A DNA stretch of 64,000 nucleotides from Streptomyces canus (GTDB lineage Bacteria; Actinomycetota; Actinomycetes; Streptomycetales; Streptomycetaceae): positions 8,050,001 through 8,114,000 of the forward strand of contig NZ_JAUSYQ010000002.1 in assembly GCF_030816965.1 (NCBI RefSeq). The letters are read 5' to 3'. The number at the start of each line of letters is the position of its first letter. Position 1 is the stretch's first letter. Below the pieces are notes generated by a model. It was not told the origin of the DNA. It made no database searches and saw only the letters and a program-made list of their open reading frames with translations. The translations under genes and the position numbers were made by a program. Shown one piece after another: positions 1 through 64,000 of this stretch.

Positions 1-48
1 GCGCATGTGAACAAAGTGTGGTCGAGAACCCCCTGCTGTCAATCTGTA

Positions 49-58
49 TGTCCGGACA
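49..58. promoter_or_regulatory. Palindromic operator candidate upstream of GntR gene
   Basis: TGTCCGGACA is a perfect 10-bp palindrome inside a longer weakly symmetric stretch, about 50 bp before the GTG start of the GntR-family gene. HutC-type GntR regulators commonly autoregulate through such sites. This is inference from position and symmetry only. Confidence 0.35.
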
Positions 59-109
59 ATCTGACTACACGACTTCCCGTCAACAGCGCACGGAGCTACG
101 CTCGGGCCC

Positions 110-874
110 GTGCCGAAACCAGGAGTGGACCCGACCGTGACGCTCGAGCTCAGTGTGGACCGCAGCAGCCCGGTGCCGTTGTACTTCCAGCTGTCCCAGC
201 AGTTGGAGGCCGCGATCGAGCACGGAACGCTCACCCCCGGCAGCCTGCTGGGCAACGAGATCGAGCTCGCCGCCCGGCTCGGCCTGTCCCGGCCCACCGT
301 GCGCCAGGCCATCCAGTCGCTCGTCGACAAGGGCCTGCTGGTGCGGCGCCGCGGAGTCGGCACCCAGGTCGTGCACAGCCAGGTCAAGCGCCCCCTGGAG
401 CTCAGCAGCCTCTACGACGACCTGGAGGCGGCCGGTCAGCGCCCCGCGACCAAGGTCCTCGTCAACACCGTCGTCTCCGCCACCGCCGAGATCGCCGCGG
501 CGCTCGGCGTCGCCGAGGGCAGCGACGTACACCGGGTGGAACGCCTGCGCCTCGCGCACGGCGAGCCGATGGCCTACCTGTGCAACTACCTCCCCCCGGC
601 CCTCCTCGACCTGGACACCGCCCAGCTGGAGGCCACCGGCCTCTACCGCATGATGCGCACGGCGGGAATCACCCTGCACAGCGCCCGCCAGTCCATCGGC
701 GCGAGAGCGGCCACAGCGGCGGAGGCGGAACGCCTGGCCGAGGAGGCGGGCGCCCCGCTCCTCACCATGCAACGAGTGACCTTCGACGACACGGGCAGGG
801 CGGTCGAATACGGCACGCATACATATCGCCCGACTCGCTACTCATTCGAATTCCAGCTCCTGGTGCGCCCCTGA
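110..874 (+). CDS. GntR-family regulator, HutC subfamily (UTRA domain)
   Basis: Protein of 254 residues starting at GTG 110. Residues about 20-85 are a winged helix-turn-helix with the typical GntR string LSRPTVRQAIQSLVDKGLL and wing RRRGVGTQV. Residues about 100-250 match a UTRA ligand-binding domain (HRVERLRLAHGEPMAY, then a C-terminal YRPTRYSFEFQL). HutC-type regulators bind small metabolites, often sugar phosphates or amino acid derivatives, and usually repress nearby genes. The neighbour downstream is a ROK sugar kinase, which suggests a sugar-responsive role, but the ligand cannot be read from the sequence. The stop codon lies inside a terminator hairpin, so it is probably monocistronic. 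Confidence 0.9.
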   Translation: MPKPGVDPTVTLELSVDRSSPVPLYFQLSQQLEAAIEHGTLTPGSLLGNEIELAARLGLSRPTVRQAIQSLVDKGLLVRRRGVGTQVVHSQVKRPLELSSLYDDLEAAGQRPATKVLVNTVVSATAEIAAALGVAEGSDVHRVERLRLAHGEPMAYLCNYLPPALLDLDTAQLEATGLYRMMRTAGITLHSARQSIGARAATAAEAERLAEEAGAPLLTMQRVTFDDTGRAVEYGTHTYRPTRYSFEFQLLVRP

Positions 875-882
875 AGGGGCGC
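865..882 (+). terminator. Hairpin terminator overlapping the GntR stop codon
   Basis: GCGCCCCT-GA-AGGGGCGC is a perfect inverted repeat that contains the TGA of the GntR gene and is followed by GGGGC. This stop-overlapping hairpin form is common in Streptomyces. Confidence 0.6.
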
Positions 883-1013
883 GGGGCTACCGATGTGCGG
901 CTCCGCCGCGCGGGCGCGACCAGCCACGAACCACCCGCACCCGGCATGACGCGCGCACTCCCGTCGCTCCCCCGTTCGGCACTGACCCAGGGGGTGCGGC
1001 AGAATCAACGCCG

Positions 1014-2162
1014 ATGAGCACCTACGGCAACTTCAGCGCCCCCATAGGCTCCCGTCGCGCCCCCGCCCTGCGGACCGTCGGCACGCGGGAACGCCGCTCA
1101 CACCTGACCGCACCCCGCGTGCCGACGGTGGGCATCGACATCGGCGGCACCAAGGTCATGGCGGGTGTCGTCGACGCCGACGGCAACATCCTGGAGAAGG
1201 TCCGCACCGAGACCCCGGACAAGTCCAAGAGTCCCAAGGTCGTCGAGGACACCATCGTCGAACTGGTCCTGGACCTGTCCGACCGCCACGACGTGCACGC
1301 GGTCGGCATCGGCGCGGCCGGCTGGGTCGACGCCGACCGCAACCGTGTGCTGTTCGCCCCCCACCTGTCCTGGCGCAACGAGCCGCTGCGCGACCGCATC
1401 GCCGGCCGCCTCGCGGTCCCCGTCCTGGTGGACAACGACGCGAACACCGCCGCCTGGGCGGAGTGGCGCTTCGGCGCGGGGCGTGGTGAGGACCATCTCG
1501 TCATGATCACGCTCGGCACCGGCATCGGCGGCGCGATCCTGGAGGACGGCCAGGTCAAGCGCGGCAAGTACGGGGTCGCCGGCGAGTTCGGTCACATGCA
1601 GGTCGTCCCCGGCGGCCACCGCTGCCCGTGCGGCAACCGCGGCTGCTGGGAGCAGTACAGCTCCGGCAACGCGCTGGTCAGGGAGGCCAGGGAGCTGGCC
1701 GCCGCGGACTCGCCGGTGGCGTACGGGATCATCGAGCACGTCAAGGGCAACATCGCCGACATCACCGGTCCGATGATCACCGAGCTGGCCCGCGACGGTG
1801 ACGCGATGTGCATCGAGCTGCTCCAGGACATCGGCCAGTGGCTCGGCGTCGGCATCGCGAACCTCGCGGCCGCCCTGGACCCGTCCTGCTTCGTCATCGG
1901 CGGCGGCGTCAGCGCGGCCGACGACCTGCTGATCGGCCCGGCGCGGGACGCCTTCAAGCGCCAGCTCACCGGCCGCGGCTACCGCCCCGAGGCCCGCATC
2001 GCCCGCGCCCAGCTCGGCCCCGAGGCCGGCATGGTCGGCGCCGCCGATCTCGCCCGCCTGGTCGCCCGCCGCTTCCGGCGTGCCAACCGGCGCCGGGTGG
2101 AGCGGCACGAGCGATACGAACGGTACGTGGAGGCCCGCCGTACGTCCCGGGACACCGCATGA
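1014..2162 (+). CDS. ROK-family sugar kinase (glucokinase-like)
   Basis: Protein of 382 residues. After a variable N-terminal tail of about 38 residues comes the ROK phosphate-binding motif GIDIGGTKVMAGVVD, then VDNDANTAAWAEW, the glycine-rich ITLGTGIGGAIL and a zinc-binding cluster CPCGNRGCWEQY, all hallmarks of bacterial ROK glucokinases. No N-terminal helix-turn-helix is present, so it should be a kinase and not a NagC/XylR repressor. It would phosphorylate glucose or a related hexose with ATP in the cytoplasm. The C-terminal 35 residues are very Arg-rich. The stop overlaps the next start (ATGA), so the two genes are translationally coupled. ATG 1014 lacks a clear ribosome binding site and a later start is possible. 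Confidence 0.88.
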   Translation: MSTYGNFSAPIGSRRAPALRTVGTRERRSHLTAPRVPTVGIDIGGTKVMAGVVDADGNILEKVRTETPDKSKSPKVVEDTIVELVLDLSDRHDVHAVGIGAAGWVDADRNRVLFAPHLSWRNEPLRDRIAGRLAVPVLVDNDANTAAWAEWRFGAGRGEDHLVMITLGTGIGGAILEDGQVKRGKYGVAGEFGHMQVVPGGHRCPCGNRGCWEQYSSGNALVREARELAAADSPVAYGIIEHVKGNIADITGPMITELARDGDAMCIELLQDIGQWLGVGIANLAAALDPSCFVIGGGVSAADDLLIGPARDAFKRQLTGRGYRPEARIARAQLGPEAGMVGAADLARLVARRFRRANRRRVERHERYERYVEARRTSRDTA

Positions 2163-2743
2163 CGGCATCCCTGCCACACCAGGTCTCGGCGCCCCCCGGC
2201 GAGCCGGAGCGACCCACCGAGGACCGTCGTCACAAGATCCGCCGCCGGGCGATCACGCTGCTCATCATCGGTCTGCTCATCGGCGTCCCGGCCGGCTACC
2301 TGGTGATCTCCGCCAACCAGAGCCGCGACAGCGGCAAGGACAAGGAGGCGAAGTACTCGGCGACGGGCCTCACGCCCGACTGGCCGTCCAAGGTCCAGCG
2401 CCGCCTCTACCAGGTGCCCGTCCCGCACCCCGCGGACCTGGTCGCCTCCTACGAGACCAACAACTGGAAGACCAGCCGCCTCTACGTCAAGTTCCGGACG
2501 ACCGACGCCGGTCTGGCCGCCTTCCTCACCGGCATGGGTGTCAGCCGCGCCGACCTGAAGAAGGGCGACGTCACCATCAGCGAACGCGACCAGAAGGTCA
2601 GCGGCTGGCGGTTCGACGGACCGCGCTCCTGGTGGGGGCTGACCCACTCCCAGAAGGACCCGGCGCCCACGCAGGATGTCATGGTCAACCTGACCGTGCC
2701 GAACGCCCCGAAGGTGTACGTCGTCTCGCGCACGGTCCCCTGA
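2159..2743 (+). CDS. Membrane-anchored protein of unknown function
   Basis: Protein of 194 residues whose ATG overlaps the stop of the ROK kinase. Residues 1-29 are charged and cytoplasmic (DRRHKIRRR), followed by one transmembrane helix (about 30-50, ITLLIIGLLIGVPAGYLVI). The rest should be extracytoplasmic. The exported part has no Cys pair or catalytic motif that I recognise. Coupling to the sugar kinase suggests co-expression but gives no function. Read from the earlier in-frame codons the ORF would extend to 1808, but that part is a shadow of the kinase gene. Confidence 0.75.
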   Translation: MTASLPHQVSAPPGEPERPTEDRRHKIRRRAITLLIIGLLIGVPAGYLVISANQSRDSGKDKEAKYSATGLTPDWPSKVQRRLYQVPVPHPADLVASYETNNWKTSRLYVKFRTTDAGLAAFLTGMGVSRADLKKGDVTISERDQKVSGWRFDGPRSWWGLTHSQKDPAPTQDVMVNLTVPNAPKVYVVSRTVP

Positions 2744-2829
2744 CCCGGTCGCCGGAGCCGATTGTCAGACCCCGCCCGTAGAGTCGAAGACGAGTGATCC
2801 GACATGCGGGGCGGGAGGTGACAGGACGT

Positions 2830-5697
2830 ATGAGCGACAGCGCCGTGGTGGCCGAGCGCACGGGCGAGCAGCAGGGGGCGGCCGTTCCCGTCCGGCTCGC
2901 AGCCGTCTTCCTGCCCGCACCACTTCCCCGAGAGGGGCGGATCGCCTTCTGGGATCCCGAGGGCGCGCCCCTGCCGGCCGGGAGCCCCGAGGTCGACGCC
3001 GCCTCCCTCGAGCGCGCCGAGCTCACTGTCGTACGACCGCACGGAGCGGGAGTCCGACGTCGCACCGCCCCCGCCCTCTCGCTCCCGGTCGGCGCGGCCC
3101 TTCCGCTGCTTGTCCGGGCCCGGCGCGATCCCGCCGCCCATCCCGCCACGGCCTGCTGGGGCGCGGCCGCCCTGCACGCGCTGCGGTTGACCGCCCGCGG
3201 CCGCCTGCTGCCCGGACTCACCGCCACCGGCCACGACGCCTGGCGGGCGGGGCCGCTGGACCCGGACGACATCGCCCACCTTCGCGCCGTCGCGGCCGCC
3301 CTGCCCCACGAGGGCCACGCGGTCCCGCTGCCCGGCCCCGGCCCGCTCCGGCTGCCGGAACCGGAAGCACTGATGCGCTCCTTCCTGGACGCCGTCGCCG
3401 ACACGCTGCCTCGCACCCCCGCCGCACCGTTCGCCTCCGGCAAGCCCTTCGCGGCCCGCGCACCGCAGCGGCTGCCGCATGCCCACGACTGGGCCGCGGA
3501 GGTCGCCGCCGGCATGGACGCGGGCGTGCGGATCTCGCTCCGCCTGGACCTGTCGGCGTACAACCTGTTCAACGCCGACGCCGACGGTGCGCGCAGTGCG
3601 GGTGCCGCGATCGTCCAGGTGCACAGCCTGGCCGACCCGACCCTCGTGGCCGACGCGGCGGCCCTGTGGGCGGGGGACGCCGACGCCGTCTTCGGACCCC
3701 GCGCACGCGTCGACGCGGCCCTCGCGGTGCGGCGCGCCGCCCGGGTGTGGCCGCCCCTGGACCGGCTCTCCGAGCAGGACGCACCCGATGTACTGGCGCT
3801 GTCCGACGAGGAGTTGGGCGACCTTCTCGGCGTGGCGGCGCCCCGGCTCGCGGCTGCCGGAGTCGCGGTGCACTGGCCGCGGGACCTGGCGCAGGACCTC
3901 ACCGCGGCGGCGGTGGTACGACCCGCGCCGGGCTCGGCGACCGACGGCACCGGCTTCTTCGAGAGCGAAGAACTCCTCCAGTTCCGCTGGCAGTTGGCGC
4001 TCGGCGGTGACCCGCTCAGCGAGGCCGAGATGGACGCGCTGGCCGAGGCCCACCGTCCCGTCGTACGCCTCAGGGACCAGTGGGTGCTGGTCGACCCGGC
4101 CCTCGTCCGCAAGGCCCGCAAGCGTGAACTGGGCCTGCTCGACCCGGTCGACGCGCTCTCCGTCGCCCTCACCGGCAGCGCCGAGATCGACGGCGAGACG
4201 GTGGAGGCGGTCCCGGTCGGCGCGCTCGCCGCCCTGCGCGACCGCCTGACGACCGGAGTCCACCCCGCCGAACCGCCCGCGGGCCTGCACGCCACCCTCC
4301 GCGACTACCAACTCCGCGGTCTGGCCTGGCTGGACCTCATGACCGCCCTGGGCCTCGGCGGCTGCCTCGCCGACGACATGGGACTCGGCAAGACGATCAC
4401 CGTCATCGCCCTGCACCTGCGCCGGGCACGCCGTGAGCCGACCCTCGTCGTCTGTCCCGCCTCGCTCCTGGGCAACTGGCAGCGGGAGATCACCCGGTTC
4501 GCGCCCGGCGTCCCCGTCCGCCGCTTCCACGGCGCCGACCGCAGCCTGGACGACCTCGACGGCGGCTTCGTCCTCACCACATACGGAACCATGCGGGCGG
4601 CGGCGGCGAGGCTGGCCGAGCAGCGCTGGGGCATGGTCGTGGCGGACGAGGCCCAGCACGTGAAGAACCCCTACTCGGCGACCGCGAAGGCCCTGCGCAC
4701 CATCCCGTCGCCCGCACGCGTGGCCCTGACCGGCACACCGGTCGAGAACAACCTCTCCGAACTGTGGGCACTGCTCGACTGGACGACCCCCGGGCTCCTC
4801 GGTCCCCTGCAGTCCTTCCGCGCCCGGCACGCGCGCGCGGTGGAGAACGGCGAGGACGAGGAGGCGGTGACCAGGCTGGCGAGGCTGGTGCGGCCCTTCC
4901 TCCTGCGCCGCAAGAAGTCCGACCCCGGCATCGTCCCCGAGCTGCCGCCCAAGACGGAGACGGACCATCCGGTCCCCCTCACACGCGAACAGGCCTCGCT
5001 GTACGAGGCGGTGGTGCGCGAGTCGATGCTGGCGATCGAGACGGCGGAGGGCATCGCGCGCAGGGGTCTGGTGCTGAAGCTGCTGGGAGCGCTGAAACAG
5101 ATCTGCGACCACCCCGCGCTGTATCTGAAGGAGGAGGTCCCGCCGACGGCCGGCGAGCGGCTGGTCGCCCGCTCGGGCAAACTGGCCCTGCTGGACGAGC
5201 TGTTGGACACCCTGCTGGCCGAGGACGGCTCCGCGCTCGTCTTCACTCAGTACGTGGGAATGGCCCGTCTGATCGCCGCCCACCTCGCCGCTCGCGCGGT
5301 CCCGGTGGACCTGCTGCACGGCGGTACGCCGGTGCCGGAGCGCGAGCGCATGGTGGACCGCTTCCAGAGCGGCGCGATTCCGGTCCTCGTCCTGTCGTTG
5401 CGGGCGGCGGGGACCGGCCTCAACCTCACCCGCGCGGGCCATGTCGTCCACTTCGACCGCTGGTGGAACCCGGCCGTCGAGGAACAGGCCACCGACCGCG
5501 CCTACCGCATCGGCCAGACCCAGCCCGTCCAGGTCCACCGCCTCATCACCGAGGGCACCGTGGAGGACCGCATCGCCGAGATGCTCGAGTCCAAGCGCGC
5601 TCTCGCCGACGCGATCCTCGGCTCCGGTGAGTCCGCCCTCACGGAACTCACCGACCGTGACCTGTCCGACCTGGTCTCCCTCCGGAGGCCGTCATGA
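2830..5697 (+). CDS. SNF2-family DEAD/DEAH-box helicase
   Basis: Protein of 955 residues. ATG 2830 is chosen over the in-frame ATG at 2794 because GGGAGGTG lies 9 bp before it. Residues about 1-480 form an N-terminal SNF2-associated region seen in actinobacterial homologues. The motor follows: motif I DDMGLGKTITV (about residue 515), motif II VVADEAQHVKN (about 602), LTGTPVENN, FLLRRKKSD, and C-terminal motifs V/VI with RAAGTGLNLTRA and TDRAYRIGQTQPV. This is an ATP-driven double-stranded DNA translocase. It is not expected to unwind like a classical helicase. The gene overlaps the SWIM-domain gene by ATGA, so the two products probably act together. Confidence 0.93.
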   Translation: MSDSAVVAERTGEQQGAAVPVRLAAVFLPAPLPREGRIAFWDPEGAPLPAGSPEVDAASLERAELTVVRPHGAGVRRRTAPALSLPVGAALPLLVRARRDPAAHPATACWGAAALHALRLTARGRLLPGLTATGHDAWRAGPLDPDDIAHLRAVAAALPHEGHAVPLPGPGPLRLPEPEALMRSFLDAVADTLPRTPAAPFASGKPFAARAPQRLPHAHDWAAEVAAGMDAGVRISLRLDLSAYNLFNADADGARSAGAAIVQVHSLADPTLVADAAALWAGDADAVFGPRARVDAALAVRRAARVWPPLDRLSEQDAPDVLALSDEELGDLLGVAAPRLAAAGVAVHWPRDLAQDLTAAAVVRPAPGSATDGTGFFESEELLQFRWQLALGGDPLSEAEMDALAEAHRPVVRLRDQWVLVDPALVRKARKRELGLLDPVDALSVALTGSAEIDGETVEAVPVGALAALRDRLTTGVHPAEPPAGLHATLRDYQLRGLAWLDLMTALGLGGCLADDMGLGKTITVIALHLRRARREPTLVVCPASLLGNWQREITRFAPGVPVRRFHGADRSLDDLDGGFVLTTYGTMRAAAARLAEQRWGMVVADEAQHVKNPYSATAKALRTIPSPARVALTGTPVENNLSELWALLDWTTPGLLGPLQSFRARHARAVENGEDEEAVTRLARLVRPFLLRRKKSDPGIVPELPPKTETDHPVPLTREQASLYEAVVRESMLAIETAEGIARRGLVLKLLGALKQICDHPALYLKEEVPPTAGERLVARSGKLALLDELLDTLLAEDGSALVFTQYVGMARLIAAHLAARAVPVDLLHGGTPVPERERMVDRFQSGAIPVLVLSLRAAGTGLNLTRAGHVVHFDRWWNPAVEEQATDRAYRIGQTQPVQVHRLITEGTVEDRIAEMLESKRALADAILGSGESALTELTDRDLSDLVSLRRPS

Positions 5698-8072
5698 CCC
5701 CCGGCCCCGCCGACGAGGCCCGCCGTGCCCTGCGGGCGGCGCGGGAGCGGGCGAGCCGGGAGGGGACGGGGGATGCGGGCGGGCAGACGGTCACCGGGGC
5801 GGACGGCGGGCAAGCGCAGGAGGCGGGCAGCTCTGCGGCGCAGGGTACGGGGGGTCTCGCTGCCGAGGCGGTCGGTAGTTCCGCGGTGCGGGGCGGCGGG
5901 GGCCCTGAGGGCGAAAGGGCCGGCGGTCCCGCGGCGAAGGACGCTGGTGGCTTCGTGGCCGAAGGGGCGAACCGCTCGACGGCCGAGAGCACGGCTCACC
6001 GAGCGCACGCAGAGGCCGATGAGCCGAAGACACCTGGCGGGCAGGACACTGAGCGGGCGGCGCCCGAGAACGCCGTGCCCGACCCGGCCCCGTCCGAGTC
6101 TCGGCCAGGTGACGCGGCCCGCGCGGCCTTGCGGGGAGCTGTCGCGGCCCGGCGTGCCCCAAGTGCGGGTACGGACGTCGACTCAGGTCGGTTCGACACG
6201 GGCGCCCCCTCCGCGGCTTCCGCCGACTCCCCGGGTGGGGAAACGCATCAGGTCGTCGAGCCGGCCCCGCCCGCTCCGGCTGTCGACGACGCCACGGCCG
6301 GGAGTCCTGAGGCGCGCCCTGCGGATGCCGCCCGCGAAGCGCTGCGTGCGGCACGCAAGAGGCGAGCGGCCGCCGCGACCGCCGAGGCCGCACTCGCGGG
6401 TCGGTCGCGTCGTACCGCCCCGGCCGCATCCCGGGACCGAAGCCCCGCACCGCGTCCAGCCGCCGGCGCCCGGGCGCGTGATGTACGGGAGTTGCTGGCC
6501 GACGCGTTCCGGATGCCCGACGATGTGGCCCTGCCGGGGGAGGACCCCGAGGACCCCGAGGACAACGACGGTACGCGGCAGGGGAGTTCCGTTCCACGGC
6601 CATCCGCCGCCGACGACAGCTCTCCGAGCACCGGCAACCGAGCCGGCTCGGCTCCGTCGAGCCCGCTGGGCGGCGCCTCCGCACGCCCCGACACCAACTC
6701 CCCGCCACTGCCCGGCGAAACCCCCACGGACACCGGCGCCGACAAGAACCGGCTCCTCCCGGCACCGGCGTCCTCGACAACCCAGGCCTCCCCCCACCGC
6801 CCGCACTCCATGGCCGCCCCCAACCGGGACAACGACCTGCGTCGCACCTTCCCGGCCTTCCCTCCCCGGACTTCCGAGGACGCCCGGTTCGCCGCCACCT
6901 GGTGGGGCAACGCCTGGGTCTCCGCGCTGGAGGAGGGCGCGCTGGACGCCAAGCGGCTGGCCCGGGGCCGGAGTTATGCCGAGCAGGGGCATGTGGACGC
7001 GATCACCGTGACGCCGGGGCTGGTGCTCGCCTATGTGCAGGGGAGCCGCCCCCGGCCGTACCGCGTGCAGGTGCGGTTGCGGACGCTCGGCGACGCCGAC
7101 TGGGACCGCTTCCTGGACCTCGCCGCCGACCGGACCGGACACATCGCCGCACTCCTCGACAAGGAGATGCCTCAGGCACTGGCCGAGTGCGGAGTGCCCT
7201 TGCTCCCTGGTCCGGGCGATCTCGAACCGCAGTGCAGCTGCCCCGACCGCGGTCACCCCTGCAAGCACGCCGCCGCCCTCTGCTACCAGACGGCACGCCT
7301 GCTCGACGCCGATCCCTTTGTCCTGCTCCTGCTGCGCGGCCGGGGCGAACGCGAACTGCTCGACGCCCTGTCCCGCCTCAGCGCCGCCCGCGCGGCCCGT
7401 GCCGCCCAGGAACAGGAACCGGCGCCACTGCCCGGCGTAAGGGCCAGTGAAGCCCTCGCTCCGCGCCGACTCCCGCCGCTTCCCGCCCCGTTGCCCGCCC
7501 CCGCCCATCCCGAGCAGCCCCCGGCCTACCCCGCGTCTCCGGGCGGCCCCGACCCCTTCGCCCTGGACCAGCTGGCCACCGACGCCGCCGCCCGCGCCCA
7601 CGCTCTGCTCGGCACCGGCCGCGACCCGGTGGGCGAACTCACCCTGTGGCAGGACGCGGTACGCCTCGCCGCCGCCCGCCCCGGTTCCGGCCTCACCGCC
7701 GGCACCCGAGCCCTCTACGCCTCCCTCGCCGCCGCCACCGACCGCACCCCGGCGGATCTGGCCCGCGCGGTCGCCGCCTGGAGGCAGGGCGGGATCGAAG
7801 GACTCGCCGTCCTCGAAGAACCCTGGGACCCACCGGCCGGCCGCTTCGACCGCGCCCGCCCCCTCCTCCTCGCCGCAGACCTCCCCGCCTTCCGCCCCTG
7901 GCACAACCACCTCACTCATCCCCGCGGCCACATCCAGCTCCGCCTCGGCCGCGACGGCCTGTGGTACGCCTACGAGTCCGAACCGGGCCACGACGACTGG
8001 TGGCCCCGCGGCACCCCCGACCTGGACCCGGTCGGTGCCCTCACGGGCCTGGGCACACCGACCGACCTCTGA
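5694..8072 (+). CDS. SWIM zinc-finger protein coupled to SNF2 helicase
   Basis: Protein of 792 residues starting inside the stop of the helicase (ATGA). Residues about 1-370 are low-complexity Ala/Gly/Glu/Ser/Pro-rich sequence with repeated short motifs of the type ARxALRxA (for example DEARRALRAARERAS, GDAARAALRGA, DAAREALRAARKR), probably disordered. A folded part follows with TWWGNAWVSALE and the SWIM signature CSCPDRGHPCKHAAAL (CxC...CxH) at about residues 512-527. SWIM domains bind DNA or protein partners and frequently pair with SNF2 ATPases. The very long disordered N-terminus looks like recent repeat-driven expansion. Confidence 0.88.
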   Translation: MTPGPADEARRALRAARERASREGTGDAGGQTVTGADGGQAQEAGSSAAQGTGGLAAEAVGSSAVRGGGGPEGERAGGPAAKDAGGFVAEGANRSTAESTAHRAHAEADEPKTPGGQDTERAAPENAVPDPAPSESRPGDAARAALRGAVAARRAPSAGTDVDSGRFDTGAPSAASADSPGGETHQVVEPAPPAPAVDDATAGSPEARPADAAREALRAARKRRAAAATAEAALAGRSRRTAPAASRDRSPAPRPAAGARARDVRELLADAFRMPDDVALPGEDPEDPEDNDGTRQGSSVPRPSAADDSSPSTGNRAGSAPSSPLGGASARPDTNSPPLPGETPTDTGADKNRLLPAPASSTTQASPHRPHSMAAPNRDNDLRRTFPAFPPRTSEDARFAATWWGNAWVSALEEGALDAKRLARGRSYAEQGHVDAITVTPGLVLAYVQGSRPRPYRVQVRLRTLGDADWDRFLDLAADRTGHIAALLDKEMPQALAECGVPLLPGPGDLEPQCSCPDRGHPCKHAAALCYQTARLLDADPFVLLLLRGRGERELLDALSRLSAARAARAAQEQEPAPLPGVRASEALAPRRLPPLPAPLPAPAHPEQPPAYPASPGGPDPFALDQLATDAAARAHALLGTGRDPVGELTLWQDAVRLAAARPGSGLTAGTRALYASLAAATDRTPADLARAVAAWRQGGIEGLAVLEEPWDPPAGRFDRARPLLLAADLPAFRPWHNHLTHPRGHIQLRLGRDGLWYAYESEPGHDDWWPRGTPDLDPVGALTGLGTPTDL

Positions 8073-8104
8073 CCATGATCGCTCGATCGTTCCCGGCCGG
8101 GGTC

Positions 8105-8171
8105 TTGACGAGTCCTACCTCCGGTGTCATCGTTTCCGGCACATAGACATCAGATGTCTGACGTCAGATGT
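8105..8171 (+). promoter_or_regulatory. Promoter and operator of the acid-sugar operon regulator
   Basis: A TTGACG -35 (8105-8110) with CATCGT 17 bp downstream is followed by dense symmetry just before the regulator gene: AGACAT-CAG-ATGTCT (8145-8159), the perfect palindrome TCTGACGTCAGA (8157-8168) and a direct repeat of TCAGATGT (8150-8157 and 8164-8171). Such overlapping repeats between promoter and start fit autoregulation by the FadR-type GntR protein encoded next. Confidence 0.6.
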
Positions 8172-8196
8172 GATCGCCGAACGAAGAGGTTCCGCC

Positions 8197-8895
8197 ATGT
8201 CGCTCTCCGATGACCTCGCCGAGCAGTTGCTCACCGCGATCATCGACGGCCAGTACCCGCCGGACTCCGCGCTCCCGCCCGAGGGAGAGCTCTCGCAGCA
8301 GGGCGGGGTCAGCCGCCTGACCGTGCGCGAGGCGGTCAAGCAGCTGCGCGCGCAGAACGTCGTCCGGGTGGTGCGCGGCCGGGGCACCTACGTCAACCCG
8401 CCGGACCGGTGGACCGCGCTGGAGCCGGTGGTGCGGGCGGCCTCGCGGACCTCGAGCGGCGCCCTGTCGGAGCGGCTGATCGAGGCACGGCGGCTCATCG
8501 AGAACGGCGCGTGCGAGCTGGCCGCCTCCCGCCGCACCGACGATGACCTGGAGGTGCTGCGCCAGCACCTGGCGGTCATGCGGGAGGCCGCCGACGCGGG
8601 CGACACCGAGCAGTTCGTGCAGGCCGACATCGACTTCCACGACACGGTGATGCGGGCGACGGGCAACCTGTTCGTCCCGCTGCTCTTCGAGCCGTTCGGC
8701 CCGCTGCTGGTCGAGGGGCGCCGGGAGACCTCGGCCGTCCCGGAGATCCGCACGAACGCCATCGCGCACCACGAGGCGGTGCTCGCCGCGCTGGAGTCCG
8801 GCAGCCCCGAGGCCGCCCGAGTCGCCATGGACGGCCACATGAACCAGACCGCCGACGACCTGCGCACTCATGTGATCAAGCGCGACCTCGACTGA
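8197..8895 (+). CDS. GntR regulator, FadR subfamily, of acid-sugar operon
   Basis: Protein of 232 residues starting at ATG 8197 after GAAGAGGT. Residues about 5-70 are a GntR winged helix (GGVSRLTVREAVKQLRAQNV and wing VRGRGTYV). Residues about 90-225 are an all-helical FCD ligand domain with the metal/ligand residues typical of the family (RRLIENGACELAA, DIDFHDTVMRATGN, HHEAVLAALESG). FCD regulators sense carboxylic and sugar acids and are normally repressors. It precedes and is co-oriented with the kinase, aldolase, dehydrogenase and permease genes, so it most likely controls them through the palindromes at 8145-8171 and is released by a threonate or erythronate-like acid. Confidence 0.9.
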   Translation: MSLSDDLAEQLLTAIIDGQYPPDSALPPEGELSQQGGVSRLTVREAVKQLRAQNVVRVVRGRGTYVNPPDRWTALEPVVRAASRTSSGALSERLIEARRLIENGACELAASRRTDDDLEVLRQHLAVMREAADAGDTEQFVQADIDFHDTVMRATGNLFVPLLFEPFGPLLVEGRRETSAVPEIRTNAIAHHEAVLAALESGSPEAARVAMDGHMNQTADDLRTHVIKRDLD

Positions 8896-8943
8896 CGCCC
8901 CCCAACTTTCCCCCAACTCCCCGTCACAGACCAGGAATTCGCC

Positions 8944-10392
8944 ATGTCCCTACCCCTCCATGCCCAGACGGGACCCGTCAGCGAGGCCGCGGTGCTGGAA
9001 GGGCTCCCGCCCGTCCGCGAGGTGAGCGCCGCCGACGTGGCCGCCCGCATTTCCGGCGGCCCCCGTCTCGTCGTCCTCGACGACGACCCGACCGGCACCC
9101 AGACGGTCGCCGACGTGCCGGTTCTGACCTCCTGGACGGTGGACGACCTGCGCTGGGCGCTGCGCCAGGACAGTGCCGCCTTCTTCGTCCTCACCAACAC
9201 CCGCAGCCTGTCGCCCGAGGACGCCGACGCCCGCAACCGCGAGGTGGTTCGTTCCCTGCACGAGGCGTCGGCGGCCGAGGACACCGACTACGTCCTGGCC
9301 AGCCGCGGCGACTCGACCCTGCGCGGCCACTTCCCGCTGGAGACCGACGTCCTGGCCGAAGAGCTCACCGAGCTGGGCGCCGGTGCTCCGGACGGGGTCG
9401 TGCTGGTCCCCGCCTACATCGAGGCGGGCCGTCTGACGGTCGGCTCCCGCCACTGGATGCGGACGGCCGACGGCCTACTGCCGGTCGGCGAGAGCGAGTT
9501 CGCCCGCGACGCCACCTTCGGCTACCGCAGTTCCTCGCTGCCCGAGTGGGTCCAGGAGAAGACGGGCGGGCGGGTGCCCGTGAGCGAGGTCCTGCGCATC
9601 ACCCTCGACGACCTGCGCGGCGGCGGCCCGGCACACACCGCGCGGATGCTCAGCTCCCTGCGCGGCGAGCGTACGGCCGTCGTCGACGCGGTGTGCGACG
9701 ACGATCTGCGCGTGCTGGCCCTCGCCCTCGCGGAGGCGGAGGAGAACGGCACACGGCTGCTGTACCGGGTCGGGCCGTCCTTCGTCAGGGCCCGCGCCGG
9801 ACAGGCGGCACGGGCACCGCTCACCCCCGCACAACTGCGCCCGCTACGCGGCGACGCGCCGCACGGGTTGATCGTCGTGGGATCTCATGTCTCCCTGACG
9901 ACCCGGCAGTTGGACCGGCTGCGGGAGCGCGGCGGGATCGCCGAGTACGAACTCGACGTCGCCCTCCTGCTCGACGAGGAGCGGCGTGACGCCCACATCG
10001 CCGAGGTCGCCGCCGCGGCCGCCGACGCGCTGGACACGGCCGACGCCGTGATCCGCACCTCGCGCACCCTGGTGACGGGTGCCGACGCGGACGACAGCCT
10101 GGCGATCTCCCGCCGGGTCTCCGCCGCGCTCGTGGAGGCGGTACGGCAGGTCAACGCCGCCCGGCGGCCCGCCTTCGTGGTCGCCAAGGGCGGCATCACC
10201 TCCAGCGACACCGCCACCCACGGCCTTCAGATCCGCCGCGCCTGGGCCCGGGGCACGCTGCTGCCCGGCATCGTCTCCCTCTGGGAGCCGGTGGACGGCC
10301 CAGCGGCCGGCGTCCCCTACATCGTCTTCGCCGGGAACGTCGGCGGCCCCGACGCCCTCGCCGACGCCCTCGACCTGCTCCGGAGCGCCTGA
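8944..10392 (+). CDS. Four-carbon acid sugar kinase (DUF1537/OtnK family)
   Basis: Protein of 482 residues. The N-terminal signature VVLDDDPTGTQTVADVPVLT and the following FFVLTNTRSLSPEDA identify the DUF1537 family, two-domain kinases that phosphorylate four-carbon acid sugars such as 3-oxo-tetronate, D-threonate or D-erythronate. The C-terminal nucleotide-binding half contains VVAKGGITSSDTATHGL and YIVFAGNVGG, typical of the family. Length is normal. It overlaps the aldolase start by one base. The exact substrate is not deducible, but the neighbouring LtnD-like dehydrogenase and class II aldolase point to oxidation, C4 phosphorylation and retro-aldol cleavage of a tetronate. Confidence 0.9.
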   Translation: MSLPLHAQTGPVSEAAVLEGLPPVREVSAADVAARISGGPRLVVLDDDPTGTQTVADVPVLTSWTVDDLRWALRQDSAAFFVLTNTRSLSPEDADARNREVVRSLHEASAAEDTDYVLASRGDSTLRGHFPLETDVLAEELTELGAGAPDGVVLVPAYIEAGRLTVGSRHWMRTADGLLPVGESEFARDATFGYRSSSLPEWVQEKTGGRVPVSEVLRITLDDLRGGGPAHTARMLSSLRGERTAVVDAVCDDDLRVLALALAEAEENGTRLLYRVGPSFVRARAGQAARAPLTPAQLRPLRGDAPHGLIVVGSHVSLTTRQLDRLRERGGIAEYELDVALLLDEERRDAHIAEVAAAAADALDTADAVIRTSRTLVTGADADDSLAISRRVSAALVEAVRQVNAARRPAFVVAKGGITSSDTATHGLQIRRAWARGTLLPGIVSLWEPVDGPAAGVPYIVFAGNVGGPDALADALDLLRSA

Positions 10393-11255
10393 TGCTGCTG
10401 CACGGAACCGAGGCCCTGAAGCAGGCCGCGGCTGCCGGTCACGCCCTGCCCGGGTTCGTCGCCTACAACCTGGAGACCGTCCAGGGCATCACGGCCGCCG
10501 CCGAGTCCGCCGGACGGCCCGTCCTGATCCAGGCGGGCGCGGGCCCCTTCAAGCACGCCGGGCGCGAGGCGTTGATGCGGCTGGCGCTGGACGCCGCCGA
10601 GGACTCCGCCGCCCGCCTGGGTGTGCACCTCGACCACAGCCGGGACCTGGACGAGATCACCGTCTGCCTGGAGGCGGGCTACACCTCCGTCATGGTCGAC
10701 GGCTCCCACCTGCCGTTCGCCGAGAACGTCGCGCTGACGAAGGAGGCGGTACGGCGGGCCCGCGACCACGGCGCCTGGGTGGAGGCCGAACTCGGTGCCC
10801 TGCCGGGCGACGAGGACGTCTCCACCGACGCCGTCGCCAAGACCGCGACGATGACCGACCCTCACCAGGCGGCCGAGTTCGTCGCCGCGACGGGCGTCGA
10901 CGCGCTCGCCGTGGCCGTCGGCAACGTCCACGGCTTCACCAAGGACCCGGTCCGCCTCGACCTGGACCGGCTGGCCGCCATCCACGCGGCCGTACCGGTC
11001 CCGCTCGTCCTGCACGGCGCCAGCGGCCTGCCCGTCGAGGAACTGCACGGCGCCCTCGCGCGCGGCGTCGCCAAGGTCAACGTGAACGCCGAACTCCGCC
11101 GCGCCTACCTGGAGGCCGTCCACGCGATCCTCCCGGCCGCACTGCCCGGCTCCGACGTCGTCTCCGTGTGGGCGGCGGGCCGCGACGCGGTCCGGGACGC
11201 CGCGCTGGAGGTCATCGGCCGTCTGATCCACCGCGCCGAGGGAGGGGCCGTGTGA
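10392..11255 (+). CDS. Class II (zinc) aldolase, GatY/KbaY/FBA-II-like
   Basis: Protein of 287 residues, normal for ketose-bisphosphate class II aldolases. Zinc-ligand motifs are visible: VHLDHSRDL (about residues 77-85), AVGNVHGFTK (about 175-184) and PLVLHGASGLP (about 203-213); the catalytic turn VMVDGSHLPF and VEAELG follow family order. It should cleave a phosphorylated C4 (or larger) sugar acid derivative to DHAP-like products. Its start overlaps the stop of the DUF1537 kinase (ATGA-like coupling), strong evidence that the two act on successive intermediates. The OtnC/OtnI proteins of the classical tetronate pathway are absent, so this aldolase may replace the decarboxylase branch. Confidence 0.88.
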   Translation: MLLHGTEALKQAAAAGHALPGFVAYNLETVQGITAAAESAGRPVLIQAGAGPFKHAGREALMRLALDAAEDSAARLGVHLDHSRDLDEITVCLEAGYTSVMVDGSHLPFAENVALTKEAVRRARDHGAWVEAELGALPGDEDVSTDAVAKTATMTDPHQAAEFVAATGVDALAVAVGNVHGFTKDPVRLDLDRLAAIHAAVPVPLVLHGASGLPVEELHGALARGVAKVNVNAELRRAYLEAVHAILPAALPGSDVVSVWAAGRDAVRDAALEVIGRLIHRAEGGAV

Positions 11256-11266
11256 CCTTACCCCGG

Positions 11267-11480
11267 CCCCGCTGACGAAGAACCGCACGAGCCCGCCGTA
11301 CGGCACGAGATCGCCGTACGACGCCTCGCCGTATCGCGTCACCCTCGCTCGAGTTGCCCCGAGCACCGCCCCACCCCGCTGATCAAGAACCGCACCACCG
11401 CGCCGTACCGCACGAGATCGCCGTACGACGCCTCGGCGCATCGCGACACCCTCGCGAGCGTCGCCGAGCGCCGCCGCTCC
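11267..11480. repeat. Two-copy 107-bp tandem repeat in intergenic gap
   Basis: A unit starting CCCCGCTGA...AAGAACCGCAC at 11267 recurs at 11374 with most positions identical, including CACGAGATCGCCGTACGACG in both. The repeat fills the 340-bp gap between aldolase and dehydrogenase genes, which otherwise shows no gene. It is followed by a CAGGAGGAC ribosome binding site for the dehydrogenase. Function unknown. Confidence 0.75.
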
Positions 11481-11594
11481 CTGCGCCATCCCTCGCACGA
11501 GCCGCATCCGCACATCTCCTTTGCCTGCCCGGGGACTTCCCCGCCCCCGGGCAGCCCATCCGCACGCTCCTCGTCTCTCCCCAGGAGGACAAAG

Positions 11595-12539
11595 ATGTCT
11601 CCGCACCCCCGTCCCCGCACGGCCGTCATCGGCCTGGGCGCCATGGGACTTCCCATGGCGCGCCGCCTGGCCGGTGAACTACCCGTGTCCGTCTACGACA
11701 TCGCCGCCGACCGGCGAGCCGCGATCGCCGCCTCCGAGGGCGCCCGTGACGCCGCGTCCCCGGCCGAGGCCGCTCGTGACGCCGACGTCGTCGTGCTCGC
11801 CGTACGCGACCAAGTGCAGGTCGAGGGCGCGCTGTTCGGTGAGAACGGAGCCGCCGAAGCCCTCCGCCCGGGCACGGTCGTGATCCTCACCAGCACGGTC
11901 GGTCCCGAGGCGGCACGCTCCACCGCCCAGCGCCTCGCCGAGCGCGGTGTGCTGACGGTGGACGCACCGGTCAGCGGCGGCCCGGTGCGGGCCGGTGACG
12001 GCGATCTGCTGATCGTCGTCGGCGCCGAGGACGCGGCGCTGAAGACGGCCCGGCCGGTCCTCGACCTGCTCGCCTCCACCCTCACGGTCGTCGGCCCGCG
12101 CCCCGGCGACGGACAGGCCATGAAGGCCGTCAACCAGCTCCTCGCCGGCGTGCACATCGCGGCCGCGGCCGAGGCGATCGCGCTCGCCCGCGAGCTCGGG
12201 CTCGACCCGGGCACGGTCGTGGACACCCTCAAGCACGGCGCCGCCGGCTCCTTCATGTTCGCCGACCGAGGGCCGCGCATGGTCCAGACGTACGAGGAGG
12301 GATCCGAGCCCGAGGTCAAGTCGCGGCTCGACATCTTCGTCAAGGACATGGGCATCGTCACCGGCATCGCCAGAGACGCCCACGTCCCGGTGCCCCTGGC
12401 TGCCGCGGCCGAACAGCTCTACCTGCTCGGTGAGCGCGCGGGGCTCGGCGCCCGCGACGACTCCTCCGTCGTCACCGTCCTGTCTCCCAAGTCATCGGAA
12501 ATATCCGCAGAAACAACCCCGGAAGGAGAGGGACGATGA
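11595..12539 (+). CDS. NAD(P)-dependent 3-hydroxyisobutyrate/L-threonate dehydrogenase-like
   Basis: Protein of 314 residues of the beta-hydroxyacid dehydrogenase family. The N-terminal Rossmann motif GLGAMGLPMARRLA, the substrate-binding stretch VDAPVSGGPVRAGDGDLLI and the catalytic-lysine helix QAMKAVNQLL are all present at the expected spacing. A clear AGGAGG lies before ATG 11595. In operons with DUF1537 kinases such enzymes are L-threonate/D-erythronate 2-dehydrogenases (LtnD/DenD), which make the 2-oxo acid that the kinase branch consumes. The stop overlaps the permease start. A tartronate semialdehyde or 3-hydroxyisobutyrate activity cannot be excluded by sequence. Confidence 0.88.
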   Translation: MSPHPRPRTAVIGLGAMGLPMARRLAGELPVSVYDIAADRRAAIAASEGARDAASPAEAARDADVVVLAVRDQVQVEGALFGENGAAEALRPGTVVILTSTVGPEAARSTAQRLAERGVLTVDAPVSGGPVRAGDGDLLIVVGAEDAALKTARPVLDLLASTLTVVGPRPGDGQAMKAVNQLLAGVHIAAAAEAIALARELGLDPGTVVDTLKHGAAGSFMFADRGPRMVQTYEEGSEPEVKSRLDIFVKDMGIVTGIARDAHVPVPLAAAAEQLYLLGERAGLGARDDSSVVTVLSPKSSEISAETTPEGEGR

Positions 12540-13963
12540 GCCACACCGCCCTGCTCACCATCGCGGTCGCCGGTGTGGCGACCCTGCTCCTGCTCATCCT
12601 CAGAGCCAAGGTCCAGCCGTTCGTCGCCCTCATGGTCGTCAGCATCGGCGTCGCGCTCGCCGCGGGCGTGCCCGCCGCCGACCTGGTGAAGACCATCGAG
12701 GACGGCATGGGGGCCACCCTCGGCCACATCGCCACCATCATCGCGCTGGGCGCGATGATCGGCCGGATCATCGAACTCTCCGGCGGCGCCCACGCGTTCG
12801 CCCACTCCCTCATCGACAGGTTCGGCTCCCGCCGTACACCCCTCGCCCTGACCGTCGCCGGCTTCGTCCTGGGCATCCCGGTCTTCTTCGAGGTCGGCCT
12901 GATCATCCTGATGCCGATCGCGTACGGCGTCGCCCGCGCCGCCCGCAAGCCGCTGCTGATCTACGCGCTGCCGATGGGCGCCGCGATGCTCACCGTGCAC
13001 GCCTTCCTGCCGCCGCACCCCGGCGCCGTTGCGGTCGCCGCGACGATCGGCGCCAGCCAGGGCCTGATGCTGCTGCTGGGCCTCCCCGTCACGGCGGTCG
13101 TCGCCCTGCTCGGCTACCTCGTCTCCCGTCGCCTCACCCGCCGCGAGTACCCGATGGACCCGGCGGTGTACGCCGAGGTGTACGGCGAGCCGGAGGCCGG
13201 GACCGAGGGTGGCAGCGCGCCGGCTCCCGTGGAGGGCGGTCACGCCACCGCCGTACTCACCAAGCCCGCACCTTCGGAGACCGACGCCCGCCCGCCGTCC
13301 TTCGGCATGGTCCTGGCGCTGATCGTCACCCCGATCCTGCTGATCCTCCTCGGCACCATCGGCCAGAACGCGCTCGCGGAGGGCTCCACCCTGCGCGCCG
13401 TCCTGACCGTCCTCGGTGCCCCGATGGTGGCCCTGCTCATCGACGTCGCCCTGTGCGGCTGGTTCCTGGGCGCCCGCCGCGGCTGGAACCGCGCGCACAT
13501 CGCCGAGGTCATGGGCTCCGCGCTGCCGCCCGTCGCGATGGTCATCCTCGTCGCCGGAGCAGGCGGTGTCTTCGGCAAGGTCCTGGTCGCCAGCGGCATC
13601 GGCGACGCGATCGCCGACGTCCTGGACCGCACGGGGCTGCCGGTGCTGGTGCTCGGCTTCCTGACCGCCCTCGCCCTGCGCGCGGCCCAGGGCTCGGCGA
13701 CCGTCGCCCTGATCACGACCGCCGGCATCCTCACCCCGCTGCTCCAGCGCGCCGACCTGTCGACCGGTCAGCTGTCCCTGGTTGCCCTGGCGATGGGCGC
13801 GGGCGCCCTGGCCCTGTCCCACATCAACGACGCCGGGTTCTGGATGTTCACCAAGCTCGCCGGTCTCGATGTGGCGTCCGGTCTGCGCACCTGGACGGTC
13901 CTGACGACCGTCATGGGATGCGCCGGCTTCGCCCTCACCGCCGCGCTGTGGCCGCTGGTCTGA
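12536..13963 (+). CDS. GntP-family gluconate/acid-sugar:H+ symporter
   Basis: Protein of 475 residues, almost wholly hydrophobic, with about 12 predicted transmembrane segments. Family motifs include HAFLPPHPGAVA (residues about 157-168), GIPVFFEVGLIILMPIAYG and SQGLMLLLGLPV in the first half, and RAAQGSATVALITTAGILTP with LSHINDAGFWM near the end. The GntP family imports gluconate, and relatives import glycerate or tetronates, with protons. It ends the operon, overlaps the dehydrogenase stop by ATGA and is followed by a strong terminator, so it is the probable uptake system for the acid sugar catabolised here. Residues about 205-245 form a variable hydrophilic loop. Confidence 0.92.
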   Translation: MSHTALLTIAVAGVATLLLLILRAKVQPFVALMVVSIGVALAAGVPAADLVKTIEDGMGATLGHIATIIALGAMIGRIIELSGGAHAFAHSLIDRFGSRRTPLALTVAGFVLGIPVFFEVGLIILMPIAYGVARAARKPLLIYALPMGAAMLTVHAFLPPHPGAVAVAATIGASQGLMLLLGLPVTAVVALLGYLVSRRLTRREYPMDPAVYAEVYGEPEAGTEGGSAPAPVEGGHATAVLTKPAPSETDARPPSFGMVLALIVTPILLILLGTIGQNALAEGSTLRAVLTVLGAPMVALLIDVALCGWFLGARRGWNRAHIAEVMGSALPPVAMVILVAGAGGVFGKVLVASGIGDAIADVLDRTGLPVLVLGFLTALALRAAQGSATVALITTAGILTPLLQRADLSTGQLSLVALAMGAGALALSHINDAGFWMFTKLAGLDVASGLRTWTVLTTVMGCAGFALTAALWPLV

Positions 13964-13986
13964 GACCTGGCGCCACGCACGGACAA

Positions 13987-14018
13987 GCCCGCCCGAGCCC
14001 CGACCGGCCCGGGCGGGC
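13987..14018. terminator. Terminator between convergent permease and esterase genes
   Basis: GCCCGCCCGAGCC (13987-13999) pairs with GGCCCGGGCGGGC (14006-14018) with one mismatch and a 6-base loop. It sits between convergent genes and can serve both. Confidence 0.75.
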
Positions 14019-14035
14019 GGCTGTTGGTGCCGGGG

Positions 14036-15679
14036 CTACTTCTTCGCGCCCTGGTAGCCGGTGACCTTGGCGATCCAGGCCACGAAGTCGGGCAGGTCGA
14101 TGTTGGCGCCGTGGCCCTGGTCCCAGTAGTAGAGGTGGTTGACGTCGTCGCCGAGGGCCGCCGCGGCCGCCGCCAGGTTCGCGGAGATGACGTGCGAGGT
14201 GTCGGTGTCGTTGGTGCCGAGGCGGATCCACCAGTGCTTGGTGCGCTTCGGGTTGGCCTTCTCCACGAGGTGGTACATCGGGTTCATCAGGTCGAGCTTG
14301 GCGGGGATGTCGCTCGCGACACGCTTGGTGGTCAGGCCCGTGGTGTCGTTCTTGGCGCCGTACGCCGTGAAGTGGCGGGCCTTGGTGGTACCCGCGCCGA
14401 ACTCGTTGTTCTCGCCCGCCGACAGGTCGAAGGCGTCGAAGGCCGGGGCGGTCTTCTTGCGGGCGCCGACGTGGGTGAGGAAGTCGTCCCAGGTGAAGGT
14501 CGCCTTGCCGTTCTTCCAGGTGATGAAGGTGTTCTTGGCCAGGTACGTCTCGCGGCCGGAGTCCGAGAGCGCGGCGAGGTAGGTGGTGGCCGCAGGCTCC
14601 AGGTACTGCTTGACCAGGTAGTCGTCGTAGTTGCGGGCCGTGAGCGTGCCGAAACCCGAGCCCTTCAGGCCGCGGAGCCTCAACTTCGCCTGGTACTCGG
14701 CGAACTGCGACTGGAGATCCTTGGACACCGTCTGGTCGACGACCTTGCCGGTGGACTGGGTGGCGTTGCTGCCCCAGTTCCACTCGTAGGCGCCGTCGGC
14801 GTGCTCCAGGTCGGTGATCGGGCACCAGGCACCGGTTGCGAAGATCGCGTCGGAGGCGTCGGCAGCGCCGATCTCCTTCAGGAGCTTGTCGTAGAGCGGG
14901 CTGTCGCCGGAGGCGCCGAGCAGCGCGGACAGGGCGCCGCCCGCGCTCACGCCGGCGGAGACGATCCGGTCGGTGTCGCCGGGGATGCGGCCCTTGTTGG
15001 CGCGCAGATACCGCACGGCCGCCTTGAGGTCGACGATCGCCGCCGGGGCCGTGCCGTAGTACTCGCCGGCGGAGTTCGTCGTCGTGCGGCCTCGGGCCCC
15101 GGGCTCGACGACGACGTAGCCGGCCAGGAGCGCCGTCTGCGGCATGGCGGCCGCCCCGCCGCCGCTGGGCGGGGCAGGGGAGGCCGACGCGGTGGCGGAT
15201 GGCGACGGAGACGCCGACGCGGAGGAGCTGCCGCCGCCAGGGGGTCCTCCGGCCCCCACGGCGCCACCGATCCCGGTGGCCGCCGCCACCGAGGACTCGA
15301 CGTAACCGGCGATGACGTTCGACAGGACGATGGGCGCGTTCGAGGCGTCCACGGCCTTGCCGTCGATCTCGACGGGCACGCTGACGATCAGGCTCTGGTA
15401 CTTCTCGTCGACCGGCTTGGAGACGTACGTGATGGCCTTCCAGAAGTGGTAGGTCACGTCGTGGGCGGTGCCGTCGGTGTCCGTGAGAGTCGTCGTGATC
15501 TCGGTGTAGCCGTCCGGATCGAAGACCAGGCCGTCCGAGGAGGACGAGGAAGACGACGAGTCGGAGGCGGTCTCGCTGGACGCCTGCGCGCTGACGGCGA
15601 TGCCGCCGACCGCCGTGACACCGGCGGTCGCACCGATCCCCAGAACGACCGACCTACGCTTGATTGCCTTGTGCTTCAA
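14036..15679 (-). CDS. Tat-exported tannase-like alpha/beta-hydrolase
   Basis: Protein of 547 residues. The N-terminus KRRSVVLGIGATAG fits a Tat signal peptide with cleavage after SAQA. A poly-Ser linker and a second Ser/Ala/Pro-rich insertion (about residues 145-180) interrupt the fold. The nucleophile elbow is GVSAGGALS. A C-terminal DTSHV segment and DQGHGANID supply the likely acid and His, the arrangement of subtype B tannases and related feruloyl/aryl esterases. The oxyanion-side TYHFWKAITYVS N-terminal segment is also tannase-like. It likely hydrolyses aromatic esters outside the cell, plausible next to hemicellulose genes. Its promoter region carries the 15761 box shared with the esterase at 16707. 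Confidence 0.75.
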   Translation of the reverse strand: MKHKAIKRRSVVLGIGATAGVTAVGGIAVSAQASSETASDSSSSSSSSDGLVFDPDGYTEITTTLTDTDGTAHDVTYHFWKAITYVSKPVDEKYQSLIVSVPVEIDGKAVDASNAPIVLSNVIAGYVESSVAAATGIGGAVGAGGPPGGGSSSASASPSPSATASASPAPPSGGGAAAMPQTALLAGYVVVEPGARGRTTTNSAGEYYGTAPAAIVDLKAAVRYLRANKGRIPGDTDRIVSAGVSAGGALSALLGASGDSPLYDKLLKEIGAADASDAIFATGAWCPITDLEHADGAYEWNWGSNATQSTGKVVDQTVSKDLQSQFAEYQAKLRLRGLKGSGFGTLTARNYDDYLVKQYLEPAATTYLAALSDSGRETYLAKNTFITWKNGKATFTWDDFLTHVGARKKTAPAFDAFDLSAGENNEFGAGTTKARHFTAYGAKNDTTGLTTKRVASDIPAKLDLMNPMYHLVEKANPKRTKHWWIRLGTNDTDTSHVISANLAAAAAALGDDVNHLYYWDQGHGANIDLPDFVAWIAKVTGYQGAKK

Positions 15680-15760
15680 CTTGATGCCCTCTCCGGAAGT
15701 GTCCCGCCGGTGCTCGCAGATGGTCGCGGACCGAGTGATCCGCTCCTGCGAACGTAGGGA

Positions 15761-15772
15761 ATTGTTGACGAT
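15761..15772. promoter_or_regulatory. GntR-type box upstream of tannase-like gene
   Basis: ATTGTTGACGAT, an imperfect palindrome of the ATNGTNNACNAT type bound by many FadR-like GntR regulators. On the minus strand it sits between a TTGGCA -35 and a TACGTT -10, about 85 bp before the start at 15679. The identical 12-mer recurs at 16506 before the second esterase. Confidence 0.55.
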
Positions 15773-15894
15773 GATGCCAACGATCCTGCTCGTTTCATGG
15801 GGGACCCATATGACCTCATGGGCGGCTCACAGAGACGTCCCGCCCGGTACACAGGAGAACTTCCGGAGCGAGGCCTGGCTGCCATGTGCGGGAT

Positions 15895-16150
15895 TCACAC
15901 TCCCCCCGCGGTGCGCGCCGGCAGGAACGACGTGGTGCGGCGGGTCCGGGCCGGCTCGCCGTCGGTCAGGGCCGCGATGAGCCTGGCCTCCTCTTCGAGG
16001 TGCTGCCGCAAGGCGTTCCGCCCGCCGGCGGACCACAGCCGTTTCGCCGCGGTGAAGACTTTCGTCGGCCCCTCGGCGAACTCGACGGCGAGGGCGAGGG
16101 CGGTGCTGTCCAGGTCGGGGTCCGGTACCAGGCGCGAGACCGACCCCAGC
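15895..16150 (-). pseudogene. Enoyl-CoA hydratase C-terminal remnant
   Basis: The minus-strand frame ending at 15895 encodes an end that resembles the helical C-terminus of crotonase-family proteins (ALAVEFAEGPTKVFTAAKRL, then a Glu-rich helix ending LIAALTDG). The N-terminal two thirds with the oxyanion-hole residues is absent, and upstream codons lack family similarity. It is therefore a truncated remnant. Confidence is moderate, because only about 75 residues remain. Confidence 0.5.
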
Positions 16151-16173
16151 GTTCGGCCTGCTCCGCGGTCGGC

Positions 16174-16226
16174 ACACGGTTGGTGGGGACGAGATCGGCT
16201 GCTCGACTCGTCCCCACCAGCCGTGT
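16174..16226. repeat. Long near-perfect inverted repeat
   Basis: A 20-bp arm beginning ACACGG (16174-16193) pairs with its complement at 16207-16226 with 19 of 20 positions matching and a 13-base spacer. It lies between two gene remnants and could be a terminator or the pair of ends of a small mobile element. Confidence 0.55.
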
Positions 16227-16505
16227 TTGAGGGCCGCAGATCAGCCGTATGGCGCCGCCAGGTCCGGCAGGCACTGGGCCGCACGCAGACCATGACCGAT
16301 CTGTATCCGGACAGCCGCCGGGTCCGGCCCACCGACCGGATGATTCTCTACCACCTCGGCGAACTCCCCCTGCGGATCGACGACGTGACCGACCCGCCCA
16401 CCGTCAAGATCACCCGCGGCGTCCAACTCCACCCCTTCGGCCGGCTTGCCCGCGCTTCTGTGGGTCGCTCTGTGTCCGCTGTGAGCCTCCTAAGTAGTCG
16501 ACGAT
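16227..16505 (+). other. Unrecognised coding-like fragment
   Basis: The plus frame from ATG 16291 reads about 60 residues of well-behaved sequence (MTDLYPDSRRVRPTDRMILY, then HLGELPLRIDDVTDPPTVKI) before running into the esterase promoter at 16506. There is no convincing ribosome binding site and no family that I recognise. It looks like a leftover of a larger gene. Confidence 0.3.
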
Positions 16506-16539
16506 ATTGTTGACGATTTTTCCGAAGCGGACCTAGGGT
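16506..16539 (+). promoter_or_regulatory. Promoter and GntR-type box before lipoprotein esterase
   Basis: ATTGTTGACGAT (16506-16517) contains a TTGACG -35 (16510-16515), with TAGGGT as -10 after 18 bp (16534-16539). The 12-mer is identical to that at 15761, so one GntR/FadR-type protein probably controls both esterases by blocking the promoter. Confidence 0.55.
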
Positions 16540-16706
16540 CTCCATCACCGCGAAAGAGCTGTGACCGTCGAGGGCGGACGTTCCGGCCGGGGTGCGGCCG
16601 GAGACGGCTGACGATCGGCCCGGTGGCGCGTGCAGACGGGGGTTTTCGAGCCGAACTCCTCGTGCGAGTCGGCATATCAAGTCGGTTTATCAAGGGAGAA
16701 AGATCA

Positions 16707-18128
16707 GTGAAACGCCGGAGTCTCCTTGCCGGAATCGTCGCCGCAACCGCGGTTCCCGCCGTGGCCGGGTGTTCCTCCGGCCCGGCGCGTACCAGCGTCG
16801 CCGGGCTGCAACTGGCCGCAAGCTCTGGTCACATCATCGAGGGCACGGTCATCACCGAGGTGTTCGGGGACGGCCAGAAGCTCACCGCTGTGGCCCTCGA
16901 GTACGACACGGAGATCGACGCGTCGAAGCTGTCGCCGGCCACGTTCAAGGTCACCGACAGGACCGTGACCAACGTCTACGCCAACACTGCCGCGGCGAAG
17001 GCGGGACACGGGACCAACGGTCGCTACGTCATCATCGAGCTCTCGCCCCTTGACGAGGCGGCACGCCTGTACGAGGACGGCTTCTCGGGTTCGTCGTCCT
17101 CCTCGCAGCAGCCCTCCGCGTCCGCCTCGACCTCTACCTCGCCGACGGCCGCGCCGTCGGGCTCTCCGTCCGCTGGCCCGGGCGGAGGCGGAGGCATGAA
17201 GAGTCCCACGCTGAAGACGGCGTCGGCCGAGGTGACCCAGGTCGGCACGGTGACCACCACCGGCGGTGACGCGTACGCCGCGAACAGCACGGCGATCACG
17301 ACGAGCAAGGTCGACAACCTGATCGTCGACGACTTCCATCAGCTGAAGTACACGGACGCCGACACCGGCAGGTCCCTTCAGTACAACCTGTTCGTGCCGA
17401 AGAACTACGACAAGTCCACGTCGTATCCCCTGGTGCTGTTCATGCACGACGGGGGCACGGCGAGTACGAATCCGCTCATCACGCTGACCCAGGGGCTCGG
17501 GGCCGTCATCTGGGCGGCCCCGTCGGAGCAGGCCAAGCACGAGTGCTTCGTCCTCGCACCGCAGTTCACCGGCGAAGACGACGAGGGCAGCGACGGCAAC
17601 GCACCAGCCCTGAAGACCATCAAGGGGCTCATCGACTCGCTGGCCGGCGAGTACAGCATCGACAAGAAGCGGCTGTACACCACCGGCCAGTCCGGCGGCA
17701 CGATCACCTCGATCGCGCTCGACTTCACCTATCCCGACCTCTTCGCCGCCTCCTTCCTCGTGGCCGGACAGTGGGACGACCTCTCCCAGGTCAAACCGCT
17801 GGCCAAGCAGAAGATCTGGGCCGTGGTGTCGCAGGGGGACGAGCAGGCCTACCCCGGCATGACCGGGATCATGGACACCATCGAGAAGGAAGGCGCGAAG
17901 ATCAGCCGCGCCGTCTGGGACGGCCAGCTGACACCGGGTGAGTTCGCTCCGCATGCCGCCCGGATGCGGGCCAAGAAGACCCCGGTCAACTTCGTGGCGC
18001 TGAAGAAGGGCACGGTGGTGTGGCCCGGCCTGACGGAGAACTCCGTCGACAACCACGTCTGCACCTGGCGGGCCGCCTACACCATCGAAGGAATCCGGGA
18101 CTGGCTCTTCGAGCAGAAGAAGAAGTGA
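16707..18128 (+). CDS. Lipoprotein esterase, PHB-depolymerase-like alpha/beta hydrolase
   Basis: Protein of 473 residues from GTG 16707, preceded by AAGGGAGAA. The in-frame start at 16623 would add 28 residues upstream of the signal peptide and is rejected. The N-terminus KRRSLLAGIVAATAVPAVAGC is a Tat/lipobox signal with Cys 21 lipidated. An N-terminal immunoglobulin-like region (about 30-130) is followed by a Ser/Pro linker and a hydrolase domain with nucleophile elbow TGQSGGTITS and His in VDNHVCTWR. It resembles feruloyl/acetyl xylan esterases of the PHB-depolymerase type. Regulation is likely shared with the tannase-like gene through the ATTGTTGACGAT box. Confidence 0.78.
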   Translation: MKRRSLLAGIVAATAVPAVAGCSSGPARTSVAGLQLAASSGHIIEGTVITEVFGDGQKLTAVALEYDTEIDASKLSPATFKVTDRTVTNVYANTAAAKAGHGTNGRYVIIELSPLDEAARLYEDGFSGSSSSSQQPSASASTSTSPTAAPSGSPSAGPGGGGGMKSPTLKTASAEVTQVGTVTTTGGDAYAANSTAITTSKVDNLIVDDFHQLKYTDADTGRSLQYNLFVPKNYDKSTSYPLVLFMHDGGTASTNPLITLTQGLGAVIWAAPSEQAKHECFVLAPQFTGEDDEGSDGNAPALKTIKGLIDSLAGEYSIDKKRLYTTGQSGGTITSIALDFTYPDLFAASFLVAGQWDDLSQVKPLAKQKIWAVVSQGDEQAYPGMTGIMDTIEKEGAKISRAVWDGQLTPGEFAPHAARMRAKKTPVNFVALKKGTVVWPGLTENSVDNHVCTWRAAYTIEGIRDWLFEQKKK

Positions 18129-18135
18129 GCCGGAC

Positions 18136-18306
18136 TCAGCCGGTGCCGCTGTTGTAGAGGCGGTCGCCGCTGTGGACGGCAGTGACGGTCCTGCCGGTCC
18201 AGGCGGTGGAATCCGTGCTGGTCACCGGAGATCCCGTGCGGGAGGAGGTGGCGGGGCCGGACAACTCCACGCTGTACCGCATCTCAAGGAAGTGCATGCC
18301 ACCACG
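18136..18306 (-). pseudogene. C-terminal fragment of an unrecognised protein
   Basis: The minus frame ending at the TGA near 18136 reads HFLEMRYSVELSGPATSSR, TDSTAWTGRTV and AVHSGDRLYNSGTG. This is low-charge sequence typical of exported proteins and unlike the transposase codons that precede it in the same frame. The transposase fragment has replaced its N-terminal part. The family was not identified. Confidence 0.35.
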
Positions 18307-18518
18307 GTCCAGGGGCAGGCCGCGCCGTAGCGGTGCGACGGCCATCTTCACGCGCTGATAGTGGCCCAGGTAGCCCTTGGTGAGGAGTTCCTGGTGCAGG
18401 ATCTTGGCGCTGTGCTCGCCCTCGTCCCAGCGTTGCTGCAGGTAGTCGAGGTACGGGTCGAGGGTGGAAGGGCGGCGCGGAGGTCGGCGGACCACCTCGT
18501 GCCAGGTTCGGGCCCGGG

Positions 18519-19376
18519 CTACTTGCGCACGGTGCGGCGGTCCAGCCCGAGCTGGCGGGCTGCAGAGCTGAAGGAGCGGCCGGTATCGGTCAGCGCGTGT
18601 ACCGCCTCGAAGAGCCGTCGAGCATGCCGGGCGGCCGGAGTGTCCGCCGACTCGGGTTGCGTCGCCGCGGCGTTCGCGAGCTCGGGCTCGGTTGCCTCGG
18701 GGGCAGGAAGAGCGTGGGGCAGGCAGCCGCGGTGAGTGGCGGCGATTTCCTGAACGCGCCGGGACAGTCCCTGCCACAGATGGAAGCGGTCGCTGACCTG
18801 GACCGCCTGTGGGGCGCCGTCGGCGATGCCCTGCCGGTAGGTGAGCGAGCCGTCGCGGCAGGCGATCTCAACACCGGGATGTCCGCGCAGCCATCGGCTG
18901 AGCTGTTCGGCGTCTCTGCCTTCCCAGAGCGTCAGCGGGAGTCTGGTTTCGGCGTCGACCAGGAGGGTGCCGTAGGTATCGGCGTACAGCGCGAAGTCGT
19001 CCACGCCGAGCACCCGGGGTGTGACCAGCGGCGGCAGCGGCACCCGCATCAGCTGGGCGAGCACGGTGCATCGTGTGCTTCTGCGGGGGCTGATCCCGGC
19101 CAGGCCGGCCTGGCGCATGAGCCGCTCGACCCGCTTGCGGCCGACATGGACGCCCTCGCGCTTCAGGACGGCATGGATCCTGGGCGATCCGTAGATCCCG
19201 CCGGAATCCTGGTGGATCTGCCGGATCTGTCCGGTCAGCTCGGTGTCCTGGCGGATCCGCTCGCAGGCGTCCTTCTCGGCCTGGCGCCAGCGGTAGTTGG
19301 TGGAAGAGGGGATGTGCAGTTCTCGCAGTACGGGCTCGACCCCCAGGTGCGGGTGCTCGTCGAGGAGCGCTCTCAC
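18519..19376 (-). pseudogene. IS3 OrfB N-terminus fused in frame to ISL3 transposase
   Basis: An open frame of 285 codons. Residues 1 to about 95 are the HTH_21 region of IS3 OrfB (SGGIYGSPRIHAVLKREGVH, RLMRQAGLAGISPRR). From about residue 100 the sequence is ISL3: PRVLGVDDFALYADTYGTLL, a DDE domain with RGHPGVEIACRDGS and VSDRFHLWQGLSRRV. The join is exact enough to keep the frame open, but the IS3 integrase core is missing and the ISL3 N-terminal zinc region is absent. The frame then breaks near 18519. Confidence 0.75.
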
Positions 19377-19681
19377 CTGGGCCGGGTCGGGTCGAGCTGC
19401 GCGGCGAAAAAAGCCGAGGCCGTCCGCAGGACCTCGTTCGCCCGACGCAGGTCCCGCACCTCGCGCCGCAGCTGGGCGAGCTCGTTCTTCTCTTCGGTGG
19501 TGAGTAGGTCTTCGCGCTCACCGGCGTCGGCCTCGGCCTGCCGGATCCAGTTCCGCAGGGCTTCGTGATGCACGCCGAGTTCATCGGCCATGCGACGGAT
19601 CACGGGCTTCGGCTCGGCGGTCCGGTACATCCGCACCGCACGCTCACGCAACTCCAGCGGGTACTTCCTCGGGGCAGGCAT
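19373..19681 (-). CDS. IS3-family OrfA (helix-turn-helix)
   Basis: Protein of 102 residues starting MPAPRKYPLELRERAVRMY, the usual OrfA beginning, with helix-turn-helix (VIRRMADELGVHHEALRNWI) and a C-terminal leucine-zipper-like helix (ELAQLRREVRDLRRANEVLR). It overlaps the chimeric OrfB by 4 bases. OrfA itself looks intact, but its partner is not, so activity is unlikely. Confidence 0.85.
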   Translation of the reverse strand: MPAPRKYPLELRERAVRMYRTAEPKPVIRRMADELGVHHEALRNWIRQAEADAGEREDLLTTEEKNELAQLRREVRDLRRANEVLRTASAFFAAQLDPTRPR

Positions 19682-19732
19682 CGTCTGGGCTCCTCTCATG
19701 AGACCCATCTGACCTGCTATCACCTTTCCCCG

Positions 19733-19843
19733 CATCTCGGGGGAACCTCAGTCGACGACATTCTGTACTGGTCAACCTGGCGACGACGACGCCAGCACCA
19801 AGCCCGCATCAGCCACTACAAACGACGCGGACACAGCCCCTGA
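19733..19843 (+). mobile_element. Transposase C-terminal scrap
   Basis: The plus frame reads VDDILYWSTWRRRRQHQARI and SHYKRRGHSP before TGA, a typical basic C-terminus of a Streptomyces DDE transposase. The bases around 19890 (ACTACAATCGGCGCGG) repeat the end of this scrap imperfectly. From 19844 to 20066 I see no gene. Confidence 0.5.
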
Positions 19844-20066
19844 AAACTGCCCAGCAATCAGAACAAGCACCGTTGCAGTACTAAGCCACTACAATCGGCG
19901 CGGCGACCCGCTACCCGCCCGCCTCCGCCCCTGGCGAGCACCACCCGAGCACAACTGATCTTGAGGCTGTAGTACAAACCTGCCCGGGTCCTGTCCTGAC
20001 CGGCAGCCCACCGTCACCGGTAACCGCCCGCCGACGGGACGGATTTCGACCGCTGTCGACCAGCGC

Positions 20067-20792
20067 TCAAGTACTCTCCGCAATGCCCCCGCGGGCAATT
20101 GTCAGCAGAGCAGGGTTGGATCCCCTTTCCACTTTCATGTTGGTCGCGGGGCCATGGCCGGGCAGCAACAATGTATGATCCGGAATCGGAAGAATATTTT
20201 CACTAATGGTCTGACGCATGGCCACGGAATCCCCGCCCGGGAGGTCACTCCTGCCAATCCCCCCGGCCACCACGACGTCACCGGTGAATACGGTCTGGAT
20301 TAAACTTCCGTCCTCACTCAATTCCTCAGGTATGTCATTGATTTGAAAGATCACGGAACCTTCGGTGTGGCCGGGACTGTGGGTGACTTTGAACTCCAGG
20401 CCAGCCAGCTCAAGCGTCATGTCCTGGTTGATTGTCATGATTTCGTCAGGCTCACGCCAAGAATTCCTTGACCCGAAATTCTCTTCAAGCATTCGAAGTA
20501 GGTGAGGCTCGAGGTCGGCCAAGGGATCATGTAGACGGTACCGATCGGCGTCGTGAACAGTTGTCGCGATGCCGTATGTGCCACAAACCGGTGTCACTGA
20601 ATGGACATGATCCGAGTGGGCATGAGTCAGCAACACATGTGTGGGGCGCAGTTTGTAGTAGTCGATAACTTGCTCGAGCACCTCCACCACGCCGACGCCT
20701 GGGTCGATGATCACGCACTCCTCCCCAGCCCCTGCCGAAACGACATGGCAATTGGTGTCAAAGGCTGCTGCTGAAAAACTCGTGATCAACAT
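20067..20792 (-). CDS. Metallo-beta-lactamase-fold hydrolase (glyoxalase II-like), RiPP operon
   Basis: Protein of 241 residues. Zinc motifs: LLTHAHSDHVHS (HxHxDH, about residues 55-66), SPGHTEGSVIF, VFTGDVVV and LLPGHGPAT, a full MBL-fold set in the glyoxalase II-like branch. Such enzymes hydrolyse thioesters, lactones or phosphoesters. It is the last gene of the operon and its start overlaps the pentapeptide-repeat gene by 7 bases. Its role could be hydrolytic processing of the peptide or detoxification of a by-product; the sequence does not decide. Codon use is less GC-biased than in the flanking core genes. Confidence 0.85.
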   Translation of the reverse strand: MLITSFSAAAFDTNCHVVSAGAGEECVIIDPGVGVVEVLEQVIDYYKLRPTHVLLTHAHSDHVHSVTPVCGTYGIATTVHDADRYRLHDPLADLEPHLLRMLEENFGSRNSWREPDEIMTINQDMTLELAGLEFKVTHSPGHTEGSVIFQINDIPEELSEDGSLIQTVFTGDVVVAGGIGRSDLPGGDSVAMRQTISENILPIPDHTLLLPGHGPATNMKVERGSNPALLTIARGGIAEST

Positions 20793-21460
20793 GAATCCGC
20801 CCTCATTTCCCGCACAGAGATCCCCATTGCGGCAGCGAGCTGATACGTCAACGACAAGGCATCCGTTGGATCCATGGAGGCCCCCGACAGGCTCGGAAGG
20901 CCCTTCAAGCGGTCAAGGGTGCATCCGCTGAAGTGGACACGCTCCATGGAGCACTGGCTGAACTGCGCGTCGCTCAGATCGCAGTCGGTAAACGTTACGT
21001 CCTTCATTTGGGCCGATGTCCAGTCGGTATCGACGAGCTTGCACTTTTCGAAGGCGACGCGTTGAAAGCGGGTGAACCGCCAACTACTCATATCTGCTAC
21101 GCAGTCACGCAGCAGGACGTCCGTCCAATACCCGTCAACCAAAGTCGCACCGGTGATTCGATTCCTCAGATATCGGCATCGGTGGACTCCACAGTTGGCC
21201 ATCTTCAGATTTGCTAGGTCGCATCTCTCGACATGGAGTGCACTCAACGTGCAGCGATCCCATTCGCTGCCATTCACTTTGACGTCAAATACGTTGCACG
21301 TTTCGATGTCGACCAGTTCGAACTCTTTGAAGGAGAAATCAACGTCTGAGATGTGGATGTTCCGGGCTGAGTACTCAGGAGGTAAATCGGTACAGTTAGG
21401 GTCGGATCTTGAAACTCGCCTGTCCTGGCGGAACCCCCTTGGGGGGCGTGGAGTTGTCAT
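20786..21460 (-). CDS. Pentapeptide-repeat protein
   Basis: Protein of 224 residues. Residues about 30-190 consist of five-residue repeats with the central L/F/W and A/C/S pattern (for example CTLSALHVERCDLANLKMAN, DVTFTDCDLSDAQFSQCSME), which fold into a right-handed quadrilateral beta-helix that can mimic DNA. In antibiotic clusters such proteins (McbG, AlbG, CysO types) protect DNA gyrase. Here it lies between an exporter and a hydrolase in the putative RiPP operon, so self-resistance is a reasonable but unproven guess. No kinase or membrane segment is fused. Start is the ATG at 21460. Confidence 0.85.
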   Translation of the reverse strand: MTTPRPPRGFRQDRRVSRSDPNCTDLPPEYSARNIHISDVDFSFKEFELVDIETCNVFDVKVNGSEWDRCTLSALHVERCDLANLKMANCGVHRCRYLRNRITGATLVDGYWTDVLLRDCVADMSSWRFTRFQRVAFEKCKLVDTDWTSAQMKDVTFTDCDLSDAQFSQCSMERVHFSGCTLDRLKGLPSLSGASMDPTDALSLTYQLAAAMGISVREMRADSC

Positions 21461-21505
21461 TCGGTCATCCCAGTAAGAGAAACATCGGGTCAGGCGGCCA
21501 TGTCT

Positions 21506-22753
21506 TCATTGCGCCTCCGCTTCCACTGCCTTCAGCGCTGCCCTGATCTTCGTCGGGGCGAGCTGTCCGCCGAACAATGCGCAGAAGAGAGCGACCGTAA
21601 GACCTGCGGCGATGTACACCGCACGGACATCCAGCCACTGTGCCAAGAAGCCAGCACCGAGTGCGCCCAACGGTATGGCAAGCCCGAAGGTCATCATCTG
21701 GCTCACGCTGCTTACCCTTGAGAGCAGGGTGTTGGGAACCATGCGCTGTCTGAGTACCGAGACCTGCACTGCTGCGATTACCCCGATGAGCGAGTCAAGA
21801 CCGAGAGCCGCCGCGATCACATAACCATTTCCGACGATTCCCATGGCGAGCATGATCGGGCACATCGAGAGAATGGCGGGAAGAATGACTCGGGCCAGAT
21901 CCATACGGTCGCCGAACTTGGTCGAGACGATCCCGCCAATGAATGCACCGACTCCGCTGACCGAAAGGAGCACTCCATAGGCGGAAACAGGTAGGTCGGC
22001 TGTTTCCGTCGCCAGCAGTACAAGCATGGACGTCGCCGCACTCTGGGTGAGATTCACGACGAAGACAGTGAAGATGAGCGAGCGCACCAGGACATGATTC
22101 CTCACCCAACGCAACCCTTCGGTCACTTCGTTGAGAAGCGAGCTCTTCGGCGTGGCTTCTTTGTCATCGCTCGCAATGTCCTGCTGTCGCCGGTGCGCTG
22201 TGATGAAGAGTGCGCTGATGATGAATGTTGCTGCATTGAAGAAGAGAGGAACAATACGCCCCAAGGCGAAGAGCCAGCCTCCGAAGAGGGGTCCGACAAA
22301 GGTGCCGCCAACCATATTGATCGTCTGGATCTGTCCGTTGAGCCGGCCCAAATTCTCCGCGTCGGTGATCTGCGGCAGCAATCCCTGGGTGGCCGTGTCG
22401 AAGAGCGTGTCGCCAGTGCCGAGAGCGAGGGCGGAGAGGAAGAGCAGCCACAGGTAGTCGGTGCCTGTGAGGAAGAAGGAAGCGAGGCTGATCAGCACCA
22501 CGGCGCGGAAGGCATCGGCCATGAGCATGAGAAGCCGGCGGTCGTATCGGTCTGCGATTGCACCACTGAACAGGGCGATGACCAGCCATGGCAGCCGACC
22601 CGCCACTGCCAGGCCGGAGATCGCCACAGGATCGTGGGTCACCGAGACCGCGAGCATGGGGAACACTGCCGTTCTGATGCCCTCGCCCACCGAGGAGACG
22701 CCGAACGCATTAGTGATGAGCGTGGTGCGTCGTTTCACTGCCGCCGTGGTCAC
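21506..22753 (-). CDS. MFS transporter (EntS/MFS_3-like exporter), RiPP operon
   Basis: Protein of 415 residues with about 12 hydrophobic helices and the conserved loop after helix 2 reading GAIADRYDRRLLMLMADAF, characteristic of drug/siderophore exporters of the MFS_3 group. The start is GTG 22753, overlapping the TGA of the TldE-like gene, so it is translationally coupled to the protease pair. It is the only transporter in the operon and is the obvious candidate to export the mature modified peptide and give partial immunity. Confidence 0.9.
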   Translation of the reverse strand: MTTAAVKRRTTLITNAFGVSSVGEGIRTAVFPMLAVSVTHDPVAISGLAVAGRLPWLVIALFSGAIADRYDRRLLMLMADAFRAVVLISLASFFLTGTDYLWLLFLSALALGTGDTLFDTATQGLLPQITDAENLGRLNGQIQTINMVGGTFVGPLFGGWLFALGRIVPLFFNAATFIISALFITAHRRQQDIASDDKEATPKSSLLNEVTEGLRWVRNHVLVRSLIFTVFVVNLTQSAATSMLVLLATETADLPVSAYGVLLSVSGVGAFIGGIVSTKFGDRMDLARVILPAILSMCPIMLAMGIVGNGYVIAAALGLDSLIGVIAAVQVSVLRQRMVPNTLLSRVSSVSQMMTFGLAIPLGALGAGFLAQWLDVRAVYIAAGLTVALFCALFGGQLAPTKIRAALKAVEAEAQ

Positions 22754-23820
22754 ACTGGCCCTCTCGTTCGCGTGCGGAGCACATCATCAGGTACAGCCAG
22801 CCAACGTGAGGTCCACGGTCCCGGCCCTCGCTGCCACGGACCACACCAGGATCCGCTGTCCATGAGATCCGCCAGATGAGAAAAGCCGACCACCTTCGCT
22901 CGTTCACCAGCCCCCGACCCGTCACCCGTCCGCAGCGCAACGACCGCGTTGCGGCCTCCCGCGTCAATGCCGAGCAAGGCACCAGAACTGACCATTTTCG
23001 CGGAGCGTGGGAACGGCGCCGTCGGCCCGTTCGGGCCCACGACCAGATCCCGGATGTGCGGACCACCCGCACCTGCATGCCCCGTGGTCTCCCCGGCCGC
23101 GGACAGTCGTGTGCGCGCGTCGGTGGCGCGGGCCAGCCAGCAGCCTGCCCGGGAGAAAGTGACCGGGCGTCTCGCCGTGCCTTCCATGTCGACGCCCCGT
23201 CCCCACGCGGGGTCGACCAGGGACGCAGACGGCCATTTCGCCAGCCCTTCTTGGGAGGTGAGAGCGGCCGAGAGTGTCTCCAGGAATATCTCTCCCAGGA
23301 TCCAGGGGGGTAGCAGCATCTCGCCGTCCTTGGTGTCCGGTTCGGCGATCGCGGGGTTAAGTGCCGCCGAGGCAGGCACGCGAGCGAAGGGCTTGTCCCC
23401 TTTCCCCAGCGTCACCCAGGAACGTTGCCAGCTTCCCCGATGCCGGTCTCCGGAAGCATGACGCACGGAGAACTCGACCTTTTCCGAAGAGTCGCCGATC
23501 TCTTCCAACCAATCAAGTGCGAGCAGGTCACCCAGAGCGGGGGACCCGTCTGTATCGGACTCGTCAAGGCCGGTCCCTGGCTTACCTCGTGGCACATGCT
23601 GCGCCGCATCGAGCAGGGCCTGCTCGAGCAGGGCATCGCTGATCTGTTCCTCGCCCGCGCCGACGGGCAGGACAGCTTTGCCCACCCGGTCGTCCGTCAT
23701 AACTGTCAGGCACAGTAGGTGCTGCTCGTCATGGTATTGCACCTGGCCGTTGCTGTATGGAAGGGAGCCGGACAACATGGCGTCGATTCGGGTGAGGCTC
23801 CAGGTGCTGGTTTGGATCAT
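22750..23820 (-). CDS. TldE/PmbA-like partner protease subunit, RiPP operon
   Basis: Protein of 356 residues starting at ATG 23820, which overlaps the stop of the TldD-like gene (ATGA). It has the PmbA/TldE layout: a long N-terminal alpha/beta domain, a C-terminal beta-rich domain (ending with FSHLADLMDSGSW and a short tail) and no HExxxH zinc motif. In TldD/TldE heterodimers the E subunit lacks the metal and shapes the cavity that admits unfolded peptides. Similarity is low overall and rests on coupling, size, the EGTARRPVTF-type segment and order after TldD. The upstream in-frame extension to 24027 is a shadow of TldD. Confidence 0.72.
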   Translation of the reverse strand: MIQTSTWSLTRIDAMLSGSLPYSNGQVQYHDEQHLLCLTVMTDDRVGKAVLPVGAGEEQISDALLEQALLDAAQHVPRGKPGTGLDESDTDGSPALGDLLALDWLEEIGDSSEKVEFSVRHASGDRHRGSWQRSWVTLGKGDKPFARVPASAALNPAIAEPDTKDGEMLLPPWILGEIFLETLSAALTSQEGLAKWPSASLVDPAWGRGVDMEGTARRPVTFSRAGCWLARATDARTRLSAAGETTGHAGAGGPHIRDLVVGPNGPTAPFPRSAKMVSSGALLGIDAGGRNAVVALRTGDGSGAGERAKVVGFSHLADLMDSGSWCGPWQRGPGPWTSRWLAVPDDVLRTRTRGPV

Positions 23821-24890
23821 GCCGGCCACACCTGGACTTCTGGAATCGTCAATGCCGGGCAGGCCACATAGCTGGGCAGTGCGTCCCCGTCCTTGATGCA
23901 CTCGCCGCCGAGGAACTGCCAGGCCAGCGGGCCGTCGTCGGGGGGTTGAAAGTGACCCGCCGTCAATCGATCGTGATCCAGGGTGAACTTCACAGGGCCT
24001 GACCAGACGAGCTCCGCGCCATGCCACTCCTCAGCATGCAACACATCGAAAAGGGCCACGCGGCCGAAGTAGCGCGCTCCGCGCGCCGCAAGACAGCGCA
24101 GCCAAGGCCCTTCACACTCCGCAGGCTCTGCGGACTCTGCTTGCACTTCCAGTTCGGGAAACCGCAGGATGGAGTTGAGACCGTGCATCGCACGCAGGTG
24201 ATGAACGCACTTCACGCTGTCACTCAACGCATCGAGCGCCTTACCTTCATCGATCACCACAGATGATCCGGCGGTCACGCGCGCGCGGCCCGGCAGCACC
24301 CTTTCCCCCGCACGAAGGTCTTGCTCTTCCAGGGCGTGACCGACCAGCTCGTGCACCGCGATTCCCGCAAGCTCCTCACTGAGGACTACTGGCATCGTCA
24401 TTGCCCGGTGCAACGGCTCCGAGGAGGGGCGGAACGATTGCACCAGACTGACTTGGGCCTCCGCCAGCTCGGGCAGCCGCTCGGGGCTGCGTATCCATCT
24501 CCGTTGCCGGCCCTGTGCATGCGACACCACAAGGTAAAGGTCGGTGGCAGCATCCGAACTCAGGATTCGTCCACTCCCGGCGATGACGGTGCGCCGACGA
24601 AAGCACATCTCAAGAGTGAGGTCGACTTCGCCGGACGCCACTGGCGTGGAGGCCAGCACCGGCTCCAGAGTGCTGGCGTACATCTCAAGCTTGATCGTGG
24701 CGGCGAGCTCGTCCTCGTCCGGGGCCATTGGTTCAAGTTCTAGCCGCGAAGCCCGCAGTACACCAGGGGATGTACGCCACTGTTGGTGCCGGCTCCGCCG
24801 CCGCTGGACGCATTGCACACCCTTGTCCGGTGTGGAGCTGACCAGAAGGACCGAGCTGAGGTCCTCGGTGTATTGGTCAGGCTGCGGCAT
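23817..24890 (-). CDS. TldD-like zinc metalloprotease, RiPP operon
   Basis: Protein of 357 residues, shorter than E. coli TldD. The zinc helix AVHELVGHALEEQDL (H180-E181-xxx-H185) matches the HExxxH of TldD, and a later GGECIKDGD segment (about residues 325-335) supplies the expected Cys ligand region. TldD/TldE complexes degrade unfolded peptides and remove the leader of microcin B17. Here the enzyme would trim the modified precursor encoded at 29732-29908. It overlaps the P450 stop by 14 bases and TldE by 4, placing it in the same transcript. Confidence 0.85.
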   Translation of the reverse strand: MPQPDQYTEDLSSVLLVSSTPDKGVQCVQRRRSRHQQWRTSPGVLRASRLELEPMAPDEDELAATIKLEMYASTLEPVLASTPVASGEVDLTLEMCFRRRTVIAGSGRILSSDAATDLYLVVSHAQGRQRRWIRSPERLPELAEAQVSLVQSFRPSSEPLHRAMTMPVVLSEELAGIAVHELVGHALEEQDLRAGERVLPGRARVTAGSSVVIDEGKALDALSDSVKCVHHLRAMHGLNSILRFPELEVQAESAEPAECEGPWLRCLAARGARYFGRVALFDVLHAEEWHGAELVWSGPVKFTLDHDRLTAGHFQPPDDGPLAWQFLGGECIKDGDALPSYVACPALTIPEVQVWPA

Positions 24891-25953
24891 GGCTTCCCGG
24901 GTATGCCTCGAAGATGAACCGCAGTGACTCTTCCCTGTCGTCGGCGGCGTCGGAGACCGGTGTCAGCGTGCCCCGCGATGTGATTTCCGTGAGGATGATT
25001 TCGGCAATCTGCAGGGAGAGCTCACGCGCGATGCAGGTGTGCGCGCCCCACCCGAAGGCAAGGTGCGGTTTCGCTTCGCCTTGGGCGGATTCGATCAGCG
25101 ACTGCCGGTTGGCGGTGACGACGTCAACTAGCACACGGTCGCCTGCCTGGATCTTTGCGTCGTGGAGAACGGTGTCATTGCGTGCAACTCGAGTGATCAC
25201 CAAGTCCTTGACGAGTGCCGCACCGCGGGAGACGACCGACCGAAGGCTCTCGCCGTGGAGTTCGTCCGTCGAGAGCCTGCCTCGGTGCATTTCGGACAGC
25301 ACCATGTGGGCGATCGACGTGTTCCGGCCGTAGGCGGCCATCTCGAAGAGCGGCATGGTCAGCAGGGCGATCTCTCGGGCGCTGAGGTTTCCGCGATCCA
25401 GTGCGAACCGGGGCAGCCCTGGGGTATCGAAGGGCCCGCCTGCCGCAACGGCCACGTGCAGCCTGTTCCAGACCCAGCCCTGCAACTGTCGGATGGCGTG
25501 CTCGTCGGCGCCCTCCGCCGTGAGCTTCGCGGCGTAACGGAGGGCGGCCAGCAGCGTGCTGCCTTCCTCTTGAGTGACCCCGCCCAGGGCGCATGCCACG
25601 CGTCGGCCATACGGCCGCAGACATTCCTCCACAATGTCGAAGGAAGTCCCCTGGGGCAGGAGGCTCACGACCTCACGTGCGCCTTCTCCGAATGCTTCGA
25701 TCAGTGCGGGCATACGGGCCGGCGCGAGGTATGCCGCGAGTTCCTTGTGGCAGCGCGCGGCAGCGGCGCCGTCCGTCATGTCGGCCGCCAGGAAGAAGCT
25801 CTTGGAGAGGCCGGGCACATACTCGTCGAACCGTGCGATCCGGAAGTTGCCTGAGTCGTCGAGCACTTCCCGGCTCCGATCCAGGTCGGCTACGACATGT
25901 ACGCAGGTCCCGCCATCGTCTGGGATGTCGTCCAGCAAGATCTCGTCAGCCAT
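24877..25953 (-). CDS. Cytochrome P450, RiPP operon
   Basis: Protein of 358 residues, clearly shorter than the usual bacterial length of about 400. The heme loop is HLAFGWGAHTCIARELS with Cys 307, and the K-helix ExxR is ESLR (235-238). The I-helix reads PLFEMAAYGRNTSIAHM, lacking the normal acidic-Thr oxygen-activation pair, so it may be an atypical monooxygenase or a coupling P450. Position between the carbamoyltransferase (3-base gap) and TldD suggests it oxidises the peptide, for example creating the hydroxyl that is then carbamoylated. No ferredoxin gene is adjacent. Confidence 0.9.
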   Translation of the reverse strand: MADEILLDDIPDDGGTCVHVVADLDRSREVLDDSGNFRIARFDEYVPGLSKSFFLAADMTDGAAAARCHKELAAYLAPARMPALIEAFGEGAREVVSLLPQGTSFDIVEECLRPYGRRVACALGGVTQEEGSTLLAALRYAAKLTAEGADEHAIRQLQGWVWNRLHVAVAAGGPFDTPGLPRFALDRGNLSAREIALLTMPLFEMAAYGRNTSIAHMVLSEMHRGRLSTDELHGESLRSVVSRGAALVKDLVITRVARNDTVLHDAKIQAGDRVLVDVVTANRQSLIESAQGEAKPHLAFGWGAHTCIARELSLQIAEIILTEITSRGTLTPVSDAADDREESLRFIFEAYPGSHAAA

Positions 25954-25956
25954 CCT

Positions 25957-28089
25957 CTACTCCTTCACGCTGTCTGCCGGGCGCGCCTCGCCATCACTGA
26001 GCAGAGCTCGGATCGTGTGGACTGCACCGCCTTGAGGCACGAGACTCAGCAGCACCTTCGCAACTGCCGCATTCACATGGGGGCCCTTGAAGGAAACACT
26101 GTTGAGCACTTCCGCGGCTTCGGCTGCCGCTCGTGGCATGCCGGACAGCTCCAACACGCGCTGCGCATGCGCTGCCGCCCGTGAGGTGTCCCCCTCGATG
26201 ATGGCGAGGCGCATCTGCAGAGCCTCAAATTCTCGCAGCTTGTCTGCACCGTCCGCGAGGGTGACGGGAGGAGCCAAGGACAGCACCTCCGCCGCCGCTT
26301 TCGGATAACCGGCAGCCTCGTGCCGGAGAGCCAGGTGGAGAGGATCGACGACCGTCTGCTGCTCCGCAAGCCGTATGGATTGCTCGCTCACCTGAGGATC
26401 GAGCGCCGTCAGATCCAGCAGCTCGTCGCCGATGACCAGCACATCCGCGCCGGAGACCAGAAACTGACGGACAGCGTCCTCAGGGGTTTCCACCAATGGC
26501 TCGCCGAGCGTATTGAAGGACGTATTGATCACTGCGGGAAGCCCTGTCAAGTCTCCGAAAGCACGCAGGAGTTGATGATAGGAGCCGTCCTCTTCTGCCA
26601 CGAGCTGATAGCGGATGGTGCCGTCCTTATGGCTCACCGAGCCGAGGCGATCATCCCGCGTCCGAGCGACAGCCAGCATGTAGGGGCCGAGCGACGCCGG
26701 TACGCTGTCGAGCTCTAGTAGCGACGGCGCCTGATCAGCATCGATACTGATACCGAAGGGCCGGAACGGCTCGCGGAACTTGACCCTGGAATTGAGGGTT
26801 TCGACGATACCCGGACGACAAGGGTCAGCGATGATGCTCCGGTGGCCCAGTGCCCGCGGTCCCCACTCCGATCGACCGTCGACACGGCAGACGAGTTTGC
26901 CCTCCGCCAGCAGACCGGCAACGGCAGCTGGTTCCGCGCTCGACACATGCCCTTCGAGTCCGTACGCGGCCCAGGCGCTCTTGCTATCAGCCGATGTGTA
27001 GCGGGGCCCCAGCACACTGGAGAACCTCTTGACGGGCTCTCGGGATCTGCCGAGGACCTCGATCCATCCGTAGTAGGCGAGTCCGATGGCGCAGCCGTCG
27101 TCCGTCGCAGCGGGCTGGACGAAGACGTCCTCGAATCCCGCTTCAAGGAGGCGGGAATTGGCGGTGCAGTTCAGGGCGACGCCTCCGGCGTAGGAGAGGT
27201 GCCTCGCGCCGGTCTCAAGCCGTAGGGTTGCCGCGGTGTGCAGCACGCCGCGCTCGAGCTCCGCCTGCGCATGAGCCGCGAGGTCCGCGGCAAGTGGTGT
27301 CCCCCAGTGCACCGCGCGGTACTTCTTGTCGAACCCTTCCAAGCTCCCGGCCGGCCGATTGCGATGGCCCGGAAAGACCGGAACACCCGCCACGGATTCC
27401 AGGAAATGGTCGAGCGCCTCCAGACTTACGTCGACGTCACCGTCCGCGGCGAGGGACACGAGCTCGGGCCAGTCCTCATGGGCGCGACCATAGGACGCGA
27501 GGGCCATGAGTTTGCCGGCGGCAGGCAGGCCGGCCTCCGAAAGGCCAGTAAGAGCCGCGAAGACGTCGAAGAACATACCCAGGCTGAGATTCGTCCTGGT
27601 GCCTGTGAACCGGCGGCATGTCTGCAGGACTCCACTCTCGCCCAGGAACCACGATCCACGCTCGAATCGGCCGTCGTCATGGCGGTAACCCTGCTCGTCC
27701 AGCACCAGCACAGCCGAGTCCTTGAACGGACTTGTGGCGTACGCACTGTAGGCATGCGCCAAGTGGTGTCCAGGCGCGGGAGGTTCGACTACTCGCTCTG
27801 GGTCCACCGGAAGAGCCTTGATCAGTTCGTCCCGGCAAGTGCGGACAGACCTGCCGCATACGACGAGATCCACTTCATGCAGGCCGATTCCACTCTCGGA
27901 CAGCACCCTCGCGATCGCCCGCAGTGGTGGCAATACAAGGCCGCCCGAGTCACCCTCGTAGAAGCCCTGAGACCGTTTGCGACGGTCCAGACGTTCCTCC
28001 GCCACGGCGCCGACCACGGTTCCGTCGCGCAACAGCGCGGCCGACCTGTCATGGCTGGACATGCTTATACCCAATACGTACTTGTGCAT
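25957..28089 (-). CDS. NodU/TobZ-type carbamoyltransferase with C-terminal extension
   Basis: Protein of 710 residues. The N-terminal Kae1-like domain begins VLGISMSSHDRSAALLRDG and contains PGHHLAHAYSAYATSPF and SYAGGVALNCTANSRL. The C-terminal part shows CRVDGRSEWGPRALGHRSII and INTSFNTLGEPLVETPEDAV, which bind carbamoyl-adenylate and phosphate. These enzymes transfer carbamoyl from carbamoyl phosphate, via carbamoyl-AMP, to a hydroxyl. Relatives are about 550-600 residues. The extra 100-130 residues at the end (after LDPQVSEQSIRLAEQ) are helical and TPR-like (AAAEVLSLAPP, AAAHAQRVLELSGM), possibly a peptide-docking domain. It lies 3 bases from the P450 and the RRE-like gene. Confidence 0.92.
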   Translation of the reverse strand: MHKYVLGISMSSHDRSAALLRDGTVVGAVAEERLDRRKRSQGFYEGDSGGLVLPPLRAIARVLSESGIGLHEVDLVVCGRSVRTCRDELIKALPVDPERVVEPPAPGHHLAHAYSAYATSPFKDSAVLVLDEQGYRHDDGRFERGSWFLGESGVLQTCRRFTGTRTNLSLGMFFDVFAALTGLSEAGLPAAGKLMALASYGRAHEDWPELVSLAADGDVDVSLEALDHFLESVAGVPVFPGHRNRPAGSLEGFDKKYRAVHWGTPLAADLAAHAQAELERGVLHTAATLRLETGARHLSYAGGVALNCTANSRLLEAGFEDVFVQPAATDDGCAIGLAYYGWIEVLGRSREPVKRFSSVLGPRYTSADSKSAWAAYGLEGHVSSAEPAAVAGLLAEGKLVCRVDGRSEWGPRALGHRSIIADPCRPGIVETLNSRVKFREPFRPFGISIDADQAPSLLELDSVPASLGPYMLAVARTRDDRLGSVSHKDGTIRYQLVAEEDGSYHQLLRAFGDLTGLPAVINTSFNTLGEPLVETPEDAVRQFLVSGADVLVIGDELLDLTALDPQVSEQSIRLAEQQTVVDPLHLALRHEAAGYPKAAAEVLSLAPPVTLADGADKLREFEALQMRLAIIEGDTSRAAAHAQRVLELSGMPRAAAEAAEVLNSVSFKGPHVNAAVAKVLLSLVPQGGAVHTIRALLSDGEARPADSVKE

Positions 28090-28092
28090 CGG

Positions 28093-28416
28093 CTACTGTC
28101 CTTCGGTAGGCGCCATTGCGGAAGTCCGAGCACACTGGTTGGACCAATCCGCTCCCCACGCGTCGGTTGGTACGCCATGGTCAGCCAGGTCGTTCAAGAA
28201 GCTGCAGATCAGGGATAGGGTGATACGAGAACGATCTTCACTGTTGGCCTTGATATCTGTCGGAGAATTTTCCGCAACCTGACGAACGAGTTCGGCGGCG
28301 TCGGCGTTAAGGTCCACTATCAGCGTGCCGTAGCGGATCTGCGCTGTCTGCTTATCGAAGTAGACACGTATCGCTGTTGGGCCGGACCCTATGACAGCAC
28401 GGTCGGTCGAGTTCAA
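28093..28416 (-). CDS. Small PqqD/RRE-like peptide-binding protein (putative)
   Basis: Protein of 107 residues starting at TTG 28416, with GGAG 8 bases upstream, overlapping the radical SAM stop (TTGA). The core region runs IVDLNADAAELVRQVAEN, then a spacer, then ITLSLICSFLNDLADHGV. The alternation of an LN-x-A helix, a second helix and a final FLxxLxxxG helix resembles PqqD-like RiPP recognition elements. Such domains bind leader peptides and deliver them to radical SAM enzymes. Similarity is by pattern only; the 20 C-terminal residues are unlike PqqD. The position directly after the radical SAM gene supports the call. Confidence 0.6.
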   Translation of the reverse strand: MNSTDRAVIGSGPTAIRVYFDKQTAQIRYGTLIVDLNADAAELVRQVAENSPTDIKANSEDRSRITLSLICSFLNDLADHGVPTDAWGADWSNQCARTSAMAPTEGQ

Positions 28417-29600
28417 CGCGCGATCTCCAAAGAAGCAACCGGGGTGGTCAGCGGACAGGCGGCGTCGGTGGCACTTACATCACCAAAGTCAGCCAGGGCC
28501 CGCGACCTGGACCCACCACCACAAATGCTGCGGAGGCTGCAGGTCCTGCATCCTCCACCGATGTCCGCGACACGCAAGGACCTCATATCGGAAAGACGTT
28601 CCGACCGCGCCCAGATCTCCTGCAGTGACTGCTCCCGAAGGCTTCCACAGAGTTCACGGGACTCTCCGACCATGAGCACGCTCGGATAGACTGTTCCGTC
28701 GCCTGCGATGCACAGCTCCGCCCAGCCGGCGACATCACCAATGTCCCGGGACCTGGCGTAGGAAGCCTCTCGGAGTGGGCTACGGTAATCCCACGCGGAT
28801 TCCGCTTCCTTAATGTCTATCTCCGCATCGATAAGCGGGAGGTAGAACTCCCACGGACTCGGCACGGAGAGTTGCATCTTAGGAATCCCGCCACTCAACC
28901 TCAATCGCGTCAGGTCAGCGAAGAACTCAGCCCATTCTGGCCAGGAGAAATCGTATAGGTCCAGGTGCTCCCGACCGAAGCCCGCAGGGAAGAACTTGAT
29001 CGCCACCATGGACTGAGCGCCGAGCTCTTCGATCGCGAAGTCGTACGTCGCGACGAGGTCGCTGCGCCCAGCCTTCGTCATGGTGGTATTGACCGAGACG
29101 TCAAGACCTGCCCTGGCTGCGCGGCGAACACCGTCTGTCACACGCCTAAAGAGGGCGGCACGAGCAGCCGGGGTCGCCCCCGGCTGCGCCCGGAGCAGGC
29201 CGAAGCTGTCGGGGGTCGAACCGTCGACGCTGATGTTGAGCCCCACCTCCGGGCACGCTTCCAGCAGTGTCGCGATGGACCGGTCTGTCAGGAACAGTCC
29301 GTTGGTGATCGCCGACACACGCCAGCCGGGCAGGTTCGTGGCATGTTGCAGGATCTCCAGCAGGTCCGACCGCATGAACGGCTCGCCGCCGGCAAACGCA
29401 ATGCTTAATGCACCCAGCTCATGCGCCTGACTCACTGCATCTTTGATCTCGGCAGTGGTTAATTCGCTCGGGAGGGCCTTTCCGGAGGCGCTGTGGCAAT
29501 GCGTACAGGCCAGATTGCAAGCGTTTGTTAGATTGAAATCGACATGGACGAGACTTGGCACGGCGACCGTCCGGTGGGTGAGGAGTCGGGAGTCAAGCAC
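28413..29600 (-). CDS. Radical SAM/SPASM peptide-modifying enzyme
   Basis: Protein of 395 residues from GTG 29600. The [4Fe-4S]-SAM motif is NACNLACTHCH (CxxxCxxC, about residues 28-35), followed by AFAGGEPFMRSDLLEIL, the GGE SAM-binding element. The C-terminal SPASM region has Cys residues in WAELCIAGDGTVYPS, RELCG, GGCRTCSLRSICGGG and DAACP, enough for two auxiliary clusters as in PqqE, MftC and cyclophane/sactipeptide synthases. It is the first enzyme after the precursor gene and should carry out radical C-C or C-heteroatom crosslinking on the peptide. The ribosome binding site is weak. Expression may rely on read-through of the hairpin at 29709. Confidence 0.93.
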   Translation of the reverse strand: MLDSRLLTHRTVAVPSLVHVDFNLTNACNLACTHCHSASGKALPSELTTAEIKDAVSQAHELGALSIAFAGGEPFMRSDLLEILQHATNLPGWRVSAITNGLFLTDRSIATLLEACPEVGLNISVDGSTPDSFGLLRAQPGATPAARAALFRRVTDGVRRAARAGLDVSVNTTMTKAGRSDLVATYDFAIEELGAQSMVAIKFFPAGFGREHLDLYDFSWPEWAEFFADLTRLRLSGGIPKMQLSVPSPWEFYLPLIDAEIDIKEAESAWDYRSPLREASYARSRDIGDVAGWAELCIAGDGTVYPSVLMVGESRELCGSLREQSLQEIWARSERLSDMRSLRVADIGGGCRTCSLRSICGGGSRSRALADFGDVSATDAACPLTTPVASLEIAR

Positions 29601-29708
29601 TGTAGGCCACAGACATTGTGCAGAAGCAGAAGCCGGCTGGATCGGTTACGGAACCCAGGCAGATCCGATGGGTCATTCCCTCACCAGCCGACTTCCGTGT
29701 GGTGTGCC

Positions 29709-29726
29709 TAGCTCTTCACTGAGCTA
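29709..29726 (-). terminator. Attenuator hairpin after RiPP precursor gene
   Basis: TAGCTC-TTCACT-GAGCTA (plus-strand reading) is a perfect 6-bp stem with a 6-base loop starting 6 bases after the precursor stop codon and before the radical SAM gene. RiPP operons often have such a partial terminator or mRNA-stabilising hairpin so that precursor exceeds enzyme. Confidence 0.5.
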
Positions 29727-29731
29727 TTGCC

Positions 29732-29908
29732 TCAGCGAGCGGCTTCCGCCTGGATGGCGTTGCGCAGCTGCTCACGGACGGCGCTCGGAAGCGTGTCGAT
29801 CGAGACCTCGTCGGCGGCCGGCTCCGCCGGCAGCTCGAAGTTGACCTTCGTGCGGTTCCACTGCATGGACTTGACCTTGGTGACCTCGAAGGCGGGCTTG
29901 AAAGACAT
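29732..29908 (-). CDS. RiPP precursor peptide (58 residues, no Cys)
   Basis: ATG 29908 is preceded by a good ribosome binding site (CAGGAG, 6 bases). The peptide begins MSFKPAFEVTKVKSMQWNRT, continues KVNFELPAEPAADEVSIDTL and ends PSAVREQLRNAIQAEAAR. It is rich in charged residues, has no Cys, one Trp (W17) and a helical, Ala/Glu-rich C-terminus. Size, isolated short frame, position as first gene before a radical SAM enzyme, and the downstream hairpin all mark it as a precursor. The W17-N18-R19 triplet would fit three-residue cyclophane chemistry, and Ser/Thr residues could be carbamoylated. If the Trp region is the core, it lies in the N-terminal half with a C-terminal follower. The core position is not known. 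Confidence 0.75.
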   Translation of the reverse strand: MSFKPAFEVTKVKSMQWNRTKVNFELPAEPAADEVSIDTLPSAVREQLRNAIQAEAAR

Positions 29909-30283
29909 CACAAACTCCTGTCATAGAGGAATTTACCTTCTTTGCCTTCAGCTCGACGGAATGAAAGTCGAGCAACAGCACCTGTGCTGGCCACTGACCG
30001 CGAGGCCAGAAGCTACTTCAGGCTGCCGCTGGCCAATAGACGAAAACATGGACCATCGCGAGCGTCAACAGCCAATCTGTCCGGAGTCTATCGATTTGTG
30101 CCGTTGGATGGTTCATGGTTCAGCCAGTTTTGGCGAATAATTGTTGCGTCGGTTCATGGGGTGCAGCTGCAGGGTATGAAGCGGCATTGCGAAGCAGTCA
30201 TAGGGTGTGTTAAAGGCGACAGGTTGGCCGTCCGTCCCGCGGGCCTGCCTCGTGCCGTACTCCGAGTACAGGGGTGTGCCGTC
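29909..30283 (-). other. Leader/promoter region of the RiPP operon
   Basis: About 375 bases without a convincing gene on either strand, less GC-rich than the surroundings (GTAAATTCCTCTATGAC just before the ribosome binding site). It should contain the operon promoter; a TTGACG occurs on the minus strand near 30070, but no well-spaced -10 partner is clear. No regulator gene is adjacent. Confidence 0.4.
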
Positions 30284-30591
30284 TCACAGATCGCCGAGGA
30301 ATATGTCAGTTCGCTCGTGAATGCACTGGGCGATGCGCCCGTTGCGCAGTGTGCGAACGAGGTCAGTGACCACCCGTACACGAGCGTCGACCTCGCGGTG
30401 GTGGAACCGCGTGTTCTGGTGGATCTTGACGTACCAGACCCCCGCTTGCGCTCCGTCAGCTCGCCATACCCGGCTCCTGTCGCGGGCCCAGGAGGCGTCC
30501 GTCCAGGTGGTGATGCGCCCCACCGCCTGCTCGGCGAGCTGTCGCACTTCCTCGGGGGGAGGTCCGGGTGCGTCGGCGGGGCCGTGCTCAT
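30284..30591 (-). pseudogene. Broken aminoglycoside-phosphotransferase-like gene
   Basis: ATG 30591 overlaps the NUDIX stop (ATGA), the natural coupled start, but a missing base in the C-run near 30552 puts the kinase frame out of register. The corrected frame reads DLPPEEVRQLAEQAVGRI, then WRADGAQAGVWYVKIHQNTR, the N-terminal nucleotide-binding beta-sheet with the Lys of APH-type kinases. It then degenerates after about 80 residues and stops at 30284, lacking the catalytic HGD and DxD motifs. Confidence 0.65.
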
Positions 30592-32069
30592 GCCCAGCCC
30601 GTTTCGGAGTAGGGGCGTCCGGTGCGGATGCCCTCGATGGCAACCCGGGTGTAGGGGACGAGGTTGTCGGGGAGCGCGGTCGGGTCCCAGAATTTCCACT
30701 GGGTGCACTTGTCCGGCTCGCGCAGGTCTGGCTCGCCGGTCCAGGTCCGGGCGCGGAAGAACAGGCCCATGCGGGGCCGGTCCCCGGCTTTGTCGATGTG
30801 GTGGACGACGTGGACGAGTTCGACGTCCTGGTGCTTGATCTGCAGGCCGGCTTCCTCCCGTGCCTCCCTGATCAGGCAGGTGATGGCGCTCTCCTGCTCG
30901 CAGTGGCCGGCCAGGACGTGCCAGGTGGAGGGCGCGAACGTGGAGTCGGGGTGGCGCAGCCCGAGCAGCACCGTTCCGTCGGGCCGTTCCAGGTAGAGGT
31001 GGACGCCGATGACGTTGAGGACCGTGTCGTGCGGGGAGGTCGGGCGGTGCTCCTCGTGCGATGAGAGCCCGCTCTGTGGCGCGGTGCTGGCCGGGAGGCT
31101 GGCGGCGTGGCGCCGTACGAGGTCGCTGGTGGTGTCTGCGATGCGCAGGCGGTGGAGGTCGTCGGGGGCGAACCAGGCCAGCATCACCCCTTCCGTCAGG
31201 CGGAGTTCGCGGGGATCGCCGTTCCAGCGGCCGGCGTAGATGGCGATGGGCACGCTCGCGCCGGCGTCGTCGGAGGCGTACTCGGTGCCGAACGGGGTCA
31301 GGTCGGCGATGTCGAGGCTGGCTTCCTCGGCCAGTTCGCGCCGCACAGTGTGTTCCAGGGTGGCGTCCTGGGGCTCTCGGCCGCCGCCCAGCAGGGACCA
31401 CATGCCCGGCTCCCAGATCCGGCCGGGGAAGTAGTCGCGCAGGTGGAGCAGGTACTCGCCGCGGTCGTTGTAGATCAGGGCGGAGGCGTTGGCCGTATCC
31501 GGTTCGGTCTCCCGTGTGAGCTTGAGCAGCTTCTCGCGTAGGGAGGGGGAGGTCACCCTGTCCACGGGCCGCCACTCGATGCCGGCGACCTCTTCTTCCT
31601 GCAGCACCACCGGCGCCTCGGTCGCGGCGTGCAGGTGGAAGAGGAACCGGAGGTCGAAGTGCTGGTGGCCGGGTTCGCCTTTGCCCGGGTGGGTGTCGAT
31701 GTCGTGGATGTCGATGTCGAACGGCACGGCTTCGTAGCCGGGCCACGGTGCCACGGCCTGGGGCGGGATCCCGGTCTCCTCGTGCAGCTCCCGCAGCGCT
31801 GCTGCTGCCAGGGACTCGTCGACGGGCTCGGTGTGTCCGCCGGGGGCGAGGACCTTCCCGCTCGCCAGGTGCAGCACGTGCAGGACGCGGCCGAGCGGGT
31901 CGACGACGATCGCGCTGCAGGTGACGTGCCCGGTGAAGGTGGAGCGGCTGGCGATGTCGGTGGGCCGGTCCAGGGCGTCCAGGAGGCCGCCGAGCTGCTC
32001 GCGCTCGTGAGGGTGGCGAGCGAGGTAGGTCTCGACGGTGGTGCGGATGTGGTCGTGCGACAACGGCAT
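30588..32069 (-). CDS. Protein with three tandem NUDIX domains
   Basis: Protein of 493 residues made of three NUDIX folds in one chain. The boxes are GGHTEPVDESLAAAALRELH followed by EETGI (about residues 77-100), GGGREPQDATLEHTVRRELA followed by EEASL (about 232-255), and AGHCEQESAITCLIREAREE followed by AGL (about 391-413). Box 1 and box 3 keep the REx2EE core; box 2 has RELAEEA, also intact. NUDIX enzymes hydrolyse nucleoside diphosphates linked to another group. An N-terminal 45-residue segment precedes domain 1. Triple NUDIX proteins are uncommon; the substrate is unknown. The downstream phosphotransferase gene is broken. Confidence 0.88.
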   Translation of the reverse strand: MPLSHDHIRTTVETYLARHPHEREQLGGLLDALDRPTDIASRSTFTGHVTCSAIVVDPLGRVLHVLHLASGKVLAPGGHTEPVDESLAAAALRELHEETGIPPQAVAPWPGYEAVPFDIDIHDIDTHPGKGEPGHQHFDLRFLFHLHAATEAPVVLQEEEVAGIEWRPVDRVTSPSLREKLLKLTRETEPDTANASALIYNDRGEYLLHLRDYFPGRIWEPGMWSLLGGGREPQDATLEHTVRRELAEEASLDIADLTPFGTEYASDDAGASVPIAIYAGRWNGDPRELRLTEGVMLAWFAPDDLHRLRIADTTSDLVRRHAASLPASTAPQSGLSSHEEHRPTSPHDTVLNVIGVHLYLERPDGTVLLGLRHPDSTFAPSTWHVLAGHCEQESAITCLIREAREEAGLQIKHQDVELVHVVHHIDKAGDRPRMGLFFRARTWTGEPDLREPDKCTQWKFWDPTALPDNLVPYTRVAIEGIRTGRPYSETGWA

Positions 32070-32126
32070 GGGGCTACCTCAGAGGTGCGTGGAGCGGGAC
32101 GAGTCGAGGCGGGGTGGTCGTTCGTG

Positions 32127-33360
32127 TCAGCTCAGCCGCATCCCCTCCGGCGGGACTTCCTCGATGGCGGCGGCGCGAGCCGTGGGCAGGTGCCACCGCT
32201 TCCGGGCTGTCTCCGCGGCGAGCAGGACTTGTCGCGCTCCGGGCGGGCCCCATCCCAGGAGAGCGGCTGCCTGGGCGGGGGGGGGCGAGCAGGCGGGCGA
32301 AAGGGCGCCCGGTGGCGGGGTCGGCGGTCGCAGGCCCGATGGCGGTGACCCGTGCGGCCAGGCGGAGCCGGGCGTTGGGCCCCACTCCGCCGTAGACCTC
32401 GCCGGTCTCGTCCAGCACCCAGCCCAGTCGTACCGGATCGGCCAGGGTGAGCTGGGCTTCCTCGGCGGCTTCGCGGTGCAGGGTGCCCTCGGGCGTCGTG
32501 TCGGTCGTCTCCATGGTGCCGCCGGGCAGCATCGGCAGGGCTCCACGGGGGCCGGGATCGGCCACGAGGACGACCCGGCCGTCGGGGACGAAGCACCACG
32601 CCCAGGCTTGCTGCACGGGCAGCCGCTCGGGGACGGGGCCGCGGTTGAGAGGGCTGCTGTCCCACAAGGGCCGGTAGCGGACGTGGACGTCGTGGCGGTC
32701 CAGCGCCGGGACGTCGAGGATGTGCCGGCCGTCGGCGAGGTGAGCGGTGGCGGTGTTCCCGAGCCGGGCGCGGTAGGCGGCGAGCATGATCTGCCCGCCA
32801 ACGGGGCGCAGCCGCTGCACCGCGTCCCGGGTCTCCAGGAAGGCGAACTCGGACAGCTCCTCGCGCGGCAGGCGGATCGCCTCCACCTGGTCGGGGCCGG
32901 GGCAGGGCGTGCCGGGCTGAAGGTCAGGGTGGTGCGGGGAGAAGGAGTGGACGGCGAGCACGGCCGACAGGGGCAGGTCCACCAGGCCCAGTTCCTCGGT
33001 GATCTCGCGCCGGCAGGTGACATGCGGGTGTTCGCCGGGTTCGACGACGCCTCCGGGCAGCAGCCACGAGTCGTCCTTGCGGTAGGTGGGGTGCACCAGC
33101 AGGACCCGGCTGGCCTCGTCGGTGATGATCGCGGCGGCGCCGACCCATACTGCGTGCCGGGATGCGGCGTGCTGTCCCGTAGACAGGACGGCACGCGGTG
33201 TGACGTGCTGGGTGAGTTCGCCCAGATGACCGGGCGCAAACCGGCCTCCGGCCACCGTGACGGTACGCGTGATGGCACACTGTTCGGACAGCGGAGCCTC
33301 CGGTCTTGTGAACGGCTTGTCTTGGTCGACTGCCAGTTCTACCGGGGCTCCGCTCCTCAT
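32127..33360 (-). pseudogene. Two-domain NUDIX gene with frameshift and IS-derived N-terminus
   Basis: The frame from ATG 33360 contains NUDIX box 1 (GGVVEPGEHPHVTCRREITE, then ELGL) and box 2 (GGTMETTDTTPEGTLHREAA, then EEAQL). At a run of nine G (plus strand 32277-32285) the frame slips; continuing in the next frame gives AQAAALLGWGPPGARQVLLA and a natural end PPEGMRLS at 32127, a normal NUDIX tail. The uncorrected frame ends at 32074. The first 60 residues include TRTVTVAGGRFAPGHLGELT, the N-terminus of an IS4-like transposase, so the original start is lost or replaced. The frameshift could be a homopolymer read error. Confidence 0.7.
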
Positions 33361-33429
33361 GTCCGACGAAACCGCACCTCAAGGCCCTCTGGACAACCCC
33401 ACCCGAGCCATAACTTCACGGCCTTGGAG

Positions 33430-35216
<1,787 letters not shown>

Positions 35217-35339
35217 CAGGCGTACCCCGAGGCCGTCGAGACAGCACACGCCGACTTCGCCGCCCTTCAGCAGCGCAACCGCAGCCCCAAGTAGTTACTC
35301 AGCGCTGCACACCACCTGGCGGTAGCTATACGAGAACAG

Positions 35340-35361
35340 GGCCGTCGCGGTGGCGACGGCC
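35340..35361. terminator. Hairpin in intergenic region
   Basis: GGCCGTCGC-GGTG-GCGACGGCC is a perfect 9-bp stem followed by GTCGTCTGTC. It lies in a 440-base gap (35217-35657) that otherwise holds only a short plus-strand fragment ending VETAHADFAALQQRNRSPK at 35294, probably the tail of a lost gene, and the leader of the next gene. Confidence 0.5.
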
Positions 35362-35657
35362 GTCGTCTGTCTTTTCCTGTGCTTCCTGTGCGGCTTCAGC
35401 CGCTCGGCCACCGCGGGGCGGTGTGCGGCCGGAAGCATGTGATGGTTCGCGCCGTCGAGGTGGAAAGGGAGCCTTGGGCGTGTCACCGGGTCACGGGGTC
35501 ACCGGGTCCGGTGAGACGGTGCGACCGCGTCTCGGCGAAAAATGATTGAGACGGCAACCTTTCCGCTCTGAGTGGCCACTTAGGGGTGTACCGACGAGGG
35601 CGAGCCGTGGTCAGCGGCGCTACGCCCTCTGTGTGAAGACCCTGATCGGAGCATTAC

Positions 35658-37442
35658 GTGTCATCAGACGACCCGAGACCCGCCGAACAACCGATGCCTT
35701 GGGCTCGCACGCCGCGCCGTAGCCGGATGCGCCGGCGCTTGGTCGCGGGGGCGGTGGCGGTGCTCGCCGCCTCGGTCGGTGTCGGCGCCCTGGCGCCCAG
35801 CGCGGGCGCCGCGGCGACCGTCGGTATCCGTGTGGATGCCGGTGCCTCCCTGGGCACGGTGCCCAGCAGTGGTGTCGGCCTCAACACGGGCTTCGGCGAC
35901 GAGCACATGGGGACCCCCAAGGTGACATCGCTGATGAAGGCCGCGGGAGTTCGGCAGCTGCGCTTTCCCGGCGGCTCCGGCGCGGACGAATACCACTGGA
36001 AGACCCACACCTACGGCGACGGCAGCGGCTGGATCCCCTCCAACACCGACTTCGACCACTTCATGGCCACCGCGAAGAAGGTCGGCGCCCAGCCGATCCT
36101 GACCGCGAACTACGGTTCCGGCACCCCCCAGGAGGCCGCCGACTGGGTCAAGTACGCCAACGTCGACAAGGGTTACGGCGTGAAGTACTGGGAGATCGGC
36201 AACGAGGTCTACGGCAACGGGCACTACGGCAACGGCAAGGGCTGGGAAACTGACACGCACGCCGACAAGAGCCCGAAGGAGTACGGGAAGAACCTTGTCG
36301 CCTACGCGAAGGCGATGAAGGCCGTGGATCCGAAGGTGAAGATCGGAGCGGTGCTCACCACCCCCGGCTTCTGGCCGGATGCGGAGAAGGCTCCCGGTGA
36401 CAGCGCCGACTGGAACAACACGGTGCTCTCCATCGCGGGAGGCTCGATCGACTTCGTCATCGTCCACTGGTATCCGGGCGGCAAAACCACGGCCGACCTG
36501 CTGAACACCCCCTCCCGGATCGCCGGTGTCAGGTCCTCGCTGCGCTCGCTGATCGCCAAGTACACGGGCTCGCGCGCCGCTTCGGTTGAGATCGCGGTCA
36601 CCGAGAACGGCGCCGTCGGCTCGCCCGCCCAGACCAGCCAGGCCGCAGCCCTGTTCGCGCCGGACACCTACATGACCTGGTTCGAGCAAGGCGCCACCCA
36701 CGTGGACTGGTGGAACCTGCACAACGGCACGGACCAAGCACCCACCACCGTCCACGGCCAGACCGACTACCAGGACGGGGGCATTCTCTCCGCCGGAACC
36801 TGCGCCGGGGGGAAGTGCGAACCGCCACGCGACACGCCCTTCCCCACCTACTGGGGCATCCGCTCGCTGACCGCACTGGCGAAGCCTGGCGACACCATGG
36901 TCAAGTCGTCCTCGGGCAACCCGTCGGTCACTGTGCACGCGGTACGGAACAGCAACGGTGGTCTGAACGTCATGCTGACCAACAAGAGCCCGCAGAACGC
37001 GGCGCAGGTGTCGCTCTCGTACGCTGGGTTCACCCCGGCCGCAGGGGCGGTCACGACCGTTTCGTACGCCAAGGGAGCCACCGCCCTGACGACGGCGAAG
37101 CGGGGCACGGCGGCCGCACAGACGCTGCCGCCGTACTCGATCACGACCCTTCAGCTGAAGCCCGCGTCGGGGACCGCCAGCGCTGACAAGCCGACGCCCG
37201 CCCCCACGCCACCCGCCGCCACACCGGTTGTCTCCGCCGCCGGCACGACCGGCACCCGTGCGCAGGCGGAGTTCGGCGCACCCGTCGGCCAGCCGACCCC
37301 GAGCAGCACATCCGGCGACCTGGCTTCCACCGGGGCGAGCAACGCTGTCACGTACAGCGCCCTCGGTGGCCTGCTGGTCATCGCTGCCGGCGGCATGCTG
37401 CTGCTTCGCGGACGTCGCCGCAGGGCTATGCACGGGAAGTGA
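35658..37442 (+). CDS. Cell-wall-anchored GH51-like alpha-L-arabinofuranosidase (LAXTG)
   Basis: Protein of 594 residues. A basic N-terminus and hydrophobic stretch (RRRLVAGAVAVLAASVGVGA) with cleavage after GAAA form the signal. The TIM-barrel domain shows RFPGGSGADEYHWK, acid/base Glu in EIGNEVYGNG and nucleophile Glu in VTENGAVG, as in clan GH-A arabinofuranosidases. A beta-sandwich follows (about 420-500), then a Pro/Thr linker and a sortase signal: LASTG, a hydrophobic helix (ALGGLLVIAAGGMLLL) and RGRRRR. LAXTG is the class E sortase signal of Streptomyces, so the enzyme should be covalently attached to peptidoglycan. The start at 35658 may be a GTG with few SD features. Confidence 0.88.
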   Translation: MSSDDPRPAEQPMPWARTPRRSRMRRRLVAGAVAVLAASVGVGALAPSAGAAATVGIRVDAGASLGTVPSSGVGLNTGFGDEHMGTPKVTSLMKAAGVRQLRFPGGSGADEYHWKTHTYGDGSGWIPSNTDFDHFMATAKKVGAQPILTANYGSGTPQEAADWVKYANVDKGYGVKYWEIGNEVYGNGHYGNGKGWETDTHADKSPKEYGKNLVAYAKAMKAVDPKVKIGAVLTTPGFWPDAEKAPGDSADWNNTVLSIAGGSIDFVIVHWYPGGKTTADLLNTPSRIAGVRSSLRSLIAKYTGSRAASVEIAVTENGAVGSPAQTSQAAALFAPDTYMTWFEQGATHVDWWNLHNGTDQAPTTVHGQTDYQDGGILSAGTCAGGKCEPPRDTPFPTYWGIRSLTALAKPGDTMVKSSSGNPSVTVHAVRNSNGGLNVMLTNKSPQNAAQVSLSYAGFTPAAGAVTTVSYAKGATALTTAKRGTAAAQTLPPYSITTLQLKPASGTASADKPTPAPTPPAATPVVSAAGTTGTRAQAEFGAPVGQPTPSSTSGDLASTGASNAVTYSALGGLLVIAAGGMLLLRGRRRRAMHGK

Positions 37443-37544
37443 GACCGCGTGAGTGACTGACGGCCCGGCAGCAACGCCACCCACCCGTGGCGTGCGCGCC
37501 GGGCCGTCGGCCTCCGCGCCGGCGTCGGCGGTCAGGAAACACAC

Positions 37545-37769
37545 AAGGCCCGGGTCGTTGACCTGGACCTGGCCTGCCTCGGCACCGGTCCCGACCCGTG
37601 GGGCGGCCCACGGGCCGCGTTCCGGGCCACCGTGGAACTGCCGCGCGAGGACTTCGCGATGAACTACAACCTGGCCGTCCAGGCCGGCATGGCCGCCATC
37701 GGCACCACGCTTCGCGTCGGGATCGACCTCCAGGCCGTCCAGGGCGAACAGCTTCCGCCGCTCGCCTGA
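37545..37769 (+). pseudogene. YceI-family C-terminal remnant
   Basis: The plus frame ending at TGA 37767-37769 reads LPREDFAMNYNLAVQAGMAA and GTTLRVGIDLQAVQ, the last beta-strands of a YceI lipid-binding barrel. The N-terminal half is missing and no start with a ribosome binding site exists. It is followed directly by a perfect 15-bp terminator that probably belonged to the original gene. Confidence 0.6.
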
Positions 37770-37779
37770 CGGCGCAGAC

Positions 37780-37821
37780 GGCTCGGCCCCCTGCCTCACT
37801 CGGGAAGCAGGGGGCCGAGCC
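37780..37821. terminator. Perfect 15-bp terminator hairpin
   Basis: GGCTCGGCCCCCTGC (37780-37794) pairs perfectly with GCAGGGGGCCGAGCC (37807-37821), loop 12 bases. From 37822 to 38365 I see no convincing gene. Confidence 0.8.
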
Positions 37822-38365
37822 CCGTCCGTGGCCGGTGCCTCCTGGCGGCTGAGCAGGATGTCGACACTGTCCTGGCTGTCGTACAGCGTGATATCGGGAG
37901 GAGTCCTGCGGCTGCGGCGGGCCGGTCGACGTCAAGCCGCGTGGCATCGCCTCCAGCGGTACCGGCGGCCGCGCCGACATTCGGAAGTTGCCGCCAGGGC
38001 GCGGCCCAGCCCAGAACCCGCCGTCCAGGCGAAGGCAGCGTGACGTGAACCGGTCCGGCCACGCCGCGTCGCGACCGGGCCGCTACCTCGATATCCGGGG
38101 CACGCAAGGCCTGGAGGAACCAGTCGAGTACCGGTGCCAGGTTTCCGGGTGCGACCAGCTGTTGATCACTGCGAGCAGCTGAAGGTATGGCTCCCGGTCA
38201 GGGTGGTTTGCGGACCTTGCCGCCGGTCTCGCCGATCGGCGGCAAGGGCCACAGCGTCGACCTGCGCGAGCCCACCCGGCGGTTCGCCGGGCCGACAGTC
38301 GCGGGGTCTGCGTTCCTGCACGTCACAGCAACCTAACGAAGCACTACTAGGACTTGTCGGGGCGA

Positions 38366-38655
38366 TCAAGTTCGCAGCCAGATGAGCAGGGTTGCTGCTG
38401 TGGTGGTGCCGAGGAAGACGTACCCGCGCTTGTCGTAGCGGGGGGGCGACTGCGCGGGACTGTTTCAGGCGGTTGATCGCTCGTTCGACGGTGTTGCGTT
38501 TCTTGTAGCGGTCTTCGTCGAAGCCGGGCGGTCGTCCGCCGCGGGAACCTTTTCGCAGGCGGGCTGCCCGGCTGTCGGTCTTCTCGGGGATCGTGTGGCG
38601 AATGCCCCGTCGTCGCAGGTACTCGCGGCAGAGTCCGTTGCTGTATGCCTAAGAG
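38366..38655 (-). mobile_element. IS5-family transposase C-terminal fragment
   Basis: Minus-strand codons read YLRRRGIRHTIPEKTDSRAA, SRGGRPPGFDEDRYKKRNTV, ERAINRLKQSRAVAPRYDKR and end TLLIWLRT before TGA at 38366, the conserved C-terminus of Streptomyces IS5-type transposases. A G-run near 38440 shifts the frame and the catalytic N-terminal part is absent. The next 330 bases (38656-38989) hold a plus-strand coding-like stretch (GGHTVPWFEPFPGTPPDLPE) that I could not assign. Confidence 0.65.
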
Positions 38656-38989
38656 GCACTGTGGGTTGGCAGTTGTCAGTCCTGGCAGGGGCCGCGCGAG
38701 ACGTCTGGGCTGTATGCAGCGCCTGGGAGTGCTTCGACAAGAGGGACGCGTGCACGGCCTCTGCCGATTCGAGCTCGGTGGTCATACCGTGCCGTGGTTC
38801 GAGCCGTTCCCAGGAACACCTCCCGATCTGCCGGAGCCGTGGAGCTCTTCACGAGAGCGAGGACCCTGGACGCTGCTGGGGCCACGGACGGCTGATGGGG
38901 TGGTGCGCCCGCGAGCGCTTCTATTAGGTCGCCGGGTGGTCCTGCCACGGCCCGACACCGACGGACGGGAAGCCCGAAAGGAGCGCGCG

Positions 38990-39160
38990 GTGGATGTGAC
39001 CTGCGGAATCGACTGGGCTGACGATCACCACGACGTTGCCGTGGTTGACCGGGACGCTCGACTGCTCGGCAAGCTCAGGATCGACGACAACGCAGCGGGC
39101 TTCCAGGACCTGCTTCGGTTGCTCGCGGAGCATGGCGACGGCTGCTGGCACGTGAAACCC
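38990..39160 (+). mobile_element. IS110-family transposase N-terminal fragment
   Basis: From GTG 38990 the frame reads MDVTCGIDWADDHHDVAVVD and LRIDDNAAGFQDLLRLL, the RuvC-like beginning (GIDWADxHHD) of IS110 transposases. After about 55 residues it is replaced by another transposase sequence. Confidence 0.75.
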
Positions 39161-40284
39161 GCGCGATCCTGGCGATCGCGCCCACTCCCGACCAGGCCGC
39201 CCGGCTCACCCGAAGCAGGCTCAGAGCCGCCGTCACACGGGCCGGCCGCCAGCGCCGGGTCGAGGCCGAGACCGACCGGCTCCTCCAAGTGCTTCACCGG
39301 ACCCGGCTTCGCCAGCCGGCCTTGGTCGAGAAGGCGATGGGCCACCAGACACTGCCGACCGCGAGGTTCTGCCGGCTCATCGGCGTGCCCGAGCGGACCT
39401 GGCGCCGTCACCAGGCCCGCGCCCGCCGGGGCGCGCAGGCCAGAGGACCGTGGCCGCGCCCGGCCCGCGAGAGCGTCCGGGAGACCGCCCGCCGGCACGC
39501 GCTCGCGCACCTGGCCTGGGGCCACCGCAAGGTGTGGGCGATGTGCCGCCACGACGGCCACCGCGTCTCCCAGACGACCGTGCTGCGGCTGCTGCGGCTG
39601 CTGCGGGACGAGGGCCTGCTGCTGGAGGCGAACTACCAGCGGGAACGGCGCCAGCTCGCCGCAAGGCCGCCTTCGCGACCGAGCCCACCGGCCCGAACCA
39701 GGTCTGGCAGCTCGACTTCTCCGAGTTCGAGACCGCCTCGGGCGGCGCGGCACCTGGCGGCTCGCGGGCTGCCGGGACTACTGGTCGAAGTACGAGCTGG
39801 GCTGGCACGTGTCGCCCACCGCGAACCAGCACGACGCCATCGCCGCGGTCGAACTCGCCATCAAGGAAGCGGAGTTGCTGGCCGGAAAGCCACTGGCCGA
39901 GCTCGCCCCGCGCGACGCCGACGGGACCGTGAAGCTGCTGGTCACCATCGTCACCGACAACGGCGGACCGTTCCGCTCGTTCCGGTTCGAGGCGTTCATC
40001 GTCACCCGACCGGAGCTGCGGCACGTCCGCACCCGGGTCCGCACGCCCGGGCAGAACGGCTCACGCGAGCGCGGCTTCGGCTCGCTCAAGTACGAGAAGC
40101 TGTTCCTCGAGGAGATCCCGACGCCCTCGACCTCGTCCGGCACGCCAAGGACTACCGGCGCGACTACAACACCGTCCGACCGCACGAGGCCCTGGCCTGG
40201 AACCGGCCCCACGATGTCCATACCGGCGCCGCGGACCCGCTCGTCCCCAGCTTTCCCGAACCCGAAAACCTGCCAACTGCTTGA
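39161..40284 (+). mobile_element. Decayed DDE integrase-type transposase (three frameshifts)
   Basis: Pieces in three frames align into one transposase of the IS3/IS481 type: HTH region with RLIGVPERTWRRHQARARRG (about 39370), HLAWGHRKVWAMCRHDGHRV, catalytic start TGPNQVWQLDFSEFET (39690), VTIVTDNGGPFRSFRFEAFI (39955) and the end DYRRDYNTVRPHEALAWNRP (40150). At least three frameshifts separate them, so no functional protein can be made. Confidence 0.75.
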
Positions 40285-40470
40285 CGCGGGACAAAGACAC
40301 AAGAAACCCCCGACAGCCCCAACCCCTAAACCACCAGCTCAGAGACTCCCTGGAAAGGATCCGCACCCAAGCGCGATGAACCAAGAACCGCCTGCAACTG
40401 ACCTGACCTGCTGAAACTGCTGCTCGTCCAGTGGCGTATATCGGCTACCCAGGCCAGCAAAAGGCCCTGG

Positions 40471-40511
40471 ACAGGGTCGGGCGCCGGGTTGCCGGCCCGG
40501 GCCGACCCTGT
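40471..40511 (-). terminator. Terminator after GH43-lectin gene
   Basis: ACAGGGTCGG (40471-40480) pairs with CCGACCCTGT (40502-40511), with a second short GC stem (CCGG/CCGG) inside the loop. It lies 7 bases beyond the stop of the minus-strand gene ending at 40518. Confidence 0.65.
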
Positions 40512-40517
40512 GTTGGT

Positions 40518-42353
40518 TCAGCTCTTGCCGGTCAGGCGCCAGACCTGGTTCTTCTTGGTGGCCAGGGCACTGGCGGAGTCACAGGTCCACTGGTGGACCA
40601 GTGCTCCGACGGCGGCGGAGATCTCACTGACGTCCACGCACTTGCCGCTGTGCACCGCGACGAGCTGGTAGTCGTTGGCGGCGACCTGCCGCAGCGTGAA
40701 CTGCTGGTTCGTGCCGCCGTGGCAGGTCCACTGGTGGACCGCCGCGTCGTCGGCGGTGGAGAAGCTGCTGATGTCGAGGCACTTGCCGCTGTAGTGGTTC
40801 ACCAGGAAGTAGGTGTCCGCCACCCCTGGCACCGGGCGGAAGTCGAACCGCTGTTCCGCACCGGCGCCGCAGGTGTACTGCCGGTACTGAGTGCCGTCGG
40901 CGGTGCTCTGGTTGGGGTCGTCCAGGCAGTACCCGCTGTGCTGGGCGACGGCCGTTGACGAGAAGGTGGGCTGGCCGGAGGTGAACTGCCACCAGTTCAT
41001 ATTGAACAGGTACCCGCTGCCACCGGCGAAGCTCAGATACAGATCGTGGGTCCCGGTCGCACCGGTAACAGGGCACGAGACCGTGCTCCAGGTCTGCCAG
41101 CCTCCGGTGCCCGACACAGTGCATGTCCCGACCGTTGGCCCAGTAGTACTGTCCAGGTGCAGCTCAACTCGGCCGCCGCTGGTGCTTGAGGCCACCCTGG
41201 CGGTGAACGAGCCGGCACCCGCGCCGAATGCCACGCCCTTGACCTTGACGGAATCGCCGTTTTCAATCCAGCTGATGTTCATCCCGCCCTCGCTGGAGGG
41301 TTCGGTTTCGATGCCGCTGCCCCACGCGATGGTCTCCGCTTCCTGACGGACATAAGGATCGAGCGTGCCGACCTGCGGCGCCCCGGCCGTCGTCATATTC
41401 ATCGTTGGAATGGTGCCGTCGGCGTTGTAGCTGAACTTCTCCACCGCGACCGACCGGGTGAAGCCACCGCCGCCCGGCAGAGCGCCGTTGTGGTAGAAGA
41501 AGTACGAGCCGCCGTTGAAGTCGACGACGCCGACGTGGTTGGTGAAGCTGCTGCCCTCCGAGGGCATGATGGTGCCGCGATACGTCCACGGTCCGGTCGG
41601 GCCGGGCGAGGTGGAGTAGGCGATGAACTCAGAGCAGCATTTCGCCGCGAACACCATGTAGTACAGGCCGTTCCGCTTGTAGAACCACGGGCCTTCCTCG
41701 TACAGGGTGGGCCGGTTCGCGTCTCCCGTGCGGGTGCCGAACCCCGCGGTGGTCAGCGGTACCTGCGTCGGGCTGCCGGAGTACGAGATCATGTCGGCGT
41801 TGAGCCGCACATACCACAGATTCGGGTTGCCGTAATACAGGTAGGCTTGCCCGTCGTCGTCGATGAAGACGGTCGGGTCGATCTCACTGTTCTCCACCAG
41901 CGGGTGGCCGAGGGCGTCCCGGAACGGGCCGGTGGGGCTGTCCGACACCGCCACGCCGATGGCGAATTGCCCGGTCGCCCGGACCGACACCGGCACGTAC
42001 CAGTAGAACTTGCCGCCCCGTTCGACGGCCTGGCCCGCCCACGCGTTGGCGCCCGCCCAGCTGAAGGTGTTCAGGCTGAGCGGTGAGCCGTGGTCGGTCC
42101 AGTTGACCATGTCGGCGGAGGACCACACCCGCCAGTCCTTCATCACGAAGGAGGAGGTGGAGCCGTCCTCGTCGTGCCCGGTGTACAGGTAGACCCGGCC
42201 GTTGTAGACCAGCGGTGCCGGGTCGGCGGTGTAAATGTGTTGCACGATCGGGTTGTCTGCCCGGGCTGCGGCCGGAAGAAAAGCCATCATGCATAGAAGG
42301 CTTATCGCCAAGGCGAGGACGCGTTTCGACCACCGCTGAAGTGTGAATTTCAC
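40518..42353 (-). CDS. Secreted GH43 arabinanase/xylosidase with CBM6 and ricin-lectin domain
   Basis: Protein of 611 residues from GTG 42353 (AGGGA 7 bases upstream). Signal peptide VLALAISLLCMMAFLPAAARA. GH43 five-bladed propeller, residues about 33-315: base Asp in IYTADPAPLVYNGRVYLYTG, pKa-modulating Asp in EIDPTVFIDDDGQAYLYYG and acid Glu in YEEGPWFYKRNGLYYMVFA. A CBM6 module (about 335-465, EAETIAWGSGIETEPSSEGG) and a ricin-type CBM13 (about 475-611, with QYTCGAGAEQRF and HGGTNQQFTL) follow. It should attack arabinan or arabinoxylan side chains outside the cell. The catalytic residues are intact, unlike several neighbours. Confidence 0.92.
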   Translation of the reverse strand: MKFTLQRWSKRVLALAISLLCMMAFLPAAARADNPIVQHIYTADPAPLVYNGRVYLYTGHDEDGSTSSFVMKDWRVWSSADMVNWTDHGSPLSLNTFSWAGANAWAGQAVERGGKFYWYVPVSVRATGQFAIGVAVSDSPTGPFRDALGHPLVENSEIDPTVFIDDDGQAYLYYGNPNLWYVRLNADMISYSGSPTQVPLTTAGFGTRTGDANRPTLYEEGPWFYKRNGLYYMVFAAKCCSEFIAYSTSPGPTGPWTYRGTIMPSEGSSFTNHVGVVDFNGGSYFFYHNGALPGGGGFTRSVAVEKFSYNADGTIPTMNMTTAGAPQVGTLDPYVRQEAETIAWGSGIETEPSSEGGMNISWIENGDSVKVKGVAFGAGAGSFTARVASSTSGGRVELHLDSTTGPTVGTCTVSGTGGWQTWSTVSCPVTGATGTHDLYLSFAGGSGYLFNMNWWQFTSGQPTFSSTAVAQHSGYCLDDPNQSTADGTQYRQYTCGAGAEQRFDFRPVPGVADTYFLVNHYSGKCLDISSFSTADDAAVHQWTCHGGTNQQFTLRQVAANDYQLVAVHSGKCVDVSEISAAVGALVHQWTCDSASALATKKNQVWRLTGKS

Positions 42354-42423
42354 TGTTTGAGTCCCTTGTTCGGTTGGGATACGAAGGGGTTGGCGTCGGC
42401 GGGGACCGCCAGCAGCCGGACCT

Positions 42424-42460
42424 CTAGCGCTGCAGTGTCAGCACGCCCGGCCGGTAGGCG
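42424..42460 (-). pseudogene. Trace of a third GH62 gene (3' end only)
   Basis: The plus-strand string CTAGCGCTGCAGTGTCAGCA occurs here and at the 3' end of GH62 copy 1 (33430), and both continue CGCCCGGCCGGTA. On the minus strand it encodes the GH62 end [14 protein letters not shown]. Only the last about 12 codons remain between the GH43 and GH54 genes. The rest of 42354-42684 contains this trace and two hairpins. Confidence 0.65.
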
Positions 42461-42534
42461 GTGATGGTCGGGCCACCTCCGCATAGGTGCGCCCGGTATG
42501 GCCGCTGTGCGGAAGGATGCCGCCCCAAGACCCT

Positions 42535-42582
42535 CCACGCGGAAGGGGTCAGAAACGTCCGCGCCCGACCCCTTCCGCGTGG
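42535..42582. terminator. Perfect 16-bp inverted repeat
   Basis: CCACGCGGAAGGGGTC (42535-42550) pairs perfectly with GACCCCTTCCGCGTGG (42567-42582), loop 16 bases. It lies beyond the GH54 stop and could act as a second terminator. Confidence 0.7.
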
Positions 42583-42620
42583 TTCAACCTGCGCAGGGTT
42601 CATCAGCACATCTGGGCGAA

Positions 42621-42652
42621 GCGGTGCCGCCGCCTTGGAGCGGCGGCACCGC
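42621..42652 (-). terminator. Terminator after GH54 gene
   Basis: GCGGTGCCGCCGC and GCGGCGGCACCGC form a perfect 13-bp stem with a 6-base loop, ending 33 bases beyond the GH54 stop on the minus strand. Confidence 0.75.
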
Positions 42653-42684
42653 TTGTACCCGTCAGGCCGGCGGCCGGGTCTGGT

Positions 42685-44205
42685 TCATCGGTAGCCGGCG
42701 GCGGCGATGTTCGCCTGGACCGCATTTTCGGTCGCGTCCGACGGGTAGCCCGAGACCATGGCACCCTCGTAGAACGTGCCCGCGCTGTCGTTGATGTTGC
42801 CTACCTCGGGTGAGCAGCAGTCGCCGCCACTGCCCAGGACGATGGCGCCTTGCTTCTTCATCGGGCTGTATACGTTGGGCTCGTTGGGAAGCGCGCCGTC
42901 CCATAGGGTGTTCAGGCTTCCGGACTGGGCATTGCTGCCCTTGATCGCGAATCGCGACGTCCCGTTGTTCTTGAGTGTCGCCGTGACGAACTTGCTGCTG
43001 AACGCCTGCTGGTTCGGGTTCCACGTGCTGCCGCCACCTGGGAACAGGCCCCATTCGAGGTCGGCCTGCACCCAGGGTCCGGTTCCGGAGCAGCCGCCGA
43101 ACCAGCAGCTCGTCCCGAAGTAGATGGCGTCCATGGCACCTGGCCCGTCGGCCTTGCGGGTGGTTTCGCTGTTGCCGTAGTCGAAGCAGCAGCCGCTGTT
43201 GACATGCGTACCGCTGGTGACCATGTACATGCCCTCGGGTGCGCTGCCCGTCGGGACACCCGTCAGGTGGCCGTCGCGCCAGTAGCTGGTCCCGGGGTTG
43301 ATGTACAGCGAGTAGGCCTTGCTGCCGCCGACCGTCAGCGATTCGGTGGTCGCTACGGCCGGGCGGGTCTGTGGTGAGCCCGGGACCACGCTGGAACCCT
43401 GGTACCACAGGTCGTTGCCATGCCCGGACTGATCGAACAGGACCGTGATGATACACGTGGTGTTTGCGCAGAAGGAGTCCTGGCCCGCCGCGTTGGCGAC
43501 GCCGCCAGGGGTCAGTACGCCGATGTTGCGGGTTGTGTTGTCTGAGGAGCGTCTGACCTGATACAGGTCTCCGGTGTAGGCGCTGTAGAGGGCGCGCGTT
43601 GTGCTGTGCGCCGCCACGCAGGGCGTACCACCTGCGCCGTAGATGTCGCACGGGCCGGAGCCGGTGCCCGCATCCACCTGGACGAGTTGCCACTGCTGGT
43701 TGGTGCCGCCCCAGTCGCTGTACTGCACGACGTTGGCGCCGTCGTTGGTCGCCGCGTTCTGGACCTCGACCGCCTTGTTGCTGTTGCGGTTGATCAGCCG
43801 GACGTAGCCGCTGTCGGAGTCGGCGAGCCGGAACTGCTGGTTGGCGCCGCCGTGGTCGGTCCACTGGTGGATGGCGGCGCCGTCGGCTGTGGACCAGCTG
43901 GACACGTCGATCACCTTGCCCGAGTGGCGTGCCTTGAGCCGGTAGTAGCCGCCGCCGGAATCCACGAACTGGAACTGCTGGTTGGTCCCGTCGTGCCGGG
44001 CCCACTGCGTGATCGCGGCGCCGTCCGCGGAGCTCGCGTCCGCCATGTCCAGCGCCTTGCCGCTGTTCCGGTTGACCATGACGTACCAGGCGTTCGTGTC
44101 CACAGGGGCCGCTTGCGCCGCCGGCGCTCCGATCACGACCAGTAAACCGGCCATCAGGGCGGTGACCATGCCGATCACCGTTGTTCGACTGCCCATGTTC
44201 ACCAT
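42685..44205 (-). CDS. Secreted GH54 alpha-L-arabinofuranosidase B with N-terminal ricin-lectin domain
   Basis: Protein of 506 residues. Signal peptide TTVIGMVTALMAGLLVVIGA with cleavage after AAQA. Residues about 38-175 are a ricin-type trefoil with repeated NQQF/NQQW motifs (HDGTNQQFQF, HGGANQQFRL, WGGTNQQWQL). Residues about 185-506 form the ArabFuran catalytic domain, beginning PCDIYGAGGTPCVAAHSTTR, with SGCCFDYGNSETT containing the vicinal Cys pair typical of GH54, and ADLEWGLFPGG. GH54 is mostly fungal with bacterial members, and removes terminal arabinofuranose from arabinan and arabinoxylan. ATG 44196 (MGSRTT) is an alternative start. Confidence 0.92.
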   Translation of the reverse strand: MVNMGSRTTVIGMVTALMAGLLVVIGAPAAQAAPVDTNAWYVMVNRNSGKALDMADASSADGAAITQWARHDGTNQQFQFVDSGGGYYRLKARHSGKVIDVSSWSTADGAAIHQWTDHGGANQQFRLADSDSGYVRLINRNSNKAVEVQNAATNDGANVVQYSDWGGTNQQWQLVQVDAGTGSGPCDIYGAGGTPCVAAHSTTRALYSAYTGDLYQVRRSSDNTTRNIGVLTPGGVANAAGQDSFCANTTCIITVLFDQSGHGNDLWYQGSSVVPGSPQTRPAVATTESLTVGGSKAYSLYINPGTSYWRDGHLTGVPTGSAPEGMYMVTSGTHVNSGCCFDYGNSETTRKADGPGAMDAIYFGTSCWFGGCSGTGPWVQADLEWGLFPGGGSTWNPNQQAFSSKFVTATLKNNGTSRFAIKGSNAQSGSLNTLWDGALPNEPNVYSPMKKQGAIVLGSGGDCCSPEVGNINDSAGTFYEGAMVSGYPSDATENAVQANIAAAGYR

Positions 44206-44386
44206 CTTTCTGATTCGTCAGCCCGAGTGGGCTCAGCGCTGGACGCGCCCGAAATCGTGGCACCGCTTGGTTGCGGTGGTCAGGATGACTTCACTGTGGA
44301 GTGCCGGTGGAATCGCCCACGCGGTGAACAGCTCGTCCACGCGTCGGCGGACCGCACCCCATCGCGATCACCGTGGGTCAGGCGGG

Positions 44387-46054
<1,668 letters not shown>

Positions 46055-46205
46055 TCAGGTGCAGGTAGCGGTGCGGGCGCGGGCTTGGTGATCATTACGG
46101 ACCCCGACCAGGTCGCTCACCTGAGCCTCTGGTTCGGCTCGGTGCCCGACCCGCGCTCGCGGCGGGGCCGGTGGCACTCAGGAACACCGCACTGGCAGCG
46201 GTCCG

Positions 46206-46338
46206 GGCACCGGGGGAGCACGGCTTCGCCCACCTCAAGAACTGGCGCGTGTTCGGCAAGGTCCGCACCAACCCGACGTGGGCGACCGCCTTGGTGGGGT
46301 CCCTGCTCGTCCTCACAAACCGCGACGTTTCCCGGTGA
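46206..46338 (+). mobile_element. IS5-type transposase C-terminal scrap
   Basis: The frame ending at TGA 46336-46338 reads GEHGFAHLKNWRVFGKVRTN and ALVGSLLVLTNRDVSR, the C-terminus of an IS5-group transposase. It directly follows a second transposase beginning (SVPDPRSRRGRWH, near 46140). From 46339 to 46579 there is only a plus-strand end (QLQTAREAQFRHDAMAVQRI) of an unidentified protein. Confidence 0.6.
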
Positions 46339-46579
46339 CCGACGATCTTCACCGAAGTCATCCACCCACGACCAGCACGAGCATCCCGAACCCCGCACAC
46401 ACCAGCCCCGTGACCAGCAACTTCACGATGCACAGTGCTCAGTGCAGAAGAGCCCATTCGTGTCTGCCCGCCTGCAGTTGCAAACGGCCCGCGAGGCGCA
46501 GTTCCGGCACGACGCGATGGCCGTGCAACGCATCGTGCACACCGCGCTGTTCGACTGAGGGCCGGACCGCATCGGATGG

Positions 46580-48130
46580 TCAGGGCGTGCTCAACTCGAA
46601 GCGTTCCACCAGCACTTCGCCGCCCAGGGCCTGGGTGGCGTGGTTGAAGACGGCGAAGCGGTAGCCCATGAAGAAATGAGGCCTCTCGTTCATGGTGAAG
46701 GCCGGGCCGAGCGGGGTGAAGGTGGTGGCGTCGGTGCTGTAGGAGAACGTCGCTTGGCGGCCCGGCCCCGGGCTGATGTCGGCGGTGGCGCGCAGCCAGA
46801 CGCGGCTGCCGGACGCGGGGAGGTCGGCGCCGGCCTGCTCGGTGCCGGTGCCGGTGGTGTTCCAGTCGGTGTCCATGGTCAGGCCGTCGAACATCACCAG
46901 CCTGCTGGCGCCGTCCTGCCGCGTGACGCCGATCCAGGCGGAGGAGTCCCGCAGCATCGCCAGCCCGGCCCGGTCGCCGTCCGCCATCCCGGAGCAGTCG
47001 AGCACGACGGTCGCGGTGGAGGCGGGGCCCTGGATGCGGCGGGTGAGGGTGTTACGGGCGTTGTAGAGGTCGTCGGTGACGGTGGCGGTCCTGAGGGTGA
47101 GCCCGTTGTCGACGGTGAACGCGGCGGTGTCGGGGTTGTGGTTCCACTCCCAGTACGGCGCCAGCGCCGCCCCCTCGAAGGTGTCGGCGCCGGTCATCGG
47201 CGGGAGCGGGTGCGGGGTGACCGGGTAGGGGTATGTCTCGCCCCACGTGCCGCCGACGGTCTGGAGCTCGGGCCAGCCCTCGGCGTTCCAGGTGACCGGG
47301 GCCAGGGCGGGGACGCGGCCGCCGGGATAGGCGTCGATGAAGCCCATGTAGTACCAGTCGCCGTTCGGGGTGTCGACCAGCGAGCCCTGGTGCGGTATGC
47401 CGCCGCCGGGGATCGGGCCGGGCAGGTTCAACAGCACCTCTCGCATCTCGTACGGGCCGAAGGGGCCTGAGGTGGACTTCCAGATGTACTGGCCGTTGGG
47501 CGGGCGGGTGACGAAGATGTAGTAGTTCCCGTTGATCTTGTAGAAGCGGGAGCCCTCCATCAGGTGCAACTCGTCGGGCTTGGTGAGCACGTACTCGGAC
47601 CTGACCTCGGTGCGCATGTCCGGGGAGAGCTGTGCGACGCGGATCTCGTTGGCGCCGTACGCCACGTACGGGGTGCCGTCGTCGTCGAAGAGCAGCCCCG
47701 CGTCGTAGTAGATGCTGCCGATCTCGGCGTGCCGGGTCCAGGGGCCCGCCGCGTCGGTGGCGCTGTATACGTACGACCGCTGGTTGCCGATCTGGCCCAG
47801 CCAGTAGAAGGTCTCGTCGCTGGGGCGGTGGCGCATCGAGGACGCGTAGATGCCCTGGACGTACGCCCGTCCGCCGTTGAGGTCGTACGCGTCGCCGAAG
47901 TCGAGGACCGGCACCGAGTGGCCGATGAACTCCCAGTTGACCAGGTCGTAGGAGCGCAGGACGGGCGCGCCCGGCGAGTAGTGCATGGTCGAGCCGGTGT
48001 AGTAGTACGTGTCGCCGACGCGGATGACCTCCAGGTCGGCGAAGTCCTGCCAGATCACCGGGTTGGTGAACTGCTCCTGCTGGGCCGTCGTGTCTTTCCG
48101 GCGGCTGTGGGGGTGTTGGAGCCGGGACAT
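46580..48130 (-). CDS. Cytoplasmic GH43 beta-xylosidase/arabinofuranosidase
   Basis: Protein of 516 residues without a signal peptide. GH43 propeller, residues about 20-310: FTNPVIWQDFADLEVIRVGD with base Asp, DAGLLFDDDGTPYVAYG and LMEGSRFYKINGNYYIFVTR with acid Glu. The C-terminal beta-sandwich (about 325-516) has PHPLPPMTGADTFEGAALAP and YWEWNHNPD, typical of two-domain GH43 exo-enzymes. It should release xylose or arabinose from imported oligosaccharides. ATG 48130 has a loosely spaced GAGGAAG upstream. The remnant of another GH43 gene lies just upstream (48185-48670). Confidence 0.9.
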   Translation of the reverse strand: MSRLQHPHSRRKDTTAQQEQFTNPVIWQDFADLEVIRVGDTYYYTGSTMHYSPGAPVLRSYDLVNWEFIGHSVPVLDFGDAYDLNGGRAYVQGIYASSMRHRPSDETFYWLGQIGNQRSYVYSATDAAGPWTRHAEIGSIYYDAGLLFDDDGTPYVAYGANEIRVAQLSPDMRTEVRSEYVLTKPDELHLMEGSRFYKINGNYYIFVTRPPNGQYIWKSTSGPFGPYEMREVLLNLPGPIPGGGIPHQGSLVDTPNGDWYYMGFIDAYPGGRVPALAPVTWNAEGWPELQTVGGTWGETYPYPVTPHPLPPMTGADTFEGAALAPYWEWNHNPDTAAFTVDNGLTLRTATVTDDLYNARNTLTRRIQGPASTATVVLDCSGMADGDRAGLAMLRDSSAWIGVTRQDGASRLVMFDGLTMDTDWNTTGTGTEQAGADLPASGSRVWLRATADISPGPGRQATFSYSTDATTFTPLGPAFTMNERPHFFMGYRFAVFNHATQALGGEVLVERFELSTP

Positions 48131-48184
48131 TCGAGATCAGCTTCCTCACGTGTGGGCGACCGAGAGCCGAAGGGGCGAGAGGGG

Positions 48185-48670
48185 TCAGGGGGTGAGCGGC
48201 TCGTAGGTGAACGCGACCGTCGGTGGCGTAGGGGCCGATGACGCGGCCGGTGAATCCGCCGGCGACCTCGGTGGTGAGGTAGCGGCCGTCCAGGGCGGCG
48301 AGTTCGGTGAAGGTGCCGTCCTCCTGGCAGGTCCCGAAGCGTACGACGTCGGGTCCGGTGCGGGCGTCGTCGAGGGCGGTGCGGGCGGTGATGTCGAGGC
48401 CGAGGACGACGGGCCCGGCGCCTTGTCGGACCGGGCGACGACGCTGCGCAGCGGGCCGATACGGGCGATGACGCGTACTTCGTCGAGGCGGACGGCGAGG
48501 TCGCCGCTTCCGCCGGAGACGTCGAGTTCGGCCCTGGTCCGGCAGGAGAGGTGCGCCTGGCGGCGGCCGAGGAAGGTGACATCGGGAGCGTCGAGGCTCC
48601 GGCCGAGGGCGTGCAGGGTGAGGTGGCCGGCGCGTTCGCGGGTGGTGATGCGTGGCGGGACACTGCGGAA
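48185..48670 (-). pseudogene. Remnant of a second GH43 gene (C-terminal beta-sandwich)
   Basis: Minus-strand codons from 48670 read ERAGHLTLHALGRSLDAPDV and FLGRRQAHLSCRTRAELDVS, the beginning of the C-terminal sandwich of GH43 beta-xylosidases. After a slip near 48420 the next frame continues VVLGLDITARTALDDARTG and TELAALDGRYLTTEVAGGFT, ending FTYEPLTP at 48185 in the first frame again. The catalytic propeller is entirely missing. At least two frameshifts. Confidence 0.65.
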
Positions 48671-48698
48671 CGAGCAGAGCGGGCAGGAGTACAAGTCT

Positions 48699-48712
48699 TC
48701 GAAGCGCTTCGA
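48699..48712. promoter_or_regulatory. LacI-type operator 1
   Basis: TCGAAGCGCTTCGA is a perfect 14-bp palindrome of the form bound by LacI-family sugar repressors (central GCGC). It lies upstream of the minus-strand GH43 remnant. An identical copy is at 48866. Confidence 0.75.
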
Positions 48713-48865
48713 TATTGCAGTGAGGTTAAGGGGCCACCTGTGGGGCCACAAGGCTCGCGTCAACTTTCCCTGAGACCATTGGAGAGTGGGAGGTCGACGG
48801 GGTCTTCTGCGGGTCTGCGTGAGCTTGGGTGAACGCCTTGACGCCTGGGTCGGGGTGACGGAACA

Positions 48866-48879
48866 TCGAAGCGCTTCGA
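48866..48879. promoter_or_regulatory. LacI-type operator 2
   Basis: Second exact copy of TCGAAGCGCTTCGA, 167 bp from the first and about 100 bp before the GH3 gene start at 48976. The two sites occupy the divergent promoter region 48764-48975. No LacI gene lies in the window. Confidence 0.75.
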
Positions 48880-48975
48880 ACCTCGACGCATCTGCTCCCG
48901 CACCACCTCCAGCTCGGCCTCCAGGTCTTCTTCCTGCTTCGCATCCTGCTTCTCCTCCTCAAGGGATCTGAGTAC

Positions 48976-49690
48976 GTGACCGAAAGCTCGCCGCCCCTCT
49001 TCCGTGACCCCACCGCCGCCCTGGACCAGCGCGTCGACGACCTCCTCTCCCGCCTCACACTCGACGAACGCATCGCATTCCTGCACCAGTTCACCCCCGC
49101 GGTGGACCGTCTCGGTCTCGCCGCCTTCCGCACCGGGCAGGAGGCACTGCACGGTGTGGCCTGGATGGGGCCCGGCGACGGTCTTCCCGGCAGGCGGTCG
49201 GCCTCGGCGCGACCTGGAACGACGGCCTCGTCCGCCGGGTCGGCGACGCCGTCGCCCAGGAGACGCGGGCGATGCGCGCACGCGACGACCGGGTGGGGCT
49301 CAACGTGTGGGCGCCGACGATCAGTCTGCTGCGGCACCCGCTGTGGGGCAGGAACGAGGAGGGCTACGCCGAGGACCCGCACCTGACGGCGGCGATCGCC
49401 ACGGCGTACACCCGCGGCCTACGCGGCGACGACCCGGCGTACTGGATGACGGCCCCCGTCCTCAAGCACTGGCTGGCCCACAACAACGAGACGGACAGGT
49501 CGACTTCGTCCTCCTCGGTACGGCCGAGGGTCCTCCACGAGTACGACATGCGCGCCTTCCGCCGCCCCGTCGAGGCCGCAGCCGTCGCCGGGGTGATACC
49601 CGCGTACAACCTCGTCAACGGGCGGCCGAACCATGTCTCGCCGTACCTGCGGGAACACCTTCGGACCTGGACGGACCAGGAAACTGCAGC
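48976..49690 (+). pseudogene. GH3 beta-xylosidase/glucosidase, frameshifted and truncated
   Basis: Starts normally with LDQRVDDLLSRLTLDERIAF and EALHGVAWMGP, the GH3 N-terminus. Between about 49155 and 49195 two slips occur; corrected codons give TVFPQAVGLGATWNDGLVRR. The third frame then carries GLNVWAPTISLLRHPLWGRN and VLKHWLAHNNETD. The nucleophile region is absent, because after [19 protein letters not shown] (about 49680) the gene is fused to a different glycosidase remnant. It sits under the LacI-type operators. Confidence 0.8.
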
Positions 49691-49699
49691 CTCTGGGCA

Positions 49700-50225
49700 G
49701 ACGTGGCCCCCCGAGCAACATAGGCATCCACGGCAACCCCGATCCCGACAACTTCGAGGTGCTGGAGAACCTGCGCTTCGAGAACATCGACATCCTCGAC
49801 CACCGTGAGCCGCAGGTGAGCGCCCAGCGCTGCATCGCCCTCAACCCCGGCGACGGCAACCTCATCCGCGACGTCAGGTGCGACAACATCCGCGTCGAGG
49901 ACATCCGCTGGGGCCAGCTCGTCCAGATGCGGGTCACCTACATGCCGAAGTGGAACACCGCACCCGGCCGCGGCATCGAGAACGTCTACATCAAGGACCT
50001 CACCTACACCGGCACTCACGCCGGTACGTCGCTGCTCCTGGGCCTCGACGGGGACCACCTCATCAAGGACGTCACGTTCGAGAACCTCGTCGCCAACGGG
50101 CGGGTCATCCGCGACAGCGGGGCAAGCCGGCCTGGTACCTGGCCTCGGACGGCGTGCCCATGTTCGCCAACGAGCACGTTCACAACCTCCGCTTCCTCAC
50201 CACCGAGGAGGCCGCGGCTCTGTAA
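49700..50225 (+). pseudogene. GH28-like parallel beta-helix glycosidase remnant
   Basis: Frame reads [40 protein letters not shown] and [20 protein letters not shown], the repeating strands of a right-handed beta-helix as in GH28-type enzymes. A base is lost near 50110; the corrected frame ends [20 protein letters not shown] and [12 protein letters not shown] at 50225. The N-terminal and catalytic coils are missing, deleted together with the GH3 C-terminus. Confidence 0.6.
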
Positions 50226-50237
50226 CCGCCGGCGCCC

Positions 50238-50271
50238 GGCCCCGGCGTCTTCCTCAGGCGACGCCGGGGCC
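50238..50271 (+). terminator. Strong terminator after beta-helix remnant
   Basis: GGCCCCGGCGTC (50238-50249) pairs perfectly with GACGCCGGGGCC (50260-50271), 12-bp stem and 10-base loop, 12 bases beyond the stop at 50225. The remaining bases to 50460 hold no gene. Confidence 0.8.
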
Positions 50272-50460
50272 GACCACACACCTTTGACACCGGCAACGAG
50301 CGGGTCGGTCGCGTCCACCAGTTCCTCGACAGCTGTCTCGAAGGCTCCGTACGGGGAGGTGCGCGGCCACCCTTCACCCCGGTCTCTTGACGGCCTCCCC
50401 TCCAGGTACCCCCCAACTCTCTTACCGATACAGAATTCTCCCGAGCCCCTTGGAGCCCCC

Positions 50461-51987
50461 ATGTCCACCGTTACCGCCATCGTCGACCTCGACATCGAGG
50501 GTCCGACGATCAGCCGACATCTCTACGGTCACTTTGCCGAGCACCTCGGCCGCTGCGTCTACGGCGGCTTCTGGGTCGGGGAGGACTCGACGATCCCGAA
50601 CGAGGGCGGCATCCGCCTTGACGTCGTCCAGGCGCTGCGTGCCCTGAACATCCCCAACCTCCGCTGGCCGGGTGGTTGTTTCGCCGACGAGTACCACTGG
50701 AAGGACGGCATCGGCCCCCGTGACCAGCGCCCCCGGATGGTCAACACCCACTGGGGCGACGTCGAGGAGAGCAACCACTTCGGCACCCACGAGTTCATGG
50801 CATTGTGCGAACTCCTGGGCACCGAGCCCTACATCAGCGGCAACGTCGGCTCCGGCACCGTGCAGGAGATGAGCGAGTGGGTCGAGTATCTGACCCGCGA
50901 CGGCGACAGCCCCATGGCCAGGCTGCGCAGGGCCAACGGCCGCGACGAGCCCTGGCGGGTGAAGTTCTGGGGCATCGGCAACGAGACGTGGGGCTGTGGC
51001 GGCAACATGCGCGCCGAGTACTCCGCAGATCTGGCCCGGCAGTACGCCACGTACTGCCGCGACCACGGCGACAACAAGCTGTACCGCATCGCCTCGGGCG
51101 CGACCGGCGACGACTACAAGTGGACCCGCACCCTGATGGAGCAGATCAACTGCTTCGGCTGCGAGGCCACCCCGCGCACTTTCTTCCAGGGCATATCCGT
51201 CCACCACTACACGATGTCCGGCACTTGGGAGGCGAAGGGCAGCGCCACCGACTTCGACACCGACGACTACTACCGCACCATGGCCTCGGCCCAGCGGATC
51301 GACCGTATCCTCACCGGCCACTCCACCGTCATGGACATCTACGACCCGGGCCGCAGGGTCGGCCTGGTCCTGGACGAGTGGGGCACCTGGTGGGACGTCG
51401 AGCCGGGCACCAATCCGGGCTTCCTGTTCCAGCAGAACACGCTGCGCGACGCGCTCGTGGCCAGCACCCACTTCGACATCTTCCACAAGCACGCCGCACG
51501 TCTGTACATGGCGAACATCGCGCAGACCGTCAACGTCCTGCAGGCCATGCTCCTCACCGACGGCGACGCGCTGGTCCTCACCCCGACCTACCACGTCTTC
51601 GAGATGAACAAGGGCCATCAGGACGCCACCTCACTCGCCGTGCACCTGCGCACCGAGGATGCCCGGCGCCGGGTGGGGGACGCCGAGCTCGACACGCTGT
51701 CCGCCTCGGCCAGCATCAAGGACGGCACGGTGCTGATCTCAGTGTCCAACCTCGACGCCGAGGAACCGGTCGAGGTGACACTCGACCTGCGCGGGGGAGC
51801 GGTCGGCGAGCCGACCGCTCGTCTGCTGACCGCGGACAGACTCCAGGTCCACAACTCCCCGGACTCACCCGAGGCGGTGGTTCCGCGCCCGTTCGACGGC
51901 GTGAAGCCAACAGGTCAGGGGCTCGTTCTGACGCTGCCTCCCCACTCGTTCATCACCGTCCAGGCCCCCGTGGCCCGCACGCACTGA
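50461..51987 (+). CDS. Cytoplasmic GH51 alpha-N-arabinofuranosidase
   Basis: Protein of 508 residues from ATG 50461 (TTGGAG upstream). No signal peptide. Fits the short bacterial GH51 type: [20 protein letters not shown] at the N-terminus, [19 protein letters not shown], acid/base Glu 175 in [12 protein letters not shown] and nucleophile Glu 306 in [11 protein letters not shown], with a C-terminal beta-sandwich ending [16 protein letters not shown]. It releases arabinose from imported arabino-oligosaccharides. It is the only intact member of the 48.2-55.2 kb stretch and is immediately followed by a broken second GH51 gene. Confidence 0.95.
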
Positions 51988-51996
51988 GGAGCCGAC

Positions 51997-52740
51997 ATAA
52001 CGAGCCGGACGCCCGACATCGCTGTGGGGACGGTGATCCACGGCGACACCGTGGCGTCCGGCACCGCCATCTCGCCCGATCTCTTCGGGGCGTTCTTCGA
52101 GGACCTCAGCCATGCGGCGGACGGCGGTCTGTACGCCGAGCTGATCCAGAACCGTTCCTTCGCGTACAGCCGCGCCGACCGGCTTGATTGGCATGCCCTG
52201 ACCGCGTGGGAGGTACTGGAGCGGGAGGGCGCCGCCGGGGCGGTCGCCGTGTCGGCTGAGGCTCCGTTGCACTCGGCCAACCCGCAGCACGCCGTCCTGC
52301 ACACCACGGCCACCGGCACGGCCGCCTCGGCGCCGGGCTGCGCAACGAGGGCTTCGACGGCATCCCCGTCCAGGAAGGTGCACACTACGACGTCAGTGTC
52401 TACGCCAGGCTCGTCAGACGGCACGGCGGTCCGGCTGGTGGCGGTGATCGAGAGCCGTGACGGCGAACGGGCATACGCAGAGGGGGGGTGCGTCCGGTCG
52501 ACGGATCTTGGGAGCGGCATGCGAGCGTGCTGACCTGCGCCGTTACGGACCCGGAAGCCCGGTTCACTCCCACGTCGACCGGTGTCGGCACCGGCCAAGC
52601 GGACCTGGTCTCCCTCTTCCCCCAGGCGACGTTCTGGGGCTGACCGGGCGGACTGCGCGCCGACCTGGCCGAGGCTATCGCTGATCTGAAGCCCAAATTC
52701 GCTCGCTTTCCCGGCGGTTGTGTGGCGCACGGGGCTGCCT
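51997..52740 (+). pseudogene. Second, decayed GH51-type arabinofuranosidase (large form)
   Basis: The expected start codon is ATA (51997-51999) with a correctly spaced GAGGAG before it, so initiation is lost unless GTG 52024 is used. The frame reads SPDLFGAFFEDLSHAADGGL and YAELIQNRSFAY, the N-terminus of large GH51 enzymes carrying a carbohydrate-binding module. Slips near 52340 and 52490 and an in-frame TGA near 52640 follow. The last recognisable piece is DLKPKFARFPGGCVAHGAAW near 52690-52740. The catalytic Glu region is deleted. Confidence 0.75.
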
Positions 52741-52841
52741 GGCGAACATGTACCGGTGGTGGACACCATCGGTCCGCTGCCCGGCCTCAGACAGCAGCAC
52801 AACCTGTCGGGCTACCCGCCGCGCAGGCGGGCAGCGCCCCG

Positions 52842-53123
52842 GTGCTGCGGCAGCGGGTGCTGGTGCTGTACCTGTCCACCTCGGCCCTGGACTCCCCGGT
52901 CGTCGGCTGGGCACGCTACGACGGGACCGGCCGCACCTCCCCGACCACGGGAGACAGCGACGAGCCGCCGTACGAGTCGGGCGTGGAGGCCCTTCGCGAC
53001 GGCTGGCGGTTGATCCAGGCCGCCCAACTGATCCCGCCCTGTCCGGGGGGCGAGTACGACGTCTCCTTCCTCAAGCACGAGTTCTTCTTCGAGCAGATCG
53101 TCGACGTGCGAGCGGAACGGTGA
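52842..53123 (+). CDS. Small uncharacterised protein coupled to GH31 gene
   Basis: An open frame ending at 53123 whose stop overlaps the GTG of the GH31 gene. It reads VLYLSTSALDSPVVGWARYD, YESGVEALRDGWRLIQAAQL and YDVSFLKHEFFFEQIVDVRA, a compact sequence with plausible structure. GTG 52842 is the first reasonable start, but the N-terminus may be lost in the upstream deletion. I do not recognise the family; the coupling suggests a partner of the alpha-xylosidase. Confidence 0.45.
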   Translation: MLRQRVLVLYLSTSALDSPVVGWARYDGTGRTSPTTGDSDEPPYESGVEALRDGWRLIQAAQLIPPCPGGEYDVSFLKHEFFFEQIVDVRAER

Positions 53124-55211
53124 CCGGCAGTCGCCGTGTGCGGTGGGAGCAGTCGGCGGACGGAGTGCGGCTGACCTGCCGCGGACTGTCCATGCGGGCG
53201 GTCTGGGAGGGGCCCGGCATCCTGCGGGTCGCGGCCCGCCCCGCGTCCGACGGCGGCCCCGTCCTGGCCGATGGCCCGATGCTCGATCCGCTGCGCGAGC
53301 GACGACGACCCGGAACCTTCACGCTCATCGAGAAGGACGATGAACTGGTCATGTCCGATGGCTCGTTGACCCTCGTGTCGACCTCGCCACCGGACGGCTC
53401 AGCTACCGCGGCCCGTCCGGGGAACCACTCTTCAGCGAGCTGGAGGCGGACGCGGTCCAGCTGGAGCGCCGCACGCCGGCCGGCGCGACCGACTCCGCTC
53501 CCGGCTACCGTGCCCGCCTCGGACTGCGGCTCACCGATGGCGAAGCGCTGTACGGCCTCGGCCAGCACGAGGAGGGCCGGCTGGACCGGCGGGGCACGAC
53601 GCAGTACCTATACCAGCACAACCTCAAGGTCAGTGTCCCCTTTCTGGCATCCACCCGCGGCTGGGGTCTGTTGTGGCACGGATACAGCGCGATGATCTTC
53701 CAGGATGACGCGGCGGGCTGCCGGCTCCAAGCCGAATGCGTACCGGAACTGGACTACTTAGTGCTGGCGGGACCCGGACTCCATGACGTGGTCCGCCGCT
53801 ACCGGCGGCTGACCGGGGCCGCGTCGATGCCGCCACGCTGGGCCTTCGGCTTCATCCAGTCCACGGAGCGTTACCACGACCAGGGGAACTGCTTGCGGTC
53901 GCCCGGCGCTACGTCGAACTGGGGCTGCCCCTTGAGGGGATCGTGCTGGACTGGATGTCCTGGCCGGACGGCCTGTGGGGACAGAAGTCCCTCGACCCCG
54001 CGCGCTTCCCCGACGCCGAGGACCTGTGCCGCCGTATGCACGACATGGGCACCAAACTGATGGTCTCCATCTGGCCGCACGTTCACGGCGACGGCACCGA
54101 CCGGCTCGAACTCGCCGCGGCCGACGCGATGCTGGCGAACGGAACCACGTACGACGCCTTCGACCCGAAGGCCCGCGCCCTGTACTGGAAGCAGGCCGAG
54201 ACGGCTCTGTTCGCCAAAGGGGTCGATGCCTGGTGGACCGACTGCTCGGAACCCTTCGAGGCCGACTGGAACGGTGCGAGGGAGCCGTCCCCCGAGGAGC
54301 GGATGCGCATCAACACCACCGAGGTGGAGCGTTACCTGGGTCCGGACCGCAGGAACGCCTACTCCCTCCTGCACAGCCGCGGAATTTGGGAGGGGCAGCG
54401 GGCCACCGGCAGCCCGAAGCGGGTGCTCAACCTGACCCGGTCCGCCTATCCCGGCCGGCAGCGCTACGGCACGTACAGCTGGTCCGGTGACATCGTCGCG
54501 ACCTGGGAGTCACTGCGCCGGCAGGTCGCCGAGGGGCTGAGCTTCGCCGCCTCCGGCCTGCCGTACTGGACCACCGGCGTCGGAGCCTTCTTCCCCGGCA
54601 AGGTCTGCCCCGGCTTGGACGGGGCGTCGTTCCTGCGCGGCGACTTCGACGCGGGAGCACAAGACCTGGGCTACCGCGAACTGTTCCTGCGCTGGTTCCA
54701 GTACGCCACCTTCCTGCCGATGCTGCGCACGCACGGCACCGGCACGCCGCGCGAGATCTGGCACTACGGCGAGCCGGGTGACCCTGTGTACGAGACGCTG
54801 GTCCGGTTCATCCGCCTGCGCAAGGCTCTGGTCCCCTACCTCTACTCCCTCGCCTGGCAGGTGCACTCCGAGGACAGCACGATGTTCCGTCCGCTGGCCT
54901 TCGACCTCGTCTTCCCGGGCGCGGACGGCTCGTTCGTGCTGTACGAGGACGAAGGCGACGGCTGGGGCTACGAGCAGGGCGCCGGCGCCCGCACCGAGCT
55001 GCGCTGGGACGAGGCGAACGGCACCCTGACCGTCGGCCGCCCGGTGCGCGACTACCCCGGGCGCCCGGTCCGTCGCGTGGTACGCGCCCGGCTGGTCGAG
55101 CCCGGCCGGGGCTGGGCCGAAGCATCGGCGTTGTGGCTCACTGCCGAGCAGCAGCGCCAGGAGCTGCGGATTCCCTTGCGACCGTCGCGATCGTCGTCGC
55201 GGCGGTCCTGA
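53120..55211 (+). pseudogene. GH31 alpha-xylosidase, two frameshifts and one deletion
   Basis: Starts GTG 53120. Slip one lies near 53383 (corrected VDLATGRLSYRGPSGEPLFS), slip two near 53884 (corrected ELLAVARRYVELGLPLEGIV). From 53943 the frame is clean: WMSWPDGLWGQKSLDPARF, nucleophile Asp in VDAWWTDCSEPFEADW, and GTYSWSGDIVATWESLRRQV. Around 54918 FRPLAFDLVFP runs straight into GADGSFVLYEDEGDGWGY, so roughly 100 residues of the proximal C-terminal sheet are missing. It was probably an alpha-xylosidase or alpha-glucosidase for xyloglucan side chains. Confidence 0.85.
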
Positions 55212-55256
55212 CCGGGGGCGCTGCCCCGCGTCCCCCTGTCCGTACCGAGAATGAAT

Positions 55257-55283
55257 GGCTCCGCACTTCCCCGGTGCGGAGCC
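55257..55283. terminator. Terminator between convergent GH31 and GH36 genes
   Basis: GGCTCCGCAC (55257-55266) pairs perfectly with GTGCGGAGCC (55274-55283), loop 7 bases. It is shared by the convergent genes ending at 55211 and 55305. Confidence 0.75.
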
Positions 55284-55304
55284 GTCGCTATGTGTTCTGT
55301 CGGT

Positions 55305-57437
55305 TCACTCCGGGCGGGTGGAGAGACGGAGCAGCACCGCCGAAGGGGCCGACGGGAGGGAGACGTCGAGCGTCGCGGCCTTCGGGTCCCACGTGGCTTG
55401 CGCCTTGGTGGTGGAGGGGTACAGCACGACGACGCCGACCCGGGCGCCGCGAAGGGTCGGGAACGGGAGAACGGCCGACTCGGCGGAGTCGTCACCGGGA
55501 CGGCGCCACACGGTGACGTACGTGGTGTCGGGGGTGTGCAGGGCCAGGGCGATCCACGGGTCGTACCAGCCGGGTAGGCCCAGCGGCCAGGCGGGGACGG
55601 CGGTTGCCAGGTCGCCGCGGATCGTCTTGTGGACGGCGACCGCCTCGTGCGCCAGGGCGAGAGCGTCGGGGGCGAGTTCGGGGAGGAGGCCGGAGAGGTG
55701 GATGCGGCCGAGGAGGGCGCTGGCCATGGTGAAGGCGACCTCGTCGAGGGAGTCGTCGGGCAGCGGGTAGGCCCACACCGCCCCTTGTTCCGGCGTGACC
55801 GCGGTGGGTGCGGCCGCCGCGATCGGGGCGTACAACTCCAGGTTCTGCTGGTCGCTGGTGGAGTGCAGCTGGACGCGCGAGAGAAGGGCATAGTCGGAGC
55901 GCTTGCCGCCGGAGGCGCAGCTCTCCAGGACGAGGCCCGGGTGGCGGTCCAACACGCCGTCCAGCCAGTCGAGGAAGGCGCGGTTGTGGCCGAGCAGGCC
56001 GTCCGCCGGGGACTCACCGGGGTGACTGCTGGTGCCGGAACCCGCGTCCACGTTGTAGTCGAGCTTGAAGTAGCCGATGCCCAGGCCGTCGACGAGCCGG
56101 TCCACCACCTCGTCCAGGTGGGCGCGGGCGGCGGGGTGGCGCAGGTCGAGGTGGTAGCGGCCGTTGGCGTTGACGCGGGCGCCGTGGCGGCGGAAGAACG
56201 CCTCGTCAGGCAGGGCGGTGGCGATCGGGCTGTGCACGCCCACCACTTCGGGTTCCAGCCACAGTCCCGGCACCATGCCGCGCTCCCGTATCCGATCCAT
56301 GACCTCCCCCAGGCCGCCCTCGCCGGGAAAGCGGGAGGGGGCGGGCTCCCACGCGCCGACGGTGGTCCACCAGCCGCCGTCCCCGTCGTCGTACCAGCCG
56401 GCGTCGATGACGAAATACTCGGCGCCCGCCTCGGCGGCGGCGTCGATGTGCGGCAGCAGGCGGGCCGTGGTCGGGTCGCCCATCAGGCAGTTCATGTAGT
56501 CGTTGAAGATGACGGGAAGGTGCTGGTGGTCGGGGTGCGGGCGGCGGATCGCCCGCCGGTATCGGGTGAGGGCGGCGAACGCCTCGTCGATGCCGCCGGT
56601 CTCGGTGAGGGCGAGGGCCACGGGGACGGTCGTGGAGCTCGCCCCCGGCTCAAGACGGTGCGACCAGCCGTGCCGGACGTTGGTGGGGCCGGACAGGGAC
56701 AGGAATCCCGTGTCCATGTTCTCCCCGCAATCCCATTGCCAGCCGCCGCCGTTGGTCTCCAGCTGCCACAGCCAGGTCCGCCCCGTCTCGCGGTCGCTCA
56801 GCGCGCCCATCGGCAGGTGACCGCCGCTGGAGCAGGAACCCTTCCCGGCGATGGTGAGGGTCCCCATGCGGTAGGGCTGGTGGACGCGGCCGTTGATGTG
56901 CGGGACGGCCTGGCGCAACGGGCGCCGCTGCCAGCGGTGCTCGTTGATCCAGTCGTGCTCCGCCCACAGCAGGTCCGCGGTCTCCAGCTGCGCGGGGTCC
57001 GTGGTGAGGACGCCGAGGACGAGGGAGGTGACCGACTCCAGGTCGAGTGGGTTGCTGCCCCCGTTGCGCAGCTCCACGTGTGCACGCAGGACCGGGATGC
57101 CGTCGGGCGAGCGGTAGACCACGTCGGCGGCGAGGTCCGTCTCGGGGTCGTGCAGGCGGACGGTCAGCTGGTGCCAGTCCCCGTCGCGCCGGGCGTCGTG
57201 GCTGAGGTAGCGCAGCCGTGCGCCGACACTGTCGACCAGGCGCCGGCTCGACGAGTCCGGGTCCTGGGCGCCCACGACGGCCTCGACCAGCGGCAGCGAC
57301 TCCCTCGAACCGGCCGGCCTGGGCACGGTGTCGGGGGCGCCGAGGTGACGGAGTCGCGGACGGCCGTCCTGGTCGGCGTCGATGATCAGGCGCAGGGCGT
57401 CGTGGCCCCAGTCGAGGAGAACGCGGGTGTCGATCAT
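55305..57437 (-). CDS. GH36 alpha-galactosidase
   Basis: Protein of 710 residues, no signal peptide. N-terminal beta-supersandwich (about 1-300), then the TIM barrel with FVIDAGWYDDGDGGWWTTVG, PGLWLEPEVVG, nucleophile Asp in GIGYFKLDYNVDAGSG and acid/base Asp in LESCASGGKRSDYALLSR, followed by STSDQQNLE, all GH36 landmarks in order. It hydrolyses terminal alpha-galactosides of galactomannan, raffinose-type sugars or decorated hemicellulose in the cytoplasm. It follows the Gfo/Idh gene by 27 bases, so it shares the transcript that begins at the regulated promoter near 59640. AAGGA precedes ATG 57437. Confidence 0.93.
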   Translation of the reverse strand: MIDTRVLLDWGHDALRLIIDADQDGRPRLRHLGAPDTVPRPAGSRESLPLVEAVVGAQDPDSSSRRLVDSVGARLRYLSHDARRDGDWHQLTVRLHDPETDLAADVVYRSPDGIPVLRAHVELRNGGSNPLDLESVTSLVLGVLTTDPAQLETADLLWAEHDWINEHRWQRRPLRQAVPHINGRVHQPYRMGTLTIAGKGSCSSGGHLPMGALSDRETGRTWLWQLETNGGGWQWDCGENMDTGFLSLSGPTNVRHGWSHRLEPGASSTTVPVALALTETGGIDEAFAALTRYRRAIRRPHPDHQHLPVIFNDYMNCLMGDPTTARLLPHIDAAAEAGAEYFVIDAGWYDDGDGGWWTTVGAWEPAPSRFPGEGGLGEVMDRIRERGMVPGLWLEPEVVGVHSPIATALPDEAFFRRHGARVNANGRYHLDLRHPAARAHLDEVVDRLVDGLGIGYFKLDYNVDAGSGTSSHPGESPADGLLGHNRAFLDWLDGVLDRHPGLVLESCASGGKRSDYALLSRVQLHSTSDQQNLELYAPIAAAAPTAVTPEQGAVWAYPLPDDSLDEVAFTMASALLGRIHLSGLLPELAPDALALAHEAVAVHKTIRGDLATAVPAWPLGLPGWYDPWIALALHTPDTTYVTVWRRPGDDSAESAVLPFPTLRGARVGVVVLYPSTTKAQATWDPKAATLDVSLPSAPSAVLLRLSTRPE

Positions 57438-57464
57438 GATGAGTGTTCCTTCGCTTCTTCGGTG

Positions 57465-58605
57465 TCAGCGGCTGGTGTGCGCGGCGAGCGCCCGGCCCGC
57501 GTGCGCCGGTACGGCAGCGGGCCGCACGGGGGTGCTGGTGATGTGGACCGGCTGTCCGGCTTCGGCCGCGGCGAGCAGCGCCTCCATGGCCTCCAGGACG
57601 TGATAGGCGAGGCAGCCGTCCGCGCGGTGCGGGGTGTCTGTGGCGTGGGCGGCTGCCAGGTCAGCGATGCCGTAGCCGCGCTCGGCGCCCGGGTAGCCGC
57701 CCCGCACGGGGACGTCCTCCCAGTCCTTGGTCTCCGCGCCGGCCCGGAAGAGGCGCACCGGGCCGTCGAAGTGGTTGGGGTCGGGGACGGACAGCGAGCC
57801 TTCCGTTCCGTAGATCTCGATGTGCGGCAGGCCCGCTGCCCAGACGTCGAACGACATCACCAGCGTCGACAGCGCCCCGCTCGCGTGCTCCAGAACGCCG
57901 GTGACGTGCGTGGCCACCTCCACCGGGAACGTGGTGCCCGCGCGCGGACCGTGGCCGACGGTGCGCTCGGACCGCGAGGCGGAGGTCATGCCGACCACTT
58001 TGCGCACCGGACCGAGCAGGGTGACGAGCGCGGTGAGGTAGTACGGCCCCATGTCGAACAGCGGGCCGCCGCCCGGCCGGTAGTAGAACTCCGTTGCCGG
58101 ATGCCAGAGTTCAGGGCCCGGAACCACCATGAAGGCGGTCGCGGCGACGGGTGTGCCGAGTTCCCCGGCGTCCAGCACCGCGCGGGCGGTCTGCACGCCC
58201 GTGCCCAGGACAGTGTCCGGCGCGCAGCCCACCCGTCCCCCCGCCGCTTCGGCCGCGTCGAGGACGGATCGGGCCTCAGCCGTGGTCGCGGCCAGGGGCT
58301 TCTCGCCGTAGACGTGCTTGCCCGCGGCGATCGCGGCATGGGCGACCTCGGCGTGGGCGGCGGGGACGGTCAGGTTGAGGACGAGGTCGACGTCGTCGGC
58401 CGCGCACAGCTTTGACGGTCGTGGCGCGGGCGCCGGGGACGGTGGCCGCGACGGCGGGGGCGCGGGCCGCGTCCAGGTCGGCGACAGCCGTGACGCTCAG
58501 ATGCGTCAGTGCGGGGAGGGTGCGCAGATAGGCGCCGCTGATCTGTCCGGCGCCGACCAGCCCGATCCGCAGGGCTATGGGGCGTTCCGTCAACGGGTCG
58601 CCCAT
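57465..58605 (-). pseudogene. Gfo/Idh/MocA oxidoreductase with one frameshift
   Basis: From ATG 58605 (MGDPLTERPIALRIGLVGAG) the NAD-binding fold is clear, with VTAVADLDAARAPAVAATVP. Near 58415 one base is lost; the corrected frame continues CAADDVDLVLNLTVPAAHAE and IAAGKHVYGEKPLA (the EKP motif), then RVGCAPDTVLGTGVQTARAV and MVVPGPELWHPATEFYYRPG to 57465. Apart from this slip it looks complete and could be a read error. Such dehydrogenases accompany ThuA proteins in sugar oxidation operons. Downstream translation of GH36 would still start by itself. Confidence 0.8.
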
Positions 58606-59271
58606 GCCATGCCCTTCCGGATGCATGCCCTTCCGGATCATCGTGTCGACCTCGGGAACCTCCAGGTCGGCGAGGCTGTGTCCGAGGGTGGTGACGAACA
58701 CCCGGCCCGCGTCCCAGTGCCTGGTCCAGGTGACCGGCACCGGCGTGCCGAGGAGTTCGGGATGGTCGGGATCGGGGCCGTACCCGGTGACGGCGAGCAC
58801 CTCGATCGCAGGATCCACGTGCAGGTAGTACTGCTCGGTGGTGACGGTGAACGGCTTGATGCCGCCTGCCAGCACCGGATGGTCGGCCTTTTCCGGGACG
58901 GGGCGCACCTCGAAGGTCGTGAATTCCCGTGCGTGGTGCACGAACTGGCTGTCCGTCATCATCTGATAGCGGGTCTCGGCGCGGAACGCGTCGACGATGC
59001 CTCCGTGCCAGCCGGCCAGGCCGGTTCCCGCCCCGACAGCCTGGCTCAGGCCCTCCGCCTGCGGGCCGGTGATCTCGCCCATCGTCCAGCACTGCACCAC
59101 CAGGTCCGTGGCGGCCAGCAGCTCCTCGTCGAGGTAGCTGTCGAGCGTGCCGGAGACGGTCACTGCGTAGCCGTCCGCCTTGAGTGCCGTGACGTAGCGG
59201 TCGGTGGCGGCCACGGGGACGTGCCCGTCCCAGCCCCAGCGGACTACCAAGGCCTGCTTGACAGACGTCAC
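58606..59271 (-). CDS. ThuA-domain protein, stop codon lost by a 16-bp duplication
   Basis: From GTG 59271 the frame reads ALVVRWGWDGHVPVAATDRY, DLVVQCWTMGEITGPQAEGL and GLAGWHGGIVDAFRAETRYQ, the class I glutamine-amidotransferase-like fold of ThuA (trehalose/sugar utilisation) proteins, 222 residues here. At the end VDTMIRKGM should continue AWATR-stop, but a 16-bp tandem duplication (58608-58638) shifts the frame and fuses it to the Gfo/Idh start, so the open frame runs on to 58276. In ThuA operons the protein works with Gfo/Idh dehydrogenases on oxidised sugars. Confidence 0.82.
58608..58638. repeat. 16-bp tandem duplication at the ThuA stop
   Basis: CATGCCCTTCCGGAT occurs at 58608-58622 and 58624-58638 (period 16). 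Removing one unit restores the ThuA C-terminus MIRKGMAWATR followed by TGA (58592-58590), overlapping the Gfo/Idh start by 16 bases. Confidence 0.85.
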
Positions 59272-59477
59272 AGGCCGTTCCCGGGGGCATCGGTCAGGTC
59301 CACGTCCACGGGAGCCTGGGTAACGGCAGGCGCGAGCCATGTAGCGAGCGCGTGGGCCAGATCGCGGCCGGGCACGGTGCTGAGGGGTGCTGTCACGCTT
59401 CTTCGTCCTGACAGCTCAAATCGCCTTTGTCGCAGGGTACGTGGTGGATGCGAGCGTGACGTTCCGTGGGTGACCAT
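59268..59477 (-). CDS. Short leading ORF of the ThuA/GH36 operon (remnant or small protein)
   Basis: A 69-residue frame starting at ATG 59477 with an excellent ribosome binding site (GAGGAGACACC before ATG). It reads MVTHGTSRSHPPRTLRQRRF, then RDLAHALATWLAPAVTQAPV and DLTDAPGNGL-stop, overlapping the ThuA start. The start is clearly used, but the protein has no recognisable family and is short, so it is probably what remains of a larger first gene of the operon. It lies about 120 bp downstream of the regulated promoter. Confidence 0.5.
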   Translation of the reverse strand: MVTHGTSRSHPPRTLRQRRFELSGRRSVTAPLSTVPGRDLAHALATWLAPAVTQAPVDVDLTDAPGNGL

Positions 59478-59599
59478 GGTGTCTCCTCGAGTGCGGATGC
59501 CGTGGGGGCGCCAGGAAGTCTGGGAGAGCTCCAGGAGTTGGCGGTGTGGAAGTCGGTGCGTCAGGGGGTGGGGGAGCGCAAAGAGGAACGCTCCGCCGT

Positions 59600-59668
59600 G
59601 TTCGATATTACGAACTGCGGTCGAAACATCGACCATCAAAATGGTAGGAGCCCTGTGGAAAACGTCAA
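59600..59668 (-). promoter_or_regulatory. Promoter and composite operator of ThuA/Gfo/GH36 operon
   Basis: On the minus strand TTGACG (59663-59668) and TACCAT (59641-59646) are 16 bp apart. Just downstream lie CGGTCGAAACATCGA (59618-59632) and GTTCG-ATATTA-CGAAC (59600-59615). Third member of the set at 34983 and 45901. Confidence 0.78.
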
Positions 59669-59754
59669 CCCCTTGAGCGATGTCGTCGGGGGAGTTGGCT
59701 GGTGGGTGCTGAAACCACGGGTGGTGTCCGTAAGGCCCCTCCATCGGTGTCGGT

Positions 59755-59790
59755 GAGGGCTTCCAGTACGGCCATCCTGGAAGCCCTCAT
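59755..59790. terminator. 13-bp inverted repeat
   Basis: TGAGGGCTTCCAG (59755-59767) pairs perfectly with CTGGAAGCCCTCA (59778-59790), loop 10 bases. It lies upstream of the operon promoter in a region without a gene (59669-59912). Confidence 0.6.
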
Positions 59791-59912
59791 AGGGGTCCTT
59801 GCACTATGAGCGTATGACCCCTGAGGGCGTTCCGGAACGGAGTGCTGGACGCGGACGTCGCGCTGTCGTCCGGGCCGCCGCGCACGCGCGCGTGGCATCC
59901 GGAGGCGTCCGA

Positions 59913-60013
59913 TGTCGCGCCGAGCCGACCCTCTCACCGGCACCACCGAGGTCGGCACCGTGGTCATCCGCGAGCTGATCCGCGTCGCGGGCAGCCGGTG
60001 GGCCGTGGAGGAA
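59913..60013 (+). mobile_element. IS701-like transposase fragment interrupted by IS3
   Basis: The plus frame reads TTEVGTVVIRELIRVAGSRW then AVEE, a conserved piece of IS701-family transposases, and is cut exactly where the IS3-family element begins (60014). The TGA that stops it is supplied by the IS end. Confidence 0.6.
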
Positions 60014-60040
60014 TGACCTTCCCCTCGTAGCGTTGAGGCT

Positions 60041-60361
60041 GTGATTGCAGGGGAAGTTGAGAGTCTGGCGGAGAAGCGACAGTCGTACGATGCCGAGTTC
60101 CGTGAGGGGGCTGTGCGGATCGTGACTGAGACGGGGAAGACGATCACGCAGGTAGCGGCCGATCTCGGGATCAAGGAGACCACCCTGGGCAGCTGGGTGG
60201 CGCGGGTCCGGAGGGCCGGCGGGGACGGGACGCTGGGCGAGCTGGAACGCGAGGAGCTCGTGCGGCTGCGCCGGGAGAGCGTGGAGAACCGCAAGCGGAT
60301 CAAGGAAGTTGAGATGGAGCGTGATGTCTTCAAGCGTGCCATGGCTCTCTGGGTGAAGTGA
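60041..60361 (+). CDS. IS3-family OrfA
   Basis: Protein of 106 residues from GTG 60041. Helix-turn-helix region QSYDAEFREGAVRIVTETGK and TQVAADLGIKETTLGSWVAR binds the IS ends; the C-terminal helix (EREELVRLRRESVENRKRI, VEMERDVFKRAMALWVK) is the usual coiled coil. Stop overlaps orfB start (GTGA), permitting coupling or frameshifting to make OrfAB transposase. Confidence 0.9.
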   Translation: MIAGEVESLAEKRQSYDAEFREGAVRIVTETGKTITQVAADLGIKETTLGSWVARVRRAGGDGTLGELEREELVRLRRESVENRKRIKEVEMERDVFKRAMALWVK

Positions 60362-61290
60362 CCGAGAACGAACCGGAGGCGCTGGTCGCCTTCATCGGTC
60401 GCCAGAGAGCCGAGCACAACGTGCCCCATCGGATGTCCTGTCGCCTGCTCGGGGTGAGCGAGGCGTGGTTCTACAAATGGCGGCGACGTTCCGCGGAGCC
60501 GACGGAACGTGAGGTCAGGCGCGTGAAGCTGGAGGAAAGGATCAGGTACTTCTTCCGCGCGTCGGGCGAGACGTACGGGTCGCCGAGGATCACGCTGGAT
60601 TTGTGGGAGGAGGGCTGGCAGGTGTCGGTGAACACCGTCGCCGAGATCATGGCCGAGCTCGGCCTACAGGGGCGCAAGCCCCCGCGTCGGCGGAAGTCAC
60701 TGACCCGGCAGGGCAAGCGGAAAGCCGCCCCTGACCTGGTGCGTCGTCGGTTCGACGCTGTCGCTCCGGATCTGCTGTGGTACGGCGACATGACCGAGAT
60801 CGAGACCGACGAGGGCAAGATCTACTTGGCGACGGTCATCGACGCGTTCTCGCGGCGCTGTCTCGGCTACGCGATGGGCGAGCATCACGACGCGGCCCTG
60901 GTCGGGGCGTCGTTGAAGGTGGCGGCCGTGACACGTGGCGGCAGCCTGGATGGGACGATCTTCCACAGCGACCGCGGCGCGGAGTACACGTCCGAGGCGT
61001 ACAACAAGCTCTGTGACCGCCTGGGCGTGGTGCAGTCCATGGGACGGGTGGGGTCCGCGCTGGACAATGCCGCCGCGGAGAGTTTCAACTCGCTGATCAA
61101 GGTCGAGTACATCCACCGCCGACAATTCGCGACCCGGACCGAGGCCCGCCTGAAGATCGCCACATGGATCACTGGGTTCTACAACCCGCGACGAAGGCAC
61201 AGCGCGGCCGGCGGCCTACCGCCCGAGGAGTTCGAAAGAATCATCGCCGAAGCGCGCGAGCGACACTGCCAGAAAGATCAGACCGCATAA
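60358..61290 (+). CDS. IS3-family OrfB transposase (DDE integrase core)
   Basis: Protein of 310 residues. HTH_21 region SCRLLGVSEAWFYKWRRRSA and SGETYGSPRITLDLWEEGWQ; DDE core with first Asp in DLLWYGDMTEIETDEGKIYL, second in IFHSDRGAEYTSEAYNKLCD and Glu in SALDNAAAESFNSLIKVEYI; end WITGFYNPRRRHSAAGGLPP. All catalytic residues are present, so the element may be active. Confidence 0.92.
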   Translation: MTENEPEALVAFIGRQRAEHNVPHRMSCRLLGVSEAWFYKWRRRSAEPTEREVRRVKLEERIRYFFRASGETYGSPRITLDLWEEGWQVSVNTVAEIMAELGLQGRKPPRRRKSLTRQGKRKAAPDLVRRRFDAVAPDLLWYGDMTEIETDEGKIYLATVIDAFSRRCLGYAMGEHHDAALVGASLKVAAVTRGGSLDGTIFHSDRGAEYTSEAYNKLCDRLGVVQSMGRVGSALDNAAAESFNSLIKVEYIHRRQFATRTEARLKIATWITGFYNPRRRHSAAGGLPPEEFERIIAEARERHCQKDQTA

Positions 61291-61486
61291 CCAAAGTCTC
61301 TACGGGACCAGGGGGTTGACAGATCTGCTGTGGCTGCCGCGGAAGGTGCCGGTGCGGCAGGCGTGAGGCCACGGCCGCGCGGGCCTGCCGCACAATCTCC
61401 GGGCCCGAGGCTCGAAAAAATCCTCCGCGCGGCGGTGCAACGAAATCCGATCCTCATGGACTCCTTCAACCATCTAGGAGGTGCCC

Positions 61487-62026
61487 ATGTTGGATCGGAA
61501 AGAGGCTCGGGACGCGGAGTTCCAGAGCTTCGTCGTCGGCCGCTGGCCACGGTTGCTGCGCACGGCTTTCCTGCTCACGGGGGAGCAGCATGCCGCGGAG
61601 GACCTGGTCCAGTCGACGCTCGAACGGGCCTATGTGGCCTGGCGCAGGGTCGGCGCGGCCGACGACCCCGACGCGTACGTACGGCGCGTGATGATCAACG
61701 CGCACGCCCGCAGGCACCGCAGACGCCTCAAGGAGTTCCTGGCGCCGAAGGACTATGCGGGCCTCACCCACGAGCTGCCCGACGCCGACGACCGCATCGC
61801 GCGGGCGGACGACCGCGGCGCGCTGCTGACGGCGCTCGCCGCACTGCCCGTGCGCCAGCGGGAGGCGGTGGTCCTGCGGTACTGGGAGGACCTGAGCGAG
61901 GCGCAGGCGGCGGAGGCCATGGAATGCAGCGTCGGCACGGTGAAGAGCAACACGGCGAGGGGGATCGCGAAGCTCCGCGCCCTGCCGGGACTGGCCGAGG
62001 CACTCACGAACGGAGGGCAGAAGTGA
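61487..62026 (+). CDS. ECF sigma factor, SigE-like Streptomyces family
   Basis: Protein of 179 residues from ATG 61487, with AGGAGG 5 bases upstream (GTG 61481 is in frame but too close). Region 2: FVVGRWPRLLRTAFLLTGEQ and AEDLVQSTLERAYVAWRRV; region 4: LPVRQREAVVLRYWEDLSEA and ECSVGTVKSNTARGIAKLR. It directs RNA polymerase to its own small regulon. It overlaps by one base with the membrane-anchored gene that follows, the usual sigma/partner arrangement. No promoter of its own could be recognised. Confidence 0.93.
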   Translation: MLDRKEARDAEFQSFVVGRWPRLLRTAFLLTGEQHAAEDLVQSTLERAYVAWRRVGAADDPDAYVRRVMINAHARRHRRRLKEFLAPKDYAGLTHELPDADDRIARADDRGALLTALAALPVRQREAVVLRYWEDLSEAQAAEAMECSVGTVKSNTARGIAKLRALPGLAEALTNGGQK

Positions 62027-62850
62027 TGAGCGCGGACAGGGAGACGAACCACGACATGAGGTACGACGAGGCGCACACGGACATCGCCCTCCTGCTGGCG
62101 GTCGCGGCGGACGAGGTGGAGGTCGGCGCGGCCCCCTATCAGGCGGTGGTACGGGGAGGGAGGCGCCGCAAGACGCGCCGCTGGGCGGTGGCCGCGGCGG
62201 CCGCGGCGGTGATCGCGGGGTCCACGGGGACGACGCTGGCGCTGGCGGGAGGCACGGGCGGCGGGCACGGGGCGGGGCAGGTGGCCGCGCGGCCCTCGGC
62301 GGGGACGGCGAAGCAGAGTCCCGAACGGCGGGTGACGACTCTGGCCAGGGGCACGGACCACGGCAGGAAGTGGAAGGTCGACGCCGCCGTCTGGACCGCG
62401 CCGAAGACCACGGCGAAGGCACGCACCCAGCTCGCCGAGATGGCCCAGTACGGGGAGAAGCCGGTCGCTGTGGAGAAGGCCTCGGACCTGGTGGGCGAGA
62501 GCTGGCACTTCGTGCACCTGACCGTGGGGGGCAAGCCGTCGACGGTGATCCTGAGAGCATTCAAGAAGGACGACGTGGTCGCGGGCAAGGACCTCGAGGC
62601 GTACCCGAGGCCGTTGGACACCGACCGGGTCGGCGCCCCGCAGCGCCTGGTGATCGGCCAGGTCGCCCGGACCGTCCAGGAAGTCACCTGCACCTGGGAC
62701 GACGGCACGAAGACCCGGGTGGAACGGGCCCCTGCGGGGGCCGGCGACTTCAAGAACCTGATCCGCGAGGTGGACGGCTCCCCGAAGGACTGGTTCGTGT
62801 GCCTGGGCCCGGACGGAGTGAACTACAAGAAGGCGGAGGCCACGGGGTGA
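62026..62850 (+). CDS. Membrane-anchored partner of ECF sigma factor
   Basis: Protein of 274 residues from ATG 62026 (GTG 62023 also in frame), overlapping the sigma stop. Residues 1-50 are cytoplasmic (ALLLAVAADEVEVGAAPYQA) and could hold the sigma-binding helix; a single transmembrane helix follows (about 53-75, WAVAAAAAAVIAGSTGTTLA), then an extracytoplasmic domain. No zinc anti-sigma motif (HxxxCxxC) is present. Homologous partners of SigE-family sigmas are usually annotated as hypothetical membrane proteins; an anti-sigma role is inferred from coupling. Confidence 0.75.
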   Translation: MSADRETNHDMRYDEAHTDIALLLAVAADEVEVGAAPYQAVVRGGRRRKTRRWAVAAAAAAVIAGSTGTTLALAGGTGGGHGAGQVAARPSAGTAKQSPERRVTTLARGTDHGRKWKVDAAVWTAPKTTAKARTQLAEMAQYGEKPVAVEKASDLVGESWHFVHLTVGGKPSTVILRAFKKDDVVAGKDLEAYPRPLDTDRVGAPQRLVIGQVARTVQEVTCTWDDGTKTRVERAPAGAGDFKNLIREVDGSPKDWFVCLGPDGVNYKKAEATG

Positions 62851-62908
62851 GGTGAGCGATGCGGGCAGGGCGGCGGCAGGGGTCACAACCCCCGCCGCGG
62901 CAGCAGGG

Positions 62909-63031
62909 TCACAACCACCCCAGCTGCCGCGCCTCCCGCATCGCCTCCATCCGGTTGCGGGTGCCTGTCTTGCCGATCGCGGAGGAGAGGTAGTTGCGGA
63001 CCGTGGACTCCGAGAGGTGGAGCTTGGCCGC
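62909..63031 (-). pseudogene. LuxR/NarL regulator C-terminus, truncated by IS copy
   Basis: The last 40 codons of a response regulator remain: AAKLHLSESTVRNYLSSAIG, KTGTRNRMEAMREARQLGWL, the recognition helix and end of a LuxR-type domain. Exactly at 63032 the sequence becomes the partial IS3 copy, so the receiver domain and first helix are gone. Confidence 0.8.
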
Positions 63032-63399
63032 GACGATCTTCCACAGCGCCCGCGGCGCGGAGTACACGTCCGAGGCGTACAACAAGCTCTGTGACCGCCT
63101 GGGCGTGGTGCAGTCCATGGGACGGGTGGGGTCCGCGCTGGACAATGCCGCCGCGGAGAGTTTCAACTCGCTGATCAAGGTCGAGTACATCCACCGCCGA
63201 CAATTCGCGACCCGGACCGAGGCCCGCCTGAAGATCGCCACATGGATCACTGGGTTCTACAACCCGCGACGAAGGCACAGCGCGGCCGGCGGCCTACCGC
63301 CCCAGGAGTTCGAAAGAATCATCGCCGAAGCGCGCGAGCGACACTGCCAGAAAGATCAGACCGCATAACCAAAGTCTCTACGGAACCAGGGGATTGACA
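63032..63399 (+). mobile_element. Partial IS3 copy (right 368 bp)
   Basis: Almost identical to 60954-61321 (offset 2078) apart from a few changes, such as CAGCGCCCGC for CAGCGACCGC and PPQEF for PPEEF near the end. It contains the last third of orfB and the right IS end but no left end. It flanks the sigma-factor segment in direct orientation with the intact element. Confidence 0.9.
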
Positions 63400-63416
63400 T
63401 CCCGGGTCCTCCCCTC

Positions 63417-63989
63417 TTAGCCGGGATCTGGTTCGGCCTGCAGCAGCCTTTCCAGTTCTGTCTCGGCGTGGCCGACCGCGCCCGTCAGAGCCTCATGGTG
63501 GTGGGCGGACAGGACGCCGGATTCCAGTCCGGCCGCGGCGATCACCGCGTTGAGCGCGTCTGTCGCCCCGTCGTCCAGGGCGGACGCGGCGACGGGGTGG
63601 TGCAGTGCGTCTCGTGCGGCGTAGGCGTCGAGTCGGGCGACGCTGACGAGGGAGTCGAGTATGGGGGCGGCATGACGTCCGGTGCGGTCCAGTTCCAGGG
63701 CCGACAGGCCCGTCCGGGTCTGGAAGGCGGCGGTCGGCGGATCGGGGTGGGCAAGGAGCTGGACGGCCTCATCAAGGGTGCGGTCGAGGTCGGGTTCAGG
63801 GACGAGGGTGTCTACGGGCCGGCAGTGGGCGTGCAGGAGGAGGGCGATGGCTCCCTCCCAAGGCTCCGTGGGCTGGGTGGTGTCGATCAGGTCGCGGGCC
63901 TGTTGGTCCAGGCCCTGCTCCATCAGGGCCATGATCTTGATCTGGCGGCCGCCGAGGAGCCGGTTGCCGATGCCGCGGTGCTGGGTCAT
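63417..63989 (-). CDS. Uncharacterised helical protein, possibly cut by window edge
   Basis: A 190-residue frame from ATG 63989 to 63417 rich in Ala, Leu and Asp with helical periodicity (MALMEQGLDQQARDLIDTTQ, ALNAVIAAAGLESGVLSAHH, GHAETELERLLQAEPDPG). No transmembrane helix or catalytic motif. The frame remains open to the window end, so the real start may lie beyond 64000. I do not recognise the family. Confidence 0.5.
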   Translation of the reverse strand: MTQHRGIGNRLLGGRQIKIMALMEQGLDQQARDLIDTTQPTEPWEGAIALLLHAHCRPVDTLVPEPDLDRTLDEAVQLLAHPDPPTAAFQTRTGLSALELDRTGRHAAPILDSLVSVARLDAYAARDALHHPVAASALDDGATDALNAVIAAAGLESGVLSAHHHEALTGAVGHAETELERLLQAEPDPG

Positions 63990-64000
63990 GGCGTCGGCGG

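What the first reader, a model, noticed from the sequence alone, without database searches (positions are those of the whole stretch)
20067..29908. Putative new RiPP cluster: radical SAM, RRE-like protein, carbamoyltransferase, P450 and TldD/TldE around a Cys-free precursor
Ten minus-strand genes, mostly overlapping or 3-4 bases apart, follow a 58-residue precursor. Seen directly: CxxxCxxC plus SPASM cysteines, a NodU-type carbamoyltransferase, a P450 heme loop, HExxxH of TldD, an MFS exporter, a pentapeptide-repeat protein and an MBL hydrolase. Family knowledge: TldD/E mature microcin B17; radical SAM/SPASM enzymes crosslink peptides; TobZ-type enzymes carbamoylate hydroxyls. Inference: a crosslinked, hydroxylated and O-carbamoylated peptide. 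I recall no described RiPP class with this combination. Lower GC and IS debris on the left suggest horizontal acquisition.
Basis: partly seen in the sequence, partly recalled or inferred. Interest (0 to 1): 0.95.

Follow-up and report, generated by a model that had tools for sequence, protein, structure and literature searches.

The report
New modified-peptide gene cluster, MQWNR core
A bacterium carries a compact gene cluster that very likely makes a small, chemically modified peptide (perhaps an antibacterial) from a Met-Gln-Trp-Asn-Arg core, and related clusters sit in four bacterial phyla, yet our paper searches found no description of the family.

Summary
Window 20067-29908 (minus strand) encodes a 58-aa precursor and nine further genes. 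In six of six close, independent loci found through its radical SAM gene alone (Deinococcus radiodurans plasmid CP1, two Shouchella, Alkalihalophilus, Mesorhizobium, a Streptomyces plasmid) a similar short ORF lies upstream: five with W-N-R in the core, one with W-P-R. A precursor search gave 35 cluster representatives, all with M-x-W-N-R; 18 share a longest-contig length with a radical SAM relative (0.08 expected). Carbamoyltransferases co-occur likewise. The RRE-like domain is fused to the radical SAM in 34 of 36 long relatives, and one carbamoyltransferase is fused to a P450. Third-codon-position divergence indicates a translated precursor. Best reading: a new RiPP family in which the SPASM enzyme links Trp to Arg (triceptide-like), a P450/carbamoyltransferase pair decorates the peptide, a TldD-type protease trims it and MFS exports it. 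Qnr/McbG-like pentapeptide proteins in 3 of 7 loci suggest gyrase as target. Weak points: the window's P450 lacks ExxR, TldE is unproven, all product chemistry is inferred, and the window lacks a second radical SAM present in five relatives. Nine paper searches (open-access library) found no described class.

The parts
29735..29908 (-). RiPP precursor, 58 aa: leader FKPAFEVTKVKS, core around MQWNRT, follower of helical look (not modelled)
   Evidence: RBS-like AGGAG; 35 family members; third-codon-position divergence
29605..29734 (-). Hairpin between precursor and enzyme genes, probable attenuator or RNA stabiliser
   Evidence: z -2.95 here; hairpins in the same place in the four relatives folded, z -2.87 to -5.16
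28413..29600 (-). Radical SAM/SPASM peptide maturase; proposed Trp-Arg cyclophane former
   Evidence: Pfam; none of the 25 NCBIfam families shown (of 89) reaches its cut-off; 96 relatives; tree of 93
28093..28416 (-). RRE-like precursor-binding protein
25957..28089 (-). O-carbamoyltransferase of the GdmN/NovN/TobZ type
   Evidence: Both Pfam domains over cut-off; PDB GdmN E 5e-57, TobZ 1e-53
24877..25953 (-). Divergent cytochrome P450 (heme-Cys loop kept, ExxR lost)
   Evidence: five P450 proteins of relatives over Pfam cut-off
23817..24890 (-). TldD-type zinc metalloprotease; proposed leader and follower removal
   Evidence: HExxxH and a distal Cys invariant in 6 of 6; family profile matches E. 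coli TldD 5nj5 E 4e-14
22750..23820 (-). Putative TldE-like partner (by position)
   Evidence: Directly behind TldD in 5 of 7 loci; no convincing profile match to TldE
21506..22753 (-). MFS exporter
   Evidence: PF05977 and PF07690 over cut-off; MFS also in 5 of 6 relatives
20786..21460 (-). Qnr/McbG-like pentapeptide repeat protein; proposed self-protection of gyrase
   Evidence: best PDB match 2w7z E 9e-21, then Legionella IcmE/DotG 4e-15, QnrB1 1e-10, McbG-like 2xt4 1e-8, MfpA 8e-6
20067..20792 (-). MBL-fold hydrolase (glyoxalase II-like), role unknown
   Evidence: PF00753 64.5 bits; no tblastn match in the six relatives
18519..19735 (-). Transposase remnants at the left edge
   Evidence: Pfam HTH_21, DDE_Tnp_ISL3, HTH_Tnp_1

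Best explanation
A horizontally acquired RiPP cluster of an undescribed family (the MxWNR family). Shown: conserved precursor, its radical SAM/SPASM enzyme and RRE-like domain, carbamoyltransferase, TldD-type protease and exporter occur together in several phyla. Inferred: the RRE-like protein binds the FxPAFEVTxV leader; the radical SAM enzyme forms a C-C bond from Trp17 to the beta-carbon of Arg19, giving a three-residue cyclophane (about 0.6); the P450 (probably working in most relatives, doubtful here) and the carbamoyltransferase add an O-carbamate; TldD with its putative partner chews leader and follower down to the blocked core, giving a product of about three to six residues; MFS exports it; the pentapeptide protein protects the host's own gyrase or topoisomerase IV (about 0.45 that this is the target).
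For: Precursor beside the radical SAM gene in 7 of 7 loci including the window, the six others found through the radical SAM gene alone. M, W, N, R invariant in 35 of 35 precursor representatives, Q in 34, T in 31. Between window and L005, L007, L008, 14-15 of 18 codons differ at the third position but only 2-3 residues. Contig-length co-occurrence 18 of 35; carbamoyltransferase 34 of 92 with radical SAM or precursor. RRE domain fused to radical SAM; carbamoyltransferase-P450 fusion P0163. W-P-R in L004 changes only the middle residue, as a W-X-R cyclophane allows; XncB links Trp C6 to Arg or Asn C-beta, i to i+2 (PMC11002830, passages seen). A TldD-type protease releases a tripeptide from both sides in biphenomycin (PMC12707348, passages seen). 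Pentapeptide proteins of window and L008 have 2w7z as best solved relative, with McbG-like and MfpA structures further down.
Against: No chemistry is shown. The window's P450 lost ExxR. A second radical SAM present in five of the six relatives is missing here and gave no match at E 1e-10 in the whole genome (run without a positive control), so the window's cluster may be a reduced or different variant. Pentapeptide genes are seen in only 3 of 7 loci, and L004's best solved match is the Legionella IcmE protein. TldE is not supported by sequence or model. The precursor search picks candidates by shared 5-residue words, so part of the 35-of-35 invariance is by construction. Equal longest-contig length is only a proxy for neighbourhood.
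Confidence: 0.6

Rival explanations
1. The cluster makes a PQQ- or mycofactocin-like redox cofactor or other non-antibiotic small molecule from the WNR core.
For: Best solved relative of the radical SAM enzyme is PqqE; PqqD is among the VIA-align rows of the RRE-like model; the KPAFE leader resembles that of PqqA (recalled).
Against: Very patchy spread (1 of 392 same-genus genomes; 1 of 394 same-class), plasmids, MFS exporter, Qnr-like protein.
Confidence: 0.12
2. The radical SAM enzyme does a different reaction on the core (for example on Met15 or Gln16, epimerisation, or a Trp-Asn bond) and the second radical SAM or the P450 makes the cross-link.
For: M15 and Q16 are as conserved as W and R; a second radical SAM is present in 5 of 7 loci; P450 cross-links are known in other RiPPs (biarylitides, abstract in listing).
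Against: Second radical SAM absent from window and L004 while the core persists; middle residue varies N to P with W and R kept; no P450 match in L004.
Confidence: 0.25
3. In this genome the cluster is decaying and makes nothing, or only an undecorated cyclophane.
For: P450 without ExxR, missing second radical SAM, transposase debris beside it, lower GC.
Against: All ten reading frames are open with overlapping or near-touching junctions; the precursor keeps the core and its segment shows purifying selection against the Bacillota copies. Selection on the other genes was not measured.
Confidence: 0.15
4. The pentapeptide and MBL genes are unrelated cargo and the target is not a topoisomerase.
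For: Pentapeptide in only 3 of 7 loci, on the opposite strand in L004; MBL in 1 of 7; GC 0.55 against 0.57-0.66 for the other genes.
Against: Pentapeptide and MBL overlap by 7 bases and follow the exporter on the same strand; pentapeptide genes recur in loci of two phyla.
Confidence: 0.4

Closest known systems
Triceptides (three-residue cyclophane RiPPs, XncB/OscB/MscB type radical SAM)
   Same: SPASM radical SAM beside a short precursor; core with W-X-R, a linkage reported for XncB (PMC11002830, passages seen)
   Different: RRE-like protein, carbamoyltransferase, P450 and TldD around it; the radical SAM reaches no cut-off among the 25 NCBIfam families shown; cross-link not shown; no direct comparison with XncB was made
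Microcin B17 (linear azole peptide, gyrase poison)
   Same: TldD-type trimming protease and a McbG-like pentapeptide protein (McbG recalled)
   Different: No YcaO match in the window's ten proteins; radical SAM instead
Biphenomycins (bip)
   Same: TldD-type protease acting on both sides of a tripeptide core, MFS, and a second radical SAM in five relatives
   Different: Core and oxygenases differ (Phe-Arg-Phe and MNIO there); carbamoyltransferase and RRE-like protein here (PMC12707348, passages seen)
Biarylitides/myxarylin
   Same: Very short precursor and prolyl oligopeptidase, as in the L004 relative
   Different: Cross-link made by a P450 there (start of abstract in listing only)
TobZ/NovN/GdmN O-carbamoyltransferases
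   Same: Same two-domain enzyme family
   Different: Those act on aminoglycoside, aminocoumarin and ansamycin substrates (recalled); here beside a peptide precursor

Membership tests
RiPP cluster | Short translated precursor next to a peptide-modifying enzyme, conserved together | tested here: met
   7 of 7 loci; third-position divergence; contig-length co-occurrence
RiPP cluster | Product derived from the precursor | not testable with these tools
   Needs mass spectrometry
Triceptides | Core with aromatic-X-X motif, first and third residue kept | tested here: met
   W and R in 7 of 7 loci; middle N in 6, P in 1
Triceptides | Radical SAM belongs to a known cyclophane-forming family | tested here: inconclusive
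   None of the best 25 of 89 NCBIfam matches reaches its cut-off
Triceptides | C-C bond between residue i and i+2 | not testable with these tools
   Needs NMR
RRE domain | Three strands then three helices | tested here: met
   Model: short E6-9, then E16-20 E25-29 E32-36 H38-49 H52-56 H60-79, two more helices behind; pLDDT 83.5
RRE domain | Structural likeness to solved RREs | tested here: inconclusive
TldD protease | HExxxH and distal Cys zinc ligands (motif recalled) | tested here: met
   Invariant in 6 of 6; profile hit 5nj5 E 4e-14
TldE subunit | Sequence or fold likeness to TldE/PmbA | tested here: inconclusive
   hhalign probability 2.6%, no PDB match, failed model pLDDT 38.4
O-carbamoyltransferase (TobZ type) | Both Carbam_trans domains | tested here: met
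   121 and 175 bits, cut-offs 24 and 27
Cytochrome P450 (working enzyme) | ExxR and heme-Cys loop (motifs recalled) | tested here: not met
   Window keeps FGxGxHxC but not ExxR; of the 7 other sequences compared 6 keep ExxR, L007 does not
Qnr/McbG-type pentapeptide repeat proteins | Sequence likeness to topoisomerase-protecting members | tested here: met
   2w7z 9e-21, QnrB1 1e-10, McbG-like 2xt4 1e-8; far below the NCBIfam Qnr cut-off (48 of 240 bits)
Linear azole peptides (microcin B17) | YcaO cyclodehydratase in the cluster | tested here: not met
   No YcaO match among the window's ten proteins
Biphenomycins | MNIO enzyme and Phe-Arg-Phe core | tested here: not met
   No MNIO match among the window's ten proteins; core MQWNRT

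The most novel reading that the evidence does not exclude
A tripeptide-scale antibiotic class: a Trp-Asn-Arg cyclophane, hydroxylated and O-carbamoylated, that poisons DNA gyrase, spread by horizontal transfer among four phyla including Deinococcus radiodurans, with Qnr-like proteins as matching immunity.
Probability: 0.3. Interest if true: 0.92.

Novelty: new variant of a known kind. Interest (0 to 1): 0.76.

Why it matters
A RiPP family with one nearly fixed five-residue core across four phyla is unusual, since RiPP cores often vary (recalled). A fixed core suggests a fixed target. The gene set offers one testable guess at it (gyrase) and three unproven chemistries on a peptide: Trp-Arg cross-link, P450-coupled O-carbamoylation (a natural fusion of the two enzymes exists), and TldD trimming to a minimal product. 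The model organism D. radiodurans carries the cluster on plasmid CP1, so the question can be tested in a known strain. It may also point to the natural role of some Qnr-like proteins.

Tried and rejected
Papers: nine full-text searches found no RiPP with this gene set or an MQWNR core; the library is open-access PubMed Central only, so subscription papers (for example the triceptide survey in JACS 2022, seen only as a reference) were not read.

Small-molecule cluster (carbamoyltransferase and P450 acting on a non-peptide): held unlikely because carbamoyltransferase relatives share contig lengths with precursor and radical SAM relatives.

The D. radiodurans precursor looked frameshifted in NC_000959. 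In CP150843 the frame is open, and 14 Deinococcus records give a gapped in-frame match over query residues 1-29, NC_000959 not among them; I read the letters of CP150843 only. The shift is most likely an error or variant of that one record (inference). An ISDra5 transposase lies between precursor and radical SAM there.

Viral contigs gave only distant or no relatives. The window's pentapeptide and MBL proteins had no tblastn match in L003, L005, L007, L009. The second radical SAM was called B12-like in my notes; Pfam shows a B12-binding match in 1 of 5 (L007, 26.7 bits, under the 32.1 cut-off), so B12 is not claimed. The 25-row sister clade (L004 type, Xenorhabdus, Photorhabdus, one Salmonella entry) shares no contig length with carbamoyltransferase or MQWNR precursor rows; I could not fetch a Xenorhabdus locus. 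Of 193 plasmid records, I opened the Deinococcus and Streptomyces jietaisiensis ones; the others shown were about 31% identical or less and 173 were not listed. One search used an ill-chosen family merely to place the window. The script prints only the first listed domain per protein, so some positions there are not the best domain; I used whole-protein E-values. One alignment held an out-of-frame row from L009 and was redone.
Full report
What is there. Between 20067 and 29908 on the minus strand lie a 58-aa precursor (MSFKPAFEVTKVKSMQWNRTKVNFELPAEPAADEVSIDTLPSAVREQLRNAIQAEAAR) and nine genes in tight succession. Pfam names the radical SAM/SPASM enzyme, carbamoyltransferase, MFS exporter, pentapeptide repeat protein and MBL hydrolase over cut-off; P450 and TldD score below cut-off; the RRE-like protein has only weak, unrelated-looking matches and the TldE-like protein none. 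No NCBIfam match shown reaches its cut-off. The cluster's GC is 0.622 against 0.698 around it, and transposase remnants flank its left side. Horizontal acquisition is likely (inference).

Relatives found by the radical SAM gene. tblastn of plasmids gave D. radiodurans CP1 (53.6% identity) and a Streptomyces jietaisiensis plasmid (45.4%). A scan of genome contigs gave Shouchella tritolerans and S. clausii (look-alike loci, counted once), Alkalihalophilus marmarensis, Shouchella lonarensis and Mesorhizobium waimense at 49-52%, besides seven distant loci of 39% or less that I did not follow. In all six close independent loci a short ORF lies upstream of the radical SAM gene with the same kind of core: MQWNRT in four, MHWNRT in Mesorhizobium, MRWPRHTS in S. 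jietaisiensis. In D. radiodurans an insertion sequence separates the two. The S. jietaisiensis precursor is 24 aa and ends three residues behind W-P-R, so the follower is absent there.

Gene content of the seven loci including the window: precursor 7; radical SAM 7; RRE-like 7 (six separate genes, fused in Mesorhizobium; each is recognised by a profile of the other six); carbamoyltransferase 6 (not S. jietaisiensis); P450 6 (not S. jietaisiensis; in S. lonarensis the reading frame is broken); TldD 6 (S. jietaisiensis has a prolyl-oligopeptidase-family peptidase); TldE-like 5 (not S. jietaisiensis, not Mesorhizobium); MFS 6 (none recognised in Mesorhizobium); second radical SAM 5 (not window, not S. 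jietaisiensis); pentapeptide 3 (window, S. jietaisiensis, S. lonarensis); MBL 1. S. jietaisiensis also has an O-methyltransferase and a luciferase-like monooxygenase. Gene order differs: in the three Bacillota loci the exporter lies upstream of the precursor; the protease genes lie upstream in L005 and L008 and downstream in L007.

Precursor family. A profile search returned 35 cluster representatives, the window's own included and one of them (P0117) a shorter reading of the D. radiodurans ORF. M15, W17, N18 and R19 are identical in 35 of 35, Q16 in 34, S14 in 33; T20 is T in 31, S in 3, C in 1; P5, F7 and E8 in 33; the follower is looser. The search picks candidates by shared 5-residue words, which favours a kept core; the independent test is the six loci above. 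In the leader-core segment of 18 codons the window differs from L005, L007, L008 and the D. radiodurans record L022 at 15, 14, 15 and 11 third positions but in only 3, 3, 2 and 4 residues. This is what a translated peptide under purifying selection looks like.

RNA between precursor and enzymes. Hairpins occupy this spacer in all five loci that I folded (of seven): z -2.95 (window), -5.16 (L004), -2.87 (L005), -4.03 (L007), -4.36 (L008). Such hairpins may give more precursor than enzyme (recalled for RiPP operons).

The carbamoyltransferase and P450. The carbamoyltransferase matches GdmN, NovN and TobZ. Of 93 relatives, 92 have a contig length; 29 equal those of radical SAM rows, 19 those of precursor rows, 14 both, 34 either; chance gives 0.24 and 0.07. 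P0163 (1094 aa) is a carbamoyltransferase fused to a P450, 33% identical to the Mesorhizobium P450, and its contig length equals that of radical SAM row P0039. So hydroxylation followed by carbamoylation is a reasonable reading for the family. In the window, however, the P450 keeps the heme-Cys loop but has lost ExxR, as has L007; six of the eight sequences compared keep it.

The protease. HExxxH and a distal Cys are invariant in six of six TldD-like proteins, and their profile matches E. coli TldD at 4e-14; in relatives the Pfam match is over cut-off in L003, L005, L007 and L009 and below it in L008. The gene behind it looks like a partner by position only. In biphenomycin a TldD-type enzyme cuts both sides down to Phe-Arg-Phe (PMC12707348, passages seen), a precedent for a minimal product here.

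The cross-link. A review states that XncB links Trp C6 to the beta-carbon of Arg or Asn and that these links lie between i and i+2 (PMC11002830, passages seen). The present core keeps W and R and varies the residue between (N or P). This fits a Trp-Arg cyclophane, but it is inference.

The target. The pentapeptide protein's best solved relative is 2w7z (9e-21), followed by the Legionella IcmE/DotG protein (4e-15), QnrB1 (1e-10), a McbG-like protein (1e-8) and MfpA (8e-6); for L008's protein 2w7z, McbG-like and MfpA lead; for L004's, IcmE comes first and the McbG-like protein next. That 2w7z is the Enterococcus faecalis Qnr, that the McbG-like protein is AlbG, that IcmE/DotG is from Legionella and that the Qnr-type proteins protect gyrase is recalled. 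With 3 of 7 loci this is a lead.

Spread. 1 of 392 same-genus genomes and 1 of 394 same-class genomes, the window's own in each case; 4 of 41 in the family of the Shouchella locus and 3 of 358 in its order, all of them loci already found or 100% identical to one; 1 of 398 in the phylum of Mesorhizobium, again the known one, with a sister-clade query. The tree of 93 radical SAM rows puts the window in an 18-row group, joined with support 85 (modest) to a 25-row group that includes S. jietaisiensis and Xenorhabdus/Photorhabdus rows and shares no contig length with MQWNR precursors or carbamoyltransferases found here.

Verdict. A real RiPP family, undescribed as far as nine open-access paper searches show; new variant of a known kind. 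I hold the class near certain (about 0.93); the full mechanism is about 0.6 in its peptide steps and lower for the target.

Noticed in passing
L003:10650-11000 and L022:359-583: The D. radiodurans precursor ORF is out of frame in NC_000959 but open in CP150843 (13 further Deinococcus records also give an in-frame match); an ISDra5 transposase separates it from the radical SAM gene.
   Followed up: partly
window 30588-33360: Two neighbouring minus-strand proteins with three and two NUDIX matches just upstream of the cluster; L005 also has a NUDIX gene (17209-17733) beside its cluster.
   Followed up: partly
P0163: Natural fusion of a carbamoyltransferase with a cytochrome P450, source unnamed.
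   Followed up: partly
P0078-P0079 and P0082-P0091: A 12-row group of radical SAM/SPASM proteins with Xenorhabdus, Photorhabdus and one Salmonella name among them, precursor unknown.
   Followed up: partly
L005:5627-6184: NusG/KOW-type gene upstream of the Shouchella cluster, perhaps a LoaP-like regulator (LoaP recalled).
   Followed up: no
L033:574-2803 (D. radiodurans pCP1): Genes annotated as PEP-utilizing enzyme and PEP/pyruvate-binding protein directly behind the P450; role unknown.
   Followed up: no
window 18519-19376: Chimeric ORF of an HTH_21 domain and part of an ISL3 transposase.
   Followed up: no
L008:15190-16382: P450 of Shouchella lonarensis has a broken reading frame.
   Followed up: no
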